A DNA stretch of 64,000 nucleotides from Geobacteraceae bacterium. Its GTDB lineage: Bacteria > Desulfobacterota > Desulfuromonadia > Geobacterales > Geobacteraceae. Below the pieces are notes generated by a model. It saw only the letters and a program-made list of their open reading frames with translations. It was not told the DNA's origin and searched no databases. How positions within the stretch are numbered: the stretch's first letter is position 1; each line of letters opens with the position of its first letter. Position numbers and translations under genes: made by a program. Location of the stretch: NCBI GenBank assembly GCA_009773645.1, contig WSYB01000013.1, positions 62,001 to 126,000 on the forward strand. Reading direction: 5' to 3'. Below are positions 1 through 64,000 of the stretch, in pieces.

Positions 1-1706
1 TGAATCCGGGCGGCATTCGTGCCGACCTTGATAAGGGGCCGGTCGCCTGGGGAGAGCTCTTCACCACCCAGCCCTTCGGCAACCTGATGGTCAGGATGAC
101 CCTGACCGGCCAGCAGATCTACGACGTTCTCGCCCAGCAGTGGGCGAACCCGTCCTATCCCAGGATGCTCCAGGTCTCCGGCCTCACCTATACTTGGACA
201 GACAACGGCGCCGGAAAAGCCGGGACCATCACCGAAGTTCTCAAAGACGGGATATCTATCGACAAGGGGTTAACCTACACCGTTACGGTGAACAACTTTC
301 TCGCAGGGGGCGGCGACAGCTTCACCGTCTTCAAGAGCGGCCTTAACCCGGTAGTAGATGCCGCTGATATCGACGTGCTCGTCTCCTACATCAAGGGGCT
401 GGCCCAGCCGTTCAACGCGACCATCGAAGGCCGCGTAACGAAGATAGTCCCGACCGCCTCCGCGGCAGCCGCGAAATTCGCCGTATTCAGCGACCCTCAT
501 CTGTACGACGTCTCAATACTCGGCGGAGTGACCAACGGCGTAGTTACAAGCCCTGAACTTGCCGCCGATCTCACCCGGGACCGCAAGATGCTCGTGGAGA
601 GCGGCGAAATACTGACCAGCGTGATCAATGACCTCAAAACGAAACCTCTCGATTTCGTCCTGGTAACGGGCGATCTGACCAAGGACGGCGAGCTCGTCGA
701 CCACCAACTGATGGCCGCCAGGTTGTCCGAATTGAAGGGGACCGCGAAAAAGGTCTTCGTCATCCCGGGCAACCATGACATCTATAATCCTCATGCCTTG
801 AATTACACCACCTCGCCCCCTACACCGGCTGCCTTTGTCAGCCCGGCGGAGTTCAAACAGATATATGCCGATTTCGGATACAAGGACGCGATTTACAAGG
901 ACCCTAATTCCCTGAGCTACATCGCGGAGCCGGTACCGGGAGTCTGGCTGTTCGCCCTCGATTCATGCCGGTACGCCGACAACCTGAGCCAGGGCTCGCC
1001 CGAAACCACCGGGGCCTTCAGCGCCGCCACTCAGACCTGGATCCTCGACAGGCTGAACGCGGCGAAATCGCGGGGTAAGTCGGTCATCGGCATGATGCAC
1101 CACGGCCTCCTGGAGCATTTCACCGGCCAGTCGGTCCAGTTTCCCGAATATGTCCTGCAGGACTGGCAGACCGTCTCAAAATCCCTTGCCGACAGCGGCC
1201 TCAACATCATCTTTACCGGTCACTTCCATGCCAATGACGTGACTCAAAAGGACTTCGCCACTTCCGTCCTCGAAGATATCGAAAGCGGTTCCCTGGTTAC
1301 TTACCCATCCCCTTACCGGACGGTCGATTTCGATCTCGTCAACAGCAAGCTGGCAATCCAGACCACCGACGTCGCCAGTATCGCGTCCCACCCGTCTGAT
1401 TTCGTCGACTATGCGAAGAACTACCTGCAGTCCGGCATGACCGGGATAACCAGGAATCAGCTTGCCCAACCCCCTTACAACCTGACCGATCCGACTCTCA
1501 GTTATGTGACCGGTTTGGTGGTGCCGGCGTTCATGGCCCATTACGCAGGTGACGAGACGCCGGATGCCACGACTGTGGCGAACTATACGAGCATGATGGG
1601 GAGCCCCGATCCGGTAACCAAAGGTCTCGGCCAGTCACTCTACTCCCTCTGGACCGATCTCTTGCCGGGGGACAACAACCTTGAACTGACGATCGGCGGC
1701 ATGTAG
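1..1706 (+). CDS. 5'-nucleotidase C-terminal domain plus calcineurin-like metallophosphoesterase (5' partial)
   Basis: The open frame runs in from the left edge, so the N-terminus is missing. The internal ATG at 87 is not the start, because the conserved NPGGIRADL motif of the 5'-nucleotidase C-terminal domain is already readable from base 3. That substrate-binding domain occupies roughly the first 150 residues seen. A complete second module follows: a calcineurin-like phosphoesterase with metal-ligand motifs SDPHLYD, GDLTKDGE, GNHDI, MMHHG and TGHFHAND. Classical UshA-type enzymes have the metal domain first and the 5'-nucleotidase domain last, so a metallophosphoesterase after the C-terminal domain is unusual; a first metal domain may lie upstream of the window. 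The protein is probably secreted and releases phosphate from nucleotides or other phosphoesters, which fits the glycerophosphodiesterase that follows. The family assignment is firm; the substrate is inference. Confidence 0.85.
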   Translation, partial: NPGGIRADLDKGPVAWGELFTTQPFGNLMVRMTLTGQQIYDVLAQQWANPSYPRMLQVSGLTYTWTDNGAGKAGTITEVLKDGISIDKGLTYTVTVNNFLAGGGDSFTVFKSGLNPVVDAADIDVLVSYIKGLAQPFNATIEGRVTKIVPTASAAAAKFAVFSDPHLYDVSILGGVTNGVVTSPELAADLTRDRKMLVESGEILTSVINDLKTKPLDFVLVTGDLTKDGELVDHQLMAARLSELKGTAKKVFVIPGNHDIYNPHALNYTTSPPTPAAFVSPAEFKQIYADFGYKDAIYKDPNSLSYIAEPVPGVWLFALDSCRYADNLSQGSPETTGAFSAATQTWILDRLNAAKSRGKSVIGMMHHGLLEHFTGQSVQFPEYVLQDWQTVSKSLADSGLNIIFTGHFHANDVTQKDFATSVLEDIESGSLVTYPSPYRTVDFDLVNSKLAIQTTDVASIASHPSDFVDYAKNYLQSGMTGITRNQLAQPPYNLTDPTLSYVTGLVVPAFMAHYAGDETPDATTVANYTSMMGSPDPVTKGLGQSLYSLWTDLLPGDNNLELTIGGM

Positions 1707-1785
1707 CTCTGGGCATAAACAGAAGGCACGCAAATTGTCATAAAGGACAGTCGCTATAGGGGCCACTGACTTTTGCCAGGACGAC

Positions 1786-1812
1786 CGGGACCGGGGTGCG
1801 ACCCCGGTCCCG
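1786..1812. repeat. 12-bp perfect hairpin before the phosphodiesterase gene
   Basis: CGGGACCGGGGT and its exact reverse complement flank a 3-base loop. There is no T-run on either side, so it is a poor intrinsic terminator. A related but less perfect hairpin lies downstream of the same gene at 3348-3378. The shared GGACCGGGGT core suggests a dispersed palindrome. Confidence 0.6.
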
Positions 1813-1846
1813 GCACTTATGTAATTCCATCGAATAGGAGGGGAAA

Positions 1847-3241
1847 ATGAACAGACGAGGAATCGTAAAGAAAATTTCTACCGCACGGCTAGCCGGCATG
1901 GCAGTGACCGTGGGCGTCATCATCGCGGCAAGCGCAGTCATGGCATCTGCCGGGGGGTATTTCGTTACCGATCCCGTCGCTCTGCCGCCGAATACCACTG
2001 ATGACAACCGCTATTTCAGTGGGAAAGCCAACGATCAATACGATGGCCATGGCTATTTTGACAACCATGGCCACAAGAAGAACGACCCTGGCATACAGCT
2101 CGGTCCGCGGCCGTTCTATCTCGTCGAAGGCATGGATGAGGGCAAGCTCAAGGAGAGGCTGATGTCGTGCCAGAACGGTCCCTTCTACCGCACAGATTTT
2201 TCGATCGCTCATCGCGGCGCCGCGTTGCAGTTTCCGGAGCATACCAAAGAAGCGCGGGCCGCGGGAGCACGCATGGGCGCCGGAATTGTCGAATGCGATG
2301 TGACTTTCACCAAGGACGGCGAGTTGGTGTGCCGTCACGACGAGTGCGACTTGCATACCACGACCAATATCGTCGCCACGGAGTTGAATAATCAGTGCAG
2401 TGTGCCGTGGAGCGGACCCGGTTCGAAACCGAGGTGCTGCACCAGTGATATCACGCTCGCGGAATTCAAGACGCTGACCGGCAAGATGGATGCGAGCAAT
2501 CCGAGCGCGACGACTGCCGAAGGCTTCCTCGGTGGCACGCGGAATTGGCGTACGGACCTCTACACCGGCCGCGGCACCTTGCTTACCCACAAGGAGAGCA
2601 TTCAGCAAAACCTGGAACTGGGCGTCAAGTTCACACCGGAGCTGAAGGCGGCCAATCCGGACCATCAGGATCGTATCAAGGCCATATTCGGCAGCCAGGA
2701 AAACTATGCCCAAAAGATGATCGACGAATACAAGATGGCCGGCGTCAACCCGAAAGACGTATTCGCGCAGTCGTTCACCAAGGAAGACATCCTGTACTGG
2801 ATTCAGAACGAGCCGCGCTTTGGAAGGCAAGCGGTCTATCTGGACAGCATAGACCCGACGGTGACGCCGCCCATTCCGCGAATCTCTCTCGATGAACTGA
2901 AGCAACTCAGGAAACAGGGCGTAAAAATCATTGCGCCACCGCTCTTTGCGCTGCTGGCGCTCGACTCCAACGACGAGATCGTCCCATCGCAGTACGCCAA
3001 GGACATCAAGGGACTGGGCTTTGACATCATCACCTGGACCTTCGAGCGGTCCGACCTGCGCAAAGGCTCGGCAGCCGCAGGTTTCTACTACCTTTTCGAT
3101 CCGCAGGGCAAGGCTGTCAAGAAAGACAGCGACATGTATAAGGCTCTGGACGTGCTTGCGCGCCAAGTGGGAATCCTGGGCATATTTTCCGACTGGCCGG
3201 CGACCGTGACTTATTACGCGAACTGCATGGGACTTAGATGA
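1847..3241 (+). CDS. Secreted glycerophosphodiester phosphodiesterase
   Basis: 464 residues with an excellent Shine-Dalgarno (AGGAGGGG) before the ATG. Basic residues and a hydrophobic stretch at about 14-36 form a signal peptide or N-terminal anchor. The GDPD signature follows: AHRG (His122, Arg123), PEHT (Glu131), ECD (Glu149, Asp151), TKDGEL and CRHDE (His164). These are the catalytic acid/base and metal ligands of the TIM-barrel GDPD family, which hydrolyses glycerophosphodiesters to glycerol-3-phosphate and an alcohol. The protein is longer than cytosolic UgpQ (about 250 residues), as periplasmic forms are, and has inserts around residues 180-260. With the upstream phosphoesterase it suggests scavenging of phosphate from lipid head groups. 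Confidence 0.9.
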   Translation: MNRRGIVKKISTARLAGMAVTVGVIIAASAVMASAGGYFVTDPVALPPNTTDDNRYFSGKANDQYDGHGYFDNHGHKKNDPGIQLGPRPFYLVEGMDEGKLKERLMSCQNGPFYRTDFSIAHRGAALQFPEHTKEARAAGARMGAGIVECDVTFTKDGELVCRHDECDLHTTTNIVATELNNQCSVPWSGPGSKPRCCTSDITLAEFKTLTGKMDASNPSATTAEGFLGGTRNWRTDLYTGRGTLLTHKESIQQNLELGVKFTPELKAANPDHQDRIKAIFGSQENYAQKMIDEYKMAGVNPKDVFAQSFTKEDILYWIQNEPRFGRQAVYLDSIDPTVTPPIPRISLDELKQLRKQGVKIIAPPLFALLALDSNDEIVPSQYAKDIKGLGFDIITWTFERSDLRKGSAAAGFYYLFDPQGKAVKKDSDMYKALDVLARQVGILGIFSDWPATVTYYANCMGLR

Positions 3242-3347
3242 GGGAGTTTTAGAACTGAGCAGAGTTTCAGCGACGAGTCAATGCCCGCCGATTATTACGC
3301 AAGGCCATGTTGCCATTGGGGCTAACGACTTCCAGCTGAAAAACAAC

Positions 3348-3378
3348 CCGGACCGGGGTTTCGACTCCGTCCGGGCAT
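3348..3378. repeat. Imperfect hairpin after the phosphodiesterase gene
   Basis: CCCGGAC pairs with GTCCGGG around a middle containing CGGGG and ACTCCG. It resembles the hairpin at 1786-1812. No T-run follows, so a terminator role is uncertain. Confidence 0.4.
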
Positions 3379-3479
3379 GTTCCAAACAAAGGTCTGCATC
3401 CGCAAGTTTGAATCAATCAATACATCACTCTCCTGACAGGTTATCACACCAGGTACCGCAGGAAGAAAGGATCGTCATC

Positions 3480-3584
3480 ATGAAGAAGACCATTATCACG
3501 TTGGTTGCTGTCACGGCAGCCGTTGTCGCTCTCCGTCGTATCAACCGGCGCACGCCGGTGCCGCGCATCCCATATTACAGCTAA
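3480..3584 (+). pseudogene. Signal-peptide start of a decayed small exported protein
   Basis: A good ribosome binding site (AGGAAG) precedes an ATG coding for MKKTIITLVAVTAAVVA, a typical signal-peptide start. The frame then turns into an Arg/Pro-rich tail and stops after 34 residues. In the +2 frame the same DNA reads QPAHAGAAHP, which looks like a signal-peptidase cleavage region, and in the +1 frame ITANIKEAMKFVYD. At least one frameshift therefore seems to have cut off a small exported protein. Family unknown. Confidence 0.35.
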
Positions 3585-3975
3585 CATCAAAGAAGCCATG
3601 AAATTCGTATATGATTAGTAGAAACGACATCTTTGGCTCGGAGTTTCGACTTCGGGCCGGAATTTTTCCGGAAGCGTTATATGATGGGATTTGGATAATG
3701 ACGTGGCGGGAATCTCAGGGATTCTGTAACTCCAGGTGGACAGGTAGCGGGTCGGAATCCCAGGTGACCTCTCTGTTCGCGGAATTCCCCATAGAGGTTA
3801 TGAATGCTGGTGGGCTGAATCCGGTGTCGACGGCACCTATCTTCGGCTGGATAAATCCCTCTACCCGCGCGACGAACCGTCATTGTTACGCAATCGGTAC
3901 CCGGCGGTAATTCAGTTGTCAAGCTGTGGTGAGATACTGTATCTGGAATATATACCCCGGAAGGAGCAAGAAGTC

Positions 3976-4162
3976 ATGAAAAAAAAGAGTCCAACCTGTA
4001 TCGATTGTAATTGCGAAGCGTTGTCCCACAGGGTCGAGCGCCACGGCCGGCAACTTATCATGGAGGAGATCATCTTCTCCTGCGGTGCCCGGCAGAAGGA
4101 GTCCTTCCACCAACGGCCATATCGGCAGGATCGAGTTCGTGGGGTGCAACTGCGCAGCATAG
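3976..4162 (+). pseudogene. Small Cys-rich protein with an apparent single-base frameshift
   Basis: Strong ribosome binding site (AAGGAG) and ATG at 3976. The N-terminal part carries Cys8, Cys11 and Cys13 (CIDCNC), then EEIIFSCGARQKESF. In the annotated frame the protein would continue with a basic tail and stop at 4170 after 64 residues. If the C at 4108 is skipped, translation continues as TNGHIGRIEFVGCNC and stops at 4162. This fits better, because a second CxC mirrors the first and suggests a metal-binding small protein. Either a recent inactivating mutation, a sequencing error or slippage would explain it. No function is known to me. Confidence 0.5.
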
Positions 4163-4204
4163 GCAACTAACTCATTGTCAGTGATGATCGGATAATGGAG
4201 AAAG

Positions 4205-4233
4205 TTGTTTTACCAATGTCAACAAAATGTAAC
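4205..4233 (+). promoter_or_regulatory. Candidate PhoB box before the small Cys protein and kinase genes
   Basis: Three 7-mers at 11-bp spacing: TTGTTTT, ATGTCAA and ATGTAAC. A TATATT -10-like hexamer starts 8 bases after the box (4242-4247). The arrangement matches the other candidate Pho boxes in the window. Confidence 0.55.
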
Positions 4234-4299
4234 ACAAGAATTATATTATCTTGCCTTCACGTGAAAAGATTTCATATTGCATTATAAAAAAAGGTGGTG

Positions 4300-4425
4300 A
4301 TGACTCTGTATTGCGCGATATTTCGTCAGTATGGACGACACGGCATGTGCATTGAGTGCAAGAGATGCAAGAAAACAAGGGATAGCCAACACGATGATGC
4401 AGTGATCTTTCGTATCATCAAGTAA
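4300..4425 (+). CDS. 41-residue Cys-rich hypothetical protein
   Basis: A short frame with an AGGTGG ribosome binding site just before ATG at 4300, ending 12 bases before the kinase ATG. It has four cysteines, three in the run CIECKRC (residues 17-23), suggesting a zinc-ribbon-like or other metal site. It lies directly behind a candidate PhoB promoter and is probably the first cistron of the kinase/receiver transcript. Conservation was not testable here; function unknown. Confidence 0.4.
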   Translation: MTLYCAIFRQYGRHGMCIECKRCKKTRDSQHDDAVIFRIIK

Positions 4426-4437
4426 CCTTGAGAAACT

Positions 4438-5586
4438 ATGTTTTTGCCCAACAAGAAAATTTTCACCTCGAACATAATTATAGGAGTGGCGATTGCGTTA
4501 TTCGTCTATTTTCTCAAGCAGACATCCTTCCTGGAATACGCCACGATTTATCTGCTGAAAATCCTGCTCATTGTAAACTATACCCTCATAAGAAACAGGA
4601 TTCACTACGGGGCGTTAACTCCGGGCATAGCGATCGACGCAGTGGTGATCATAATTGCCGCTTACCTGTGGACCTATTTCAAATCAGTGCCTGCGAAGAT
4701 ATTGGGCAATATCCTTCTGGCAATTGCCCTCATACCGGTGACATTTTTCATTTTTTATAAATATGGCGTTCTCATAAGCTCATTTCTGATCGTCATAGGG
4801 ATCATTCTGAATATAACTGTTGAAGCCGTCATCGACATGGTATCCAATACGCTGCATTTGAGATTGGTTGAAGAGAAGCAGGAAGCGGAATTCAGCATAG
4901 TTCGTCATCTCAACCATAACGTCAAACCCAATCTCCAGATTGCCAAATCGCCGATAAATGCGGTCATTGCTTTTCTGGAAGAAAGGAAATTGATGGACAG
5001 CGTCATTGCCAAGCGCCTTGACGGTTCCGATGAGACCGTGGGCGAAGCCTTGCAGAATGTCTTTCTCAGTCTGAACCAGATCAACGATATACTGGATAAC
5101 ACGAGAAAGCTTGTGGCCCACGAGATCAGGAAGGAAGATTTCCGGGAGGTCGATATTAAGGAAATCTTCACAAAAGAGATAGCGCCGCTTTATGCTCGCA
5201 CATTCCCCATTCACATCCATTGTGGAGATCTGCGGAAAGTGCGGTTGCACAAGGAATCGTTTGTTGAGGCGATCAACAACATTATCCGGAATGCCGAAGC
5301 GCACGCCTTTTCGGAAACCCATACCAACGTTGCGTTGGATTTTCACGTCAGTGAGAATCGTAAAAATATAATCATTGACTACACAAACAACGGGAAACCA
5401 TTTCCGGCAAACCTAGATGCAAAAGATTTCCTGTCGTTCGGTAAAAAAAGCAACGAAAGTCCCGGTGAAGGGCTGGGGGGGGCATGGATCGGGAAGGTCA
5501 TAGAGGCCCATAACGGGACGTTCCGGATAATTCGGGACGATTACCCGGTGCATTTCAGTATTACTCTTCCCAAAAGGGGAATATGA
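4438..5586 (+). CDS. Membrane sensor histidine kinase
   Basis: 382 residues. Hydrophobic segments at about 10-28, 35-52, 64-80, 86-106 and 110-130 form an integral-membrane sensor without a large periplasmic loop. A coiled linker (LRLVEEKQEAEF) leads to a divergent H-box, IVRHLNHNVKP, with His157 or His160 as phosphoacceptor. The ATPase domain shows an N-box (VEAINNIIRNAEAHAF, 277-291), a degenerate G1 box (DYTNNGKPFP) and a clear G2 box (GEGLGGAWIGK, 343-353). The stop overlaps the start of the receiver gene by 4 bases, so the two are translationally coupled and should be a cognate pair. It is not PhoR-like in architecture (no PAS domain), so the signal is unknown. Confidence 0.8.
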   Translation: MFLPNKKIFTSNIIIGVAIALFVYFLKQTSFLEYATIYLLKILLIVNYTLIRNRIHYGALTPGIAIDAVVIIIAAYLWTYFKSVPAKILGNILLAIALIPVTFFIFYKYGVLISSFLIVIGIILNITVEAVIDMVSNTLHLRLVEEKQEAEFSIVRHLNHNVKPNLQIAKSPINAVIAFLEERKLMDSVIAKRLDGSDETVGEALQNVFLSLNQINDILDNTRKLVAHEIRKEDFREVDIKEIFTKEIAPLYARTFPIHIHCGDLRKVRLHKESFVEAINNIIRNAEAHAFSETHTNVALDFHVSENRKNIIIDYTNNGKPFPANLDAKDFLSFGKKSNESPGEGLGGAWIGKVIEAHNGTFRIIRDDYPVHFSITLPKRGI

Positions 5587-6476
5587 TGGGGAAAAACGAG
5601 ACAAGACCGCTGAAGATGCTGATAATTGATGACTATAAACCCTACGTAGAGTCTCTTCATCGGGATGCGCAGAAGTTCAGGATCATCTTGAAGCATGCCG
5701 GCAGTCTCGAAGAGGGAAAGGAAGTTTTTGAAGCAAAGGAAGGTGTCGCCATATCAGGCGTAATCCTGGATGTGAAATGCATGAAGGAGAAAAGCCAGGA
5801 AGTCCCCGACAACAGCTTCATTACGGCAGCGGTCAAGTATTTCGGCAAAAAGGCGCCTCATCTGCCGGTAGTGGTTCTTACCGGCGAGACCGATCAATAC
5901 AGGAACCTGAAGGAGCTTTATGAGGGTACCTTGAGGGTTTTCTCCAAGGGGCGGGACGAAACCGAGATGTTGAACTTTCTTCTGGTCGAGGCGCAGAAGC
6001 TCGACCGGAACAAAATAATCTCCCAGTATGCGGATGTATTCGAAGGATTGGAGCACCACCTGGGGGGCGAGGCTGAGCAGGAGCTGATAAGTTGTCTGCG
6101 GGATATGAACAGCTCGGATTTTACGGTAATCAAGAACAATCTGAGCTGTCTTCGCCGCCTGCAGGAGAAGGTATATATCGCGCTCAACAAGGCGAACAGC
6201 AATCTGGTCCCCTCTCAGTTCCTGGAAGGAGAGATAAACGTTATTGCCGGTTATAAGCATCTGGCTGAAAAGGGTTATGTGGAACGATACAAGATTATCG
6301 ACAGATTCGCGGAACTGGTTTACAAGATTACAAGCGACAACGGCGCACACACTCCCCATGAAAATCCCAAGTATCCCCCCACCAAATACACAGTACAGGC
6401 TGTTACCCATGCTTTGCTGGATGTATTGATCTGGTTTAAGTTCGTCATGGATGACATATCTGTCAACGCAAAATAA
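5583..6476 (+). CDS. Response-regulator receiver protein with unrecognised C-terminal domain
   Basis: 297 residues. Residues about 10-140 form a receiver domain with the acidic pair Asp16/Asp17, phospho-acceptor Asp63 (VILDVKC), Thr100 (VVLTGET) and Lys122 (VFSKGRD). The remaining 155 residues are mostly helical and show no helix-turn-helix, GGDEF, EAL, HD-GYP or AAA motif, so the output may be protein-protein interaction rather than DNA binding. Translation is coupled to the kinase by an ATGA overlap; an alternative start lies one codon later (5586). Family assignment of the receiver is firm; the output is unknown. Confidence 0.8.
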   Translation: MMGKNETRPLKMLIIDDYKPYVESLHRDAQKFRIILKHAGSLEEGKEVFEAKEGVAISGVILDVKCMKEKSQEVPDNSFITAAVKYFGKKAPHLPVVVLTGETDQYRNLKELYEGTLRVFSKGRDETEMLNFLLVEAQKLDRNKIISQYADVFEGLEHHLGGEAEQELISCLRDMNSSDFTVIKNNLSCLRRLQEKVYIALNKANSNLVPSQFLEGEINVIAGYKHLAEKGYVERYKIIDRFAELVYKITSDNGAHTPHENPKYPPTKYTVQAVTHALLDVLIWFKFVMDDISVNAK

Positions 6477-6823
6477 CTATGTGGTGAAATTCTATATTTC
6501 AAGCCGATTATTGATAGCGCCGACGTACTATTTTATGCAGTTGTGTAAAGATTTGCTCTATTAGTGTCGATATATCTTACAAATGCCATTAAATATTTAT
6601 TGCACTATTATATATATCCGTGGAATATTAACAAGATATAAGCGCGGTATGATATTTGCTTGAGTGATAAATAGAAAATGTATAGGCAAAAATTAACCGA
6701 ATTGTAACATGAAATATATACTATCGTCATACTAAGATAGTATCATTTAAAAGTTTGTAGTGAAATTGGTGGTGAGCTGTTGGTCATTATCAGGATTAAT
6801 GTAAATATTTAAGGGAGGAAGGT
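6477..6823. other. AT-rich intergenic promoter region of the first sorted-protein gene
   Basis: 347 bases, markedly AT-rich, without a credible gene. A weak Pho-box-like pair lies at 6691-6708, and a short inverted repeat (ACTATC/GATAGT) sits just after it. The downstream gene has a clear AGGGAGGAAGG ribosome binding site at about 6811-6821. Confidence 0.5.
6691..6708 (+). promoter_or_regulatory. Weak candidate PhoB half-box
   Basis: AATTAAC and TTGTAAC are 11 bp apart, and a TATACT -10-like hexamer starts 8 bases later (6717-6722). Only one repeat is a good match, so this is a weak call, supported mainly by the same geometry as the stronger boxes. Confidence 0.3.
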
Positions 6824-7441
6824 ATGAAAAACTTAGTGTTGTGCTTGTGTGCTTTTTTTTTAGTGGCTGCCGGTTCTGAAGCTGCACATGCTGATTTCAG
6901 TTATTCTGCGGTCTATGAATACGGAAACGGCGCCGGCATGCATCAACCGTTGAGTGGCGGCGGTTCTTTCGGCGCAGATTATGTGACCATATCAAAATCG
7001 GGCAGCCTGGCTTTTTATGACCAGTTCGATTTAGGAGGCATCGGCAATCTGACGGCTGCTACGCTTTCGATCACCCATAACGGCAATTTTGATATCGTGC
7101 TGCCGACGGGATTCGGTGAGCAATGGAAGGCTGTCGGCAACAACGGCGTAATGCTCGGCACCCTGTCCAACAGTTTTTACGACTGGAATACCGGCACGCT
7201 CATAACCTCCTGGGTGACCGACACATTCCAACTGGGACCGGATGCCCTTGCCGTCATAAATAATGCCAATCCGAAGTATCTGGGGATTTCGTTTGTCGAT
7301 GGGACCCTCGGCCTGAATACCTTCAAAGTCAATTCTGTGGCCCTTGAGGCCACGGCTTCTCCCGTGCCGCTCCCCCCTGCCATCCTCCTGTTCGGCTCCG
7401 GCATCGTCGGCCTGGCGGGGCTCCGCAGGATGATGTTGTAA
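6824..7441 (+). CDS. Exported protein with PEP-CTERM-like sorting tail
   Basis: 205 residues. Signal peptide at 1-23 (cleavage near AAHA/DF). The mature part is a beta-rich, Gly/Ser/Thr-rich domain typical of PEP-CTERM surface proteins. The last 25 residues form a sorting tail: VPLPPAILLFGSG, a hydrophobic helix, then RR near the end. The tail shares the VPxPPA...GSG pattern with the proteins at 11767-12429 and 18241-18963. The expected fate is recognition by the exosortase at 13792-15798 and transfer to the cell surface or matrix. It is monocistronic, closed by the strong hairpin at 7466-7504. The mature role is unknown. Confidence 0.8.
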   Translation: MKNLVLCLCAFFLVAAGSEAAHADFSYSAVYEYGNGAGMHQPLSGGGSFGADYVTISKSGSLAFYDQFDLGGIGNLTAATLSITHNGNFDIVLPTGFGEQWKAVGNNGVMLGTLSNSFYDWNTGTLITSWVTDTFQLGPDALAVINNANPKYLGISFVDGTLGLNTFKVNSVALEATASPVPLPPAILLFGSGIVGLAGLRRMML

Positions 7442-7465
7442 ACCCGCACCATAACGATATCAAGC

Positions 7466-7504
7466 ATGACAAAAGGCAGGGATGAACTCCCTGCCTTTTG
7501 TCAT
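7466..7504. terminator. Strong bidirectional terminator hairpin
   Basis: A perfect 17-bp stem (7466-7482 with 7488-7504) around a 5-base loop between convergent genes. AAAA/TTTT tracts lie inside the stem, so it can serve both the plus-strand sorted protein and the minus-strand cytochrome gene. Confidence 0.8.
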
Positions 7505-7613
7505 AATTAATCCCGATCAAACTCCGATCTTCAGCTCTGGCGACTCAACCGTCTCCTCTGCCAAAGGGAGAGGGGACCGGCTGAAGATTGCCCCTTCCGG
7601 TTTTCCTCTTTTG

Positions 7614-9182
7614 TTACTCTGCGGGGACCGGGATTTGCTGACCAAGATAGTATGCGTCAAGATACGCCGTCAGGTTGTCAAGCTGGCCGGCGGTGAGAGT
7701 CACCCTGTGATGGGCCGTCTTGAATATGCCCGGCAGCAGTGCTGTCTTGTCGTACAGCGTCGGGGTGATGACCGAATCGGATGGGTCGAGGGTGTGACAG
7801 CCGGCGCAGAGGGAGTCGTAATCCTGCTTCCCTTCCATGATCGGGTAGACCAGGGCGGTTGGAACTACGGCGAGGCCTTTCAGCTTCTGGTTTTTGTAGA
7901 TATCAGAGTAAAAGCTGGACGCGGTTACGGAAAAAGATGCCGCTGTCGTCGCCGTCACGAGCGAAGGAGATGGCGCTATGCACCTGATGGTGATGAAATC
8001 CCCCGTGCCGAAGCCTGTCAGGGATGACATGGTTATATTCAGGATATTGTTCGTAGCGGAGAGCGACGGCGCAGGATAGACGTTGGACCCGGTCGCCGCT
8101 CCGATCGGGATGGCGGTGTTTACATCCGCAGTCAGCGCTTGTTGAGGGTTAGTCAGAGATTCGAAATAGGCGGTCAGGATGTCAAGCTGGTCGGAAGAGA
8201 GGGTCACGCCTTGATGGGGGGTCTTGAACAGCGCCGGGAGATTGCTGCCGTACAGGGTGGAGATATTGTCGGGCTTGGTCGTATCGTAGGGGTGGCACTG
8301 GGAACATGATGGGGCGTAAACCTTGGCGTTTCCTTCCGCCGCAGTGGTAAGCACAGTGATCCCATAGGGGAGCCGGACGGAGATGGAAATATTTTTAACC
8401 AGCGTACCCTGGGGGAGGTCTCCCTGCAATTTAAGCGTCAGTACCGCGTTGCCGGGCATATAATAATGTGACGGTATCGGCATACTCGCCGTGTCTACAG
8501 CACCGGACGTTATGTTGCCGACCGGTGCGGAAAAAATCGTGACCTGGGTATCTTTCCTCGTTACGCTGACCTTCCCCTCTGAAATATTAATTGCAACCTG
8601 ATCGAAAAGCCCGTCCAGCCCCTGTTTGTTGACCGTGTAAGGGGAGACCAGGGGGTCGGAGGAAGCCGCGCCGTAGAGCGACAGCAGCGGCCCCAGCGAA
8701 GAGGTGATATCGGTGAAAGCCCTGGGTATGGTATTGGCGATACCCTGCATGTCGGCGATGTTGTGGTCCGCGTAAAGATCCGCCAGGGCCCGCATGTCCG
8801 TCGCCCCCGCCGCTACGGCCACGGCAAGGTTGGATAGCGGATTGATATTTGCGACGCCGGGCTCCTTGGCGAATGAGTACCAGGAGTTCCCCGACGCGTC
8901 GACCGCCATGAGAATGAACGGCGCTTTCAGCCCGTCGACGTTCAAGGAGAACGTGCCGTCCTGGTTGATCTGGGCAGATGCCGTCTTCGTCGGGTAGGAC
9001 GAATCGCTCAACTTCACGGTGCCCGAGAGGGGGGCGCCGGTGGCGGCTATTCCTGCCACGGTGACGGAGGATGCGGGGTGGGGCGCAGTGGCGGAACCGC
9101 CCCCTCCGCCGCAGGCCGCAAGCGTCGCGGCCAAAAGACAGGTTGCGACAAGGGAGAGGGAAGAGCTGATCAGCTTTGTCAT
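7614..9182 (-). CDS. Diheme c-type cytochrome lipoprotein
   Basis: 522 residues. Signal peptide with lipobox LAAC (Cys24) followed by a Gly-rich tether, so it is probably an outer-membrane or periplasmic lipoprotein. The N-terminal half is beta-rich (residues about 40-280, with carboxypeptidase-regulatory-like sequence). Two haem attachment sites follow: CSQCH near residue 293 and CAGCH near residue 458. Each is trailed by a similar block (YDTT/YDKT, then LFKT.H and LTA.QLD.LTAY), so the C-terminal half is an internal duplication of one monohaem unit. A role in extracytoplasmic electron transfer is inferred. The start is supported by GGAG before ATG. Confidence 0.8.
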   Translation of the reverse strand: MTKLISSSLSLVATCLLAATLAACGGGGGSATAPHPASSVTVAGIAATGAPLSGTVKLSDSSYPTKTASAQINQDGTFSLNVDGLKAPFILMAVDASGNSWYSFAKEPGVANINPLSNLAVAVAAGATDMRALADLYADHNIADMQGIANTIPRAFTDITSSLGPLLSLYGAASSDPLVSPYTVNKQGLDGLFDQVAINISEGKVSVTRKDTQVTIFSAPVGNITSGAVDTASMPIPSHYYMPGNAVLTLKLQGDLPQGTLVKNISISVRLPYGITVLTTAAEGNAKVYAPSCSQCHPYDTTKPDNISTLYGSNLPALFKTPHQGVTLSSDQLDILTAYFESLTNPQQALTADVNTAIPIGAATGSNVYPAPSLSATNNILNITMSSLTGFGTGDFITIRCIAPSPSLVTATTAASFSVTASSFYSDIYKNQKLKGLAVVPTALVYPIMEGKQDYDSLCAGCHTLDPSDSVITPTLYDKTALLPGIFKTAHHRVTLTAGQLDNLTAYLDAYYLGQQIPVPAE

Positions 9183-9203
9183 AATTAACTCCGATTGAGG
9201 AAA

Positions 9204-9239
9204 AAGGGGGACAGCCTTCGTGCAACGGCCGTCCCCCTT
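9204..9239 (-). terminator. Intrinsic terminator for the fibronectin-III lipoprotein gene
   Basis: AAGGGGGAC pairs with GTCCCCCTT. On the minus strand the stem is followed by a T-run. It separates the FN3 gene from the cytochrome gene. Confidence 0.75.
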
Positions 9240-9287
9240 ATTTGCCGGAATCCCGGTTCAGAGCGGTTGTCGCCGTACTGCCCGATG

Positions 9288-10796
9288 TTACATGGTGACC
9301 GAGACAACCGTGCTCTCGGCGCTTTCACCATCCGAGACCGCAGTGATCACATAGTAGTAGGTGGTTCCGGATTCAAGACCGCTGTGGACGTAGGAGTTGC
9401 TGGTGATGCCGGAAATCTTCGTCCCGGTGGTCTTACTGACCCCGGTGCTGGTCGTCCAGTAGATATTGTTGGTGACCCCGGTCCCCGAGGTGTCTTTTTT
9501 CCAGCTCAGGGCAACCTGCTGGTTCCCCTTGGCGGCGGCGACGTTGGAGGGAACCGCCGGGACCCTGGCTTCCGGAACAACGGAGAACTGCGCAAGGATT
9601 TGACTCTCATATTGGGTCGAGACGAGAGTCGATAGTTGTGCGGCAGTAAGTGCGCTGAAATCGGCGTGTGCCGGGTCGGGCGATGCAACGGCGGTGACGG
9701 CGTAATAGAGACGCGTACCGTTTGCGAGCGCCGTGTGCGTGAATTTTAGGTCCGTGCCAGGGACAGGGATGCGGGTGGCATTCGTCTTGTCCGTCTTGAT
9801 CTGATCGGTTGACCAGTAGACGTAGTAGCCCTTGATGGTATTGGTACTGGTGATTTGCACGGCCGGCGTTGATGTCCCGGTGAATCTGACGTAGTCATAG
9901 TTGGTCGGGAAGTCGGCTACATCCCAGGCGACGGTGACCTTCTGGTTGCCGGCATAGCCATTGGGATTTTTCGGACTGCCCGGTTGACCTTTCTTGGTGG
10001 TTGTTGAAGTGTTGGCGAACACGGCGTTTACGACGACAGCCGCGACAGCCGACTGCGGAATCACCGATACCTGCTGGCTTTCGACGCTCTCTTCGCCGGT
10101 CGGCGAGACTTCGGTGATCATATAGTAGTAGCTGGCGCCGTTGGTGAGCCCGGTGTGGGTGTAAGGACTAGCCGGTGATAATGATGCGACATTTGCGATC
10201 TTGGTACTTTTCTTCGTTACCCCACCGGTGGTGTTCCAATAGATGTTAAAGACTGTTCCGGTCGGAGGCGTCATGGCCTTTCCCGTCGGGTCCACCAGCG
10301 CCAGCTCTGTCTGGCCGTCCTTGGCCGTGACCTTGAGGCCGGTCGGCGCGGCGGGAATGTTTGCCTGGGGTGTTGCGGAAGACTCGTAGCTTTCGGCGCT
10401 CTCTACCCCCGAGGGGAGGACCTCGGTAACGACATAGTAGTATCTGGTGCCGTTCACCAGCCCGGTATGGACGTAGGGGCTGGTAACATCCGCGATCTTG
10501 TTCCCGTTCTTCTTGGTGACCCCGGAGGTGTTCGACCAGTATACGTTGTAGGTGGGGGCAGGGGTCGAAGACGTTGAAGGTGTTGACGCGCTGTCCGCCG
10601 TCCCGGCGTCTTTCTTGGTCCAGCTCAGGGTGATCGACTGGTTTCCGGAGGCAACGCTTATGTCCGCCCATGAGCCGTCGTTCTGTGTGGAGGCTGTCTG
10701 CGAATTCGAGGAACCCGACCCGCCGCAGGCGGTCAAGCCGGTGATAACCAGACAACAGAGCAGAAAAGCCTTTATTCCAACAACAAGTTTTCCCAT
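9288..10796 (-). CDS. Fibronectin type III repeat lipoprotein
   Basis: 502 residues from the chosen ATG at 10796, which has a GGGGAAA ribosome binding site and begins a lipoprotein signal (MGKLVVG... with lipobox LTAC). The frame stays open upstream, but that extension has no signal character. The mature protein holds four FN3-like repeats, recognised by recurring blocks: SW(K)KD, YNVYWSN/IYWTTS, PYVHTGL or similar, NGTRYYYVVT, and an ES(A)ES strand. The third repeat is more divergent. Such repeats usually mediate carbohydrate or protein binding at the cell surface. It forms its own transcription unit. Confidence 0.75.
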   Translation of the reverse strand: MGKLVVGIKAFLLCCLVITGLTACGGSGSSNSQTASTQNDGSWADISVASGNQSITLSWTKKDAGTADSASTPSTSSTPAPTYNVYWSNTSGVTKKNGNKIADVTSPYVHTGLVNGTRYYYVVTEVLPSGVESAESYESSATPQANIPAAPTGLKVTAKDGQTELALVDPTGKAMTPPTGTVFNIYWNTTGGVTKKSTKIANVASLSPASPYTHTGLTNGASYYYMITEVSPTGEESVESQQVSVIPQSAVAAVVVNAVFANTSTTTKKGQPGSPKNPNGYAGNQKVTVAWDVADFPTNYDYVRFTGTSTPAVQITSTNTIKGYYVYWSTDQIKTDKTNATRIPVPGTDLKFTHTALANGTRLYYAVTAVASPDPAHADFSALTAAQLSTLVSTQYESQILAQFSVVPEARVPAVPSNVAAAKGNQQVALSWKKDTSGTGVTNNIYWTTSTGVSKTTGTKISGITSNSYVHSGLESGTTYYYVITAVSDGESAESTVVSVTM

Positions 10797-10970
10797 GACA
10801 ATTTCCCCTTCTTGATGAATTAACAAATAGTCCATCTGCTCTGTTACGTGAAAAGAGCAGCCGTAAAGTTCAAAACTTGGACATATTAAACCGCATTTCT
10901 TGCGGTCGTGTGACATTCGACTGAAAGAACTGTTAAAATCGCAGAGATGTTTAGTCTCCGGAGATATAAA

Positions 10971-10989
10971 CCGCCAACTCAATCGGCGG
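10971..10989 (-). terminator. Weak terminator overlapping the SUMF1 gene stop
   Basis: CCGCC and GGCGG form a short stem overlapping the stop codon. On the minus strand it is followed by TTTATAT, so termination is plausible but weak. Confidence 0.4.
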
Positions 10990-11764
10990 ACATGACCAGG
11001 CGGAGGCCGAAACAGGCGCCGCGGGTTTCGGGCGCCACGTAGTCCCTATAGGAAGCCCGCAGTGCCCCGGCGCTCTTCAAGGCCGATCCCCCCTTGATTA
11101 TGCGGTTGACGCCGAAGGGGTCTCCTTTTGGGTCCATTTTCGGGCTCAGACGGTAATAATCACGGTCATAGCGGTCCTGCACCCATTCCCACACGTTCCC
11201 GGCCATGTCGTAGAGACCGAGCTCGTTCGGCTTCTTCTCCCCTACCGGATGTGGTTTCCCGCCCGAATTCACGTCTTGCCAGGCGTAATCCTCAACACTG
11301 CCCTCATCGCTGAAGCCTGGGTATTTCTGCTTCTTTCCGCCGCTCCGCGCGGTGTATTCCCATTCCGCTTCCGTAGGCATCCGCCATTTAAGGCCGGTCC
11401 GGGCGTTCAATCTTTTGAAGAACTCACTGGCGTCATTCCAACTGACACTGTCAACGGGGTATGTCTTGCTGTGGGTCATGGATGAGGAGTTGTTCCCCAT
11501 CACGGCTTGCCACTGCTCCCGGGTAACCTCGTATTTCCCCATGTAAAAATCGTCCACGCAGACCTGGTGCACGGGCTTTTCGTCCGATCCGCCGTCTCCG
11601 AACGTGTCCCCCATGTCAAAGCATCCCCCCTTGACGAAAACGAGCGGGATGTCGGGAAGCTCATCCGCGGCCTGCACTAAGATGGCGGTGGTGATGACGA
11701 TTGCCACAGTGGTCAACAGCATGAAGGGGATGAGCCGTTCCTGGCGACTCTTGCAGGAAAGCAT
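10979..11764 (-). CDS. SUMF1/formylglycine-generating-enzyme-like exported protein
   Basis: 261 residues. An N-terminal hydrophobic segment (about 12-32) acts as a signal or anchor. The remainder is a complete SUMF1-type (C-type lectin-like) domain with the family landmarks FVKGGCFDMGD, HQVCVDDFYMGKYEVTREQW, PVDSVSWNDASEF, WRMPTEAEWEYTAR, GLYDMAGNVWEW and a final FGLRL. The cysteine pair near the C-terminus that is catalytic in true formylglycine-generating enzymes is not evident, so this is probably a structural or other-activity member. It is the last gene of an operon with the VKOR-thioredoxin protein and a sorted protein (2-bp gap), implying a role in extracytoplasmic maturation. Confidence 0.8.
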   Translation of the reverse strand: MLSCKSRQERLIPFMLLTTVAIVITTAILVQAADELPDIPLVFVKGGCFDMGDTFGDGGSDEKPVHQVCVDDFYMGKYEVTREQWQAVMGNNSSSMTHSKTYPVDSVSWNDASEFFKRLNARTGLKWRMPTEAEWEYTARSGGKKQKYPGFSDEGSVEDYAWQDVNSGGKPHPVGEKKPNELGLYDMAGNVWEWVQDRYDRDYYRLSPKMDPKGDPFGVNRIIKGGSALKSAGALRASYRDYVAPETRGACFGLRLVMSAD

Positions 11765-11766
11765 GG

Positions 11767-12429
11767 TTACGCGGCGCCTTTCACAGGTTTGACAATCCTC
11801 TTTCTAAAAGGGAGCATGCCGAGCAGGCCCGAACCCATGAGAAAAAAGGCGGGTGGGATCGGCACGCCGGCGGCCTCGGTGCTGCTTTTGGGAATGACTT
11901 GGGCTATCTGAGAAGAACCGCCCTGGATCTGGATGGACGAGCCGCCGAGGGGGACTGCGCCGCTCCCGACAATAGGCGGGAGAGATGCCAGCATCGCCAG
12001 ACTTTGAGCCGGTAAGTCGTTCCGGCCGGACCATCCGGCAAGTGCCCGATCGGAGAATATTTCCTGCAGATTTATTCCGTCCCTGGAATAGTACGAGCCC
12101 ATGGGAGCCGCGGCTTTGATGAACGCCGACAAGTTGGCGCCGGCGGGAACAGAGGAGAGATGATTCGTCTGTTCCGAAGCATCTGAAGCCGCATGTTCCG
12201 GGAAAAGGGAGCCGGCAACCCCGCTGAGAATATAGGCATCTTTCTTCGGCATGCGCCCCGTCCGAGAATGAGTCGGCGCAGAATTCAAATCTTCGTTGGA
12301 CAATTCAATCGTTGCATGCAGTCGGAAATCGCCGCTTTCCGGCTCACTCATTGCCATGGACGCCAGAGCCGGAAGTGCCGTACATGCGACCAGCACGGCT
12401 GTAATGGCGGCACGAAAAGTATGATGCAT
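11767..12429 (-). CDS. Exported protein with PEP-CTERM-like sorting tail
   Basis: 220 residues. Signal peptide at 1-23 (ALPALA). The mature region is of low complexity and matches no family I know. The C-terminus is VPIPPAFFLMGSGLLG followed by a basic end (RKR), nearly identical to the tail at 18241-18963. It sits between the VKOR-thioredoxin gene (26-bp gap) and the SUMF1 gene (2-bp gap) in one operon, divergent from the exosortase. No cysteine lies in the mature part, so it is not itself an obvious substrate of the redox protein. Confidence 0.75.
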   Translation of the reverse strand: MHHTFRAAITAVLVACTALPALASMAMSEPESGDFRLHATIELSNEDLNSAPTHSRTGRMPKKDAYILSGVAGSLFPEHAASDASEQTNHLSSVPAGANLSAFIKAAAPMGSYYSRDGINLQEIFSDRALAGWSGRNDLPAQSLAMLASLPPIVGSGAVPLGGSSIQIQGGSSQIAQVIPKSSTEAAGVPIPPAFFLMGSGLLGMLPFRKRIVKPVKGAA

Positions 12430-12455
12430 GATGTGTATCCTCCTTCGATTCCCGG

Positions 12456-13499
12456 TTATTTGCTTACTTCCGTGATGGCGCTCCTGATGGCCTGCCAGGT
12501 AATCTGGCCGGTCCCTTCGAGTACCTTGCTTTTATTGGTTTTCCCATTGGCCACCACGACCGACGGCGTGGATTTGACGCCGTATCCCCGGTAGGTGGTC
12601 AAATTTAGCTGCATGCCGTACAGGACATCGGCGTAGTTGATCTGCCGGAGCTTCACTCCCAGCGGGGCGACGGCAGCCTGGACATCGTCCGGGCCGGGCG
12701 CTTTGGTCTTCAGGGCCAGACCCTCCAGTGCCTTGCGGAGTTTGATGTACTTATCCTTTTCATAGACGAGGAATTGCAGGTTGTACGGAGTGAAATTGGA
12801 GGTCTCCGGATGAATGGGGTAGTCGATGAACCCCACCTTCGCCATTTTGGCCACGTCCGGGTACATCCGTTCGATATCCGGCTCGATCTTCCGGCAGCCG
12901 GGACAGAACCAGTCACTGATGAAATATACGGTGACGGCGCTGTCCGTTTTACCGAGAAACGGGTTGATTACGGCGGATTCGGCCTCCTTGTTCACACCGA
13001 GAACGGCTACGGTCAATCCGACAGCGAATGCGGCCAGCATGATGGACGCACGTTTCAAGTAATCGCGCATTGTTCCCCCTCCAGCACGAAGAGATCGTAT
13101 TTTTTCCCACAACAGAATCCCGCCGGCTGCGAAAACTGCCGCTGCGATCCCCAGGCAGGTCGGGCACCAGACGCCGATGACGTACTTTTGCAGCCAGATA
13201 AGCCGTGATTCCGCACCGGCGGCGGCGAACAGGAGCAGGGCAAAGAGCACGTCCGCCCAACTGTACTTATTTTTCAGATACAGGGTGAGGAGAAGGGCCG
13301 AGAAAAAGGCCGTTCCAAACCAGCCGAAGGCCGCGCCGAAGAAGGAGAACTTCGCTGCCTCACTGCAGGCGTCGCTGCAAATGTGCAAAAGCGACATGAC
13401 CGATAGCATCATCCCTGCGCAGATGGCCAGTAAATACAGAACATTCGGGACTACGGCCGAGAAACTGCACGATGGTGAAAATGAGGCTCGGGCTTCCAT
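12456..13499 (-). CDS. VKOR-family disulfide oxidase fused to a thioredoxin/DsbA-like domain
   Basis: 347 residues. Residues about 15-135 are a four-helix VKOR (vitamin K epoxide reductase) domain with the outer cysteine pair Cys41/Cys45 and the quinone-proximal CPTC (112-115). After another membrane segment (about 150-167) comes a periplasmic thioredoxin-fold domain with active site CPGC (199-202) and a cis-Pro motif STPSVV. Bacterial VKOR-Trx fusions replace the DsbB-DsbA pair, passing electrons from substrate thiols to quinone. Start chosen for GGAGGG 8-9 bases upstream. First gene of the operon with the sorted protein and the SUMF1 protein. Likely clients are the Cys-rich exported proteins nearby, for example the PstS-like protein (inference). 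Confidence 0.9.
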   Translation of the reverse strand: MEARASFSPSCSFSAVVPNVLYLLAICAGMMLSVMSLLHICSDACSEAAKFSFFGAAFGWFGTAFFSALLLTLYLKNKYSWADVLFALLLFAAAGAESRLIWLQKYVIGVWCPTCLGIAAAVFAAGGILLWEKIRSLRAGGGTMRDYLKRASIMLAAFAVGLTVAVLGVNKEAESAVINPFLGKTDSAVTVYFISDWFCPGCRKIEPDIERMYPDVAKMAKVGFIDYPIHPETSNFTPYNLQFLVYEKDKYIKLRKALEGLALKTKAPGPDDVQAAVAPLGVKLRQINYADVLYGMQLNLTTYRGYGVKSTPSVVVANGKTNKSKVLEGTGQITWQAIRSAITEVSK

Positions 13500-13568
13500 T
13501 CACGCGTCCCTCCACGGGCTTCACTCTTCAGGATGCATGGCAATTCTGCGTATGTATAACAGACCAAC

Positions 13569-13586
13569 GTTACAGGCAGGATAAGA
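13569..13586 (-). promoter_or_regulatory. Candidate PhoB box for the VKOR operon
   Basis: Read on the minus strand, TCTTATC and CTGTAAC are 11 bp apart, and a good -10 (TATACA, 13553-13558) begins exactly 10 bases later. One repeat is strong, the other weak. Confidence 0.4.
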
Positions 13587-13684
13587 TCCTGTAGCGATAC
13601 CATGAATTTTTCCGTGATGGTCCTGCTAAGCCCTGTCTTTCGCCGGTCACCTTTTCCTCTGTCGTTCTGGCGGATATGTTCCTC

Positions 13685-13713
13685 TTTTAACGTGCGCGTA
13701 ACCCCGCTGTTAT
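13685..13713 (+). promoter_or_regulatory. Possible PhoB-type box before the exosortase gene
   Basis: TTTTAAC, GCGTAAC and CTGTTAT lie at 11-bp steps. A TATATT hexamer (13711-13716) is 8 bases after the second repeat. Similarity to the strong boxes is limited to the AAC ends and the spacing. Confidence 0.3.
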
Positions 13714-13791
13714 ATTCGCGTGTTAAATAAATCAACAGTCTTCGACCTGGCGGGCCGGAAACCGGACCATCAGGCTGGAGGGGATGGAACG

Positions 13792-15798
13792 ATGAAAAAC
13801 GTGGGAATGGCAGAAGGCAATGCTTTACCGTCGGTCGGCGTTCGCTTTGCGCTGTTGTGCCTGCTGTTGTACGCCGTCGCCGTAGTGCTTCCCGACTCGT
13901 TTTATGCGCCGCTTAACCGCGCCACTGCCTCTTTGGCTGCCTGGTGTATCGGCCTTTTCGGCGGGCACGCTGACGTCGCAGGGGAGATAATCTCACTGAA
14001 CGGGTTCCGGGTTCGGATAATCGACGAATGTACCGCAGTGTACAGCATTGTTGTATTTGGCGCATTTGTGGCATCGACGCCGGCTTCCCTTCGGGCGCGC
14101 CTGGCGGGATTGTCGTTGGGCGCCGCGTTACTCTGCAGCGCCAACATAGTGCGGATCGCCGCAGTCACCATCGTCGGCGCCAAAATCCCCTGGCTGTTCG
14201 AACTCTTCCATATCTACCTGGGTCAGATCGTCATGCTTATCCTGGTGATTGCCACCGCACTCATATGGCTGCGCTGGAACGCCGCTGCCGCAGATCCTTT
14301 CCCGTTCGTCCTGCGCGCCCTGGTTGTGGCCTCTGTCCTGTTCCTCCCCTGGGTGGCCGTCAATCGGGTCTACGTTGCCGCTTTTGATGAGGTGGTCAAA
14401 CTGCTGTTCCATATGATTTTTCCCGACTACGCCCTGAACACTCCCCGTCCATTGACGATCTACAATCACACACTTGCAGTGCCCCTCTTCTTTTCCCTGG
14501 TCATGGCAAGCCGTGATATCGGGGCACGGCGGCGGATCGGCGGCGTCATCGCAGGTGTGCTTATTCTGGCGGGCTGGCATACCCTTTTCAGGATAACCCA
14601 TGTGATCTGGACGGCGTACCACGTAAATGAAATCGAGCCGTTTCATAAGGCGGTCTATCTGCTCGGCCAGTATCTTCTCCCTTTTCTTCTCTGGTTTTTG
14701 CTGGTGGTGCGGTCTCCCCGTGCGCCGGAAGAGGGGAGGACGGACGGAAAGCGCTTAGCGCCGCTCGCGCTCTTGCTGCTTGCCTTAGTCTGGCCCACTG
14801 ACGCCGGCGCAGCAGCGACGATAACGGTCAAGCCAAACGGAAGCGACGGCTTTTATCTGAGCGCCGGCGGCTTGAATGATATATCCGCCGGCGAAATCCG
14901 GATAGAGTATGTGTCCGATGAACCGGCAGCCCCATCGGTGGCCGCGGTCGGGTTCGGCGCCAAAACCAGCTTCCAGGCGGTGACCAACACTCCCGGCAAT
15001 ATTGTCATCCGCTTTACGGCCGCAAAGCCCCTTCGCGGCAACGGATACCTGGCAAACGTACGTATGACGGGTCAGGGAGGGGGATTCTGGCAGGTCACCT
15101 CTCTTTTCGCGGTGCTGAAGAACGATAAGGGTGTTGAGGAGATGGTCGGCACGTCTATAGTCAACCCTCCCGCCAATGAGAAAAACAAGGGCTCAGCGGA
15201 CACCGGCGCCGACCGACAACGGCAGGTGCGGCCGGCGCCGGGCCAGGTCGCGCCGGATTCCGGCGCAACCCCCAGGAAATCGGCTGCGCCGGTCGCTTCA
15301 TCTTCCCCATCTTCCTCATCATCCCCGTCTCCCCCCCGGTCCGGCCCTGTTTCTTTCCGCAGGCTGGAGGGTGTTCTGGACCGCTTCCGTGCCCATGCGG
15401 GAGAGCGGACCCGTGACGCCCTCGGCCGCCTCTTCGCCCCGGTCGGTGGCCGGGAGTTCCGCCAGGAACCGGAGGTGGTCCTCGCCGACGGTGTGGCGGA
15501 GGTGAGGGTGGCCATCCGGCCGGCCGGCGAGGGGGAGGAGGTCGACTCCTTCATCATCAGGGGGGCGCACTGCTCTTCATTGTTGAGAGGTGATGCCGGT
15601 GAGTGGCTTCTGGCCCTGGTGCCGGAGCGGGGGACCCTGACGGCCAGCGTGACGGCGAAAACCGGCCAGGCCATGGTGGAGTATCCCCTGACCGTCGCAC
15701 CGCCCTTGTCTCTCTTTCGTGCCGGGGAGGAGGGTGGGAAAGGTTCCTATCTCTACGATTTTGTCAGCATGGCCAACGAACGCGCCGCCAGGCAATGA
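13792..15798 (+). CDS. Exosortase fused to an exported cohesin-like region
   Basis: 668 residues from ATG at 13792 (GGAGGGG 8 bases upstream; the frame opens at 13720 but lacks a signal there). The first 310 residues are a multi-pass membrane exosortase/archaeosortase with catalytic Cys80 (DECTAVYS), Arg121 (ANIVRI) and His140 (FHIYLGQ). This family cleaves PEP-CTERM-like tails and transfers the protein. A second hydrophobic stretch (about 323-342) resembles an internal signal peptide ending in AGAAA. Behind it lies a cohesin-like beta domain (about 343-460), a Ser/Pro-rich linker with runs of Ser (about 480-525) and a final beta-rich domain. Ordinary exosortases are 180-500 residues and lack such tails, so this looks like a fusion of a sortase with a surface-binding protein. 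It is convergent with arsC. Confidence 0.85.
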   Translation: MKNVGMAEGNALPSVGVRFALLCLLLYAVAVVLPDSFYAPLNRATASLAAWCIGLFGGHADVAGEIISLNGFRVRIIDECTAVYSIVVFGAFVASTPASLRARLAGLSLGAALLCSANIVRIAAVTIVGAKIPWLFELFHIYLGQIVMLILVIATALIWLRWNAAAADPFPFVLRALVVASVLFLPWVAVNRVYVAAFDEVVKLLFHMIFPDYALNTPRPLTIYNHTLAVPLFFSLVMASRDIGARRRIGGVIAGVLILAGWHTLFRITHVIWTAYHVNEIEPFHKAVYLLGQYLLPFLLWFLLVVRSPRAPEEGRTDGKRLAPLALLLLALVWPTDAGAAATITVKPNGSDGFYLSAGGLNDISAGEIRIEYVSDEPAAPSVAAVGFGAKTSFQAVTNTPGNIVIRFTAAKPLRGNGYLANVRMTGQGGGFWQVTSLFAVLKNDKGVEEMVGTSIVNPPANEKNKGSADTGADRQRQVRPAPGQVAPDSGATPRKSAAPVASSSPSSSSSPSPPRSGPVSFRRLEGVLDRFRAHAGERTRDALGRLFAPVGGREFRQEPEVVLADGVAEVRVAIRPAGEGEEVDSFIIRGAHCSSLLRGDAGEWLLALVPERGTLTASVTAKTGQAMVEYPLTVAPPLSLFRAGEEGGKGSYLYDFVSMANERAARQ

Positions 15799-15803
15799 CG
15801 AAA

Positions 15804-16229
15804 TCAGACAGACTCTATCCATTCTTCGATCTGTTTTCGGATCTGATCCCGTATTCTTCCTGCGCCCTGGAGCTTTTCCTCGTCGTTGCCGGTCAGAGCG
15901 CCGGGGTCTTCAAAGCTCCAATGGATTCTCTTTGCATAACCGGGGAAAATCGGGCACCTCTCAGCGCCGGCTTCATCGCAGACCGTGATGACATAGCTGA
16001 AAATCACCCCTCTTTTATAGAAATCGAAGACATCTTTTGTCTTGTTCCCGGAAATGTCGATCCCGACTTCCTGCATTACCTTGATGGCAAACGGGTTGAG
16101 CCGCCCGGGTTCCAGTCCGGCGCTCTGCCCCTCAAACCTGTCGCCGGCCAGATGGTTGAGAAACGCCTCTGCCATCTGGCTCCTGGCGCTGTTATGAACG
16201 CATACAAAGAGCACTTTCAGTTTTTTCAT
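15804..16229 (-). CDS. arsC: Arsenate reductase, thioredoxin-coupled low-molecular-weight phosphatase type
   Basis: 141 residues, full length. The P-loop CVHNSARS (Cys10 to Arg16) is the phosphotyrosine-phosphatase-like active site. Cys84 (VITVCDEA) and Cys92 (RCPIFPG) are the redox pair that relays the disulfide to thioredoxin, and WSFEDP supplies the general acid Asp. It reduces arsenate to arsenite in the cytoplasm. Strong ribosome binding site (GGAGG). It stands alone and convergent to the exosortase gene, five bases apart. Phosphate uptake systems also import arsenate, so its position among phosphate-stress genes is sensible. Confidence 0.93.
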
Positions 16230-16270
16230 TGTATATCCTCCGTTCGGTTACTGGCAGCTTTCGCATCCGA

Positions 16271-16420
16271 TAATGCTTTTTTACCACAGGACACGGAGGA
16301 TAGCAGAGGAGAAGCAAAAGATTGAAATTCAAGCAGTGAACAAAGCCGGAATTTCGTCTAAAAATCCAACAATTGGTTTGCCTCTGTGGTCCTCTGTGCC
16401 CCCCTGTGGCTAATGCTTTT
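16271..16420. repeat. MITE-like inverted-repeat element with flanking 10-bp direct repeat
   Basis: TAATGCTTTT occurs at 16271-16280 and again at 16411-16420. Just inside are imperfect inverted arms rich in CCACAGG, GGACAC and CAGAGG (16284-16310) against CCTCTGTGG and CCTCTGTG (16381-16409). The matching flanks resemble a target-site duplication. No coding capacity. I recall similar CACAGAGG palindromes being dispersed in related genomes, but could not check this. Confidence 0.55.
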
Positions 16421-16641
16421 GGAAATGCCGGCTTAACTTGAATATTGTGCATAACCAGAATGATTTTTTCTGGTTAAATGAATATTATCGTAAATGCCGA
16501 TTTAGTAAAGAATTTGCTCACACTCTGCATTTCCGCTCTCTATTGCGCTTCGCAAGACTATTACACCTGTTTATTTCCTTCCTTGCGGCAGATCACGCCA
16601 CGTTGCAATCCCGTATAACGGATAATGAGGAAGAAAAAAAA

Positions 16642-16663
16642 GGGGACCCGTTGCCGGGTCCCC
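16642..16663 (-). terminator. Intrinsic terminator of the PstS-like gene
   Basis: GGGGACCCG pairs perfectly with CGGGTCCCC around a 4-base loop. On the minus strand it is followed by a run of eight T. Confidence 0.9.
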
Positions 16664-16691
16664 ATGGTGCTGCAAAAGAGTGGCGAAGCTA

Positions 16692-18068
16692 CTAGGGGGT
16701 AGCCGGGGTGGCTGCACCGATGTATACAGGGAAAGAAAGGTCGGTGCCGCGATAGTACTGCATCTCACCGAAGGTTGCCCACCAGAGCTGCTTGGAAGCC
16801 GGGATGTTGGCCGGGTCGTTGGCGAAAGCCAGCAGATTGCTGTAAACGGTAGCGTCATCTGCGGTAAGGGTGGCCGGGTTGGTGTAGAGGAGGCCGATGC
16901 TGTAGTAGTCATAGACGCCGTTGCGGATGTTGGTCCTGCTGGGGAAGTTGCCGTTGTAATTGACCTTGACGACGTTGGGACCGGCAGTAGCAGAAATCCC
17001 TTTGTCGGCGTCAAGATAGCCGACTGCGCCGGCAGCGCCGTTCACGCAGGTAACCATGTCGTCGCTGGTTTTCACATAGTTGACGGACGGGATCCCGGTG
17101 GGATCGTTGTATGCGGCAATGGAGGTGCCCCAGCCGGTATCGCCGGCGCTCATGATCATCTTGTCAAGGACGGCGTGGGTGCCGGAACCGGGTACGCGGA
17201 GGCAGACCTTGGTGGTGATGTCGGCGGCAGAGCCCTGGGCGCCGGCGGCGGAACCGAAGTACTCACCGAGATATTTCCAGGTAGGGACCTGGCCGGAGAA
17301 GAGCATGACCGCCTGGAGACGGGAAAGGTTGTTGATGGTCTTGAAGGTCGTCTCGCAGGTGTTGCCGCTGGGGCACTGGGTGGCGTCGGTGCAGTAGGCG
17401 CCGGTGCGGGCGCCGGTGGTGTCAATGCAGTGGCGGGCCGTAACACCCTTGTTTACGACAAAAGAGAACGGCACCACGAGTGCCTTGTCGGCGGTCAGGG
17501 AGCTGAAGTCGGTGCCGGCAGGGGCCAGGGGGTACTGCTTGGGCGGTACTGCATTGTCAAAAGCAACCTGGTTGATGTTGGCGGCATCCAGGTCGGAGGT
17601 GCCGACATGGACCTTGTAACAGCCGAGGCTGCTGGCCAGGGTGCCGGTGGCGATGGTTTTGTCCTTGGGCAGGCGCCGCTCGCCCGCGTTGGGGCAGCCG
17701 TCGTCGGCTTCATTTTCAAGCGGGAGGTTCAGGTTAACCGCCAGGGGGCCTTCCAGGGAGGCGATACCGGCGGTGCGGATTTCAATGCTTCCGCCCGGGA
17801 CCTTGGTGACGTCGCAGCCGGAGCCGCTGGCAAAGCCGTATTTTACCTGGGAGCCGGAGTTGAAGGCGATCTTCTTGTTGTAGGCGTCGCCGTTAGCAGG
17901 ATCAGTGGTGGTGCAGCCGAGGTATTTGAGGAAGGGGACCGCCTCGGAAACCCAGAAATCGCCCTGGGCGGAGGCGCCGTAGATGTTCAACTGCACGGCA
18001 GCGTTGGCTGTGCCGGCGCAGAGAAGGGCGGCGGCGGCCAGTGTGGCTACTTTGGTCTGTACTTTCAT
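16692..18068 (-). CDS. PstS-like periplasmic binding protein with Cys-rich insert
   Basis: 458 residues from ATG at 18068 (AGGAG before it; the open frame extends 35 codons further but without signal features). Signal peptide ends at about TANA/AVQL. The fold resembles the phosphate-binding PstS class: an early YGASAQGDF segment, PGSGTHAVLDKMI in the position of the PstS Ser/Thr phosphate loop, and a late GAVGYLDAD. An extra block at about residues 220-250 contains four cysteines (RHC, AYC, TQC, NTC), and about six more are scattered, so it is likely disulfide-rich. Proteins of this type occur beside PEP-CTERM systems without PstABC, as here, so it may bind ligand without transport. Phosphate as ligand is inference. 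Confidence 0.7.
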   Translation of the reverse strand: MKVQTKVATLAAAALLCAGTANAAVQLNIYGASAQGDFWVSEAVPFLKYLGCTTTDPANGDAYNKKIAFNSGSQVKYGFASGSGCDVTKVPGGSIEIRTAGIASLEGPLAVNLNLPLENEADDGCPNAGERRLPKDKTIATGTLASSLGCYKVHVGTSDLDAANINQVAFDNAVPPKQYPLAPAGTDFSSLTADKALVVPFSFVVNKGVTARHCIDTTGARTGAYCTDATQCPSGNTCETTFKTINNLSRLQAVMLFSGQVPTWKYLGEYFGSAAGAQGSAADITTKVCLRVPGSGTHAVLDKMIMSAGDTGWGTSIAAYNDPTGIPSVNYVKTSDDMVTCVNGAAGAVGYLDADKGISATAGPNVVKVNYNGNFPSRTNIRNGVYDYYSIGLLYTNPATLTADDATVYSNLLAFANDPANIPASKQLWWATFGEMQYYRGTDLSFPVYIGAATPATP

Positions 18069-18240
18069 TTGTCTTATTCTCCTTTTTTGCGTTCTGTTGG
18101 TTGAACCGTGGTTCCATTGTTCATCTGCGTGTCGGTCAATTCCGCGCCGGGCAGGGGAGGTAATGCCCATCATGCGCTCCGGCGTATTGTAGTGGCCCTT
18201 CTCCGGCCCGCGGCGGCGCGTGTACGTCAGTTCAGGCGGA

Positions 18241-18963
18241 TTACTTCCGTTTCCGGCGCAGGCCGACCATGCCGAGGAGGCCGGAGCCCATCAGGAAGAA
18301 GGCCGGCGGAATTGGCACAGCTTTGACGGAGGAGAGCCCGGTTGTCTTGTCGGTGGTCAGGGTTAAGAACTGGGTGCCGAATACGGAGGCGTTCGCATTA
18401 TCGAACTTATAGATGTGGGTCTCCGCGTTGTTGACCATGGTGGCGAGGGAAACATTGCTGAGATTGGCCGTAGTGGAGCCGGCGGTAAAAAAGCTGCCGA
18501 AGTTGACACCTTCCTTCTTGAAAAAACCGTTAACGTTGGTGTTGGAACCAAGTCCGCCGGCCAGGGCGCCGTCGGTATTTACAGAAGTCACAAGCCCCGC
18601 ACCGGCAGAGGCCCACTTGAGGGCATTGATTTTCGGAATTGCGGTTTCATTGGTCTGGCTCAGGTAAACTTGCTTGTTGGCTACGTCGAAAGCGAAGTAG
18701 GCGATCTTCAGGTTCGAGCCGGCCGTGGCGGCCGCGGCGTCGAAGGCGGCCGTCTTGTAGGCATTCCCCACAACCGTCGTGGCGGTCAGCGACTTAAGGG
18801 TGGAAAAGTTCCCCAGGTCGGATATCTGCTCATAGGTTGTCTTGGTGGTGGCGTCGTAGACGACCCGGTACAGCTCGAGGTCGGTCGCCACAAAGGCAAA
18901 GGCGTTGCTGGCGGCGATGGTCATCAGGGCGCCGGCCAGAAGGGCAACTATTTTCTTTTTCAT
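18241..18963 (-). CDS. Exported protein with PEP-CTERM-like sorting tail
   Basis: 240 residues. Signal peptide at 1-23 (MKKKIVALLAGALMTIAASN, cleavage near AFA/F). The mature domain is Ala/Thr/Asn-rich with predicted beta strands; family not recognised. The tail VPIPPAFFLMGSGLLG, then GLRRKRK, is a textbook sorting signal of the local type. GGAG lies 7 bases before the ATG. The PstS-like gene follows 172 bases downstream on the same strand with no clear terminator between, so they may be cotranscribed. The upstream leader contains two GNRA hairpins (19054-19110). Confidence 0.8.
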   Translation of the reverse strand: MKKKIVALLAGALMTIAASNAFAFVATDLELYRVVYDATTKTTYEQISDLGNFSTLKSLTATTVVGNAYKTAAFDAAAATAGSNLKIAYFAFDVANKQVYLSQTNETAIPKINALKWASAGAGLVTSVNTDGALAGGLGSNTNVNGFFKKEGVNFGSFFTAGSTTANLSNVSLATMVNNAETHIYKFDNANASVFGTQFLTLTTDKTTGLSSVKAVPIPPAFFLMGSGLLGMVGLRRKRK

Positions 18964-19053
18964 TGTTCCGTTCTCCTTTTCTTCCTTGGTTGGTGTGAAA
19001 TTGAATGAGTTACTTCCCGTGTTTCATTTTCAATTTCCCCAGGCGGCCCGGCT

Positions 19054-19110
19054 GTCCGGTTTCCCGGACCCTTAGGCTTTCCGTCATCCGGTTACCCGGA
19101 TTTTGGCTTT
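19054..19110 (-). promoter_or_regulatory. Twin GNRA-hairpin element in the leader of a sorted-protein gene
   Basis: In the minus-strand RNA two 6-bp hairpins follow each other: ATCCGG closed by GUAA, and GTCCGG closed by GAAA. Each is preceded by AAAGCC, the two copies being 30 bases apart. The string GACGGAAAGCC and the following CAGCCGGG resemble the core of GEMM-I (c-di-GMP/cGAMP) riboswitches, but the usual 5' GGCAAACC half is not evident. A cis-regulatory RNA is plausible; the ligand is unknown. Confidence 0.4.
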
Positions 19111-19227
19111 ATCTGAAGAGTGGGCGAAGGCGTGCGGCCTTCAACAGACTTTGTTCATTTCTTTGGCTATTCGGTTGTGTCTTTGCCTCTGGTCCCCCCT
19201 TTCCGTGTGGATTTTATTCCGTGCCGC

Positions 19228-19352
19228 AAAAAAAAAGCCCAATCCAAGTGCAGCAATAAACAATCGGCGGGACTAGATGCATCCCTGCCAACGGCAACAG
19301 GCTCTCGAATCGGGCTTTCTGGGTCCTAAGGGAACTTAGGTCAGCAAGGTAC
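19228..19352 (-). ncRNA. Candidate structured RNA ending in an intrinsic terminator
   Basis: On the minus strand AGCCCGATTCGA (19316-19305) pairs over 12 positions, with G-U wobbles, with TTGGATTGGGCT (19247-19236), and nine T follow. The 57-base interior contains its own stem (GGCAGGGA/TCCCGCC). A 6-bp hairpin (19325-19340) precedes it. This could be a small RNA, the 3' end of the preceding 60-codon message, or an attenuator for the sorted-protein gene 265 bases on. Confidence 0.4.
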
Positions 19353-19388
19353 CCTGTATTTAAATTTAGTGTTGAAGGAGCGCCGCTC

Positions 19389-19571
19389 CTATTTACCCTT
19401 CAATATCTCCTCGAATTTCTCGATCCTGCCGATCCCCCCCTGGCTGAAGTTGACCTTTATATGGCCGGTGAACTCTTCCGTGATCAATCGGGTCAAGACT
19501 TCCGTCAACAGGTGGAGCTTTTCCAACTGCCGCTCTTTTATCAAAACCAATGGCAGATTGAGTTTTTCCAT
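19389..19571 (-). CDS. 60-residue conserved-looking hypothetical protein
   Basis: A short frame with AAAGAG before the ATG. The sequence is balanced and protein-like: an amphipathic helix (KERQLEKLHLLTEVLTRLI), then a strand pair with GHIKVNFSQGGIGRIEKFEE. The G-x-I-x-V...G-x-I-x-R-I-E pattern recalls small DUF2292-type proteins, which is only a resemblance. It is the first gene downstream of the two tandem candidate PhoB boxes (19676-19704 and 19793-19821) and the structured RNA follows it. Function unknown. Confidence 0.55.
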   Translation of the reverse strand: MEKLNLPLVLIKERQLEKLHLLTEVLTRLITEEFTGHIKVNFSQGGIGRIEKFEEILKGK

Positions 19572-19675
19572 GTAGTCACTCTTTATTTACGGCCGTGGCG
19601 CCTGTGGCGATCTGCACATGAACCGGCGCATCATAATTAAAGTTTCTCAGACGCGGGGAAGGTTAACAGGTAATT

Positions 19676-19704
19676 GTTACATCCATACAACGGGTTTCTG
19701 AAGG
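19676..19704 (-). promoter_or_regulatory. Candidate PhoB box A (tandem pair)
   Basis: On the minus strand CCTTCAG, CCGTTGT and ATGTAAC lie at 11-bp steps, with spacer AAAC after the first, as in the strong box at 20277. A TAACCT hexamer begins 10 bases further on (19660-19665). It faces the 60-codon gene. Confidence 0.5.
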
Positions 19705-19792
19705 TTAGATGAAAATGATGCACTCTGTTTTTTTCCCTTTGGCGAAGATGAAAAATTCGTTCAACCGTTGAGCGGGAGATTAGCAAAGGATT

Positions 19793-19821
19793 GTTACATT
19801 GCTACGTCGTGTTTCTGAAAA
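19793..19821 (-). promoter_or_regulatory. Candidate PhoB box B (tandem pair)
   Basis: On the minus strand TTTTCAG, ACGACGT and ATGTAAC lie at 11-bp steps, again with AAAC as first spacer. TAATCT follows at a 10-base distance (19777-19782). Boxes A and B and their flanks are similar over about 45 bases and 117 bp apart, suggesting a duplicated promoter. Confidence 0.5.
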
Positions 19822-19910
19822 TCAGATGAATATCGAAGGCATCTAAATCTTGTTGAGAAAATTACATTGTCCGTGCTGATTAGTACGAATGTTCCGTAAC
19901 TCCCAAAATA

Positions 19911-20018
19911 CTCCTTCCCCCTTGATGGGGAAGGGCTGGGGTGGGGGTGCAACCAGCTGATGTTTCAAGCCTCATTTTGCACCCTCCCCCCGCCCCCTCC
20001 CATCGAAGGGAGGGGGAG
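19911..20018. repeat. C/G-rich inverted repeat, large palindrome
   Basis: Two 42-base imperfect inverted arms (19911-19952 and 19977-20018) around a 24-base loop, each ending with TTGCA/TGCAA next to the loop. The CCCTCCC...GGGAGGGGG core recurs at 37811-37920, with half-copies near 7548-7572 and 20176-20197. It is a dispersed non-coding repeat family. Confidence 0.75.
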
Positions 20019-20276
20019 AAGAATAGCGGAAGATTGTCTTGTATGGTCACCGATTGGGTGAATGTTCCTGCTCTACAACATTTCGAATATTCGTGCTAAT
20101 TCGTGAAAATTCGTGGTTAAAATGCTTTTTTCAGGTTCATTTGTATATCTATCTTGGCGTCAAGCACAGACGGTTTCCTCTCCCTCTCGGAGAGGGGGCA
20201 ATTCAGAACAGCAAAAGACGGCAGCGCCCATGATCGGCGCTCTTCTGGCTAAATATGAAAGAAGGTCTTTATCCAA

Positions 20277-20305
20277 CTTTCATAAACCTGTCGTGAAAAT
20301 GTAAC
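20277..20305 (+). promoter_or_regulatory. PhoB box of the adhesin-export operon
   Basis: CTTTCAT, CTGTCGT and ATGTAAC at exact 11-bp spacing, with a TAGACT hexamer 10 bases later (20316-20321). Two near-identical sites occur at 34620 and 50436. It is a close match to the E. coli Pho-box layout. Confidence 0.7.
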
Positions 20306-20361
20306 AAAGCTCGGCTAGACTCCGCTCCTTGATTTTATATTTACAAAGGGGGGCAATTCCC

Positions 20362-22377
20362 ATGACCATTGACATCAGGGACAATTTAATAAAGGCCGTG
20401 TGCATAGCGGTCATGGCCACGGCGTCGGCCGGCTGCGCTGCCGGGGGTGGGAAGCGGGTCGTCATGCCGGGCGACAGGGTCGGCATTCATTTTACCTGCC
20501 GCTTGGCCGGTGGTGAGCTTGCGGCGAGCACCAGGCAGGAAGCCGATGGGGGGAGTGCGGTTTCTCCGGTCTACGTCAAGAGGGAGAAGAGCGATGCGCT
20601 GGTCGTGGAGGCCGGGGCTGCAATGCCCGGAGCAAACGGAATAAACGGAAGGTCGTTCGAGGACGAGATCGTTGACCGTGTTGCGAAAGGGGTGGTCGGC
20701 TCGAAGCAGGGAGAAACCCTTAGCCTGGAGCTCGCTGCAGAGCGCGCCGCCGGTCTTCCTGAAAATGAGCAGTATATAAGTATTGCCCGGATAAGGAGGC
20801 ATCCCAGGGAATTGAGGATGTCCCCGGAAAAGTTCAAGGAGGCGACCGGCAGGGAGGCGGCTGCCGATCAGCAGTACATAATAGATCCTGCGGTGCCGGG
20901 AAAGGTGGCGAGCGTCTCGGGTAACGAGGTCGTCATACGCTTTGCGCCCAAGGAGACGGAAGTCGATCTCCCGTTCGGCAGGGGGACGATCAGGGAAAAG
21001 GGCGACCAGTACGAGATAGATATTCATGCCGTCAAGGGGACCCTGGTAAGGACTGCCGGCATGGTGGGACGCATTGTCGATGTGGGAGCCGATTATATAA
21101 AGCTCGATTACGGCCATCCCTTTGGCGGTGAGAAGCTTCGCTGCAATGTCACGGTGGAATCGGTAGAGCCGGGAGCAAAGTCAAAACCTGCACAGGCGCC
21201 GGCTGACGTGCCCGCTGCCGGCATTGGGCACGAGGAAGCGCAGAAGATGCTTGATGGTGCGCTGAAAAAGGCCGCGGCAGAGGGGAGCCGGATCGTCACG
21301 GTCGATGTGCGGTCCGGCGCCGCGCAGCCGGGCGACCTGGTCACCTTCAATTACACGGCGTCGCTGGAAGACGGCGCTATCTTCAGCACCACGTCGGAGA
21401 GCGCGGCAAAAGACCCTGCGCGGCAAAAGGTCTCCTGGTTCAGGGAGCCGGCCCGATACGCCGCCGAGGAGATTGCGGCAGGCAAAGAGGAGCTTATGCC
21501 GGGGCTGGGCGAGGCGGTGCTGGGGCTTGCCGCCGGCGCGAAAAAACAGGTAAGGATCTCGCCGGATAAGGCTTTCGGCACGCCGGACCCGCAAAAGCTG
21601 ATTCAGCTTCCCCGCGTCATGACGATCCCCCGTGTAATCCGCATGCCTGCCGACGACTATGTCAAGCGGTTTTCCTCGTTTCCGGTTCTCAACAAGGAGG
21701 TGGCGCTGGTCCCCTACGTAAAGACACAGGTGACGGAAGTGACGGAGCGTGATGTGGCGCTGGAGTCCCTGGCCGGAAACGGTGAGACCGTCACGGAAAG
21801 TTTCGGCACCGTCACAATCGGCGTGGACGGCGACCGGATCACGGCCACCCTGAAGCCCGTCATCGGCGCCCAGTTCCCGATTAAAGACGCACAGGGGATC
21901 ATTACCGCCTCGGACGGCGCGTCCTTTACTGTGGATACCAACCACCCCCTGGCCGGCAAGGTCATCGTCCTCGACCTGGAGGTGGTCTCAGTCACCAAGG
22001 CGGCAATCTTGCAGACGACCCCCATCGACTGGATCGAAGACCACGACCGCGGGCTGGCCCGGGCAAAAGAGGAAGGGAAGCCGGTCTTCCTCCTCCTTTT
22101 CGCCGACTGGTGCGGCTGGTGCAAGAAGACCTTGGGCGAGACCATTCCCGACCCCCGCATCACGAGGGTGAAGGATAAATTCGTCTGGGTGAAGGTCAAT
22201 TCGGACAAGGATGTGCGATACAAGCAGCAGTACGGCCAGAACGGCTTCCCGATGATGGTGATCCTGGGAGCCGACGGCAAAGTGCTGAAAAAGATCGACG
22301 GCTACCGGGACGCCAGAGGGCTGCAGGAGGAACTGGAAGGAATTGTAACTGCCGCAGTCGGAAAGGTGTCCCCATAA
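20362..22377 (+). CDS. Lipoprotein with two FKBP/SlyD-like domains and a thioredoxin domain
   Basis: 671 residues from ATG at 20362 (GGGGGG upstream). Lipobox ASAGC with Cys25 makes it a lipoprotein. Two SlyD-type FKBP isomerase regions follow: MPGDRVGIHFTCRLAGGE (about 35-280) and QPGDLVTFNYTASLEDG (about 315-550). Each is interrupted by an insert-in-flap chaperone domain, and the family motif GTIREKGDQYEIDIHA or a similar block is visible. The C-terminal 110 residues are a thioredoxin fold with FADWCGWCKK (CGWC near 584) and the cis-Pro loop GFPMM. Its stop overlaps the TpsB start by one base. A periplasmic holdase/foldase for the TpsB/TpsA partners is the natural inference. I know of no standard family with this domain order. 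Confidence 0.8.
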   Translation: MTIDIRDNLIKAVCIAVMATASAGCAAGGGKRVVMPGDRVGIHFTCRLAGGELAASTRQEADGGSAVSPVYVKREKSDALVVEAGAAMPGANGINGRSFEDEIVDRVAKGVVGSKQGETLSLELAAERAAGLPENEQYISIARIRRHPRELRMSPEKFKEATGREAAADQQYIIDPAVPGKVASVSGNEVVIRFAPKETEVDLPFGRGTIREKGDQYEIDIHAVKGTLVRTAGMVGRIVDVGADYIKLDYGHPFGGEKLRCNVTVESVEPGAKSKPAQAPADVPAAGIGHEEAQKMLDGALKKAAAEGSRIVTVDVRSGAAQPGDLVTFNYTASLEDGAIFSTTSESAAKDPARQKVSWFREPARYAAEEIAAGKEELMPGLGEAVLGLAAGAKKQVRISPDKAFGTPDPQKLIQLPRVMTIPRVIRMPADDYVKRFSSFPVLNKEVALVPYVKTQVTEVTERDVALESLAGNGETVTESFGTVTIGVDGDRITATLKPVIGAQFPIKDAQGIITASDGASFTVDTNHPLAGKVIVLDLEVVSVTKAAILQTTPIDWIEDHDRGLARAKEEGKPVFLLLFADWCGWCKKTLGETIPDPRITRVKDKFVWVKVNSDKDVRYKQQYGQNGFPMMVILGADGKVLKKIDGYRDARGLQEELEGIVTAAVGKVSP

Positions 22378-24059
22378 TGCCGCACCCGCTCAGCACAGTA
22401 GTCCGCTCTGCCGTTTGCTGCTTTCTGTTTCTGGCCGCCTTTGGCCGCCCCTTGTGGGCCGCCGACGGCGCCACGGCTCCCCCCCCGGCTGAGTCGGCCC
22501 CCCGGGAGGAGAATGCGCCGGCTTCACCGCCGGAACAGCCGCAGTCCGCCGAACAGGACCAGACCTTCGAAATCACCGCCTTCAAGCTGGAAGGAACAAC
22601 CCTTTTCCCGGTCCAACGCCTCCTGGACCTCTTGGATGACCTTGTGGGGACCGGCAGGACGGCGGCGGATGTGGAAAAGGCCCGGGACATCCTGGAGAAG
22701 CACTACCATGAGGAGGGATATCCGACGGTCCTGGTGAACATCCCGGAGCAAAGCGTGGAGAACGGCGTCATCCGGCTCCAGGTGATCGAGAGCAAGGTGA
22801 GCGTTACCAGGGTAACCGGGAATCGCCACTTCTCCACGGAGCTGATCCTCGACAAGCTCCCTTCGATTGCGCCCGGGGCGATCCTGTATGCTCCCAATGT
22901 CCAGAAGGAGATCAACAAGGTCAACAGGAACCCCGACCTCAAGGTAATCCCCTCCATGGCGCCCGGCAAGGAACTGGGGACCGTTGACGTGGAACTTAAG
23001 GCGGAAGACCGCCTCCCCTTTCACGGCAGCCTGGAGTTCAACAACCGCAACAGTCATGACACGACCCCCCTGCGGTTGAACCTCTCGGCCCATTATGACA
23101 ATCTCTGGGGGAAGGAGCATTCCTTTTCCCTTCAATACCAAGCATCGCCACAAAAGCTGAAGGAGGTGGAGGTCGTTTCCGGCTCCTATATGCTGCCTGC
23201 CCCCTGGGACAAGGATACCAGCCTGATCGTCTACAGTGTCTATTCCAACAGCAATACCACCTTCGGCGATGCGTTCAACACCATCGGCAAGGGGGACATC
23301 GTCGGCGGCCGGTATGTAATCCCGTTTCCTCCGTACGAGGCGTACAATCATTCGGCCGTCCTCGGTTTCGACTACAAGCATTTTCGCGAAAACACGGGGC
23401 AGACGGGCGTTCCTGAAGGTACGACCAGCTCGCCGGTGGAATATCTCCCCCTCTCACTTGCCTACAGCGGCTCACTCCCGGATTCTACGGGCATCACCCT
23501 GTTCAATGCCGCGTTCAACATGGCGTTCCGCGGCATGGTCGTCCGCCAGCAGAACTTCGAGGAGAAACGCTTCAAGGCGCGGGGGAATTATTTCTATACC
23601 ACGCTGGGCGTGGAACGGCGCCAGAAGCTTCCCGGCGGCGCTGCGTTGGGGGTGAAGCTGGACGGCCAGATTGCCGATCAGCCCCTCATCTCCAACGAAC
23701 AGTATGCGGCCGGCGGAATGGACAGCGTGCGCGGCTACAAGGAGAGCGAGCTGATGGGCGACAACACCTTTCATGGAATATTGGAGTTGAGCGCCCCGGA
23801 CCTGGCCCCCCTGTTCGGTCTCCGGGAACGGTTCCTCCTTACCCCTTACACCTTTTACGACTTTGCGGCCCTCTTTGTGAAGGACCCCCTTCCCGGCCAG
23901 GAAGACGCCATGAATCTCCAGGGAACCGGCGTCGGCATCCGCGGCTACCTGTTCCGGGACGTGGAGTTCCAGCTCGACTGGGCCTTTGCCCTGTCCGACA
24001 CGGCCAAGACGAAAACCGGCGACAATCAGCTCTATTTCAAGGTGAAGTATCAGTTTTAA
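22377..24059 (+). CDS. TpsB outer-membrane transporter (ShlB/FhaC/HecB family)
   Basis: 560 residues. Signal peptide at 1-24 (RPLWAA). A Pro-rich segment (about 27-58) precedes two POTRA domains: FEITAFKLEGTTLFP through IPEQ (about 62-130), then LQVIESKVSVTRVTGNRHFS onward (about 131-210). The rest is a 16-strand barrel. The family signature GGMDSVRGY, the conserved VRGY/F tip of Omp85-type loop L6, is present, and the last strands end in aromatic Phe. It secretes and helps fold the adjacent TpsA adhesin. One-base stop/start overlaps on both sides show tight translational coupling. Confidence 0.92.
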   Translation: MPHPLSTVVRSAVCCFLFLAAFGRPLWAADGATAPPPAESAPREENAPASPPEQPQSAEQDQTFEITAFKLEGTTLFPVQRLLDLLDDLVGTGRTAADVEKARDILEKHYHEEGYPTVLVNIPEQSVENGVIRLQVIESKVSVTRVTGNRHFSTELILDKLPSIAPGAILYAPNVQKEINKVNRNPDLKVIPSMAPGKELGTVDVELKAEDRLPFHGSLEFNNRNSHDTTPLRLNLSAHYDNLWGKEHSFSLQYQASPQKLKEVEVVSGSYMLPAPWDKDTSLIVYSVYSNSNTTFGDAFNTIGKGDIVGGRYVIPFPPYEAYNHSAVLGFDYKHFRENTGQTGVPEGTTSSPVEYLPLSLAYSGSLPDSTGITLFNAAFNMAFRGMVVRQQNFEEKRFKARGNYFYTTLGVERRQKLPGGAALGVKLDGQIADQPLISNEQYAAGGMDSVRGYKESELMGDNTFHGILELSAPDLAPLFGLRERFLLTPYTFYDFAALFVKDPLPGQEDAMNLQGTGVGIRGYLFRDVEFQLDWAFALSDTAKTKTGDNQLYFKVKYQF

Positions 24060-24100
24060 TGGAAATTGCACGGCTCTTGATAGAGAAGAGGTCTTTACCC

Positions 24101-27100
24101 ATGATCAAAAAACCTGTTGCCCTCCTGCTGGGTCTCAATATGCTCATTTCTCCCGCAGTCGGTATGGCCGCCGCTCCTACCATACCCGGTTTTCACGGGA
24201 CGATCCCCCAGCCGGCCGTCAATACCCTCCCCCAACTGCGGGGGAGCGCCCCGGCCGGCGTGACCGTCAACACCATGGAGGACAAAAACCAGCTCGACGT
24301 TATCCAGGACAAGGACCACTCCAGGGTCGTCATCGACTGGAGCTCCTTTGACATCGGCGCGGAGGCGACGGTCAATTTCAAGCAGGGGTATTACAAGGAC
24401 GATCCCACCACCGGCAAACAGGTATGGGTCAGGGACTCTGTTGCCCTCAACCGGATTCACGGCAGCAACCCGACCCTCATCTACGGCAAGTTGAACGCCG
24501 ACGGCAAGGTCTACCTCATCAACCAGAACGGCATCCTCTTCGGCGCCGGCTCCCAGGTGAACGTCCATTCCCTCATAGCCTCGACCATGAATCTGCGGGA
24601 CACGGATTTCCGGGACGGCCTCCTGCGCTTTACGGCGGAGAACTATCAGAGCCCCGGCTACAGTCGTCCTACCACCGAACAAAGCATTGATGAATACAAC
24701 GCCGCCCTGGCGGGCAACCTCCTCCTCCCCCAGCCCGACCGCCAGGCAATGGTCGCCAATTATGGCGACATAACCACTTCTGAAGGGGGGACCGTTCATC
24801 TGATCGCCCCCTGGGTGGAAAACGGCGGGAGCATTGCGGCGCCGTCGGGGAAGATCGATCTCATCGCCGCCATGCAGGGGGCGAAAGGGGGGTCCGCAAC
24901 GGTCCCGGATATCGAGATAACGGAATACCCTAACCGCAGTATGGTGTTAAATGATGTTGTGTACCGGCAGGAGATTGAGCCGGGGGTGGCGCTGAACCTG
25001 GAAAGCGGCCGGCTGACGGCCGATTCCGGCCGGGTCTATATGTACGGCCGGGAGGTGTGGCAGTACGGGCTGATCCGGGCGGTGTCCGCCGTGAAGCAGA
25101 ACGGCCAGATTTTTCTTGCCGCCACGGATAGGGTGATTACCGGGCCGAAGAGTTTGACTAACGTTTCTCCCAGCGAATCGTCGGAAAAGGTTTCCCAGAC
25201 GTTCGCGTTTTCGGGGGGTGACGTCAAACTGTGGGGATTGGACACCATCGACGGCACAAAGAATACGGATAAAAAGTATATAACCGTTAAACAGCCGTTG
25301 CAGACCATAGAGCACTACGGCGCCATGGAAGCGCCGAGGGGGACGGTCGAGCTGAGGGCGGTCCGGCGGGTCTATCTGGAGACGGGGAGCAGCATCAATG
25401 TCGGGGGGGTATGGGCCGACGAACCGGCCTCCGCCAACCTGATCGAAGCGCAGCTCAACAGCGTCCAGTTGGCGGACACCTACAGCCAGAAGGGGGGCGT
25501 ACTGCAGGGGCAGAATGTCGGCACCACGTTGCAGAACGGCTCCGGCATCGGCGACACCTCCGGCTCGTACCTGTTAGGGGATAAGACTGCTCGTGAGAGG
25601 AGCACCACAGGGGGAACGATCTTTGTGGGCAACTCGGAAAATGTGCTCGATGAGTTCATTGTCAAGCAAGGGGCGACCCTCGATTTTTCGGGTGGGGGCT
25701 TTCGCTATGCTGCCGGCGTTGTTCCGACGACCAAGCTTCTCTCCGGCACAACAGTCTACGATATCAGCAACGCCCCCCAGTCGCTCTCCTATCAGAAGAT
25801 TCTCGGCTCTCAGACGGTATATTACCGGAAATACGGCGTTAGCGAGGAATTCAAAGGGCTCTACACGGGGGGGGGGACAGCGCTGAACGATTTCGCGCCC
25901 GGCCGGACCGTGGGGAGCAACGCCGGCGCCCTGAATATGGCGGCCCGTCATCTGGTGCTGGACGGCGCCCTGAACGGCGCGGTTACCCGCGATCAGTACC
26001 AGACCAACGTCACCTATCATAAGAGCGATGACCCTAGCGATCCTGATAACCGGGATTACAACATCTCCGTGGCCCGCGGCCTGGAAGCGCCGGTCGGCGG
26101 CGCGGTGCAGATCGGTAATGATCCGGGGAACCCTGGCGCTGTCGAAAGCCTGAAATATGACGCAGCGATGAATGAGATCGCGGTTAAGCCGACGACCATC
26201 CCTTTGCCTGCCGGGTTCTCCGCAGACTCGGCGCTCGAAGGGACCCGGACCGAGCTTTCCGCCACGATCCTGAACAAGGCGGGGTTGAGCCGGCTGGGGC
26301 TCTTCGCCAATACCGTTTTTTCCACCGAGGCGGGCGCAAGGATATCACTCGTCCCCGGCGGCAGCTACACCAATCAGAGCGGTACACGTTCCTATATCAG
26401 CTCATTCACCGCCAAGGCGCGGCGGATCGAGCATGCGGGTGAGATTGATGTCCCCGGCGGGAGCGTGGATTTCATGATCAGGGACTTAATCACCTCCTTT
26501 CCAACGGATGTGAGTACAGTGAATAACCCACCCGTGAACTCCCGGTTCGTCCCCCTGACGCCGGTCCTCTATTTCGCCCCCGGCAGCGTGGTGTCGGTGC
26601 GGGGGATGACGGTAGACAACAGCAAGGCCGGAAACGAGGCTATGGAATCGGTCCGTAGCGGCAGCACGCTCGGCGGCCGGATCACCATACAGGACCTGAC
26701 CGTTGACGGGTCGTTGAAAGGGAACAACCTGGTGGCGGCGCGGGGGGCGCTCCTGGACGTAAGCGGCGGCTATGTGATCGACCGGGCAGGGAAGATCACG
26801 GGGGGTGACGCCGGCAGCCTGGAACTTAAGGCGATGAACCTGAGCCTGGCCGGGGATTTGCGGGGTCTTGCCCTGCCGGGTAAAAACGGGGGACAGATAA
26901 AACTCCATGCCGGGGAGATCGTGGTGGGGCCGATCGGCGCAACCCTCCCGGGCAACCTCCCTCCCGACGCTCCTCCTTCCGAACAGTTGAACGGCAGGCT
27001 GCTGCTGGCCGACGACCGGTTCCGGGACACCGGCTTTACCCGCATCGAGCTCACAGCCATAAACGATATCACCTTCAGCAGCGGCGCCGTTCTCGAACCT

Positions 27101-30100
27101 TCCACGGCGCGCCTGCCGACCCCGGCCCCCGGCGGTGCCGCCGGACCCGGCAATGGCATTGTCCCGGCCGGAACGACCGTCGATAGCCCCGACTACCTTG
27201 GAAAGAGCTCGGTAACGGCTACCGCCGGGACGAGAATATATACCGGGCAACTGCCGTGGAGTGGTGTAGAAATGCCCTCCAATGTCAATGCCCGGGTGAC
27301 GGTGGCTTCCGGCGCGGTTGTCAGGACCGCCCCCGGCGGGACCAGCGCCATCACGCTCTCCGCGCCGGCCGTTGACATAGCCGGGACCCTGGCGTCTCCC
27401 GGCGGAGCAGTGACGGTCAATGCGACCGGCAACCCGGACTCAGGGTCGGCGACCGACCTGACCATCAAGACCGGCGCAAGGATAGAGGCTGCAGGGTACA
27501 ACAAGCCGGACACCACGACCGCGGCCGGCCGGCCGGCCGGTCTTTCTCCGCAAGCGGGAGGGTCGGTCACCCTCACGTCGGCTAATGGGAGCGTGGTCCT
27601 GGAAACCGGTTCGAGCGTGGACGTCTCCGGCTCGGCCCCCACGGAACGCCTTGTGATGGGCGCGGACGGCAGGGCGACCGGAGTGACGGCGGCGGGCGCT
27701 GCGGGAAGCCTGACCCTCTCCTTCGATAAGGATTTGGTCCTTGACGGCGAGATCGCGGGACGGGCCCGCTATGCCGGGGTGCAGGGGGGGACCGTCTCGG
27801 TGACCAAAACCATTAATAAGAACACCCATGGCCTCGTCATCGGGGCCGGTGATTTTGTCCGCTTTCAGGCGGACGGCTTTGACGCCCTGACCTTCAAAAG
27901 CTTACAATCATTGACATTGCAGGGGGCCATGGATGTGACGGCAGGCCGGAGCCTTACCCTGGACGCCCCTCAGATAATGGGGAGCGGGCGTGACGATGTC
28001 ACCCTCCGCGCACCCTGGCTCCGGTTGATCAATACGGGCATTGGAAATCCGGCGCAAAATCCTGCGGCGGAGGGGACGTTTTCACTTGCCGGCGACTGGA
28101 TCGATGTTGTGGGGGAGACTTCCATAACGGGGTTCGGCGACGTGCGATTGGCGGCCCTGCGGGACCTGCGGTTGTCTGACTTGTTAGCCGGTAGCAGCAA
28201 ATGGTACGGGGGCCTGGAAACCGCCGGCGACCTGACATTGCAGGCCGCCCGCATCTACCCCACCACCGCCAGCGATTTCACCATCACCTCCCATGGGAAG
28301 GTAGCCATCCTCTCCGGCGCCATCAGCGACACCACGCCGGTCTATTCGGCGGGCGGCAGCCTGACGATCATTTCGGATCAGGGTATCGAACACCGAGGTC
28401 TGCTGGCGGCCCCCATGGGGAGCATCACCCTTGACGCCCGTCCGACCGGCCGAGTATTTCTGGCCGAGGGGAGCCTGACCACAACTTCCGGCGCCGCCTC
28501 GGTCTATTACGGCTCCTTAGACGGCACGAACTGGAATGTTAAATCCATCAACTCAAGCAATAAAGGCCAGGCGGTGCAGGGAGCGCCGGACAAATCCATC
28601 ACCCTCAAGGGGGATGAAGTCGTTGTCAAGGAGGGGGCGCAACTGGAGCTTGCCGGTGGGGGATCGGTCTACACCTATCGGTATCAGACCGGCATCGAAG
28701 GGACGGCCAATCCGATCACCGTCGTCGGGGTATCGGATTTGACGGGTCGGAAGATCCGGCCGGACCGATACATCATTCTGCCGGACAATTCGGTGCAGCT
28801 CCCCGGTTTCACTTACCTGGACGAAGAAAAGCAACAGGTTGTCGGCGCCGTCCACCTGGAAGCGATCAGGCTGGATAACGGCACGTATCTGAAGGAAGGG
28901 ATTTACTCACTCCTGCCGGAACAGTTCGCCTTCATTCCCGGCGCCCTGGTCATTTCCGACCTGGGGACAACCGTGGCGACGGGGGCGCACATCCGCACCG
29001 CCGAGGGATATCAGGTGGCAGGAGGGTACGGGACGTTCCTCGGGACCGGCATTCAGTCGCAGTTGCTGAAGGGTTATTCGATCAGGAGCGCGTCGGATGT
29101 GCTCAAGGAGGGGAATTTCACCGTCAAGGAATATACGGCCGGGGACGGCGGGATGCTCGCATCCGCAGGGAATGCGACTGTCCTGGCCGGCTCGTTCAAT
29201 GCCGGCGCATTGCCGGGATATAAGCAGGCGTCCCTCAACCTGAGCGGCGCTGTGATCGATGTGCAGGAAACGGTGGTCGGGCTCCCCCCCATGTTCGACT
29301 TTGCCACGCCCCTTCCCGAAACCATGAAAAACAGGCTCCAGTTGGCCGCTTCGTCGCTCTCCGGCAAAGGAGTAGGGACGATGCAACTGGGAGATGAGAA
29401 TACCAAGGAGATCACCATCAGGCAGGGGAGCGTGCTGAATGCGCCGAACGTGACCCTTGCCGCCCTGGCCAATGACGGCAAGGTGACGGTCGAACCGGGG
29501 GCGCAGATCAACGCTGTGTCCGAGACCGGCGGGGGGACGGTCTCCCTGTCGGCCCCCAAGGGAACAGTCGATGTCCGGGCCGGCGCTCTGGTCCATGCGT
29601 CCAATGCCTTAACACTGGATGTCAGCGACATCAACCTGCAGGGGGACCTGGTGACCGACCACGGCTCCCTGAACCTGAAGGCGGACAAAATCTTTTTCGT
29701 CCCCGATTCCTATACAAAGGGGGCAAATGACAAGGGGCTTTTCCTGACGGAAAAGCTGTGGAAGACCTTTGCCAAGTACGAAAATCTCGGGTTGACAAGC
29801 AGGTCCGACCTGAACTTCCAGCGGGACGTGGCCATGACGGTGTCGGGCGACCTGACGATCGATGCGCAAAAGTTCACCGGGCAGACCAGCGTCAACCTCT
29901 CCGCCGGAAACATCACCCTGCAGTATTCCGGCGCAGCGCCGTCGGCCCCTCCTGCCGGCGGCGGCATACTGACGCTCAATGCCGTTGACGGGATACAATC
30001 ACGGGGGAATATCGCTTTCGACGGCTTCGGCACGGTCAACCTCACAAGCCGCAACGACCTGGTCCTGCAAGGGGCGGGGTCGCTGCAGGCTCCGGGCGCC

Positions 30101-33100
30101 CTGAACATGACGGCCGCCCGGGTGACTACCACCTTCTATCGTGACGCGGACAACGTTTACCATGCGGCCGATTTCACCATTAACGCCGGCGGCGACATCA
30201 GCATCACGAAAGGCCCCGGCACGGCGGGGAGCGCGGCGACTCCGGGCGGCAACCTGGCGATCAAGGGTAAGACCATCAAATCGGGCGCAATAATTGAGGT
30301 TCCGTCCGGCCAGGTGGCGCTGACCGCAACTGACGGGATTTCCCTTACCGACGGCGCCCGGATACTGGCCCAGGGGAGCAGGCAGGCGACTGCGGCGGAC
30401 AAGAAAACATACGAATACCTACCCGGCGGTCGGATAGCGCTCCGCAGCGACAACGGCAAAGTGGACCTGCAAAGCGGGAGTTTGCTCGACGTTTCCGGCG
30501 CGGACAAGGGGGAATCGGGAAGCCTGCGCGGCTCCCTGGATGCAGGCGCAATTTCCCTGGCCGCGCCCAAAGGGGTGGTAACGACGGCCGGCGACCTCCG
30601 GGGCGCCGCCGGCGCCGATGCCGGTACAAACGGCGTTGCCGGCCGGCCCGGCAAGGGGGGGTCGCTCACCCTTGACACGAACAGTAGTACCCTGGACCTG
30701 TCGGCGCTGAATCAAAAAATTACGGACGGCGGCTTCACCGAACGGCTCGATATCAGGGCACGGCAAGGCAACCTTAACGTGCCGGACATCTCTGCCCATG
30801 AGATCGTTCTGTCTGCCGACGACGGATCGGTCGGCAACGGCAAAATAGACGTGACCGGCAAGGTAACTGCCTTGGCGGATTCCAAGGGAATAGGCGGCCG
30901 GGTGGAATTGTATGCCCAGAACGACCTCACTGTTACCGGCAGTATCCTGGCCAAAGGCGCCGTCAGCGGCGGCGAAATTTTCCTCGGCAGCGAGAGCGCG
31001 AGCGGCATGGTGAAACTAATGGGGACTCTTGACGTTTCGGGCGGCAAGGGGGGGCTCGTAAATCTTCGGGCACAGCGTAACAGCACGAATGGTGTGAACG
31101 GCGTGAATATGGCCCTGAACGGGACAATCACCGGGGCCTCGCAGGTGGTTGCCGAGGCGTTCAAGGTTTACAGTTACCCTGACCCCCTTGACCTTAACAA
31201 TCCAACTAATTACACAATCAATTCGATTGATATATCAAGTTGGTATACTGATGCAAGCAATTACTTGAATTCCTTTGGCAGCACCGCAATGCCGACAGGC
31301 ATAGGTTGGAATGCCGTCAACAACTTCAGACCAGGAATTGAGATCCGGAGTTCGGGCGACATCACTTTGCCCAGCACCATAAAAATGCCGTCCACCGGGA
31401 CTGCAGGATACTGGGACTTGACCAATGAACGCTATGTCGCCAATGACGAGCCGGGCGTCCTCACCCTGCGGGCCGCGGGGAATCTGGGCATCAACGCAAA
31501 CCTGGTCGACCACCCGACCTCTTATACGACACTGCACAGCGGCGACACTACAATACAGAATTCCTGGGGGATCAACCTGGCTGCCGGGGCGGATCTGAAC
31601 GGCGCCAGCCCGCTGGCCGTGAAGGTGGGACAGTTGGCCTCGACTACCGGAAATCTGGTGCTCGGCCCCCTGAACGTGAATACTGGGAGGCTGGATATTG
31701 ATGCAAGCGGTAATGCCAAAAGTGGAACCCTGGTCTACACCGAGAACGCCCCTATCCGTTTTACCGCGGGCAACAACACCGACATCGGCTACGGGGTCGC
31801 AGGCGGCTATATGATTAACACGACAATCCTCTACAACATCGGCGCCTACGGGGGGACGGTGCGGGGCGAGACCGGGGGGGACCTCACCATCCGGGCCGGG
31901 GCGATCCAGTCCGCGGTCGGCGATATCGATCTGCACGTGAGGGGTGATCTCAACCTGTATAACAGGAAGGATTCCTCTGGCACCTCCTCCATCGGCACCA
32001 TCCGGACCACCGGCGAGTATGTGTCAATGCCTACACTGAAGATCCCTCACTCATCCGACCCGACTAATGTCCGCCCGTCCACGTATTCCGATTACTGGAC
32101 CTATCAGGGGGGAGGGGACATCACCCTGGATGTGGCCGGCAACGTCGCAGGATCGGTGAACAAGAACTATGACTCGTCAAAAGGCAAGAGCAACGGATGG
32201 GATGCGACTTACAACGGCAAAACTGGTGTTAATTTGACAGGCAACAATTACCTGACAGCCAGTTACGACGGGACCGACGCCACCGAGGGGATTGCGACCA
32301 TGGCCGGCGGGAGCGTCACGGTCCGGGCGGGAAAGGGGTTCACCAGCCAGATAGGGACCTTCGGCGCCGGGGACTTGACCATTTTCTCCGGCGGGGACCT
32401 GAACGGGCGCTACCGGATCGGGACCGGCGCCGGCCGAATCCTGGCCATGGGGAGTTTCGGCTCCACCGGCAACCGGCAGGTCTTGGAACTGGGCGCGGCA
32501 GAGGTAAGCAGATCGGATGTGACGGTTGCCGCCATGGGGGACCTGACCGTCGGAGGGGTCCTGAACCCTTACAACAACAGGATCGGAGCAATTAAACCTA
32601 CTACCACCTGGGATTTTACCTTCAGCTCCGACACGTCGGTCTCTCTCATCTCCCTGACCGGTTCGGTCAATCTCTACGATAAGCTCTCCAACACAAATAA
32701 ATATTTTGACGGCTATGGTCTGGGCTCTGGTCTGGACAGTTATATTCAAAGGACACGGATACTGCCGCCGGTCGTGGAAATCATTGCAGCCGAGAACCTG
32801 CTGCTGCAAGGCGCATTCGCCCTGTCCCCCGCTCCCCGCGGCAACCTCCGCCTCGTGGCGGGCAACGACATCATCGGCAATTCGAACCAGATTGCAATGG
32901 TCGACATTCCGACCGACTCCGTATATGGATGGCGCACCATCAGTGGCAACACTGATTTCGCAAGCAAGTTTTTCAGCTTAGATAAGAACAATGCGACCGT
33001 GCTCCACCAGGGAGACCCCGATAAGGTGGAAGTCAGGAGCCGCCGGGATATTCTAAACCTGACGGTGTATCTGGATAAACCTGCGGAGATCCATGCCGGC

Positions 33101-34387
33101 AGAGACATCAAAGAGTTGATCTACTATGGGCAGAACCTCGTCCCCGAAGATACGACGACCATCCGGGCCGATCGCGATATCCTTTATGATTCATCCAAAT
33201 CCGGATTGAGTCGGGGTATTAGACAGGGGGGGCCCGGCGCGCTGCTGGTCCAGGCAGGCCGCAACATCGACCTGGGGAATGCATTTTTCGGAATACTGTC
33301 GGTCGGCAATCAATACGCCCCCCTCGGCGACATAGGGAGCGATCTTATCGTCGTCGTGGGAGCGGGCAGGGACCTGCAGCCGACGGATGCGCGGGTGTTC
33401 TTCAACGGCGTCGACGGCAAGACCGACCACACGGACGAAAGCCGGAACGGCATCCGCGAGGCGGGGATCGAATACTCGGACATGCTGGCCCGGGGGGACA
33501 CGGCGGCGGCCCGGCAGCGTATCGAGCAGGCGAGAACCGGCATAATAAAGGCGCTATTCGACGATCCGCCGCTGGACGGCAGCGGCTCCCTCGTCATGGT
33601 CAACTCCCGGATCGGCTCCGACTTCACCTCCGCCCGGGGAAATATTTACCTGCTTGTCAGGGGGGGGCTGGATGTCGGGAAAAGCGTCATCAGCTATAAA
33701 AAGCCCGATGAAGATAAGGGGATTTATACCTACAAGGGGGGGGCGATCAATATTTATACCGGCGGCGAAGCCAACATCAACGAATCGCGGGTCCAGACCC
33801 TGCTGGGAGGGGACATCACCATCTGGAGCGACCGGGGGAACATCAATGCGGGAAGGGGCTCCAGGACGGCCGTCACCCCGCCAACAAAAAATGACGACGG
33901 ATCGTTCAAACCGCCTTCCATCGGCAGCGGCATCCGCGCAGTTACCTTCGATCCCAACCTCACGCCGGGCGGAGGCCTGCCGATTCCTGATCCGGGCGAT
34001 CTCTACCTCTTCGCCCCCCAGGGGGTGATCGACGCCGGCGAGGCGGGGATGGCCGGCGGCAAGGTGGTGCTGGGGGCGACGGAAGTGCTGAATGCAAAGA
34101 ACATCAGCTTCTCCGCCGGTTCCGTCGGCGTGCCATCCGCCTCCGAGGGGGGCGTGAGCCTCGGCTCCCTGGTCGGGGCAGGGAGCGTGGCCGAGAGCAG
34201 CAAGATGATCGAGCAGACATCGGGGCTCGGCGCGGCCAAGGACAAGACCGCAGCCTCGACCAAGGCGGTGGACGATTTCATGTCCAAGTGGCTCGACGTG
34301 AAGATCATCAGCTTCGATACCGACGAAGAGAGCGCCGACAAGGACAAGATGGAGAAAGAGGAACAGATGAAAAAGGAGAAGAAATAG
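24101..34387 (+). CDS. Giant filamentous-haemagglutinin-type adhesin (TpsA)
   Basis: 3,428 residues from ATG at 24101, which begins a clean signal peptide (MIKKPVALLLGLNML, cleavage near GMAA) with GAAGAGG 9 bases upstream; the frame opens at 24059 but those 14 residues look untranslated or an extension. Residues about 30-290 are the TPS secretion domain with GSNPTLIYGKLN (near 122) and LINQNGILFGAG (near 141), equivalents of the NPNL and NxNG motifs that TpsB recognises. The following 3,000 residues are beta-helix repeats rich in Gly, Ser, Thr and Asp (GGSVTL, AAGNLGI, GGDITI patterns). There is no protease or toxin domain, and the C-terminus is a charged Lys/Glu tail. It is a surface or released adhesin. 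An AT-rich patch at about 31190-31330 stands out. Confidence 0.93.
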   Translation: MIKKPVALLLGLNMLISPAVGMAAAPTIPGFHGTIPQPAVNTLPQLRGSAPAGVTVNTMEDKNQLDVIQDKDHSRVVIDWSSFDIGAEATVNFKQGYYKDDPTTGKQVWVRDSVALNRIHGSNPTLIYGKLNADGKVYLINQNGILFGAGSQVNVHSLIASTMNLRDTDFRDGLLRFTAENYQSPGYSRPTTEQSIDEYNAALAGNLLLPQPDRQAMVANYGDITTSEGGTVHLIAPWVENGGSIAAPSGKIDLIAAMQGAKGGSATVPDIEITEYPNRSMVLNDVVYRQEIEPGVALNLESGRLTADSGRVYMYGREVWQYGLIRAVSAVKQNGQIFLAATDRVITGPKSLTNVSPSESSEKVSQTFAFSGGDVKLWGLDTIDGTKNTDKKYITVKQPLQTIEHYGAMEAPRGTVELRAVRRVYLETGSSINVGGVWADEPASANLIEAQLNSVQLADTYSQKGGVLQGQNVGTTLQNGSGIGDTSGSYLLGDKTARERSTTGGTIFVGNSENVLDEFIVKQGATLDFSGGGFRYAAGVVPTTKLLSGTTVYDISNAPQSLSYQKILGSQTVYYRKYGVSEEFKGLYTGGGTALNDFAPGRTVGSNAGALNMAARHLVLDGALNGAVTRDQYQTNVTYHKSDDPSDPDNRDYNISVARGLEAPVGGAVQIGNDPGNPGAVESLKYDAAMNEIAVKPTTIPLPAGFSADSALEGTRTELSATILNKAGLSRLGLFANTVFSTEAGARISLVPGGSYTNQSGTRSYISSFTAKARRIEHAGEIDVPGGSVDFMIRDLITSFPTDVSTVNNPPVNSRFVPLTPVLYFAPGSVVSVRGMTVDNSKAGNEAMESVRSGSTLGGRITIQDLTVDGSLKGNNLVAARGALLDVSGGYVIDRAGKITGGDAGSLELKAMNLSLAGDLRGLALPGKNGGQIKLHAGEIVVGPIGATLPGNLPPDAPPSEQLNGRLLLADDRFRDTGFTRIELTAINDITFSSGAVLEPSTARLPTPAPGGAAGPGNGIVPAGTTVDSPDYLGKSSVTATAGTRIYTGQLPWSGVEMPSNVNARVTVASGAVVRTAPGGTSAITLSAPAVDIAGTLASPGGAVTVNATGNPDSGSATDLTIKTGARIEAAGYNKPDTTTAAGRPAGLSPQAGGSVTLTSANGSVVLETGSSVDVSGSAPTERLVMGADGRATGVTAAGAAGSLTLSFDKDLVLDGEIAGRARYAGVQGGTVSVTKTINKNTHGLVIGAGDFVRFQADGFDALTFKSLQSLTLQGAMDVTAGRSLTLDAPQIMGSGRDDVTLRAPWLRLINTGIGNPAQNPAAEGTFSLAGDWIDVVGETSITGFGDVRLAALRDLRLSDLLAGSSKWYGGLETAGDLTLQAARIYPTTASDFTITSHGKVAILSGAISDTTPVYSAGGSLTIISDQGIEHRGLLAAPMGSITLDARPTGRVFLAEGSLTTTSGAASVYYGSLDGTNWNVKSINSSNKGQAVQGAPDKSITLKGDEVVVKEGAQLELAGGGSVYTYRYQTGIEGTANPITVVGVSDLTGRKIRPDRYIILPDNSVQLPGFTYLDEEKQQVVGAVHLEAIRLDNGTYLKEGIYSLLPEQFAFIPGALVISDLGTTVATGAHIRTAEGYQVAGGYGTFLGTGIQSQLLKGYSIRSASDVLKEGNFTVKEYTAGDGGMLASAGNATVLAGSFNAGALPGYKQASLNLSGAVIDVQETVVGLPPMFDFATPLPETMKNRLQLAASSLSGKGVGTMQLGDENTKEITIRQGSVLNAPNVTLAALANDGKVTVEPGAQINAVSETGGGTVSLSAPKGTVDVRAGALVHASNALTLDVSDINLQGDLVTDHGSLNLKADKIFFVPDSYTKGANDKGLFLTEKLWKTFAKYENLGLTSRSDLNFQRDVAMTVSGDLTIDAQKFTGQTSVNLSAGNITLQYSGAAPSAPPAGGGILTLNAVDGIQSRGNIAFDGFGTVNLTSRNDLVLQGAGSLQAPGALNMTAARVTTTFYRDADNVYHAADFTINAGGDISITKGPGTAGSAATPGGNLAIKGKTIKSGAIIEVPSGQVALTATDGISLTDGARILAQGSRQATAADKKTYEYLPGGRIALRSDNGKVDLQSGSLLDVSGADKGESGSLRGSLDAGAISLAAPKGVVTTAGDLRGAAGADAGTNGVAGRPGKGGSLTLDTNSSTLDLSALNQKITDGGFTERLDIRARQGNLNVPDISAHEIVLSADDGSVGNGKIDVTGKVTALADSKGIGGRVELYAQNDLTVTGSILAKGAVSGGEIFLGSESASGMVKLMGTLDVSGGKGGLVNLRAQRNSTNGVNGVNMALNGTITGASQVVAEAFKVYSYPDPLDLNNPTNYTINSIDISSWYTDASNYLNSFGSTAMPTGIGWNAVNNFRPGIEIRSSGDITLPSTIKMPSTGTAGYWDLTNERYVANDEPGVLTLRAAGNLGINANLVDHPTSYTTLHSGDTTIQNSWGINLAAGADLNGASPLAVKVGQLASTTGNLVLGPLNVNTGRLDIDASGNAKSGTLVYTENAPIRFTAGNNTDIGYGVAGGYMINTTILYNIGAYGGTVRGETGGDLTIRAGAIQSAVGDIDLHVRGDLNLYNRKDSSGTSSIGTIRTTGEYVSMPTLKIPHSSDPTNVRPSTYSDYWTYQGGGDITLDVAGNVAGSVNKNYDSSKGKSNGWDATYNGKTGVNLTGNNYLTASYDGTDATEGIATMAGGSVTVRAGKGFTSQIGTFGAGDLTIFSGGDLNGRYRIGTGAGRILAMGSFGSTGNRQVLELGAAEVSRSDVTVAAMGDLTVGGVLNPYNNRIGAIKPTTTWDFTFSSDTSVSLISLTGSVNLYDKLSNTNKYFDGYGLGSGLDSYIQRTRILPPVVEIIAAENLLLQGAFALSPAPRGNLRLVAGNDIIGNSNQIAMVDIPTDSVYGWRTISGNTDFASKFFSLDKNNATVLHQGDPDKVEVRSRRDILNLTVYLDKPAEIHAGRDIKELIYYGQNLVPEDTTTIRADRDILYDSSKSGLSRGIRQGGPGALLVQAGRNIDLGNAFFGILSVGNQYAPLGDIGSDLIVVVGAGRDLQPTDARVFFNGVDGKTDHTDESRNGIREAGIEYSDMLARGDTAAARQRIEQARTGIIKALFDDPPLDGSGSLVMVNSRIGSDFTSARGNIYLLVRGGLDVGKSVISYKKPDEDKGIYTYKGGAINIYTGGEANINESRVQTLLGGDITIWSDRGNINAGRGSRTAVTPPTKNDDGSFKPPSIGSGIRAVTFDPNLTPGGGLPIPDPGDLYLFAPQGVIDAGEAGMAGGKVVLGATEVLNAKNISFSAGSVGVPSASEGGVSLGSLVGAGSVAESSKMIEQTSGLGAAKDKTAASTKAVDDFMSKWLDVKIISFDTDEESADKDKMEKEEQMKKEKK

Positions 34388-34390
34388 AGA

Positions 34391-34419
34391 AAAGGGGGAG
34401 GCTCACCCTCCCCCTCTTT
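34391..34419 (+). terminator. Terminator after the adhesin gene
   Basis: A 9-bp stem (AGGGGGAGG with CCTCCCCCT) around a 5-base loop, followed by CTTTC. It suggests the ExbB-fusion gene is a separate unit with its own Pho box. Confidence 0.6.
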
Positions 34420-34619
34420 CGGTACTAAGGTGTCATAATGTGACAAAGTAGAAGTACGACGGATGGATTTATTCGTATATCCGCCTCTATCATGACAAGT
34501 CAAACCTTATCCAATTTTCCCCGCCTGGAAATTCCCGAGACCCGATGTACCTGTTTCGCCGCACGAATGCGGCATGGGGGGCGCCCGTGAACAAACGCCT
34601 GTTCAAGGCCTTTGCTCAA

Positions 34620-34648
34620 CTTTTATACGGCTGTCGTGAAACTGTAAC
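34620..34648 (+). promoter_or_regulatory. PhoB box of the ExbB-fusion operon
   Basis: CTTTTAT, CTGTCGT and CTGTAAC at exact 11-bp spacing. TAGTTT follows 10 bases later (34659-34664). It is nearly the same as the box at 20277, including the spacer GAAA. Confidence 0.7.
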
Positions 34649-34761
34649 AAAAGTAGAGTAGTTTCTCACCTTTGACGGATGTGGCGGGAAAAGCGCGTTC
34701 TTTGCATCGTTGCGATTACAAAGGAATGATTAAACCGGAAAATAGCGACTGGAGGAGTTTT

Positions 34762-36567
34762 ATGGCACGCGGTATCTGGAAGAGAGTGACGGGCTTTACG
34801 GGAGCGGCGCTGCTCCTGACCATGGTGATCGGCACCGTGCAGGCCGATGCCTGGTGGGACGCGAAATGGCAGTACCGCAGGAAGATAGCCTTCGACCTGT
34901 CGGACAAGGGGGCCGGCATCAAGGACAACCTGACGGATGTTCCGGTGCTGGTGCGCCTCCATACGGGAAACTTCACCTTCGGCAACGCGACCAAGGACGG
35001 CTCCGACCTGCGCTTTGTGGGGTCCGACGACAAGTCGCCGCTTAAATTCCATATAGAGAAGTTCGACCCCAAGCAGGAGATCGCACTGGTCTGGGTGCGG
35101 GTCCCCCAGCTTGCCGGCGGCGGCAGCAATGATTCCATCTGGATTTACTACGGCACTGACTCGGCGGCGGCAGCCGGAGCGGAAAGCGGCGGGACTTACG
35201 ACACGGGCCAGGTGCTGGTCTACCATCTGGGGGAGACGGAAGGATCGCCGAAGGACGCCACATCCTATGGTAACCATGCGTCGGCCTTTGCCGGGGCGCT
35301 AGGCACGCCGGCGGACATCGGCAACGGCGTCACGCTCAAAGGGACCGGCGAGAAGATCGTGGTGCAACGTTCGCCGTCTCTCAATTTCGCCAAGGGGTTC
35401 ACGTTTTCCACATGGGTCCGTATCAATCAGCCGCAGAACGATGCCCATCTCTTTTCCTGGCAGGACGGCGGACAGTCCATCGTGATCGGAATCGATCAGG
35501 ACAGGCCGTACCTGCGGGTCGGCGCTGCCGGCAAACCGCCGGTCTCCAGCGACAAGAAAGGGGCGTTGATACCAAAGGCATGGCACCATCTGGCGGTAAC
35601 CGCCGATTCGGTGAAGCAGATCGGCGAGGTATATATTGACGGCAAGGTGGTGGCGGCGGTCAACCTGAAAACAGCGCTGCCGTCACCTGCCGGGGAAATC
35701 GCCATCGGCGCCTCCATGTCCGGTCAGAACGCCTTTGCCGGCGATCTTGACGAGGTGGAGCTGTCGAGCGTCACACGGCCGGCGGCCTGGATCGCGGCGG
35801 CATTTGCGGGGCAGGGCCCCGATGGGAAGCTGACCGCGTATCAGCAGGAGGAGAGCGGCAAGGGTGGGGGCGAAAACCTCACCATCCGCCTCATCAAGGT
35901 AACGGCGCGGAGCATCACCTTTGACGGCTGGCTCATCATCGGTCTCTGTACGCTCATGCTGTTTCTGGCCGCGGGGGTGTTCATCAGCAAATTCATCAGA
36001 CTGCAGAAGATCAAGAGGGGGAACGAGGCATTTCTGGAGAGCTTCAATAATCTCCATGACCCGCTGGAACTTAACATGGAAGATGAAGAATTCGAGCATT
36101 CGACCCTGTGCAGGATCTACAAGGCGGGATACGCTCAGATCATGCACTGGGTGGAAAAGCACGGGGGAGGGGAGGAAGAGGTCTCATTGACTCCGTCTGC
36201 GGTCAACATTTTCCGCGCCGCCCTGGATCGGGCCAGTTCGGATGAGACCAGAAAGATGAACGCCTGGATGATCGTGCTGACCCTCGGCATCTCCGGCGGG
36301 CCTTTCTGGGGGCTGCTCGGCACGGTCTGGGGGGTCATGAACACCTTCGCCAGCCTGGCGGAGGCAGGGGAGGCCAATCTGTCCGCCATTGCCCCGGGGG
36401 TCGCCTCGGCTCTGGCCTGCACCCTGTTCGGCCTCTTCGTCGCCATTCCGGCCCTGTTTGCTTACAGCTTCCTGGTGTTGCACATGAAAAACCTGAACGT
36501 GGAAACGCGCCATTTCATTGAAGAGTACGCCCTGAGGGTTGAAGGGTTCCATGGGGAGGAGGCATGA
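34762..36567 (+). CDS. DUF2341-LamG-ExbB/TolQ fusion protein
   Basis: 601 residues from ATG at 34762, directly behind GGAGGAG. Signal peptide at 1-32. Residues about 28-130 match DUF2341 (WWDAKWQYRRKIAFDL, VPVLVRLHTGNF). A concanavalin-type LamG jelly roll follows (about 145-350: GFTFSTWVRIN, WHHLAVTADS, GEVYIDGKVV, GDLDEVELS). Then comes a membrane helix (391-412), a cytoplasmic stretch and the MotA/TolQ/ExbB channel domain (about 500-575: LGISGGPFWGLLGTVWGVMNTF and SALACTLFGLFVAIPA). The ExbB proton-channel subunit therefore carries a large periplasmic carbohydrate-binding-like head. It is coupled by a 4-base overlap to ExbD. It likely energises outer-membrane traffic linked to the adhesin system. 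Confidence 0.88.
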   Translation: MARGIWKRVTGFTGAALLLTMVIGTVQADAWWDAKWQYRRKIAFDLSDKGAGIKDNLTDVPVLVRLHTGNFTFGNATKDGSDLRFVGSDDKSPLKFHIEKFDPKQEIALVWVRVPQLAGGGSNDSIWIYYGTDSAAAAGAESGGTYDTGQVLVYHLGETEGSPKDATSYGNHASAFAGALGTPADIGNGVTLKGTGEKIVVQRSPSLNFAKGFTFSTWVRINQPQNDAHLFSWQDGGQSIVIGIDQDRPYLRVGAAGKPPVSSDKKGALIPKAWHHLAVTADSVKQIGEVYIDGKVVAAVNLKTALPSPAGEIAIGASMSGQNAFAGDLDEVELSSVTRPAAWIAAAFAGQGPDGKLTAYQQEESGKGGGENLTIRLIKVTARSITFDGWLIIGLCTLMLFLAAGVFISKFIRLQKIKRGNEAFLESFNNLHDPLELNMEDEEFEHSTLCRIYKAGYAQIMHWVEKHGGGEEEVSLTPSAVNIFRAALDRASSDETRKMNAWMIVLTLGISGGPFWGLLGTVWGVMNTFASLAEAGEANLSAIAPGVASALACTLFGLFVAIPALFAYSFLVLHMKNLNVETRHFIEEYALRVEGFHGEEA

Positions 36568-36971
36568 AAGCGCCATCGGATGACCATGATGAGGTAGTCG
36601 AGATCAACGTCGTGCCGATGCTCGACCTGGCCTGGAACCTTCTGGTGGTCTTCATGATCGTGGTCACCGCATCGGTCCAGGGGATCAGCGTCAATCTCCC
36701 CAAGGCGAGCGCCGCGGCCAGCAAGATCAAGCCCACCACCAAGGCAATCACCATTACCTCCGAAGGGACCATCTTCCTGGACAGCTTCCCGGTGACCCTG
36801 GTGGAGCTTGAGACCAGGCTGCGCCAGTACAAGGCCTCCGACCCCAACCTCCCTGTGGTGGTGCGGGGGGATGAAAAGATCTCCTACAAGAACATCATCG
36901 AGGTCCTCGACATCCTGCAGAAGCTGGAGATTACCCAGTTGGGGCTGGTGACGCAGAAGCTGGTGAAATAA
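36564..36971 (+). CDS. ExbD/TolR-family proton-channel subunit
   Basis: 135 residues. A short cytoplasmic start (EINVVPMLD) leads into a single membrane helix that carries the essential Asp (Asp21, in PMLDLAWNLLVVF). A periplasmic domain follows (about 45-135) with ITSEGTIFLD and VVVRGDEKISYKNIIEVLD, the usual ExbD pattern. The start overlaps the ExbB-fusion stop (ATGA). With the fusion protein and the TonB protein downstream it completes an ExbB-ExbD-TonB motor. Confidence 0.92.
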   Translation: MKAPSDDHDEVVEINVVPMLDLAWNLLVVFMIVVTASVQGISVNLPKASAAASKIKPTTKAITITSEGTIFLDSFPVTLVELETRLRQYKASDPNLPVVVRGDEKISYKNIIEVLDILQKLEITQLGLVTQKLVK

Positions 36972-37072
36972 ACCGAAGGTGCGAGGTGCGAGGATTGAGG
37001 TGCGAGGTTCTTGTTTTTTATCCTCGAACCTATAACCCCGAACCTCGAACCCGAAATCCCGAAGGGATTTCC
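36972..37072. repeat. Short GAGGTGCGAGG / CCTCGAACC repeat tract
   Basis: The gap before the TonB gene contains repeated GTGCGAGG units and then inverted CCTCGAACC units, able to fold into a hairpin. It leaves no room for a gene; the ribosome binding site AAGGG of the TonB gene is at its end. Confidence 0.6.
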
Positions 37073-37801
37073 ATGACCGAACATAAGAAAAAGCATAAAA
37101 AAACTTCTTATCAGAACTGGCTGGTGCCGGGTGTGATAGGTCTGGTCTTCCTTGCCTTCATCGGGTTCATGGTAAAGGTTTTTCTTTCGCCCGACGGGCC
37201 GCGGCACAAGGAGAAGATATCCACGGTGACGCTCTTGAAGCCTCCTCCTGATGTCAAGGAAAAGCCCCCCGAGCCCCAGATACAGAAGGAGGCGCCGAAG
37301 GAGACCATCGTTACGCCGAACGAGGCGCCACAACCCCAGAACCAGGCCCAGGACCAGCCCCAGGACGACGGTCCGCCGGCCGGGAGCGATCTGGGGGTGG
37401 ATGCCGAAGGGGGCGCCGGTTCCGACGGCTTCGGCCTGGTGGGGAAAAAGGGGGGCCGGGCAATAACGCTCGGCGGCGGTGGTGGCGGCGGCCTCGGCCG
37501 GCTGTCGCTATTGAGCAAGTACGGCGGCTACAGTCAAAAAATGACTGAAGATATAAGGAAAAAGGTTTTTAAGGTTATCGACCAGAATGGCGGGGTCCCA
37601 AAAGGTAAATACCAGACGGTCGTCCATGTCACGCTCGATGACAAGGGAAAGGTGTTGAAGTACCGGATTGTCGGTACTTCCGGCAATCCCAAACTGGATG
37701 AAGCGTTCAAGGTGACGCTGAACGATATAAAAATCAGCACGCCGCCCCCTGAGGGGATGCCGCTTTCAATGACTCTCAAGATAACCATGTCTCAAGGATA
37801 A
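37073..37801 (+). CDS. TonB-family energy transducer
   Basis: 242 residues from ATG at 37073. Basic N-terminus, a single membrane helix at about 17-37, a Pro/Gln-rich periplasmic spacer (about 55-105: KPPPDVKEKPPEP, QPQNQAQDQPQ), a Gly-rich hinge with a run of eight Gly, and a C-terminal TonB domain (about 155-242: YSQKMTEDIRKKVFKVI, VHVTLDDKGKVLKYRIVGTSGNPKLDEAF). The TonB domain normally contacts the TonB box of an outer-membrane receptor. No TonB-dependent receptor lies in the window, so its partner could be an unlinked receptor, the TpsB barrel or the porin downstream. Confidence 0.88.
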   Translation: MTEHKKKHKKTSYQNWLVPGVIGLVFLAFIGFMVKVFLSPDGPRHKEKISTVTLLKPPPDVKEKPPEPQIQKEAPKETIVTPNEAPQPQNQAQDQPQDDGPPAGSDLGVDAEGGAGSDGFGLVGKKGGRAITLGGGGGGGLGRLSLLSKYGGYSQKMTEDIRKKVFKVIDQNGGVPKGKYQTVVHVTLDDKGKVLKYRIVGTSGNPKLDEAFKVTLNDIKISTPPPEGMPLSMTLKITMSQG

Positions 37802-37810
37802 GCCGCCTTT

Positions 37811-37920
37811 TCCCCCTCCCTCGACGGGAGGGGGTCAGGGGGTGGGTGAAGCTGCAACCTACTGAAATTGTGGCAATTCCCCCCCCCACCCTGACCCTCC
37901 CCCGCCAGGGGGGGAGGGGA
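37811..37920. repeat. C/G-rich inverted repeat, second large palindrome
   Basis: Arms 37811-37850 and 37877-37920 around a 26-base loop. The same family as 19911-20018 (CCCTCCC, GGGAGGGGG and GGGTGGG blocks). It lies between the TonB and porin genes and may act as a transcript-stabilising or attenuating hairpin. Confidence 0.75.
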
Positions 37921-37967
37921 CTATTTTTGAGAATTTGCGAGAGCATCATAAATATTTTGGAGGAGTT

Positions 37968-39830
37968 ATGAAGCGCTGTTGTGCACGTATGGTTGGTACT
38001 GCCATGTTTTTTTTATGCATGCTGATTTTTTCCGCTTCTTATGCAGAGGAAAAAGCGATTGCAGCCGGCGGCGATACCGTTATCGGTTCGATCCTTGGTC
38101 TCCTGCGGGAGAAAAACATCATCACAATCGACGAATCTGCTGCCTTCCTGCGGCAATCGGGCGGTAAAGCCATGCCCAGGGAGGATGTAAAAGCCTTGGT
38201 CAATCTCCTGCGGGAAAAGGGGGTCATCAGCGGTGAAGAGGCTGCCGGCTTCGTGCAGAAGCTGTCTAAAACAGCGCTAACCGGAGAAGAGACGGGAGGG
38301 GCGCCGGAAGTCCCTGTCACGGGTGAAAGCGCCGGCCTTATTTTCCCCGTCGATGATGTGAAGCTGCTCGCCCAGTTGCGGGAGAAATGGGTTAAAAGCG
38401 GCAACAGGAGGGACGAGTTTGATATTGTGTTCATTGACACCAGGGATATGGCGGAGATAATCAACCGTTTGCGGGTGATGGCGGTGCTCTCCCCTGCCGA
38501 GGCCGACGAATTTGAAGAACTCTACCGGAAAAAGTATTTGTCGGGCGTGGTGGCGACCGTTCTTGAAGACAAGGAGAAGGATTATCTGGAACGCGTCAGG
38601 AAAAACACGGCGTGGGAGATTGATGACAAGGTACAGAGCAAATTCAAGAACGAATGGTTCAGTAAGGTACGTCTGTCCGGTGACATGCGCCTCCGTTTCG
38701 AGGGAGACTTTTTCGACCCGAATAACGGTGACTTCCTAAAGCCGGATAAGCCGACGGAAATCATGAACAGCAAGGTCGACCGGTACCGCGGCCGGATACG
38801 GGCCCGTCTGGGGGTCGACGCAAAACTGACCGATGAAGTGAGCGCGGGTATCGGTCTGGCCACCGGCAATACCAACGACCCCGTTTCCACCAACGTTACG
38901 CTGGGAGATACCCTGAACAAGAAAAACATCCTGTTGGACAAGGCATTTCTCAAATGGCGTCCCACGGATTCCGTTGTCGTGTGGGGAGGGCGTTTCGCCA
39001 ATCCCTGGTTCTATTCGGACCTGGTCTGGGACTCGGACATAAACTTTGACGGGATTGCGGTTAATTACAATCAGAAATTAACCGATGCATGGAGCTTTTT
39101 CTTCAATGCCGGTGTATTCCCCATCCAGGAGGTGGAACTCACTACCCGTGACAAATGGCTGTTCGGCGGCCAGATCGGGATGCAGTACAAGCGCATGGAC
39201 CGCCTCACTGCGAAGCTCGGCGTGGCGTTCTACGATTTCGAAAACACCGTCGGGGTTGTGAATGATCCGTCCTTACCGGGGGCAACGGATTTTACCGCGC
39301 CCCAGTTCCAGCAGAAGGGGAACACCCTGATGGATATCGACCCCTCCAATGCCATCAAGACGGCTTATGCATCGGAATTCAGGGAGCTGAATATCACCGG
39401 CACGCTGGATATAGGGGTGTGGGACCCGATCCGCGTCATTCTGCTGGCCGATTACGTCAAGAACCTGGGGTTCAACAAGCAGGACGTGTTTGAGCGCATT
39501 CGCACGGGAACGCTCACAATAGATGACATGCAGAAGGAGACGGAGGGGTATCAATTAGGCCTGACCGTCGGTTATCCGAAGGTGCTGGATTTCGGCGAAT
39601 GGAACGGGTTCTTCTTTTACAAGCGCCTGGAGTCGGATGCGGTCATGGACGCCTTTACCGATTCGGATTTCCATCTTGGGGGGACGAACGCCAAGGGATG
39701 GATTGTGGGGGGGAACCTGGGTCTCGCCGGGAATGTCTGGCTTACCACGCGCTGGCTTACCGCCAACGAGATTTCCGGGCCGCCGCTCTCCATCGACGTC
39801 TTTCAGTTCGATCTGAATGCCAGGTTTTAA
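37968..39830 (+). CDS. Putative outer-membrane porin (Porin_5-like)
   Basis: 620 residues from ATG at 37968 (GGAGGAG 2 bases upstream of TT). Signal peptide at 1-26 (FSASYA). Residues about 27-190 are helical, with repeated blocks (LREKNIITIDESAAFLRQSGG, LREKGVISGEEAAGFV), suggesting a periplasmic or coiled stalk. After WEIDDKVQSKFKNEWFSKVRLSGDMRLRFEGDFF the protein becomes alternating amphipathic strands and ends in aromatic-rich FQFDLNARF, a classic beta-barrel terminus. Porins with this layout match the Porin_5 group. It may be the outer-membrane partner of the TonB protein or a general channel. Confidence 0.8.
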   Translation: MKRCCARMVGTAMFFLCMLIFSASYAEEKAIAAGGDTVIGSILGLLREKNIITIDESAAFLRQSGGKAMPREDVKALVNLLREKGVISGEEAAGFVQKLSKTALTGEETGGAPEVPVTGESAGLIFPVDDVKLLAQLREKWVKSGNRRDEFDIVFIDTRDMAEIINRLRVMAVLSPAEADEFEELYRKKYLSGVVATVLEDKEKDYLERVRKNTAWEIDDKVQSKFKNEWFSKVRLSGDMRLRFEGDFFDPNNGDFLKPDKPTEIMNSKVDRYRGRIRARLGVDAKLTDEVSAGIGLATGNTNDPVSTNVTLGDTLNKKNILLDKAFLKWRPTDSVVVWGGRFANPWFYSDLVWDSDINFDGIAVNYNQKLTDAWSFFFNAGVFPIQEVELTTRDKWLFGGQIGMQYKRMDRLTAKLGVAFYDFENTVGVVNDPSLPGATDFTAPQFQQKGNTLMDIDPSNAIKTAYASEFRELNITGTLDIGVWDPIRVILLADYVKNLGFNKQDVFERIRTGTLTIDDMQKETEGYQLGLTVGYPKVLDFGEWNGFFFYKRLESDAVMDAFTDSDFHLGGTNAKGWIVGGNLGLAGNVWLTTRWLTANEISGPPLSIDVFQFDLNARF

Positions 39831-39848
39831 AACGGAGGAGGATCATAG

Positions 39849-40844
39849 ATGCGCACGAAGTGTAAATGCTTGTTATGCGCGTTCCTGGCGGGTTTGTCGC
39901 TGGTGACTCTTTTGTCTGCTTTTGCCGTTGGAAACAATCTCGCAGCGGGGAAAGCCGCACTGGTGAACGGCGCGGTCATAACCGGCGCCGATTTCTACGC
40001 GGAACTGGGGCGCGTCTTGAGGATGCGCGGCGGAAAAGATCAGGGCCCGAATTCACCGCAGCTTGCGGAGACGAAGAGGCAGGTCCTGGAAACCCTTATA
40101 AGCCGTGAGCTTCTCTACCAGGAAGGGAGGCGGAAAGGGGTGCGGGCGACTGAATCGGCCCTTGACGAGCAGATGGCGGAACTGAAGAAACAGTTTTCCA
40201 CCGAGGTTGAATTCAAGGAGACGCTGGAGAAGATCAGCTTTTCCGAATCCGCCATAAGGGCGCAGGTGGAGCGGGGGATGACCATCCAGAGATTTATCGA
40301 CAGCGAGTTTGGCGGTAAGATTTCGGTTTCGGATGAAGAGGCCGGAAGATATTATGAGAAACATCTCGATTCCTTCAAAAAGCCGATGCAGTTTCGCATC
40401 AGCCATATTCTGATCAAGACCGATCCTTCCTGGGACGGCGTCAAAAAGGCCGTCGCCCGCAACAAGCTGGAAATTATCCAACGGAAGCTGCAGAAAGGGG
40501 ATGAATTTGCCGTACTGGCGCGTGAATACTCCGAATGCCGCAGCAAATCCAAGGGGGGGGACTTGGGGTACTTCAAGCAGGGGCAGATGGCAAAGAAGAC
40601 GGAGGACGTGATTGCGGCCCTGAATGCCGGAGAGGTGAGCGGCATCGTCGAGGACAAATTCGGCTATCATCTCATCAGGGTTACGGAAAAGTATCCGGAA
40701 TCCGTGCTCCCCTTTGAAGGCGAGAAAGAGAAGATAAAGCAGACTCTCAGGCGGGAGAAGGCGGGGCAGGGGCTGGCGCCGTATCTGAAAAGGCTCAAGG
40801 CCGATGCGAAGATCGAGATTTTGTTGAGCGGGGATGGGGAGTGA
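39849..40844 (+). CDS. SurA/PrsA-like parvulin peptidyl-prolyl isomerase
   Basis: 331 residues. Strong ribosome binding site (GGAGGAGGAT) 18 bases after the porin stop. Signal peptide at 1-26. A SurA-N-type helical chaperone region spans about 35-165 (VNGAVITGADFYAEL, ETLISRELLYQEG). A parvulin domain follows (about 170-285) with MQFRISHILIKTD, SECRSKSKGGDLGYFKQGQM and GEVSGIVEDKFGYHLIRV, the conserved core including the FGYHLI strand. It acts on unfolded outer-membrane proteins in the periplasm. Clients in this context would be the porin, TpsB and the adhesin. Confidence 0.92.
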   Translation: MRTKCKCLLCAFLAGLSLVTLLSAFAVGNNLAAGKAALVNGAVITGADFYAELGRVLRMRGGKDQGPNSPQLAETKRQVLETLISRELLYQEGRRKGVRATESALDEQMAELKKQFSTEVEFKETLEKISFSESAIRAQVERGMTIQRFIDSEFGGKISVSDEEAGRYYEKHLDSFKKPMQFRISHILIKTDPSWDGVKKAVARNKLEIIQRKLQKGDEFAVLAREYSECRSKSKGGDLGYFKQGQMAKKTEDVIAALNAGEVSGIVEDKFGYHLIRVTEKYPESVLPFEGEKEKIKQTLRREKAGQGLAPYLKRLKADAKIEILLSGDGE

Positions 40845-40845
40845 A

Positions 40846-40864
40846 GCTGACGATTGTCGTCAGC
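40846..40864. repeat. 8-bp perfect hairpin after the isomerase gene
   Basis: GCTGACGA and TCGTCAGC around a 3-base loop, beginning right after the stop. No T-run follows, so it may be a Rho-associated or processing hairpin at the end of the export operon. Confidence 0.4.
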
Positions 40865-40930
40865 CCATGTGCATCAGCAAGACTGCGATGACAAGCGGTA
40901 AATACTTTCAAGGACAGATGCTATCCTATC

Positions 40931-42328
40931 GTGAATACTGCACTTCTTAACATATGCATCGTGATGTGTTTTACTGTTCTATCTTCCTGGAGAAGATGGA
41001 TGTTGGTGTTTTCAATCCTGTTTGTTGCCACTCAGGCGTTTGGATTGATACATGAATATGACTTTGCCTGGAAAGGTTACTTCAATATCGATGCCCTGCT
41101 GTTTATCTTCTATGGGGTCGGTATCAGTTTGTCGCTGTTCCATATTGGAGAACTGAGAAAGTCGTTATTTATAGTTCCATTCATGATCATCCTGTTGCTC
41201 CTCTTCTTCGGCATTTTCTATCCATGGTTCATGGGCTTTTCCTCGCTCTATTATTCGATAAAGCAATCCAAAGAGTTCATGAACTATCTCTGTTATTTCT
41301 CTATGTTCTGTGCAATCAGGCGGGAATCCGACCTCAGGCTCAGTTGGTACGTTATGGTCGTCTTTGCGATATATTTTGCGCTTCTGGAAGTTCTGGGGAA
41401 TGTTTCCGGTGGAGAAATTGCCGAACTACTGCAATATAATTATCGCAAAGATGAAATGGCGATGATAAAGATTTATATACCCATCTTTACACTAATGATA
41501 CCAATACTGTTTTACTATTTTTATAAATTTCTGGCGTATAGAAATCGCCTTGTTTCATCAACAATAATGTTACTCATGTTTATCGGCATACTTCTAACTT
41601 TTTTCAGGGCATACATACTTGCAGTTGTCGTTACAATCCCTGTGTTATTGATTATTACTAATAAGCTTACAAAATCATTAATTGCCATTGTTGTAATGCT
41701 ACCTGTTTTGGTCATTTCTGTGTTTGTCGTCTATGATCTTAATGCCAAAAATGATGAGAGTCTTGTACACTCTTTCATAGACCGTTATGAGCAGACCTTT
41801 GATGTTTTTTTCTCTTCAGGTGTGCGTGAACTTTACAGATATGAGGGGGGAGCGCTCATCGGAAGGAACAGGGTCGCCATCGGGCTAAAGGAGCTCGTCA
41901 GTCATCGACCGCTCCTTGGATTGGGATTTCTGGACGTGGAATCCGAACTCGGCCGGAAAGTCAGAACGACTATTGGCTACCAAGGGACCTCTGAAATCGG
42001 CTTTGTCGACAAGGGATATCTCGATGTCATGGCAAAGTTTGGCCTTGTGGGGGGGGTATTGCTGTACGGCAGCATACTGTATGCTTTCTTCCGTCTTGTT
42101 CGGATTTGTCGTGCCGATATTGATGGAGAAACCCAGGCGCAGGCATTTGCCGCTGCCGGCCTCATAATGGTTTTTCTGATATCCCAACTAACCCATGCCA
42201 ACCTTACCAGGCAGTTCGGGATTCTTCCTTTAGCCCTCCTTTTGGGTCTTGTCGACAGGAGATACACGTTTTTCAGTAAGCCTTGTGTCCGGCAGGAATG
42301 TGTCCCCTCAGCAACGGTTCCTTCCTGA
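40931..42328 (+). CDS. O-antigen polymerase/ligase-like membrane protein (Wzy/WaaL type)
   Basis: 465 residues with 10-12 hydrophobic segments and a long periplasmic loop (about 290-350) that contains LVSHRPLLGLGFLDVESELG, a position typical of the Wzy_C/O-antigen ligase motif. GTG start at 40931; an ATG 11 codons later is an alternative. The middle of the gene (about 41400-41760) is markedly AT-rich compared with neighbours, as usual for transferred O-antigen genes. It polymerises undecaprenyl-linked repeat units or ligates glycan to an acceptor in the periplasm. First gene of the polysaccharide cluster; the next gene starts 2 bases after its stop. Confidence 0.75.
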   Translation: MNTALLNICIVMCFTVLSSWRRWMLVFSILFVATQAFGLIHEYDFAWKGYFNIDALLFIFYGVGISLSLFHIGELRKSLFIVPFMIILLLLFFGIFYPWFMGFSSLYYSIKQSKEFMNYLCYFSMFCAIRRESDLRLSWYVMVVFAIYFALLEVLGNVSGGEIAELLQYNYRKDEMAMIKIYIPIFTLMIPILFYYFYKFLAYRNRLVSSTIMLLMFIGILLTFFRAYILAVVVTIPVLLIITNKLTKSLIAIVVMLPVLVISVFVVYDLNAKNDESLVHSFIDRYEQTFDVFFSSGVRELYRYEGGALIGRNRVAIGLKELVSHRPLLGLGFLDVESELGRKVRTTIGYQGTSEIGFVDKGYLDVMAKFGLVGGVLLYGSILYAFFRLVRICRADIDGETQAQAFAAAGLIMVFLISQLTHANLTRQFGILPLALLLGLVDRRYTFFSKPCVRQECVPSATVPS

Positions 42329-42330
42329 CC

Positions 42331-44169
42331 ATGTCCCCGTTCCGACTTATAGCGGTAATTGCATGCATCATAACCCTCCACGTATTGCCGGTATATGCCG
42401 AGTACAAGTCCTCGGTGACGTCGCCGTTGATTTATGAGGATTTCGAGCCGGAATCCAATAATTCTGAACGCCCATTTTTGGTTACTGGGGGGATACGAAC
42501 GAATGCCGGACATAGCGGCTATGGTTTGTTACTGAAACAGGAAGTTCCTGCAAGGCTCGACGTTTCCGACATACTGAAAACCAGCGCAGGGACCATTACC
42601 CTGTGGATTAAGCCGTTGTGGGGGGCAACGAAAGGCTCTCATGCCATTCTTTCCATGAGATGGCAGGATGGAAAGCAGGGATACATGGCGCTTTCCGAGG
42701 GATGGTGGGAACCGCTGGGGAGCGAAAACCTCTACTTCATCCTGGACAATCAGCAAGTTGCCCACTGTTCAGTGCCGCATCGGCTTGTAACCGATCACTG
42801 GACGTTTGTCGCCGTGACTTGGCAGCAGGGTCCAAAGGGTTTCTGTCGTATCTATCTGGACGGAGAAAAAGTCTCGGATGAAACCTTGAATTATGTGGGA
42901 GCTTATTCGCCGGCAGGGCCGCTCTGGATCAACAGTGAACAGGGTGCTACAGACAAGAGGGGTCGCATCGGAAGCTTTGTTCTTGACGAGTTCAGCATAT
43001 ATGATCATGCCCTGACAGATGCGGAACTCCAAAGGGTTTTTTTGCAGCAGCAACGGGATACTGAAGAATTGCATCGAAAGAGTTGGAACTGGCTGTACAG
43101 AACTGCCGGGCCGAAAACATCATTTCAGAAGGCTCATCAGATAACCAGGGAGAGCAGGGTGATATTCGATGAGGATATGTCCTGGGCTCTGTCGCGTGAG
43201 GCAACTGACCGCATCCTGCAACGGATAAAAAAGGCCGGTTTCAACGTTTACGTCCCCTGTGTGTGGCACGGCGCGGGTACCTATTACCCGAGCCGGGTCG
43301 CCCGCATGCATCCGAAGGTCTCCAGCGCCAGAAAACAGGATGATGACCCCCTTGCTTATCTGATAAGAAAGGCTCACGGCATGGGTATCCAGGTCCATCC
43401 CTGGTTCACCGTTGCTTATCGCGAGAGTGATGGCTATGCGGAATATTTTGACGACGGCACTCCCGAAAATGCCTATAACCTGCATCTGCCAGCCTTCAGA
43501 GATTTCATTGTTGCGACCATGCTGGATCTGGTTGGACGCTACGACGTGGATGGTGTAAATCTCGATTACATCAGAACCATGGGTATCTGTACGTCGCTCT
43601 ATTGCCAGAATGACTATAAGGCAACCAGCAAGCACAAACTGTCCATGGATCTGCCATTCGCTGACCGGCTTGGACCTGCGCGTGATAGAATCCAGCGCTG
43701 GCAGGACAGAGCTGTGGCGGACATTGTCAGACGGTTTTCTTCACAGGCGCGAACGATACGTCCTGCCCTAATTGTGAGCATTGATGGGGACCCGCAGCCG
43801 GAGGGAAGCATTCGTCCGCTTCAGGGACGGGATGAAATTGCCTGGGCGCGACAGAGTCTTGTTGATGTCATCTTTGTCATGAGTTACGGGAAACGTATCT
43901 ACAAAGAACGATTCGACAGAATCATTCAGGAGGTAGGGGGAAAAGCCAGCGTGACTCTTTTGCTGTCCAATTACGACCTTGTCCGGGGCAGGGCAGTACC
44001 CCGTTCCGGCGACATCGTCGGGCGACTGGTTTCTTATGTGCGTTCTGAATGGGCCGGGTCACCCGTCGCCATTTATCTGTACAACCAACTCACCGACCTG
44101 CAGGCCGATCGTTTGGAAACTGTTGAGTTCTCTCGCCCGACCGTCCAGAATTGGGGGCGTTCGAATTAG
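42331..44169 (+). CDS. Exported LamG plus family-10-like glycoside hydrolase (GHL10)
   Basis: 612 residues from ATG at 42331. Signal peptide at 1-22 (VLPVYA). Residues about 60-245 form a LamG domain (GTITLWIKPLW, WTFVAVTWQQG, FVLDEFSIYDHALTDAELQ). Residues about 265-600 resemble GHL10 (DUF187) proteins: FNVYVPCVWHGAGTYYPS, MGIQVHPWFTVAY, VDGVNLDYIR with the putative acidic active site Asp/Asp, and VFVMSYG-type IFVMSYG. Such enzymes cleave or modify glycans. Encoded inside the cluster next to the polymerase, it may trim or release the polymer. Catalytic activity is inferred from family resemblance only. Confidence 0.75.
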   Translation: MSPFRLIAVIACIITLHVLPVYAEYKSSVTSPLIYEDFEPESNNSERPFLVTGGIRTNAGHSGYGLLLKQEVPARLDVSDILKTSAGTITLWIKPLWGATKGSHAILSMRWQDGKQGYMALSEGWWEPLGSENLYFILDNQQVAHCSVPHRLVTDHWTFVAVTWQQGPKGFCRIYLDGEKVSDETLNYVGAYSPAGPLWINSEQGATDKRGRIGSFVLDEFSIYDHALTDAELQRVFLQQQRDTEELHRKSWNWLYRTAGPKTSFQKAHQITRESRVIFDEDMSWALSREATDRILQRIKKAGFNVYVPCVWHGAGTYYPSRVARMHPKVSSARKQDDDPLAYLIRKAHGMGIQVHPWFTVAYRESDGYAEYFDDGTPENAYNLHLPAFRDFIVATMLDLVGRYDVDGVNLDYIRTMGICTSLYCQNDYKATSKHKLSMDLPFADRLGPARDRIQRWQDRAVADIVRRFSSQARTIRPALIVSIDGDPQPEGSIRPLQGRDEIAWARQSLVDVIFVMSYGKRIYKERFDRIIQEVGGKASVTLLLSNYDLVRGRAVPRSGDIVGRLVSYVRSEWAGSPVAIYLYNQLTDLQADRLETVEFSRPTVQNWGRSN

Positions 44170-44173
44170 GACT

Positions 44174-45268
44174 ATGATCACCCAACTGCATATCATCGAA
44201 CATGTCAGTAATTGTGGCGGAACTCCATGGAAAATTCTCTATCTGAGCCGGTTCAGAGACCGCGAGAAGCACAGGATGGTAATTCTGACCTATGGCGCTG
44301 CTCCCTTGAAGGAGTTTGATGAAACAGGCACAACAGTCATAAATATTGAAAGTTGCCATCCGCTACGAATAATACGCCGGGCCGTAAGTATTGCCAGAGA
44401 ATACAAAGCTGATGTCATTTCGACGCACTTTACACGACCATTGATAACCGGCTACATCGCCTCGCTGATAACCGGATTGCCCATCATCCACAATGAGCAT
44501 AGCAGTTCCCATTATCGTAAAGGGATGAGCGGGATGATAGTCAAACTGCTGTTGCCTTTGGTGGACCAGGTTATCTGCAATTCGGATTATACCAGGGGTA
44601 CGATTATCGACACTTATCGAATTTCTAGCGAGAAAGTGCAAACGTCCTACAACCCGGTTAAGGTCAGGAAAGCTTACGTGCCACGGGGTGAGTTCCGAGC
44701 GGCTCAAGGTATAGATAGCTCGGAAATCGTCATAGGCCACATAGGCGGAATGATCCCAGAACGGGACCAGGAGACTCTTGTCAGAGCATTCAGTCGGGTA
44801 GCACGTGACCATGAGAGGTCGAGACTCCTGCTCATTAGCGATGGCCCTAAAAAAGCCGCGCTGGAAGAGCTTGTGAAACATCTCGGAATAATGGACAAGG
44901 TCCTATTCCCCGGCTACGTCACAAATGTCGGTGATTATCTCGGGATTATGGATATATACGTAAACCCGACATTGGATGAAGGGTTCGGTATCGCCGTTGT
45001 TGAAGCGATGTCAGCAGGTATCCCGGTCGTGTTATCAGACCGGGGGGCCCATCCGGAGTTGGTCGTTGACCAGGAGGATGGCTTGTTGTTCGCGGCTGGT
45101 GACAGCGAAGCACTTGCCGGGGTGTTGCTCGAATTGATTAACAGGCCGGATCTGCGCCGCACCATCGGCGCCATGGGGCGCGCCTCTGCGCTGGCAAGAT
45201 TCTCCCCCCAGCACTTGACCGACCATTATAACAGCCTGGTCGAAAAAACAGTGCGGGAACGCCATTGA
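44174..45268 (+). CDS. Glycosyltransferase family 4 (GT-B)
   Basis: 364 residues from ATG at 44174, 4 bases after the preceding stop; the frame is open for 65 codons upstream within the previous gene but without start signals. GT-B features: an N-terminal acceptor domain with EHVSNCGGTPWKILYL, PIIHNEHSS, then VICNSDYTRGTI, HIGGMIPERDQETLVRAFSRV, and the EX7E-type EGFGIAVVEAMSAGIPVV in the donor domain. It transfers a sugar from a nucleotide donor to the lipid-linked repeat unit at the cytoplasmic membrane face. Sugar specificity cannot be read. Confidence 0.85.
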   Translation: MITQLHIIEHVSNCGGTPWKILYLSRFRDREKHRMVILTYGAAPLKEFDETGTTVINIESCHPLRIIRRAVSIAREYKADVISTHFTRPLITGYIASLITGLPIIHNEHSSSHYRKGMSGMIVKLLLPLVDQVICNSDYTRGTIIDTYRISSEKVQTSYNPVKVRKAYVPRGEFRAAQGIDSSEIVIGHIGGMIPERDQETLVRAFSRVARDHERSRLLLISDGPKKAALEELVKHLGIMDKVLFPGYVTNVGDYLGIMDIYVNPTLDEGFGIAVVEAMSAGIPVVLSDRGAHPELVVDQEDGLLFAAGDSEALAGVLLELINRPDLRRTIGAMGRASALARFSPQHLTDHYNSLVEKTVRERH

Positions 45269-46788
45269 AAGAGGTACATGGCCGCCAACGCATCATGGAC
45301 CTGACGGCACTAAAGCAAAAGCTGCTTCATGGATATCTGCTGGGTGCACTCAGGGTGATCCTGGCTGTGCCGATCTACATTTCCCTGACCCCATTCCTGC
45401 TGAGAAAGCTGGGATCCGACTACTACGGCCTGTGGGTGATTGGTTCAATCCCCCTGGCAATCCTGAACATATCGGATTTCGGCCTGAAGAACAGCTTGGT
45501 CTACCGGGCCGCGAGAGCCGTCGATGAGGAGGATGTTGCAGGGTATTTCAACGCCGTGTTTTTCTTCTTTCTCGTTATCGGTCTGGCGCTGGTCATCGCT
45601 CTTGTATCCTGGGGAGAAGGGCTGGTGGCAGATATTTTCAATATCCCCTCACGGTACAGACATGAAGGCTATCTCGTCGTACTCCTTTCGACCATCGGGT
45701 TCGGCATCAGGTTCCTCGCCACACCATACCAGGCACTGCTGGAGAGCAAACAGGAATTTGCGGTCATCAATCTGATCTCTCTCCTCTGGCTCATTGCCAA
45801 CTATGTTTTAAGCATCATTGTCCTGAGCATCTCACCCGACCTGTTTACGCTGGTTTCAACTGGAGTTGCTCTCAACGCTGTTGTTTTTTTCCTCTATGCA
45901 TATTTTTGCAATAAATCGACAAAGGCGGCCCGCATACGGGTGCGCTCGATCAGACGTTCCCATGTGCGTGCCCTGGCTGGTTACGGGTTGGGCATTTATG
46001 CCGCATCGCTGGCTATCTTGCTTAGAGAGCCGATGTATAAGACCCTCATTACCAGGGAATATGGATTGCCGGCTACTGCGTCGTTCGAGATCACTTACAG
46101 GTTATGCTGCCAATTGATGTCCTTCATCACCCTGCCTGCATATGGCATCTTTGCCACTGCAGCAACTCTGGCCGGCAGAGATGCAGAGCTGACCGACATT
46201 CTGAGAACAATTCAGGGCGCCATATTGACCCTGACAGTGCCGATGGCGCTCTTCTTCATGATCTTCGGCAAGTTGTTCATCGGCCTCTGGCTTGGCGCGG
46301 GGCATGAAAGCGTGGTGATGCTGGTCCCCTGGTTCGTGCTCTCTTTTGCACTCTATTACCTGTCTGAAGCTTCTGCGAAGGCGATTGAGGGCTTAGGTCA
46401 TGCCCGTGCCTCTGCCATCGTGCAGATTGCCGGAGTGGTTTTGCAGTTGGGAGTGTTTTTTCTCCTTAAGGATCTGGGCTTGATCGCAGCATCCATCTCG
46501 TTGCTGGCCGGTTTTCTGCTGGTCTCTCTGAGCTACGGATACGTTTATGCAAGGAGTGTCAAGGAGCCTCGTCTTTTTACCGGCAAAACGCTCTTGCTCT
46601 GCCTGGTCCCGGCAATCGGCTACGTAGCCGCCATCGTCTCGTTGAATGACAGAAACAATCTCCCGCTATTTCTCCTTTTCCTGGTGTTGCACCTGGAGTT
46701 CGCCCGGATTGCTGGGGTTATTGACTACCGGCAGGTAGTCAGCCGGCTCGTGGCGACATTTGTCAGAAAGAGCGTTCTGCGGACCTAA
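45265..46788 (+). CDS. Polysaccharide flippase (Wzx-like, MOP superfamily)
   Basis: 507 residues with 12-14 hydrophobic helices. The N-terminus LGSDYYGLWVIGSIPLAILNISDFGL matches the MOP/Polysacc_synt pattern. TTG at 45265 overlaps the previous stop by 4 bases; ATG at 45295 is an alternative start, but it has no clear ribosome binding site. It flips undecaprenyl-pyrophosphate-linked oligosaccharide across the inner membrane. One of two flippases in the cluster. Confidence 0.82.
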   Translation: MKEVHGRQRIMDLTALKQKLLHGYLLGALRVILAVPIYISLTPFLLRKLGSDYYGLWVIGSIPLAILNISDFGLKNSLVYRAARAVDEEDVAGYFNAVFFFFLVIGLALVIALVSWGEGLVADIFNIPSRYRHEGYLVVLLSTIGFGIRFLATPYQALLESKQEFAVINLISLLWLIANYVLSIIVLSISPDLFTLVSTGVALNAVVFFLYAYFCNKSTKAARIRVRSIRRSHVRALAGYGLGIYAASLAILLREPMYKTLITREYGLPATASFEITYRLCCQLMSFITLPAYGIFATAATLAGRDAELTDILRTIQGAILTLTVPMALFFMIFGKLFIGLWLGAGHESVVMLVPWFVLSFALYYLSEASAKAIEGLGHARASAIVQIAGVVLQLGVFFLLKDLGLIAASISLLAGFLLVSLSYGYVYARSVKEPRLFTGKTLLLCLVPAIGYVAAIVSLNDRNNLPLFLLFLVLHLEFARIAGVIDYRQVVSRLVATFVRKSVLRT

Positions 46789-46823
46789 ATGTTTTTTTTG
46801 AATAAGCAGAGAGCAAACAGGCT

Positions 46824-47981
46824 ATGAGTTATTTCCCCGTAATCAAAATTGCCCTTCTGACAAACAAGATCCCCCATTACCGTCGCCCGGTTTTTGAGGC
46901 CCTGCACAATGATCCGTCCATATCTTTAAGAATATTTCTTTCCCAGAGGAATGGTGGAAGCGTTTCGGCAGGCAGAGCCGCTCTACCGATCCGTCATGCG
47001 CGAACCATCAATCTGCCGTGGACAACCAAACACACAAGTGTTGATACTCGTCAACAGGAATATCTTGCCATCCCCCTGCTGCAACATTTTGAATTAGCCA
47101 GTTTCAAGCCCGACCTGATCATTTCCGGAGAGTTCGGTCTTAGATCGCTGTCGGCGTGGTTTACCGCTCGACTGCTCCGGGTGCCGTTTGCCCTCTGGTC
47201 GGAAGAAACCAACGCGGCAGCTCGGGATAAGGGCGGACTTCGACTCATGGCCCGACGCTTTATGATCCCGCGGTCAACGGCGTTTCTGGCACTAGGACGT
47301 CCCGCATCCGACTACCTGCAATCGTGGGGTATACCGACTTCAAAGATTTATGTAGGTGCACAGGCAGTTGATAACGAATTTTGGATGGAAGAGTCAGGTA
47401 AGTCCGATCGTGCAAGGATTCGCCAAGAAATGGGCCTGACCGGCACGACTTTTGTGGCCGTAGGACGGTTGGTGGCGCTAAAGGGGTTCGACCTCCTTCT
47501 TAACGCTTGGGCTGCTCTCCCAAAGAACTTACAGGAGCGGCATACGCTTCTTATTATTGGTGAGGGAAATGAGCGTGTACGCCTCGAGACACAGGCTGCC
47601 CGGTTGCGTATCGCCCGAGTGATCTTTGCCGGCCATAAATCACTGGCAGAATTGGCCGGTATGTATGCGGCAGCGGATGTCCTGGTATTCCCTTCATTGG
47701 TCGACGTCTGGGGAATGGTGGTAAACGAGGCCATGGCCTGCGGAGTTCCAGTTCTGGCTTCGCGGTATGCCGGTGCGAGTCAGGAGCTGATCGACGGCAC
47801 CGGCGCAGGCGAATTGATCGATCCACTTGACGTAGAAGCCTTCAGTAAGGCTTTGGAGCGATGGTGTTCCGCTGACCTGAGTTCAATGCATACCCGCGCC
47901 CGTGCGGTGATCGAAGGCTGCAATTTCAACGTCACGGTCAATGCGATCAGGCGACTCATACATGATCTGACCAACATGTAA
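46824..47981 (+). CDS. Glycosyltransferase family 4 (GT-B)
   Basis: 385 residues. The N-terminal domain begins with IALLTNKIPHYRRPVFEAL, the usual start of GT4 proteins that act on lipid-linked acceptors. The donor domain has VAVGRLVALKGFDLLLNAW, LLIIGEGNERVRLE, VIFAGHKSLAELAGMYAAADVLVFPSLVDVWGMVVNEAMACGVPVL (the E-x7-E-like motif with Asn-Glu). It lies 35 bases after the flippase gene. Donor sugar unknown. Confidence 0.87.
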   Translation: MSYFPVIKIALLTNKIPHYRRPVFEALHNDPSISLRIFLSQRNGGSVSAGRAALPIRHARTINLPWTTKHTSVDTRQQEYLAIPLLQHFELASFKPDLIISGEFGLRSLSAWFTARLLRVPFALWSEETNAAARDKGGLRLMARRFMIPRSTAFLALGRPASDYLQSWGIPTSKIYVGAQAVDNEFWMEESGKSDRARIRQEMGLTGTTFVAVGRLVALKGFDLLLNAWAALPKNLQERHTLLIIGEGNERVRLETQAARLRIARVIFAGHKSLAELAGMYAAADVLVFPSLVDVWGMVVNEAMACGVPVLASRYAGASQELIDGTGAGELIDPLDVEAFSKALERWCSADLSSMHTRARAVIEGCNFNVTVNAIRRLIHDLTNM

Positions 47982-48033
47982 ATGAGAGAGTATTCCTGCC
48001 GAAATGCTGATTAACACAAGAAAGGGAATGGTC

Positions 48034-48073
48034 CTGTCACAGCCAATTAACCTAAATGTAACCGTATCTTAAC
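48034..48073 (+). promoter_or_regulatory. Candidate PhoB box with four repeats
   Basis: CTGTCAC, AATTAAC, ATGTAAC and TCTTAAC follow one another at exact 11-bp steps. A weak TATTGC hexamer follows at 48080-48085. It would drive the glycosyltransferase gene at 48360. Confidence 0.5.
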
Positions 48074-48337
48074 TTGAGATATTGCCACGTTGCAGCCATA
48101 ATCCTGCCGTCGTCACTCGTGGACCTCGTGGAGGAATGTATGAACGGATCTACCGTCAATCCCCGCGACCCAAGATGGGTCGCAGATACCATCTTGAAGG
48201 TTATTGTCCTTACCCGCCGAGTAGCCCTCGACAGGCTGGGTAAGGCCTCGCTACGCCGGATTCAGGGCGTTGATGCAGGCTATAGGGAACATTCATCTTC
48301 GAAGAGCAGGACCGCCTGGCCACACCTCCCGCGATGA
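48074..48337 (+). pseudogene. C-terminal remnant of a glycosyltransferase
   Basis: This frame contains SLVDLVEECMNGSTVNPRDPRWVADTILKV and then a helical tail. It reads like the C-terminal end of GT4 enzymes (the DLVE.G.NG..V.P.DP..VA..I pattern). There is no N-terminal domain, no ribosome binding site and the body is absent, so it is a decayed fragment rather than a gene. Confidence 0.5.
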
Positions 48338-48359
48338 CAACGACAGACCAGCAGGTTTC

Positions 48360-49598
48360 ATGAAAATCCTCCTTGCCCATAATTTCTACCGTTCCTCGGC
48401 CCCCAGCGGCGAAGACACGGTCTACCGCAATGAGCGGACGCTCCTGGAAGCGAACGGGGTTGAGGTAATCCACTATGAAAGCTTTAATGACGACATCGAT
48501 GAATCGACCTTTGCCAAGCGGGTCAGGCTGGCGCTCAATGGGGCTTGGTCGAGGCAGACCTATGATGAGCTGTCTGCACTAATAGTGAAGACGCAGCCGG
48601 ACCTGGCTCATTTCCACAACACCTTTCCCCTCATCACCCCGAGTGCCTGGGCTGCATGCCGCGACAACGGCGTACCGGTGGTGCAGACCCTGCACAACTT
48701 CCGCTTCATATGCCCCGGTGCACTCCTCATGCGGCAGGGACGCCCCTGCGAAGAGTGCGTGGGGACGAGCCTGGCGCCGGCCTTGCGACACCGCTGCTAC
48801 CGGGGGGCTCTGTTGGCGACGCTTGCCCAGGTCTGGACAATATTTGCCAACCGGAGGCGGGGTTCATATGGGAATCTTGTGGACCGCTACGTGGCCCTGA
48901 CCCGGTTTGCTGCTGGGCGCTTCATAGCAGGCGGTTTGCCACGGGGACGGCTGACGGTCTTGGGAAACTTCCTGCTCGACCCGCCGCCGCCGGGTGCAGG
49001 GGACGGGGGATATGCGATTTTCGTAGGGCGGCTCAGCGAAGAGAAGGGAGTGAGAACCCTCCTGGCCTCCTGGGAGCAGCTTCGGGATATCCCCTTGAAG
49101 ATCGTCGGTGACGGGCCGCTCAAGGGCGAACTGGAGGAAATCGCCAGGAGGGGAGATCTGCCGGTGGAATTTCTCGGATTCCGCCCACGGGAAGAGGTGA
49201 TGCCGCTTATGGGCCGGGCGCTGCTCCAGGTGATTCCATCGGAGTGTTACGAGGGTTTCCCGTTGACCGTTCTGGAAGCGTGGGCCGGGGGTACGCCGGT
49301 GGTAGCCTCGCGGCTCGGTGGCCTGGACGAGATCGTCGAGGAAGGGGTGACGGGGGTCAAGTTCACTCCGGCCAACCCTGCGGACTTGGCCGACAAGGTG
49401 CGGCGCCTCGTACATAACTATGGCGGCGCCAGGCGCTTTCGCCAGAGGGTGCGGAGAAACTTTGAACTCCACTTTTCTCCCTGTGCCCATTTTGACCGCC
49501 TCCGGGAGATTTACGCCGAGGCGATCATGCATTCATCGAGGTCCCGGAGGCGCCGCCCGTTTCCTAGACTTGATCTGAAAGGAATCCCATGCCCATAA
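48360..49598 (+). CDS. Glycosyltransferase family 4 (GT-B)
   Basis: 412 residues from ATG at 48360 (weak AGG upstream; the open frame extends 30 codons but is not protein-like there). Motifs: AHNFYRSSAPSGEDTVYRNE, HFHNTFPLITPSAW, a Cys-rich loop (ICPGALLMRQGRPCEECVG) seen in several GT4 members, AIFVGRLSEEKGVRTLLASW and the donor motif ECYEGFPLTVLEAWAGGTPVV. Overlaps the next gene by 10 bases. The pair probably adds consecutive sugars. Confidence 0.87.
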   Translation: MKILLAHNFYRSSAPSGEDTVYRNERTLLEANGVEVIHYESFNDDIDESTFAKRVRLALNGAWSRQTYDELSALIVKTQPDLAHFHNTFPLITPSAWAACRDNGVPVVQTLHNFRFICPGALLMRQGRPCEECVGTSLAPALRHRCYRGALLATLAQVWTIFANRRRGSYGNLVDRYVALTRFAAGRFIAGGLPRGRLTVLGNFLLDPPPPGAGDGGYAIFVGRLSEEKGVRTLLASWEQLRDIPLKIVGDGPLKGELEEIARRGDLPVEFLGFRPREEVMPLMGRALLQVIPSECYEGFPLTVLEAWAGGTPVVASRLGGLDEIVEEGVTGVKFTPANPADLADKVRRLVHNYGGARRFRQRVRRNFELHFSPCAHFDRLREIYAEAIMHSSRSRRRRPFPRLDLKGIPCP

Positions 49599-50398
49599 CC
49601 AGGACAGTCGACATTCTCGGCTATCCGGTGAGCGCCGGCGGGTTGGCGGCAGACGCGGCCGCCGTGCTGGCTCTGATCGAGACGGGTGGTTGCGGACACT
49701 TCATGGCCTGCGCCAACCCACATTCACTGGTGGTGGCCGATCGTGATCCTCTGTTTCGCCGGGCTCTCCTGAACGCCGACCTCCTGATTCCCGACGGAAT
49801 CGGGGTGGTACTGGCCTCCCGGCTCCTCAAGCGGCCGGTGCAAGAGCGGGTGCCGGGCTACGAGTTCTTCATCGCCCTTACTGATGCTGCCCAGCGTTGC
49901 GGCGGCATCCGCTATTTCTTTCTCGGGGCTTCGCAGCATACCCTGGAACTGATTCGAACAAGGCTGGCACGGGAATATCCGGGTATTACGGTCAGCGGAC
50001 TCTACTCTCCCCCCCACCACACCTCATTTACAAGGGAGGAGAATGCCCGGATGGTTGCTGCCGTCAGGGCGGCAGCGCCCCATGTCCTCTGGGTGGGACT
50101 CACCGCACCCAAGCAGGAGAAGTGGGTTTTTGAGAACCGGGAACTTCTGGGTGTCCCCTTCACCGGCACAATCGGCGCGGCGTTTGATTTCTACGCCGGC
50201 ACCCAGCGGCGCTCTTCACCCTTCTGGTGCAGACACGGCCTGGAGTGGCTGCCACGCTTTCTGCGCGAGCCGCGGCGGCTCTGGCACCGTACCATCAAAT
50301 CGGCACCGGTCTTCATATGCCGTGTGATCAGGCAGAGGCTCTTCACCCCCCGGCGGGGAGCGGCAACCCCCTCAGTCCCACCCCATCGGCTACTTTGA
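49589..50398 (+). CDS. WecG/TagA/CpsF-family glycosyltransferase (GT26)
   Basis: 269 residues, ribosome binding site AAAGGAA. The GT26 core is complete: CANPHSLVVADRDPLFRRALLNADLLIPDGIGVV (with the catalytic-type Asp of PDG), RVPGYEFFIAL, GASQHTLELIRTRL, VGLTAPKQEKW and GTIGAAFDFYAG. The family transfers ManNAc, ManNAcA or related sugars onto undecaprenyl-linked GlcNAc; WecG and TagA are the known examples. A ManNAcA- or HexNAc-type donor fits the UDP-HexNAc dehydrogenase that follows. Confidence 0.9.
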   Translation: MPITRTVDILGYPVSAGGLAADAAAVLALIETGGCGHFMACANPHSLVVADRDPLFRRALLNADLLIPDGIGVVLASRLLKRPVQERVPGYEFFIALTDAAQRCGGIRYFFLGASQHTLELIRTRLAREYPGITVSGLYSPPHHTSFTREENARMVAAVRAAAPHVLWVGLTAPKQEKWVFENRELLGVPFTGTIGAAFDFYAGTQRRSSPFWCRHGLEWLPRFLREPRRLWHRTIKSAPVFICRVIRQRLFTPRRGAATPSVPPHRLL

Positions 50399-50435
50399 CA
50401 TCTTCAGGCAAAACCCTCCTTCAGATTTGATTCAA

Positions 50436-50464
50436 CTTTCACGAACCTGCCGTAAAGCTGTAAC
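50436..50464 (+). promoter_or_regulatory. PhoB box of the UDP-sugar operon
   Basis: CTTTCAC, CTGCCGT and CTGTAAC at exact 11-bp spacing, then TAATAT exactly 10 bases later (50475-50480). Same layout as the boxes at 20277 and 34620. The start codon is at 50517. Confidence 0.7.
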
Positions 50465-50516
50465 AATTGTCCTCTAATATAACAGCCACCTCATTCAGCA
50501 CCTTACAGGAGAATCT

Positions 50517-52794
<2,278 letters not shown>

Positions 52795-52795
52795 T

Positions 52796-54625
52796 ATGTG
52801 CGGCATAGTCGGTTACATAGGAAACCGGGAAGCGACGCCGATAATTCTCGACGGCCTGACAAAGCTTGAATATCGCGGCTATGACTCTGCGGGAGTCTGC
52901 ACCATCACCGGAGGAGAGGCCGAAATACGGCGCAGCGAGGGGAAGCTTGCGAACCTTGTGCGGCTGGTGGATGAGATGCCTCTCCTCGGGAATGTCGGAA
53001 TCGGTCACACCCGTTGGGCCACGCACGGCAGGCCGTCCGAGACCAACGCGCATCCCCACCAGGCCGGATCGGTAGTGATCGTGCATAACGGCATTATCGA
53101 GAACTATCCGGAACTGAAAGGAGAGCTGAAGAGGCTCGGCCATACATTCAAAAGCGAGACCGACACCGAGATCATTTCCCATCTGATCGAGCACAAGATG
53201 AAAATAGGGATCGGCTTCGAGCAGTCGGTGCGACAGACCCTCAGGGAACTGAAAGGGTCGTATGCGCTCTGCATCCTCTGCGAGGACGAGCCGGAAACGC
53301 TCATCGCCGCCAAGTACGGATCGCCGCTGGTGGTGGGGCTCGGAGAGAGGGAGTTTTTCGTCGCCTCGGACATCCCGGCGATCCTTTCCCATACCCGGTC
53401 GATGGTCTTCATGGAAGACGGCGAAGTGGCGATCTTCCGAGAAGGGGAAGTCGCCTTTTCCACGGTCAAAGGCCAGCCGGTGATAAAAAATCCCCGGCAT
53501 ATCGACTGGTCGCCCCTGATGGCGGAAAAAGGGGGATACCGGCACTTTATGATCAAGGAGATCCACGAGCAGCCGCGGGCGGTGCAGGATACCATTGCCG
53601 GGCGGCTGGCGGAGGAAGACGCCACGGTTTACCTGGAAGACCTGCGACTGTCCGATGAGGAGCTGGCCTCGTTCGGGAGGATATGCATTGTCGCCTGCGG
53701 CACGTCATGGCATGCGGCCCTGGTGGGGAAGTTTTACCTGGAAGAGCACTGCCGCATCCCGGTGGAGGTGGATATCGCCTCCGAGTTCCGTTACCGCAAT
53801 CCGGTGGTGAGCGAAACAACGCTTGTAATGGCGATCTCCCAGTCGGGAGAGACCGCCGACACCCTGGCGGCCGTGCGTGAAGCAAAAAAGAGAGGGGCAA
53901 AGACCGTCGCAGTCTGCAACGTGGTCGAGTCCTCCATCGCCAGGGAGACGGACGGTGTCATTTACACCCATGCAGGGCCGGAAATCGGGGTCGCATCAAC
54001 GAAGGCCTTTGTCACGCAGCTTGTGGCACTCTATCTGTTCGCCATCAAATTCGGGCGGACAACCGGAGCCATAGGGAGGGAGAAGGGGGAGGCAATGATC
54101 GGTGCGCTGGTGCGCCTGCCGGCGCTCATGGAGGAAACGCTGCATCTGGACTCCCAGGTGGAAAGTATAGCCCGCCGGTATATGCACGCCCGGGACTTCC
54201 TCTATCTGGGGCGCGGCATCAACTATCCGATTGCCCTGGAAGGCTCACTGAAACTGAAGGAGATATCCTACATCCATGCAGAGGGCTACCCTGCCGGGGA
54301 AATGAAGCATGGGCCCATCGCCCTCATCGACGAGAACATGCCGGTCGTGGTCCTTGCGCCAAAGAACGAACACTATGAAAAAGTGGTTTCCAACATGGAA
54401 GAGGTCATTGCGCGCGGCGGCCGGGTGATCGCATTATGTTCCGCAGGGGAGAGCGGGATCGTGGAAAAGGCAGAGGTGGTCCTGAAAATTCCGATGGACG
54501 GCGATGATCTGACCCCTATTCTCTACACAGTGCCGCTCCAGCTTCTTGCCTACCACGTATCGGTGCTGAAGGGGAGTGATGTGGACCAGCCGCGGAACCT
54601 GGCGAAATCGGTGACGGTGGAATAG
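52796..54625 (+). CDS. glmS: Glutamine-fructose-6-phosphate aminotransferase (isomerizing)
   Basis: 609 residues, the standard length. The N-terminal glutaminase starts with the mature Cys2 ([13 protein letters not shown]) and has [17 protein letters not shown] and HNGIIENY. Two SIS isomerase domains follow ([74 protein letters not shown]), ending with the expected KSVTVE. It makes glucosamine-6-phosphate, the entry to UDP-GlcNAc. It starts one base after galE. A glmS copy here supplies precursor for the polymer. Confidence 0.97.
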
Positions 54626-54819
54626 ATGGAATTAGTCAAAGTCTGCAAGGAAAAGTCACATGCCCGGCATGTCCCGTTGGACATGTCACAGTACAGCCCG
54701 CTTTCCTTTACTCAGAGCAGGCAGCATCCCATACGTGCCGGCCATGAGGTGCCGTTGCCGGGGCAGTCGGAGCGCTGTTTGATGCAAAAGCACCGGATGA
54801 TGGTCCCTGACATGCAATT

Positions 54820-55428
54820 GTGACTCAAAGGAAACGCAAACTCACAGTTGCGGTGCTACCCTTCCTGACAGTGCTTCTGGCCGGTCTGGTTTGCTATTCT
54901 CCCCATTATTTGACCTGTTCCGATGTCCCGCAAAAATCTGATGCGGTGGTCCTGTTCATCGGTCCGGAGTCGGAAGCCAGGCTCAATGAAGCAAGAGAGC
55001 TTATCCGCGCGGGGTACGCCCGCTATCTCGTGATTCCGGCGTATGGCGAGACGTTGCAGATTACGACCAACGGCATGCGTGAGGTCGCATCAAAGAAACT
55101 ACTGCTGAAGAGTGAAACCCTTACCACACGGAAAGCGGCATATTATAAAAAATATTACGAAGATACCCATGTGGAAGCGCTGGAGGCAAAACGGATGATG
55201 GATGAACATGGTCTCCGCTCCGCCATCCTGGTCAGTTCCCCATATCATATGAGAAGAATCAAGCTTATCGGTAGTCGGGTTTTCGGGCGTTCCTTATACA
55301 GCTTGACCTTAGCCCCGACCCGTTTTCAGGCATCTTACACAGTCGCTGACTGGCTTAACAAGGAGCGCAGGGAAACCATCTTCAGTGAGTATCTGAAGAT
55401 GGGATGGTATTTGTTCTATGCCTGCTGA
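54820..55428 (+). CDS. ElyC/SanA/YdcF-family (DUF218) membrane protein
   Basis: 202 residues from a GTG start at 54820; the ribosome binding site is weak, so the start is uncertain. One N-terminal membrane helix (about 8-27), then a DUF218 domain: SDAVVLFIGPESEARLNEARELIRAGYARYLVIPAYGE, SETLTTRKAAYY, HVEALEAKRMMDEHGLRSAILVSSPYHMRR. Members are linked to envelope polysaccharide or lipid-carrier metabolism, but the reaction is not established. The 195 bases before it hold only a spurious frame and a small CATGTC/GACATG palindrome. Confidence 0.75.
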   Translation: MTQRKRKLTVAVLPFLTVLLAGLVCYSPHYLTCSDVPQKSDAVVLFIGPESEARLNEARELIRAGYARYLVIPAYGETLQITTNGMREVASKKLLLKSETLTTRKAAYYKKYYEDTHVEALEAKRMMDEHGLRSAILVSSPYHMRRIKLIGSRVFGRSLYSLTLAPTRFQASYTVADWLNKERRETIFSEYLKMGWYLFYAC

Positions 55429-55475
55429 ACTCTAGTGGGTTGTGAAAAGGGGATGGTTTCCTTTTTGGATCTTAT

Positions 55476-56924
55476 ATGAATTCTTTACGCGCTCGCGCCA
55501 TTACATCACTCTCATGGAGTGTCTTTGCCAAGCTGGTTTCTCAATCCGTCACCTTTCTGGCGACAGTCCTTCTTGCCAGAAAACTTGGAGCAAGTGAATT
55601 CGGCCTGGCGGCGCTGTCACTCGTATATATCGGTTTTATCCAGGCATTCATTGATGCCGGTTTCCTCCAAGCCTTGATCCAGCGTCCGGCACTCGTCCAA
55701 CAGGAGCTTGCCAGTTGCTTCTGGTTTTTGCTTGCCGCCGGGTTCGGGGCGTTTGGCGCTTCGTTGCTGGCGAGCGATCTGCTGGAAAAATTCTTTGCCA
55801 CCCCTGGAATCGGACTGATCATTGTTGCGCAGAGCAGCATCTTTCTCTTCCTCCCGTTTCGTACGCTGGCCCAGTCCATTCTTTCGCGGGACGTGCGCCT
55901 CAACGAGCTTTCCAAGCTGGAGACGGTGCTGAGCGTTGTCCGTCTCGTCTTTTCACTTTTGCTTGCTTGGAATGGAGCAGGAGTGTGGAGCTTAGTCCTC
56001 CCCCTGGTAATCGCCGAGATTGCATATTCTCTGCTTAGTTATCGTCGGGCGGCATGGCGATTGACTCTCGAGTTCAACCGTCCTTCATTGAAGCCTATCC
56101 TTGGATATGGCGTGGATGTTTCATTGAGCCGGATTGTTTGGTTCGGGGCGAGTCGGGCCGATCAGTTTATAATAGGGAAAATGTTAGGAACAGAGGCATT
56201 GGGCCTCTATTCTCTTGCTTTGCAGTTTGCGAACGCTCTGCCTCAATTCGCTTCAGGTTCAATTTCTCGGGTTGTGTTTCCTGTGTTTGCCAGGCTACAA
56301 CATGATCCAGCCAGGTTGAAAAGGGTCTATTTGGTTATTGCAAAATATAGCACTATACTCTTTCTTCCCGCGTTTGCAGGCATCGGGCTGCTGGCCCCCG
56401 ATCTGTTTGCTTTAACCTTTAAGCCATCCTGGCAGAATGCGGTGATTCCGTTGCAGGTGTTGTGCATCCTTGCTTTCTTGAGATTAACCGAAGCTCTCTC
56501 CGGCTTCCTGATCAACGCCATAGGGCGTACCCGGCTAAATTTGATCTCCAATGTAATTGCGTTGGCGGCCACCGCGGCAGCAGTATATCTTGGCGCCAGA
56601 CTTGGCGGATTGAATGTCATTACAATCTTGACAACGTTGTCGTTCGTCCCTGTGACGCTGTTGACGGGTTGGTTTGCGATGCGGGAGATCGGAGGAAGTC
56701 TAGACGAGTACCTGAGCATTTTCAGGATACCTGTATTTGCAACGTTAGTGATGGGGTGCGGGGTTGCCGGTGTCGGCAGCCTTCTTCCCGGGGATGTTCC
56801 GATGTTGCGCATTGCGGTAATGCTTTTTGTCGGAGTGGTTGCATATTCCGCTGTATTACTCGTGTTATCGCCCGGAATTATTAGAGAAATCAGAAATGAA
56901 TTGCCCAGTTATCATCCAGTCTGA
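55476..56924 (+). CDS. Second polysaccharide flippase (WzxC/MOP type)
   Basis: 482 residues, 12-14 hydrophobic helices. The start TSLSWSVFAKLVSQSVTFLATVLLARKLGASEFGLAALSLVYIGF and RADQFIIGKMLGTEALGLYSLALQFANALPQF match the WzxC-like polysaccharide export subfamily, distinct from the flippase at 45265. It overlaps the next small frame. Moves lipid-linked oligosaccharides across the membrane. Confidence 0.85.
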   Translation: MNSLRARAITSLSWSVFAKLVSQSVTFLATVLLARKLGASEFGLAALSLVYIGFIQAFIDAGFLQALIQRPALVQQELASCFWFLLAAGFGAFGASLLASDLLEKFFATPGIGLIIVAQSSIFLFLPFRTLAQSILSRDVRLNELSKLETVLSVVRLVFSLLLAWNGAGVWSLVLPLVIAEIAYSLLSYRRAAWRLTLEFNRPSLKPILGYGVDVSLSRIVWFGASRADQFIIGKMLGTEALGLYSLALQFANALPQFASGSISRVVFPVFARLQHDPARLKRVYLVIAKYSTILFLPAFAGIGLLAPDLFALTFKPSWQNAVIPLQVLCILAFLRLTEALSGFLINAIGRTRLNLISNVIALAATAAAVYLGARLGGLNVITILTTLSFVPVTLLTGWFAMREIGGSLDEYLSIFRIPVFATLVMGCGVAGVGSLLPGDVPMLRIAVMLFVGVVAYSAVLLVLSPGIIREIRNELPSYHPV

Positions 56925-57087
56925 AACTGTTCCAGACTGCTTTGATGGTCTGTTCGTTTCCGAAGCGCTCATATGGAAACGGATCGCTCGTTGTTACCGG
57001 ACTCTGTTTATTAATCGGATAATCGTCCATGCAGGGCGTCAAGATACACCGGCGCTGATGGATAGATTAAGAGGTTTGTCACAATGA
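56896..57087 (+). CDS. 63-residue hypothetical, coupled to flippase and polymerase genes
   Basis: A short frame starting inside the flippase end and ending in an ATGA overlap with the next gene, typical of a real coupled cistron. It begins MNCPVIIQSETVPDCFDGLFVSE and continues IARCYRTLFINRIIVHAGRQ, faintly like the start of sugar-nucleotidyltransferases. It could also be a remnant. Function unknown. Confidence 0.4.
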   Translation: MNCPVIIQSETVPDCFDGLFVSEALIWKRIARCYRTLFINRIIVHAGRQDTPALMDRLRGLSQ

Positions 57088-58538
57088 GTATTGTGTTCAT
57101 AATTGGTACCTTCATTGTGCTGCTGGGAGCAGGAATCTACGGTACAACGATGGATAAATTTGCCATCTGGAAGTTCGTACTTTTTTCCGTTCCACTCCTT
57201 ACATATATCATCGTTATGTTTTCCAGCAGGGACCGGCTCAGATTTATACTGCTATCACTTATTATTTTCTTGCCGTTCATCGGGCTGAAAATACCTCCCG
57301 GCAGTCTCGGCTTAACAGTCTTCGACGTCCTGATGTTTTTTACTTTTTTTCTTTTGTTGGCCGAGAAGTTGGGAGCAAAGCGGGAAATAGTTTTGATTCC
57401 GACGCATCATGACTGGTTTCCTCTTTTCCTGCTGATACCGTCGGCCTTAACCTCGATTTCTTACTTCAACTCGCTTGGTTCTCTTATTTCAATTGGAGAA
57501 ATCTATCTTGCATATGTGCTTCTTGTGAACTTTGTCAGTGAAAAGGAGTTCATTGAACGTCTGCACCTGAACCTTGCATTTGCCCTGATCATTGTCTGCC
57601 TGTTTGTTCTCCTTGAAAAGGCAACCGGAATCAATTTCAATTACGGCGCCGCTCATAGTGGGCAGTATATGCAAGTGGACAAGTATGTAGTACATAGGAC
57701 GGCCGGGATATTCCAGGACCCTCAGAAGGCTGCGCAATTCATCGGCGTTATTATGACATATTTGATCGTGGTGAACTGCCGCAAGACATTTCAGAATAGC
57801 TTTTACATGCTTGTTTCAAATGTGGCTATTGCACTGTCGATACCGGCATTGTTTATTACCGTTTCAAGGGCGGCCATATTTGGCAGTATGGCTGTTTCGG
57901 CGGTTTTTTTTCTGTTTTTCAATAAGGCGGGACTGGTTGGGAAATTATTTATGGGATGCGCGCTTTGTCTGGTGCTTGTATTCGGTTGGCTGGCCGGAGG
58001 AAAGGATGTCGTGCTTTCAAAGGTACTTCCTGCGAGCACATTGAGACGCTTGGAAAAGTCAAGTGATGATATACAGGGAAGGACCCGTGTGTGGGAGGAT
58101 TCCTGGCGGGTTTTCAAATCGAGTCCCCTTACCGGCATAGGACCGGGTAATTACCGAGAGTTTTTCTTCCAGGAGAATCCCAATCTCCGAGAATTCTTCG
58201 CTCATGGGGGCTTCGTCCCCGATATGCCGGAAAGCGGCTACCTGAAAATACTTTATGAAGTGGGAATTATCGGGAGTATCGGTTGCATCTACTTTTTTTT
58301 CCGTTTCATGGGAACTGCGGCCGGTAATTTCATCATTCAGGCGGATAAACACTTGGTGTCGTTGTGTATCGCATCAATTGCCGCCATGTTGGTGTTTTTG
58401 GCCACATTCATTACAATATTCACTGTTTCGGACAAGCGAAATGCCATGATTGTCCCTCTGCTGGCTGCGATTGTGTTTGCGGGTAGTGGCAGGCCTAAAA
58501 CTCCAATGGGCGCGGTAAACGGAGTGAGGTCATTATGA
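57084..58538 (+). CDS. O-antigen ligase/polymerase-family membrane protein
   Basis: 484 residues, 11-12 hydrophobic segments. A Wzy_C-type periplasmic segment contains RTRVWEDSWRVFKSSPLTGIGPGNYREFF, the conserved G-x-G-x-G-N block of O-antigen ligases, then HGGFVPDMPESGYLKILYEVGIIG. The gene is AT-richer than neighbours. A 4-base overlap couples it to the following glycosyltransferase. With the protein at 40931 there are two such enzymes, so one may polymerise and one ligate. Confidence 0.82.
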   Translation: MSIVFIIGTFIVLLGAGIYGTTMDKFAIWKFVLFSVPLLTYIIVMFSSRDRLRFILLSLIIFLPFIGLKIPPGSLGLTVFDVLMFFTFFLLLAEKLGAKREIVLIPTHHDWFPLFLLIPSALTSISYFNSLGSLISIGEIYLAYVLLVNFVSEKEFIERLHLNLAFALIIVCLFVLLEKATGINFNYGAAHSGQYMQVDKYVVHRTAGIFQDPQKAAQFIGVIMTYLIVVNCRKTFQNSFYMLVSNVAIALSIPALFITVSRAAIFGSMAVSAVFFLFFNKAGLVGKLFMGCALCLVLVFGWLAGGKDVVLSKVLPASTLRRLEKSSDDIQGRTRVWEDSWRVFKSSPLTGIGPGNYREFFFQENPNLREFFAHGGFVPDMPESGYLKILYEVGIIGSIGCIYFFFRFMGTAAGNFIIQADKHLVSLCIASIAAMLVFLATFITIFTVSDKRNAMIVPLLAAIVFAGSGRPKTPMGAVNGVRSL

Positions 58539-59632
58539 GGATTGCCCTGCTGTCGTTTCATTTCGCCGAATACGCGCTCTCACTTGCCGAGGCCCTGAGT
58601 GAACAACATGAAGTGCTCCTGATGCTTGACCGAAAAAACGCTTCTTGCGAGGTTGGGACTGTTTGTGGGGGACACGGAGCCCTGACGATTCGTTATCTGG
58701 ACAATCTGACGTTTCTTAATCCGGGCATCTTTGCGAACATCCTGACAATTGTTCGGGAAATCGTTCGCTTTCGGCCTGATGTGATCCATGGGCAGGAGGT
58801 TTTCCGGGACTATTTTACTCCGGTCCTCCCCTTTTTCAGGCGTCATCCCTTCGTGTTGACAATCCATGACCATAAACCGCATTCGGGTGCGGATTCCCGT
58901 ATAGGGTTTCGAGAGAGGCAATATAAGTCTTATCTTCGCCACCGTGCAGATGCGGTAATTGTCCACGGCGAACGGATCAGAAGCGAAACAGAGGAATTGT
59001 CACCGTGGTTGCGCGGCAAGGTGCATGCTGTCCCACACGGAGTTCTCGGTAAGCCGGTTGCGGAGTTTCTGCCCGACTGGGAGCAGGGGTTGCTTCTATT
59101 CTTCGGCAGGATCAGCCAGTATAAAGGGCTTCCATATCTTGTCGAGGCGGTTCAATTGCTTAAGTCCTGGGGGATTAAGGTGCGGGTTCTCGTTGCCGGG
59201 ACCGGCCCCGCTCTGGCCCCATTATATGATCGTATTCAGGGAGATCCCGCATTTACGTTATTGAATGAATTCATTCCCGCCGAAAAGATCCCTGAACTGT
59301 TTCGCCGGGCAAACATTGTCGTCCTTCCTTATACCGACGCGACACAGAGTGGGGTGGCTGCCTACGCTGTCAATTATGGTCGGCCGGTAGTCGCGTCTGA
59401 TGTCGGGAGCCTGCGGGAGATGGTGTTTGACGAACACAACGGGCTCTTGGTGCCTCCATGCAATAGCCTGGAACTAGCAAAGTCGTTGCTGAGGCTTTTG
59501 ACAAATGAGAAAGATGCTTGTCGGATGGGGCGTAACGGATTCTTGTTGGGTCATGGCGAGTTTTCGTGGCAACGAATTGCCTCGATGACGGCAGGTGTCT
59601 ATAAATCGGTCCAAGGTGGCCGAAAGGCATGA
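58535..59632 (+). CDS. Glycosyltransferase family 4 (GT-B)
   Basis: 365 residues, ATGA overlap with the polymerase-like gene. Motifs: DVIHGQEVFRDYFTPVLP, FVLTIHDHKPHS, VIVHGERIRSE, LLFFGRISQYKGLPYLVEAVQLL, VLVAGTGPALAPLYD, and the donor motif TQSGVAAYAVNYGRPVVASDVG, where the first acidic residue of EX7E is replaced. Coupled by another ATGA to the next transferase. Confidence 0.85.
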   Translation: MRIALLSFHFAEYALSLAEALSEQHEVLLMLDRKNASCEVGTVCGGHGALTIRYLDNLTFLNPGIFANILTIVREIVRFRPDVIHGQEVFRDYFTPVLPFFRRHPFVLTIHDHKPHSGADSRIGFRERQYKSYLRHRADAVIVHGERIRSETEELSPWLRGKVHAVPHGVLGKPVAEFLPDWEQGLLLFFGRISQYKGLPYLVEAVQLLKSWGIKVRVLVAGTGPALAPLYDRIQGDPAFTLLNEFIPAEKIPELFRRANIVVLPYTDATQSGVAAYAVNYGRPVVASDVGSLREMVFDEHNGLLVPPCNSLELAKSLLRLLTNEKDACRMGRNGFLLGHGEFSWQRIASMTAGVYKSVQGGRKA

Positions 59633-60807
59633 AAACCGAATCTTATAATAAAAAAGATATGGGTGAACTCGTGATTGCGAAGAAGATATCAGTTCTGTTT
59701 TTGATGGATTCGCTGCGCTTCGGTGGCGCCGAACGACAGACAATTGACCTGGTAAACGGCCTGGATGCTTCGCTCTTTGACATTACGCTTTGTTACTTCC
59801 GTAATGAAACTCATTTGAAAGACAATGTTGAGGAAAACAGGATTGCCGGCATGCATTGTCTTATGAAAAAAGGAAGGTTTGACATAGGGCTTTTTGCCCG
59901 CTTGAAATCAGTCATCGATGAGTCAAAGCCACAGATAGTTTTCTGCGTAAATACATATCCGTTGATATTTGTCCACCTGTTGAGGCTGTGTTTTGCATTC
60001 CGTTACAGAATAATTCAGGTCATGCACACGACGTTTTTCCCATCAAAGTATTCCGACCTTCTTATGAAATTCATCTTTGCGCCGTTGGCTAACCGTAGTG
60101 AGTCCGTAATATTCGTCTGCAGGAATCAGATGCAGTACTGGATGGAGAGGTATGGAATTCTTCCGGCAAAGTCTCAATACATTTACAACGGCGTAGATGA
60201 AAAGCATTTTGCGGCGGCATTATCGCCTGAGGAGCTTCTGGGGTGGCGTAAACGTCTTGGCATAGCCGATAATGACGCTGTGGTCTGCATCTGCGCCGCT
60301 TTAAGGACGGAGAAGCGCCAAGTCGATCTTGTTTCAGCGGGGAAAATGTTGCTGGATAAGGGAATCGCGATAAAAATTCTGATTGTCGGCGATGGTATAG
60401 AACGGAATAACATAGAAAATCATATAAGAGCGGTCGGCATGGCAGACCATGTGGTGATGGCAGGTTTCCAGAAAGAGGTCAGACCCTACATTGCCATCTC
60501 TGATATGATCGTTATTGCTTCCGACGCTGAAACGTTTTCCATGGCCATTTTGGAGGCCATGGCGCTGGGGAAGGCTATTATAGCATCTGATGTCGGAGGG
60601 ACCAGCGAGCAGGTCATGAATGGTGTTAACGGCTTCTTGTTCTCTCCCGGAAATGTGGCAGAACTTGCCGACAAAATCGAATACGTGATCAGAAATAAAT
60701 TGTCAGATGCTTTAGGAGTTGAATCCAGAAAGATAGTCCGAGAAAAATATACCATAAATATGATGATTGATAGATATAGTCAGTTGATAATGGATACAAT
60801 TGAATAA
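59629..60807 (+). CDS. Glycosyltransferase family 4 (GT-B)
   Basis: 392 residues. MDSLRFGGAERQTIDLVNGLDA near the start is the usual acceptor-domain signature; CICAALRTEKRQVDLVSAG, ILIVGDGIERNNIE, VVMAGFQKEVRPYIAISDMIVIASDAETFSMAILEAMALGKAII supply the donor site with an EX7E motif. Start and stop overlaps make it part of the same coupled set. Sugar unknown. Confidence 0.87.
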   Translation: MKTESYNKKDMGELVIAKKISVLFLMDSLRFGGAERQTIDLVNGLDASLFDITLCYFRNETHLKDNVEENRIAGMHCLMKKGRFDIGLFARLKSVIDESKPQIVFCVNTYPLIFVHLLRLCFAFRYRIIQVMHTTFFPSKYSDLLMKFIFAPLANRSESVIFVCRNQMQYWMERYGILPAKSQYIYNGVDEKHFAAALSPEELLGWRKRLGIADNDAVVCICAALRTEKRQVDLVSAGKMLLDKGIAIKILIVGDGIERNNIENHIRAVGMADHVVMAGFQKEVRPYIAISDMIVIASDAETFSMAILEAMALGKAIIASDVGGTSEQVMNGVNGFLFSPGNVAELADKIEYVIRNKLSDALGVESRKIVREKYTINMMIDRYSQLIMDTIE

Positions 60808-60856
60808 GTAATTTATCTTTAGCAATAAAAAAGAGTGATGTTAATTCGGAGATACC

Positions 60857-61378
60857 ATGCTGAAGAAACTGCTTAATGTAATTTATTATTCATTTACAAA
60901 TAAATTGCCGCCATCTTATTTCCCTGGTGGATCAATTTATAACAAAATACGATATTTGAACTGTAAAAATCTTTTTAGGCGTTGTGGCAAGAATGTTACT
61001 ATTGAGACGAATGCTCACATACCCTTTCATAAAGTCGAGATTGGGGAGAATTCGGGAATCGGCTTAAATGCACGGTTGGGTGCGGTTGCTATGGGCAGGG
61101 ATGTCATGATGGCTCCTGACGTCGTTATTTTATCGAGGAATCACAATTATGATGACATGAACCTGCCGATGCGGTCTCAAGGCAATGCCGACGAACGACC
61201 GGTATGCATTGCGGATGATGTCTGGATAGGCACACGGGTCATTATATTGCCTGGATTGAAGATCGGTAAAGGCGCAATTTTGGCGGCTGGGGCTGTAGTC
61301 ACAAAAGATGTTCCCGAATATGCAATAGTCGGCGGTAATCCGGCACGGATCATTAAATACAGAAATGTTGTGCAATAG
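60857..61378 (+). CDS. WbbJ/LacA-like acetyltransferase, left-handed beta-helix
   Basis: 173 residues, GGAG ribosome binding site. Hexapeptide repeats (IGENSGIGLNARLGAVAMGRDV, VWIGTRVIILPGLKIGKGAILAAGAVVTKDVPEYAIVGGNPARII) and the catalytic His (LSRNHNYDD). The family O- or N-acetylates sugars in polysaccharide pathways, so it should decorate the repeat unit. Confidence 0.88.
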   Translation: MLKKLLNVIYYSFTNKLPPSYFPGGSIYNKIRYLNCKNLFRRCGKNVTIETNAHIPFHKVEIGENSGIGLNARLGAVAMGRDVMMAPDVVILSRNHNYDDMNLPMRSQGNADERPVCIADDVWIGTRVIILPGLKIGKGAILAAGAVVTKDVPEYAIVGGNPARIIKYRNVVQ

Positions 61379-61380
61379 AG

Positions 61381-63180
61381 ATGAATAAGCATCTGGCTTT
61401 ACTATTGCTGGGTATGCTGCTGGCAATTGCCGCCAACGGTCGATACAGTCCTGTCCTGGCGTCTGCTGTGCCCAATAACATGTCGCCGGTAGATGCCGGG
61501 AGAAATATAGTCCTTAATCTTTTTGTAGGCCAGGTTGAAAAGATCAAAGGCTGGCAGGACAAATCGACAGGAAGATTTACTGTCGATGGAGCACCCTATA
61601 ATCCGGCATTCGCTTCACTAATGTATCCATTGGCGGTGGCATGGAAGGTTAACGACAAAGGAACATCTCAGTACAGAAAAGACCTTCTGGAACGCATTGA
61701 CACGGCGGTGCAGGCTGTGCTGCCGGATATCGGCAGTGATGGGAGGTCCGATCTTGTCGGAACCGACGGCAAGGTCTGGCAACGACACTATGATCCATGG
61801 CTGTATCTTCACATGATTCGGACCTACAGCATCGTCAAGGGCAGAATCAACCACGATGTGGAACAAAAATGGCTGGAAGCGCTTGAAACCGGTTTCAATG
61901 CCATTGCCTCTAAGGAACTGATCTTAGCCAAGCCGTATAATTTGCAGCTTGTTCAGGCAGTAGCTCTTTCAATGGCGGCTAAGACACTCCATAAGCCGCA
62001 ATGGGAACATGTATCAAGCAATTTCATCAGGACGGTAATTTCCAATCAGTCTGAGGATGGGTTCTGGTCGGAACACAACGGCCCGCTTGTTGACTATAAC
62101 TTTATCTATATGAACGCTTTGGGGATATATTACGCTGAAACGTCAGATGAGTCTGCAAGAGCTGCTTTGGAAAAAGGCGCCCACTATCTCTACAAAATGA
62201 GATACTTGGACGGAAGTAATGTTGAAACAGTAGATGAAAGAAATTATTACCGTAAGGATATCAGAGAAGGAAATATCGGCTTTGCCTTCAGTGATATCGG
62301 GGCTTCGTATATTAACGAACAATACGAAACAAAGAAATATATCTGGTATTACACCACTGCCGATTTGTTGAATTACCGGCAACTGGTCAACAGCAGGCTG
62401 TTGGCGGAAAAACCTCGAAGGAAACAGTCGAGTTTCGTTTCTTCGGATAATAAGTCTGCAGTCAGATACGATGGCAGTTGGCAATGCTCTGTAAGTGCCT
62501 ATGTTGCAACACAAAGCGCGTCTCGCTGGATATCGGACCGGCAAAACTTCATCAGCATTTTTCATAAAAAAACAGGGCTTATTGTTGGCGGGGGCAATAC
62601 CAAACTACAACCCCTTTGGAGCACTTTTACCGTTGGCGATACCGTCTTGATGAAATACGTCAATTCTGCGGATCCAAATTTCATTGCTCCGCGGGGTCTT
62701 GTTCATGTCCCCGACAGTGCGGAACTGCTCCTGAAAGACGATTTCGGAGTGCGACTGGGCTATGGCGCCGAAGAATGCGCTGTAAGAACTCGTATCAATG
62801 ACGACAGGACGATGACCCTAGAATATGACCGTTTGGCGGCAAGCAGCGCGCAGGTCAAGGCCCATGTCACAATAATCCCTCACCCCGGAAAGACGCTGGT
62901 AGGTGAGAACGGGAAAAGGGCCGTTCTCACCGGCGCGCCGCTGCTTTGGAAGGGAGGCACATTCGGCGGCTATGTAGACCATGACGGCGTCAGGTTCCAT
63001 GTCCCGTCAAGCGCCCATGTATACTGGCCGGTGTTTCCCTATGACCAGTATAAGAAGGATGGGAAAGCCGATCTGCAGGATGCCAGGATTGTTATTGAAA
63101 TGCCGTTTGACAGAGGTATGGAGCGCCATTACGTCAGATTGGAAATCCTTTACGGCCGGGAAGGGGCGCCGTGGCAGTGA
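61381..63180 (+). CDS. Exported protein, possible alpha-toroid polysaccharide lyase
   Basis: 599 residues with a signal peptide (about 1-27, PVLASA). The N-terminal two thirds are helical with aromatic-rich spacing (WQRHYDPWLYLHMIRTY, DGFWSEHNGPLVDYNFIYMNALGIYYAE), like an alpha/alpha toroid. The C-terminal third is beta-rich (GSWQCSVSAYVATQSASRWIS, FTVGDTVLMKYVNS). This layout resembles alginate-lyase/heparinase-type enzymes (PL8/PL12 style), but I cannot name a family with certainty. It starts 2 bases after the acetyltransferase. A polymer-trimming or release enzyme is plausible. Confidence 0.55.
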   Translation: MNKHLALLLLGMLLAIAANGRYSPVLASAVPNNMSPVDAGRNIVLNLFVGQVEKIKGWQDKSTGRFTVDGAPYNPAFASLMYPLAVAWKVNDKGTSQYRKDLLERIDTAVQAVLPDIGSDGRSDLVGTDGKVWQRHYDPWLYLHMIRTYSIVKGRINHDVEQKWLEALETGFNAIASKELILAKPYNLQLVQAVALSMAAKTLHKPQWEHVSSNFIRTVISNQSEDGFWSEHNGPLVDYNFIYMNALGIYYAETSDESARAALEKGAHYLYKMRYLDGSNVETVDERNYYRKDIREGNIGFAFSDIGASYINEQYETKKYIWYYTTADLLNYRQLVNSRLLAEKPRRKQSSFVSSDNKSAVRYDGSWQCSVSAYVATQSASRWISDRQNFISIFHKKTGLIVGGGNTKLQPLWSTFTVGDTVLMKYVNSADPNFIAPRGLVHVPDSAELLLKDDFGVRLGYGAEECAVRTRINDDRTMTLEYDRLAASSAQVKAHVTIIPHPGKTLVGENGKRAVLTGAPLLWKGGTFGGYVDHDGVRFHVPSSAHVYWPVFPYDQYKKDGKADLQDARIVIEMPFDRGMERHYVRLEILYGREGAPWQ

Positions 63181-64000
63181 AAGTCCTGGTTGTCACCAAT
63201 CTCTTTCCCACCGAGCGGAAACCGCAGTGGGGAACGTTCGTCAAGGAGCAGGTCGATTCGCTTTGTTCGGCATTTCCGGATGAGCTGCAAATTGACGTTT
63301 ATCTGGTCGATGGCTCTCTCTCCAAAGTTTCCTATGTCAAGGCATTGTTCGAACTTCCAAAGGTCGTTAAGTCGGGAAAGTACGACGTTGTGCATGTCCA
63401 TTATGGCTTGACCCTGCTGGCGCTGCTATTGGTTAAAGCCCCCATCGTCGCCACATTCCATGGGTCTGATCTTCTGCGACAGCCTGTTGGCTTCCTCTCA
63501 AGGATTCTTGCAAAGAAAGCCGACCGGGTCATTGTCGTTTCTGAGAACCTTCGTTCCGCTCTCGGCTATGGCGCGATCATCCCTTGTGGTATTGTCGCCG
63601 ACCGTTTTCTGCTGCCACAGAAATGGAAATATGACAACCCTTCCGGAGAACTGCGCGTCCTGTTCCCGGCAAATTCCACCGTTCCTGTAAAGAACTATCC
63701 TTTATTTGCAGAGGTTTGTCGGGCGCTGACTTCTCGCGGGTACAAGGTGCGCGAGGTACATCTTTCAGGGGTGCCAAGAGAGCAGGTCCCGCAGGTTTTC
63801 TGGGATTCAGATGTCATGCTGCTGACATCTCACTCCGAAGGATCGCCAACGGTGATCAAAGAGGCCATTGCCGCGAAGCTGCCGTTTGTTTCCGTTGATG
63901 TGGGGGATGCACGCTCCTGGGCAAGTAAAATCGATTTTGGTGCAGTTACGGAGAGCAGAGAGCCATCCCATATTGCAGACCTTGTTTCGCAGTTGTTGAA
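63177..64000 (+). CDS. Glycosyltransferase (GT-B, family 4-like), 3' partial
   Basis: At least 274 residues; the frame is open to the right edge. GTG at 63177 (AAGGGG upstream) overlaps the previous stop; GTG at 63171 is an alternative. It begins VKVLVVTNLFPTERKPQWGTFVKEQVDSL, then VVHVHYGLTLLALLLV, VATFHGSDLLRQP, DRVIVVSENLRSAL, RVLFPANSTVPVKNYPLFAEV and SDVMLLTSHSEGSPTVIKEAIAAKLPFVSVDVGD, a donor-site motif with Glu-x7-Glu. It continues the polysaccharide operon beyond the window. Confidence 0.87.
   Translation, partial: MKVLVVTNLFPTERKPQWGTFVKEQVDSLCSAFPDELQIDVYLVDGSLSKVSYVKALFELPKVVKSGKYDVVHVHYGLTLLALLLVKAPIVATFHGSDLLRQPVGFLSRILAKKADRVIVVSENLRSALGYGAIIPCGIVADRFLLPQKWKYDNPSGELRVLFPANSTVPVKNYPLFAEVCRALTSRGYKVREVHLSGVPREQVPQVFWDSDVMLLTSHSEGSPTVIKEAIAAKLPFVSVDVGDARSWASKIDFGAVTESREPSHIADLVSQLL

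Follow-up and report, generated by a model that had tools for sequence, protein, structure and literature searches.

One gene in the window, the whole stretch of 64,000 nucleotides of Geobacteraceae DNA that was analysed, encodes an exosortase of type H (XrtH), a membrane enzyme for the trimming and sorting of surface proteins, which continues in frame into an exported, cohesin-like protein preceded by a signal-peptide-like helix of its own. We read it as a true fusion of two neighbouring genes, the product of which would be cut by signal peptidase into an enzyme for proteins with xPAIGPWG-type tails and a partner for the adjoining two-partner-secretion (TPS) island, with phosphate starvation as the predicted control. 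Taken jointly, we hold this reading to be moderately probable.

The gene forms a single open frame from an ATG at 13792 to the stop at 15798 and encodes 668 amino acids; an alternative in-frame GTG start at 13720 would give 692 codons. A chance open frame was considered as an account of this ORF and rejected. The protein is built, in this order, of exosortase H, a signal-peptide-like helix, a cohesin fold, a Ser/Pro linker, an unnamed beta domain (here TailC) and a helix. The parts of the gene and its upstream side are the following.

12456 to 13499, minus strand: VKOR-thioredoxin-like disulfide protein, divergent neighbour (VKOR 20.1 bits, thioredoxin 26.7 bits, all below the curated cut-offs)
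13698 to 13714, plus strand: element GTAACCCCGCTGTTATA, Pho-box-like with an 11-bp phase, also present upstream of standalone tail genes
13792 to 15798, plus strand: fusion gene of xrtH and the cohesin-like tail
13840 to 14280, plus strand: exosortase H core domain (TIGR04177, 102.9 bits, cut-off 86; PF09721, 38.1 bits, cut-off 25.7)
14029 to 14031, plus strand: predicted catalytic Cys80
14152 to 14154, plus strand: predicted catalytic Arg121
14209 to 14211, plus strand: predicted catalytic His140
14281 to 14745, plus strand: second membrane half of XrtH, about 150 aa
14755 to 14811, plus strand: internal hydrophobic, signal-peptide-like helix ending in TDAGA, with AA after the predicted cut (alignment with signal peptides of standalone relatives, AxA, site score)
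14812 to 15159, plus strand: cohesin-like domain (AlphaFold model with pLDDT about 90 here; PDB matches 2xdh, 6kgd and 3ghp)
15172 to 15348, plus strand: disordered Ser/Pro-rich linker (from sequence, and with pLDDT falling below 50 over much of its length)
15349 to 15699, plus strand: TailC, widespread in the order, with no Pfam or NCBIfam model
15721 to 15795, plus strand: C-terminal helix (from alignment), at the place of the dockerin/EF-hand-like repeat DLNGDGxRDYxDDYIFTANY of paralogues

The core domain of the enzyme (residues 17-163 of the fusion protein) agrees with exosortase H as defined by TIGR04177: it lies above the curated cut-off, the Cys/Arg/His residues predicted for the outer membrane face are kept, and proteins with xPALGPWG tails, which may correspond to the IPTLxxWG type, co-occur with it. 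Beyond this definition the enzyme has a second membrane half, to which the fused exported tail is added in three genomes. The second membrane half is common to all homologues found (12 aligned) and forms helices in the predicted model; searches with Pfam and NCBIfam gave no match for it. XrtH homologues mostly end near residue 310, their ORFs comprising about 310-365 aa. A previous sequence-only reading of this DNA had reported the in-frame fusion and named Cys80, Arg121 and His140 of the enzyme. This is borne out, as the frame is unbroken, the same fusion was seen in two further genomes and the three positions are right and invariant in the alignment of 12 homologues; the second membrane half was absent from that reading.

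For the tail of the window protein itself no match was obtained in Pfam, including Cohesin (PF00963), or in NCBIfam. An AlphaFold model of the tail, calculated from an input alignment of 30 relatives, has a mean pLDDT of 82, and its eleven top matches in the PDB are all cohesins. The best of them, 2xdh (E 7e-7, target TM 0.66), is a non-cellulosomal cohesin of the archaeon Archaeoglobus fulgidus, which is also matched by the sequence profile of the tail family (E 0.0018). Standalone relatives of the tail exceed the PF00963 cut-off of 24.1 bits (L080 28.5, L076 24.7, L027 29.6 and L032 29.0 bits). Judged by its predicted fold, the tail is cohesin-like: it resembles the non-cellulosomal cohesins (2xdh; PF00963) in the model and through these standalone relatives, and it differs from them in that the window copy is too divergent for the Pfam model. 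The cohesin-like domain, the Ser/Pro linker (about 15172-15348) and the signal-peptide-like helix, all three proposed from the letters of the sequence, were recovered, the last by aligning the junction with signal peptides from standalone relatives.

As a rule, tail homologues stand alone as secreted proteins of 400-500 aa, and the tail profile matches 98 of the 141 genomes of the order, often via TailC alone. An undescribed family of the order (L076 6882-8297, L081, L020, L025 and others) combines a signal peptide, cohesin, linker, TailC and a dockerin/EF-hand-like end; in L076 and L081 its setting resembles an FtsX/EnvC/CtpA-type locus. Short secreted proteins consisting of TailC only are found beside a type II secretion/pseudopilin-like operon (L094, L095, L096, L135). 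Cys594 (15571-15573) is the single exported cysteine and lies in a G(G/A)xC motif, which occurs in most members of the tail subfamily but not in those of G006 and G088; this cysteine is absent from the dockerin-ended paralogues. The divergent neighbour of the fusion gene that bears Cys594 is the VKOR-thioredoxin-like gene.

Among the 277 genomes of the class the fusion is seen in three, namely the window genome (G000), G088 (on DUZS01000030.1) and G117 (on CAJAFV010000058.1). A scan of genome contigs found only six loci, two of which are fusions already found, and a search of plasmids gave no match. The orthologous locus of G006, a genome of the same family, contains the XrtH and tail genes side by side, overlapping by a few bases, with ArsC, PstS-like, PEP-CTERM, FKBP and TPS neighbours as in the window. 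There the tail's ATGAGTAAG begins within the XrtH stop (...CATGAGTAA; CAT GAG TAA) and is shifted by one base relative to the XrtH frame. Because the two halves are separate, overlapping genes at this orthologous locus, the window gene is best seen as a fusion of neighbours, and the overlapping pair still present in G006 probably represents the ancestral state. This gives good support to the origin suggested earlier, by which an exported cohesin-type gene with its own signal peptide joined the sortase gene.

In neither tree do the three fusions group together as a clade (AU p 0.008 for XrtH, 0.03 for the tail). The unfused G043, G127 and G082 fall among the fused rows in both, and the tail tree has weak inner branches. 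By these trees the fusion either arose up to three times or arose once with a later split. In the second history the common ancestor of G000, G088, G117, G043, G127 and G082 would have been fused, and in the last three the XrtH half would later have disappeared or been relocated. A single gain with a single loss would account for it, because in both trees the fused rows branch at the base and enclose the unfused ones. The upstream element of the window fusion recurs, now placed before the tail, in the standalone tail genes of G043, G127, G082 and G049, which also fits such a split. However, the DNA ahead of standalone tails yielded no XrtH remnant, the weak inner branches weigh against it, and up to three separate fusions stay in contention, so that we give a single fusion with a later split not quite an even chance. 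It is compatible with either fate of the junction, cleavage or tethering.

Signal peptidase most likely splits the fusion product in two. The junction of the window fusion reads ...RSPRAPEEGRTDGKR-LAPLALLLLALVWPTDAGA up to the predicted cut and AATITV after it, RSPRAPEEGRTDGKR being a basic loop. We favour cleavage because the junction aligns with signal peptides, because all three fusions retain AxA where signal peptidase would cut (AGA, ARA, AVA; n = 3 only), and because the site ranks high, namely 3rd, 4th and 10th among about 650 positions, by a home-made site score trained on relatives with hand-set sites. This ranking is suggestive; the junction site is the top-scoring position in none of the three fusions, and in G088 it is only the 10th. 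Given the conserved signal-peptidase-type motifs in the junction, a released tail is favoured over a permanently attached one, and in alignments the standalone tail homologues look like ordinary secreted proteins.

The main rival to cleavage is a tethered enzyme. Here the junction helix would remain uncut and serve as a further transmembrane anchor, so that the exosortase would carry a cohesin arm gripping substrates or the matrix, a role that the sequence-only reading had put forward for the tail. A helix of such topology can act as an anchor and the linker provides reach, but this would leave aside the AxA at the signal-peptidase position of all three fusions and the resemblance of the standalone homologues to ordinary secreted proteins. 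Cohesins are binding modules, and dockerin-like modules exist elsewhere in the own genome, one of which (C27) is above the Pfam cut-off and has its neighbours in frame. Moreover, very large repeat proteins are encoded beside the other two fusions: L070 3571-7017 (minus strand), next to the G088 fusion, has a dockerin-like C-terminus with 16.2 bits for Dockerin_1 (below the cut-off), and L072 1165-4662 (minus strand), next to the G117 fusion, has a C-terminus that is dockerin-like by eye. However, no dockerin partner was found within the window, and the tail subfamily of the window is without the dockerin-like end of its paralogues. On balance we regard tethering as unlikely. More doubtful still is the extended form of this reading, in which an exosortase with a permanent cohesin arm would dock large exported proteins before or after the cut at their sorting signal and then hand them to a phosphate-controlled two-partner-secretion surface system; the candidates to be docked would be, for example, dockerin-bearing adhesins or the S8-protease and 5'-nucleotidase substrates described below.

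We consider it very improbable that translation also begins inside the junction and produces the tail on its own. A fair signal peptide would result from in-frame GTG codons at 14704 and 14707, and a purine-rich stretch GAGGGGAGG is present at about 14730, but this stretch precedes AAG, which is no start codon, and in the three fusions no Shine-Dalgarno sequence was seen that is suitably spaced from an in-frame start; these data do not support initiation within the junction. An assembly or sequencing error, which could join the pair by a single indel since the two genes overlap out of frame in G006, can practically be dismissed because two independently assembled genomes share the in-frame fusion, with 38 and 45% identity to that of the window. 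The sequence-only reading had named homologues ending near residue 310, together with such an error, as what would speak against it; most homologues do stop there, but with two other genomes fused the error does not hold.

In the preferred reading, a neighbour fusion cut by signal peptidase, the released partner would serve the adjoining surface-secretion island, the features of which are listed here together with a further repeat at 50436.

16692 to 18173, minus strand: PstS-like binding protein (PF12849, 20.5 bits, below the cut-off of 27)
18241 to 18963, minus strand: PEP-CTERM-type protein with VPIPPAFFLMGSGLLGM tail (TIGR03370, 19.5 bits, below the cut-off)
20277 to 20305, plus strand: triple 11-bp repeat CTTTCATAAAC CTGTCGTGAAA ATGTAAC, Pho-box-like, before the TPS operon
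20329 to 22377, plus strand: FKBP-thioredoxin protein (PF00254, PF13899)
22377 to 24059, plus strand: two-partner-secretion transporter TpsB (PF03865, PF08479)
24059 to 34387, plus strand: giant TpsA exoprotein, 3442 aa (PF05860, PF12545)
34620 to 34648, plus strand: triple 11-bp repeat CTTTTATACGG CTGTCGTGAAA CTGTAAC, Pho-box-like, before the ExbB operon
34672 to 40844, plus strand: operon of ExbB (DUF2341-LamG-ExbB), ExbD, TonB, Porin_5 and a SurA-like PPIase
50436 to 50464, plus strand: triple 11-bp repeat, Pho-box-like, before a UDP-glucose dehydrogenase-like gene or operon

The PstS-like gene stays close to the tail gene in G043, G049, G082, G127, G006 and G117, and the PEP-CTERM-type gene with the VPIPPAFFLMGSGLLGM tail is conserved beside it in relatives. 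In the ExbB protein (34672-36567, plus strand) DUF2341 and laminin-G-like domains are located N-terminal to the ExbB part. A histidine kinase and response-regulator-like pair is encoded at 4438-6476 (plus strand); homologues of this pair immediately follow XrtH in G043 and lie close to the tail gene in G127. At 3-1706 (plus strand), cut by the window start, lies a gene for a 5'-nucleotidase C-terminal/metallophosphoesterase protein, followed at 1847-3241 (plus strand) by one for a glycerophosphodiester phosphodiesterase; these two genes near the island suggest phosphorus scavenging.

CTGTMAY triples with 11-bp phasing were seen 15 times, against 4.7 +/- 2.3 in shuffled sequences, and the four best are intergenic. 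In three relatives, G006, G045 and G053, the FKBP gene is likewise preceded by similar repeats. The element GTAACCCCGCTGTTATA before the fused gene has three mismatches to the classical Pho box and falls below the triple-repeat threshold. The pattern GTAAC[CT]NNN[CT]TGT[AT]A occurs five times in the 460 kb of DNA examined, each time before a gene of the tail subfamily, where a rough calculation expects about 0.4 by chance; since the pattern was derived from those same upstream regions, its location counts for more than its number. The Pho-box reading of the repeats is based on a consensus, and it suggests that the island, perhaps with the fused gene, is under phosphate-starvation control. From the repeats together with the nearby PstS-like, 5'-nucleotidase/metallophosphoesterase and glycerophosphodiester phosphodiesterase genes we infer a surface system of phosphate starvation.

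Co-occurrence was studied in 141 genomes of the order, with p-values that ignore shared ancestry throughout. XrtH of the window type is present in 12 of them, the tail subfamily in eight (score gap of at least 388 versus at most 169 bits) and the TpsB type of 22377-24059 in 15 (gap 541 versus 227 bits). This island TpsB accompanies XrtH in 11 out of 12 genomes (Fisher p 2e-12), and XrtH is found in seven of the eight genomes with the tail subfamily (p 3e-8). XrtH and tail are not strictly interdependent, because each occurs without the other: XrtH lacks the tail in G004, G020, G045, G053 and G130, and the tail lacks XrtH in G049.

Proteins with xPALGPWG tails are encoded in 10 of the 12 XrtH genomes versus one of the 129 others (tail profile, E <=1e-4). 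When only genomes outside the profile building are counted, the numbers are five out of seven versus one out of 129 (p 3e-7). In the XrtH genomes G006 and G130 the profile search did not find such a protein. In the own genome the best match to TIGR04174 reaches 19.9 bits (cut-off 20.5) and the xPALGPWG-tail profile matches with E 2.8e-19; the xPALGPWG-type protein of this genome is an S8 protease (L087 7706-10072), about 16 kb past the window end. Those of relatives are either S8 proteases or large 5'-nucleotidase/CBM96/MBG proteins. Proteins with xPALGPWG-type tails are the likely substrates of XrtH, which would cleave or transpeptidate them. As a separate observation, the protein encoded at 3-1706 resembles part of the substrates proposed for relatives but is without a sorting tail.

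Together these data could be explained by the following course of events. The fusion partner would be the gene that in relatives follows XrtH or shares its island and encodes an exported cohesin-like protein, and the loss of a stop together with a change of frame would have joined the overlapping XrtH and tail genes. The last cytoplasmic loop of XrtH (RSPRAPEEGRTDGKR) would then take the role of n-region for the former signal peptide. A single XrtH-tail chain would be translated and inserted by Sec, and signal peptidase I would cut it after AxA, giving the membrane-bound enzyme and its cohesin-like partner at a one-to-one ratio. The substrates of XrtH would be proteins with xPAIGPWG-type tails, here the S8 protease elsewhere on the contig, while the partner may help surface proteins of the neighbouring TPS island to be passed on or retained. 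The system of XrtH, partner and island is probably under phosphate-starvation control.

The value of the fusion lies less in the fusion as such than in the partner and the system which it reveals. For the exosortase it points to a working partner, and it would name a new partner family for exosortase H. By neighbourhood and co-occurrence this partner is tied to a defined surface-secretion island, with one or few likely substrates per genome and phosphate limitation as the likely trigger. Such a small system should be testable in culturable relatives.

Exosortases with a C-terminal extension are known from EpsH-EpsI, in which an exosortase carries a C-terminal EpsI domain (TIGR02914) that in other species is the product of the next downstream gene; EpsH fusions to CAAX-protease-like domains are known as well (Haft et al. 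2006, PMC1569441). The window exosortase is likewise extended at its C-terminus by a partner which G006 encodes just downstream. It differs from EpsH-EpsI in the partner, which is cohesin-like and includes TailC, in the type of exosortase (H) and in the junction, which looks like a complete signal peptide. An EpsI-type extension was rejected for the window tail, as the tail has no match to TIGR02914 or any other NCBIfam model. While the fusion of an exosortase with a downstream partner is already known, the combination of exosortase H, an apparently intact internal signal peptide and a cohesin-like partner was not encountered; a literature search of incomplete coverage returned nothing on exosortase-cohesin fusions, XrtH or IPTL. 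The closest analogy for the junction is offered by the cytochrome b/c1 polyprotein FbcH of Bradyrhizobium, in which a polytopic membrane protein and an exported protein are joined with an intact signal peptide between them, where signal peptidase cuts. The proteins of the two systems are unrelated and the cleavage is a prediction for the window fusion, but this fusion, too, appears to link a polytopic membrane protein to an exported protein via a signal-peptide-like junction.
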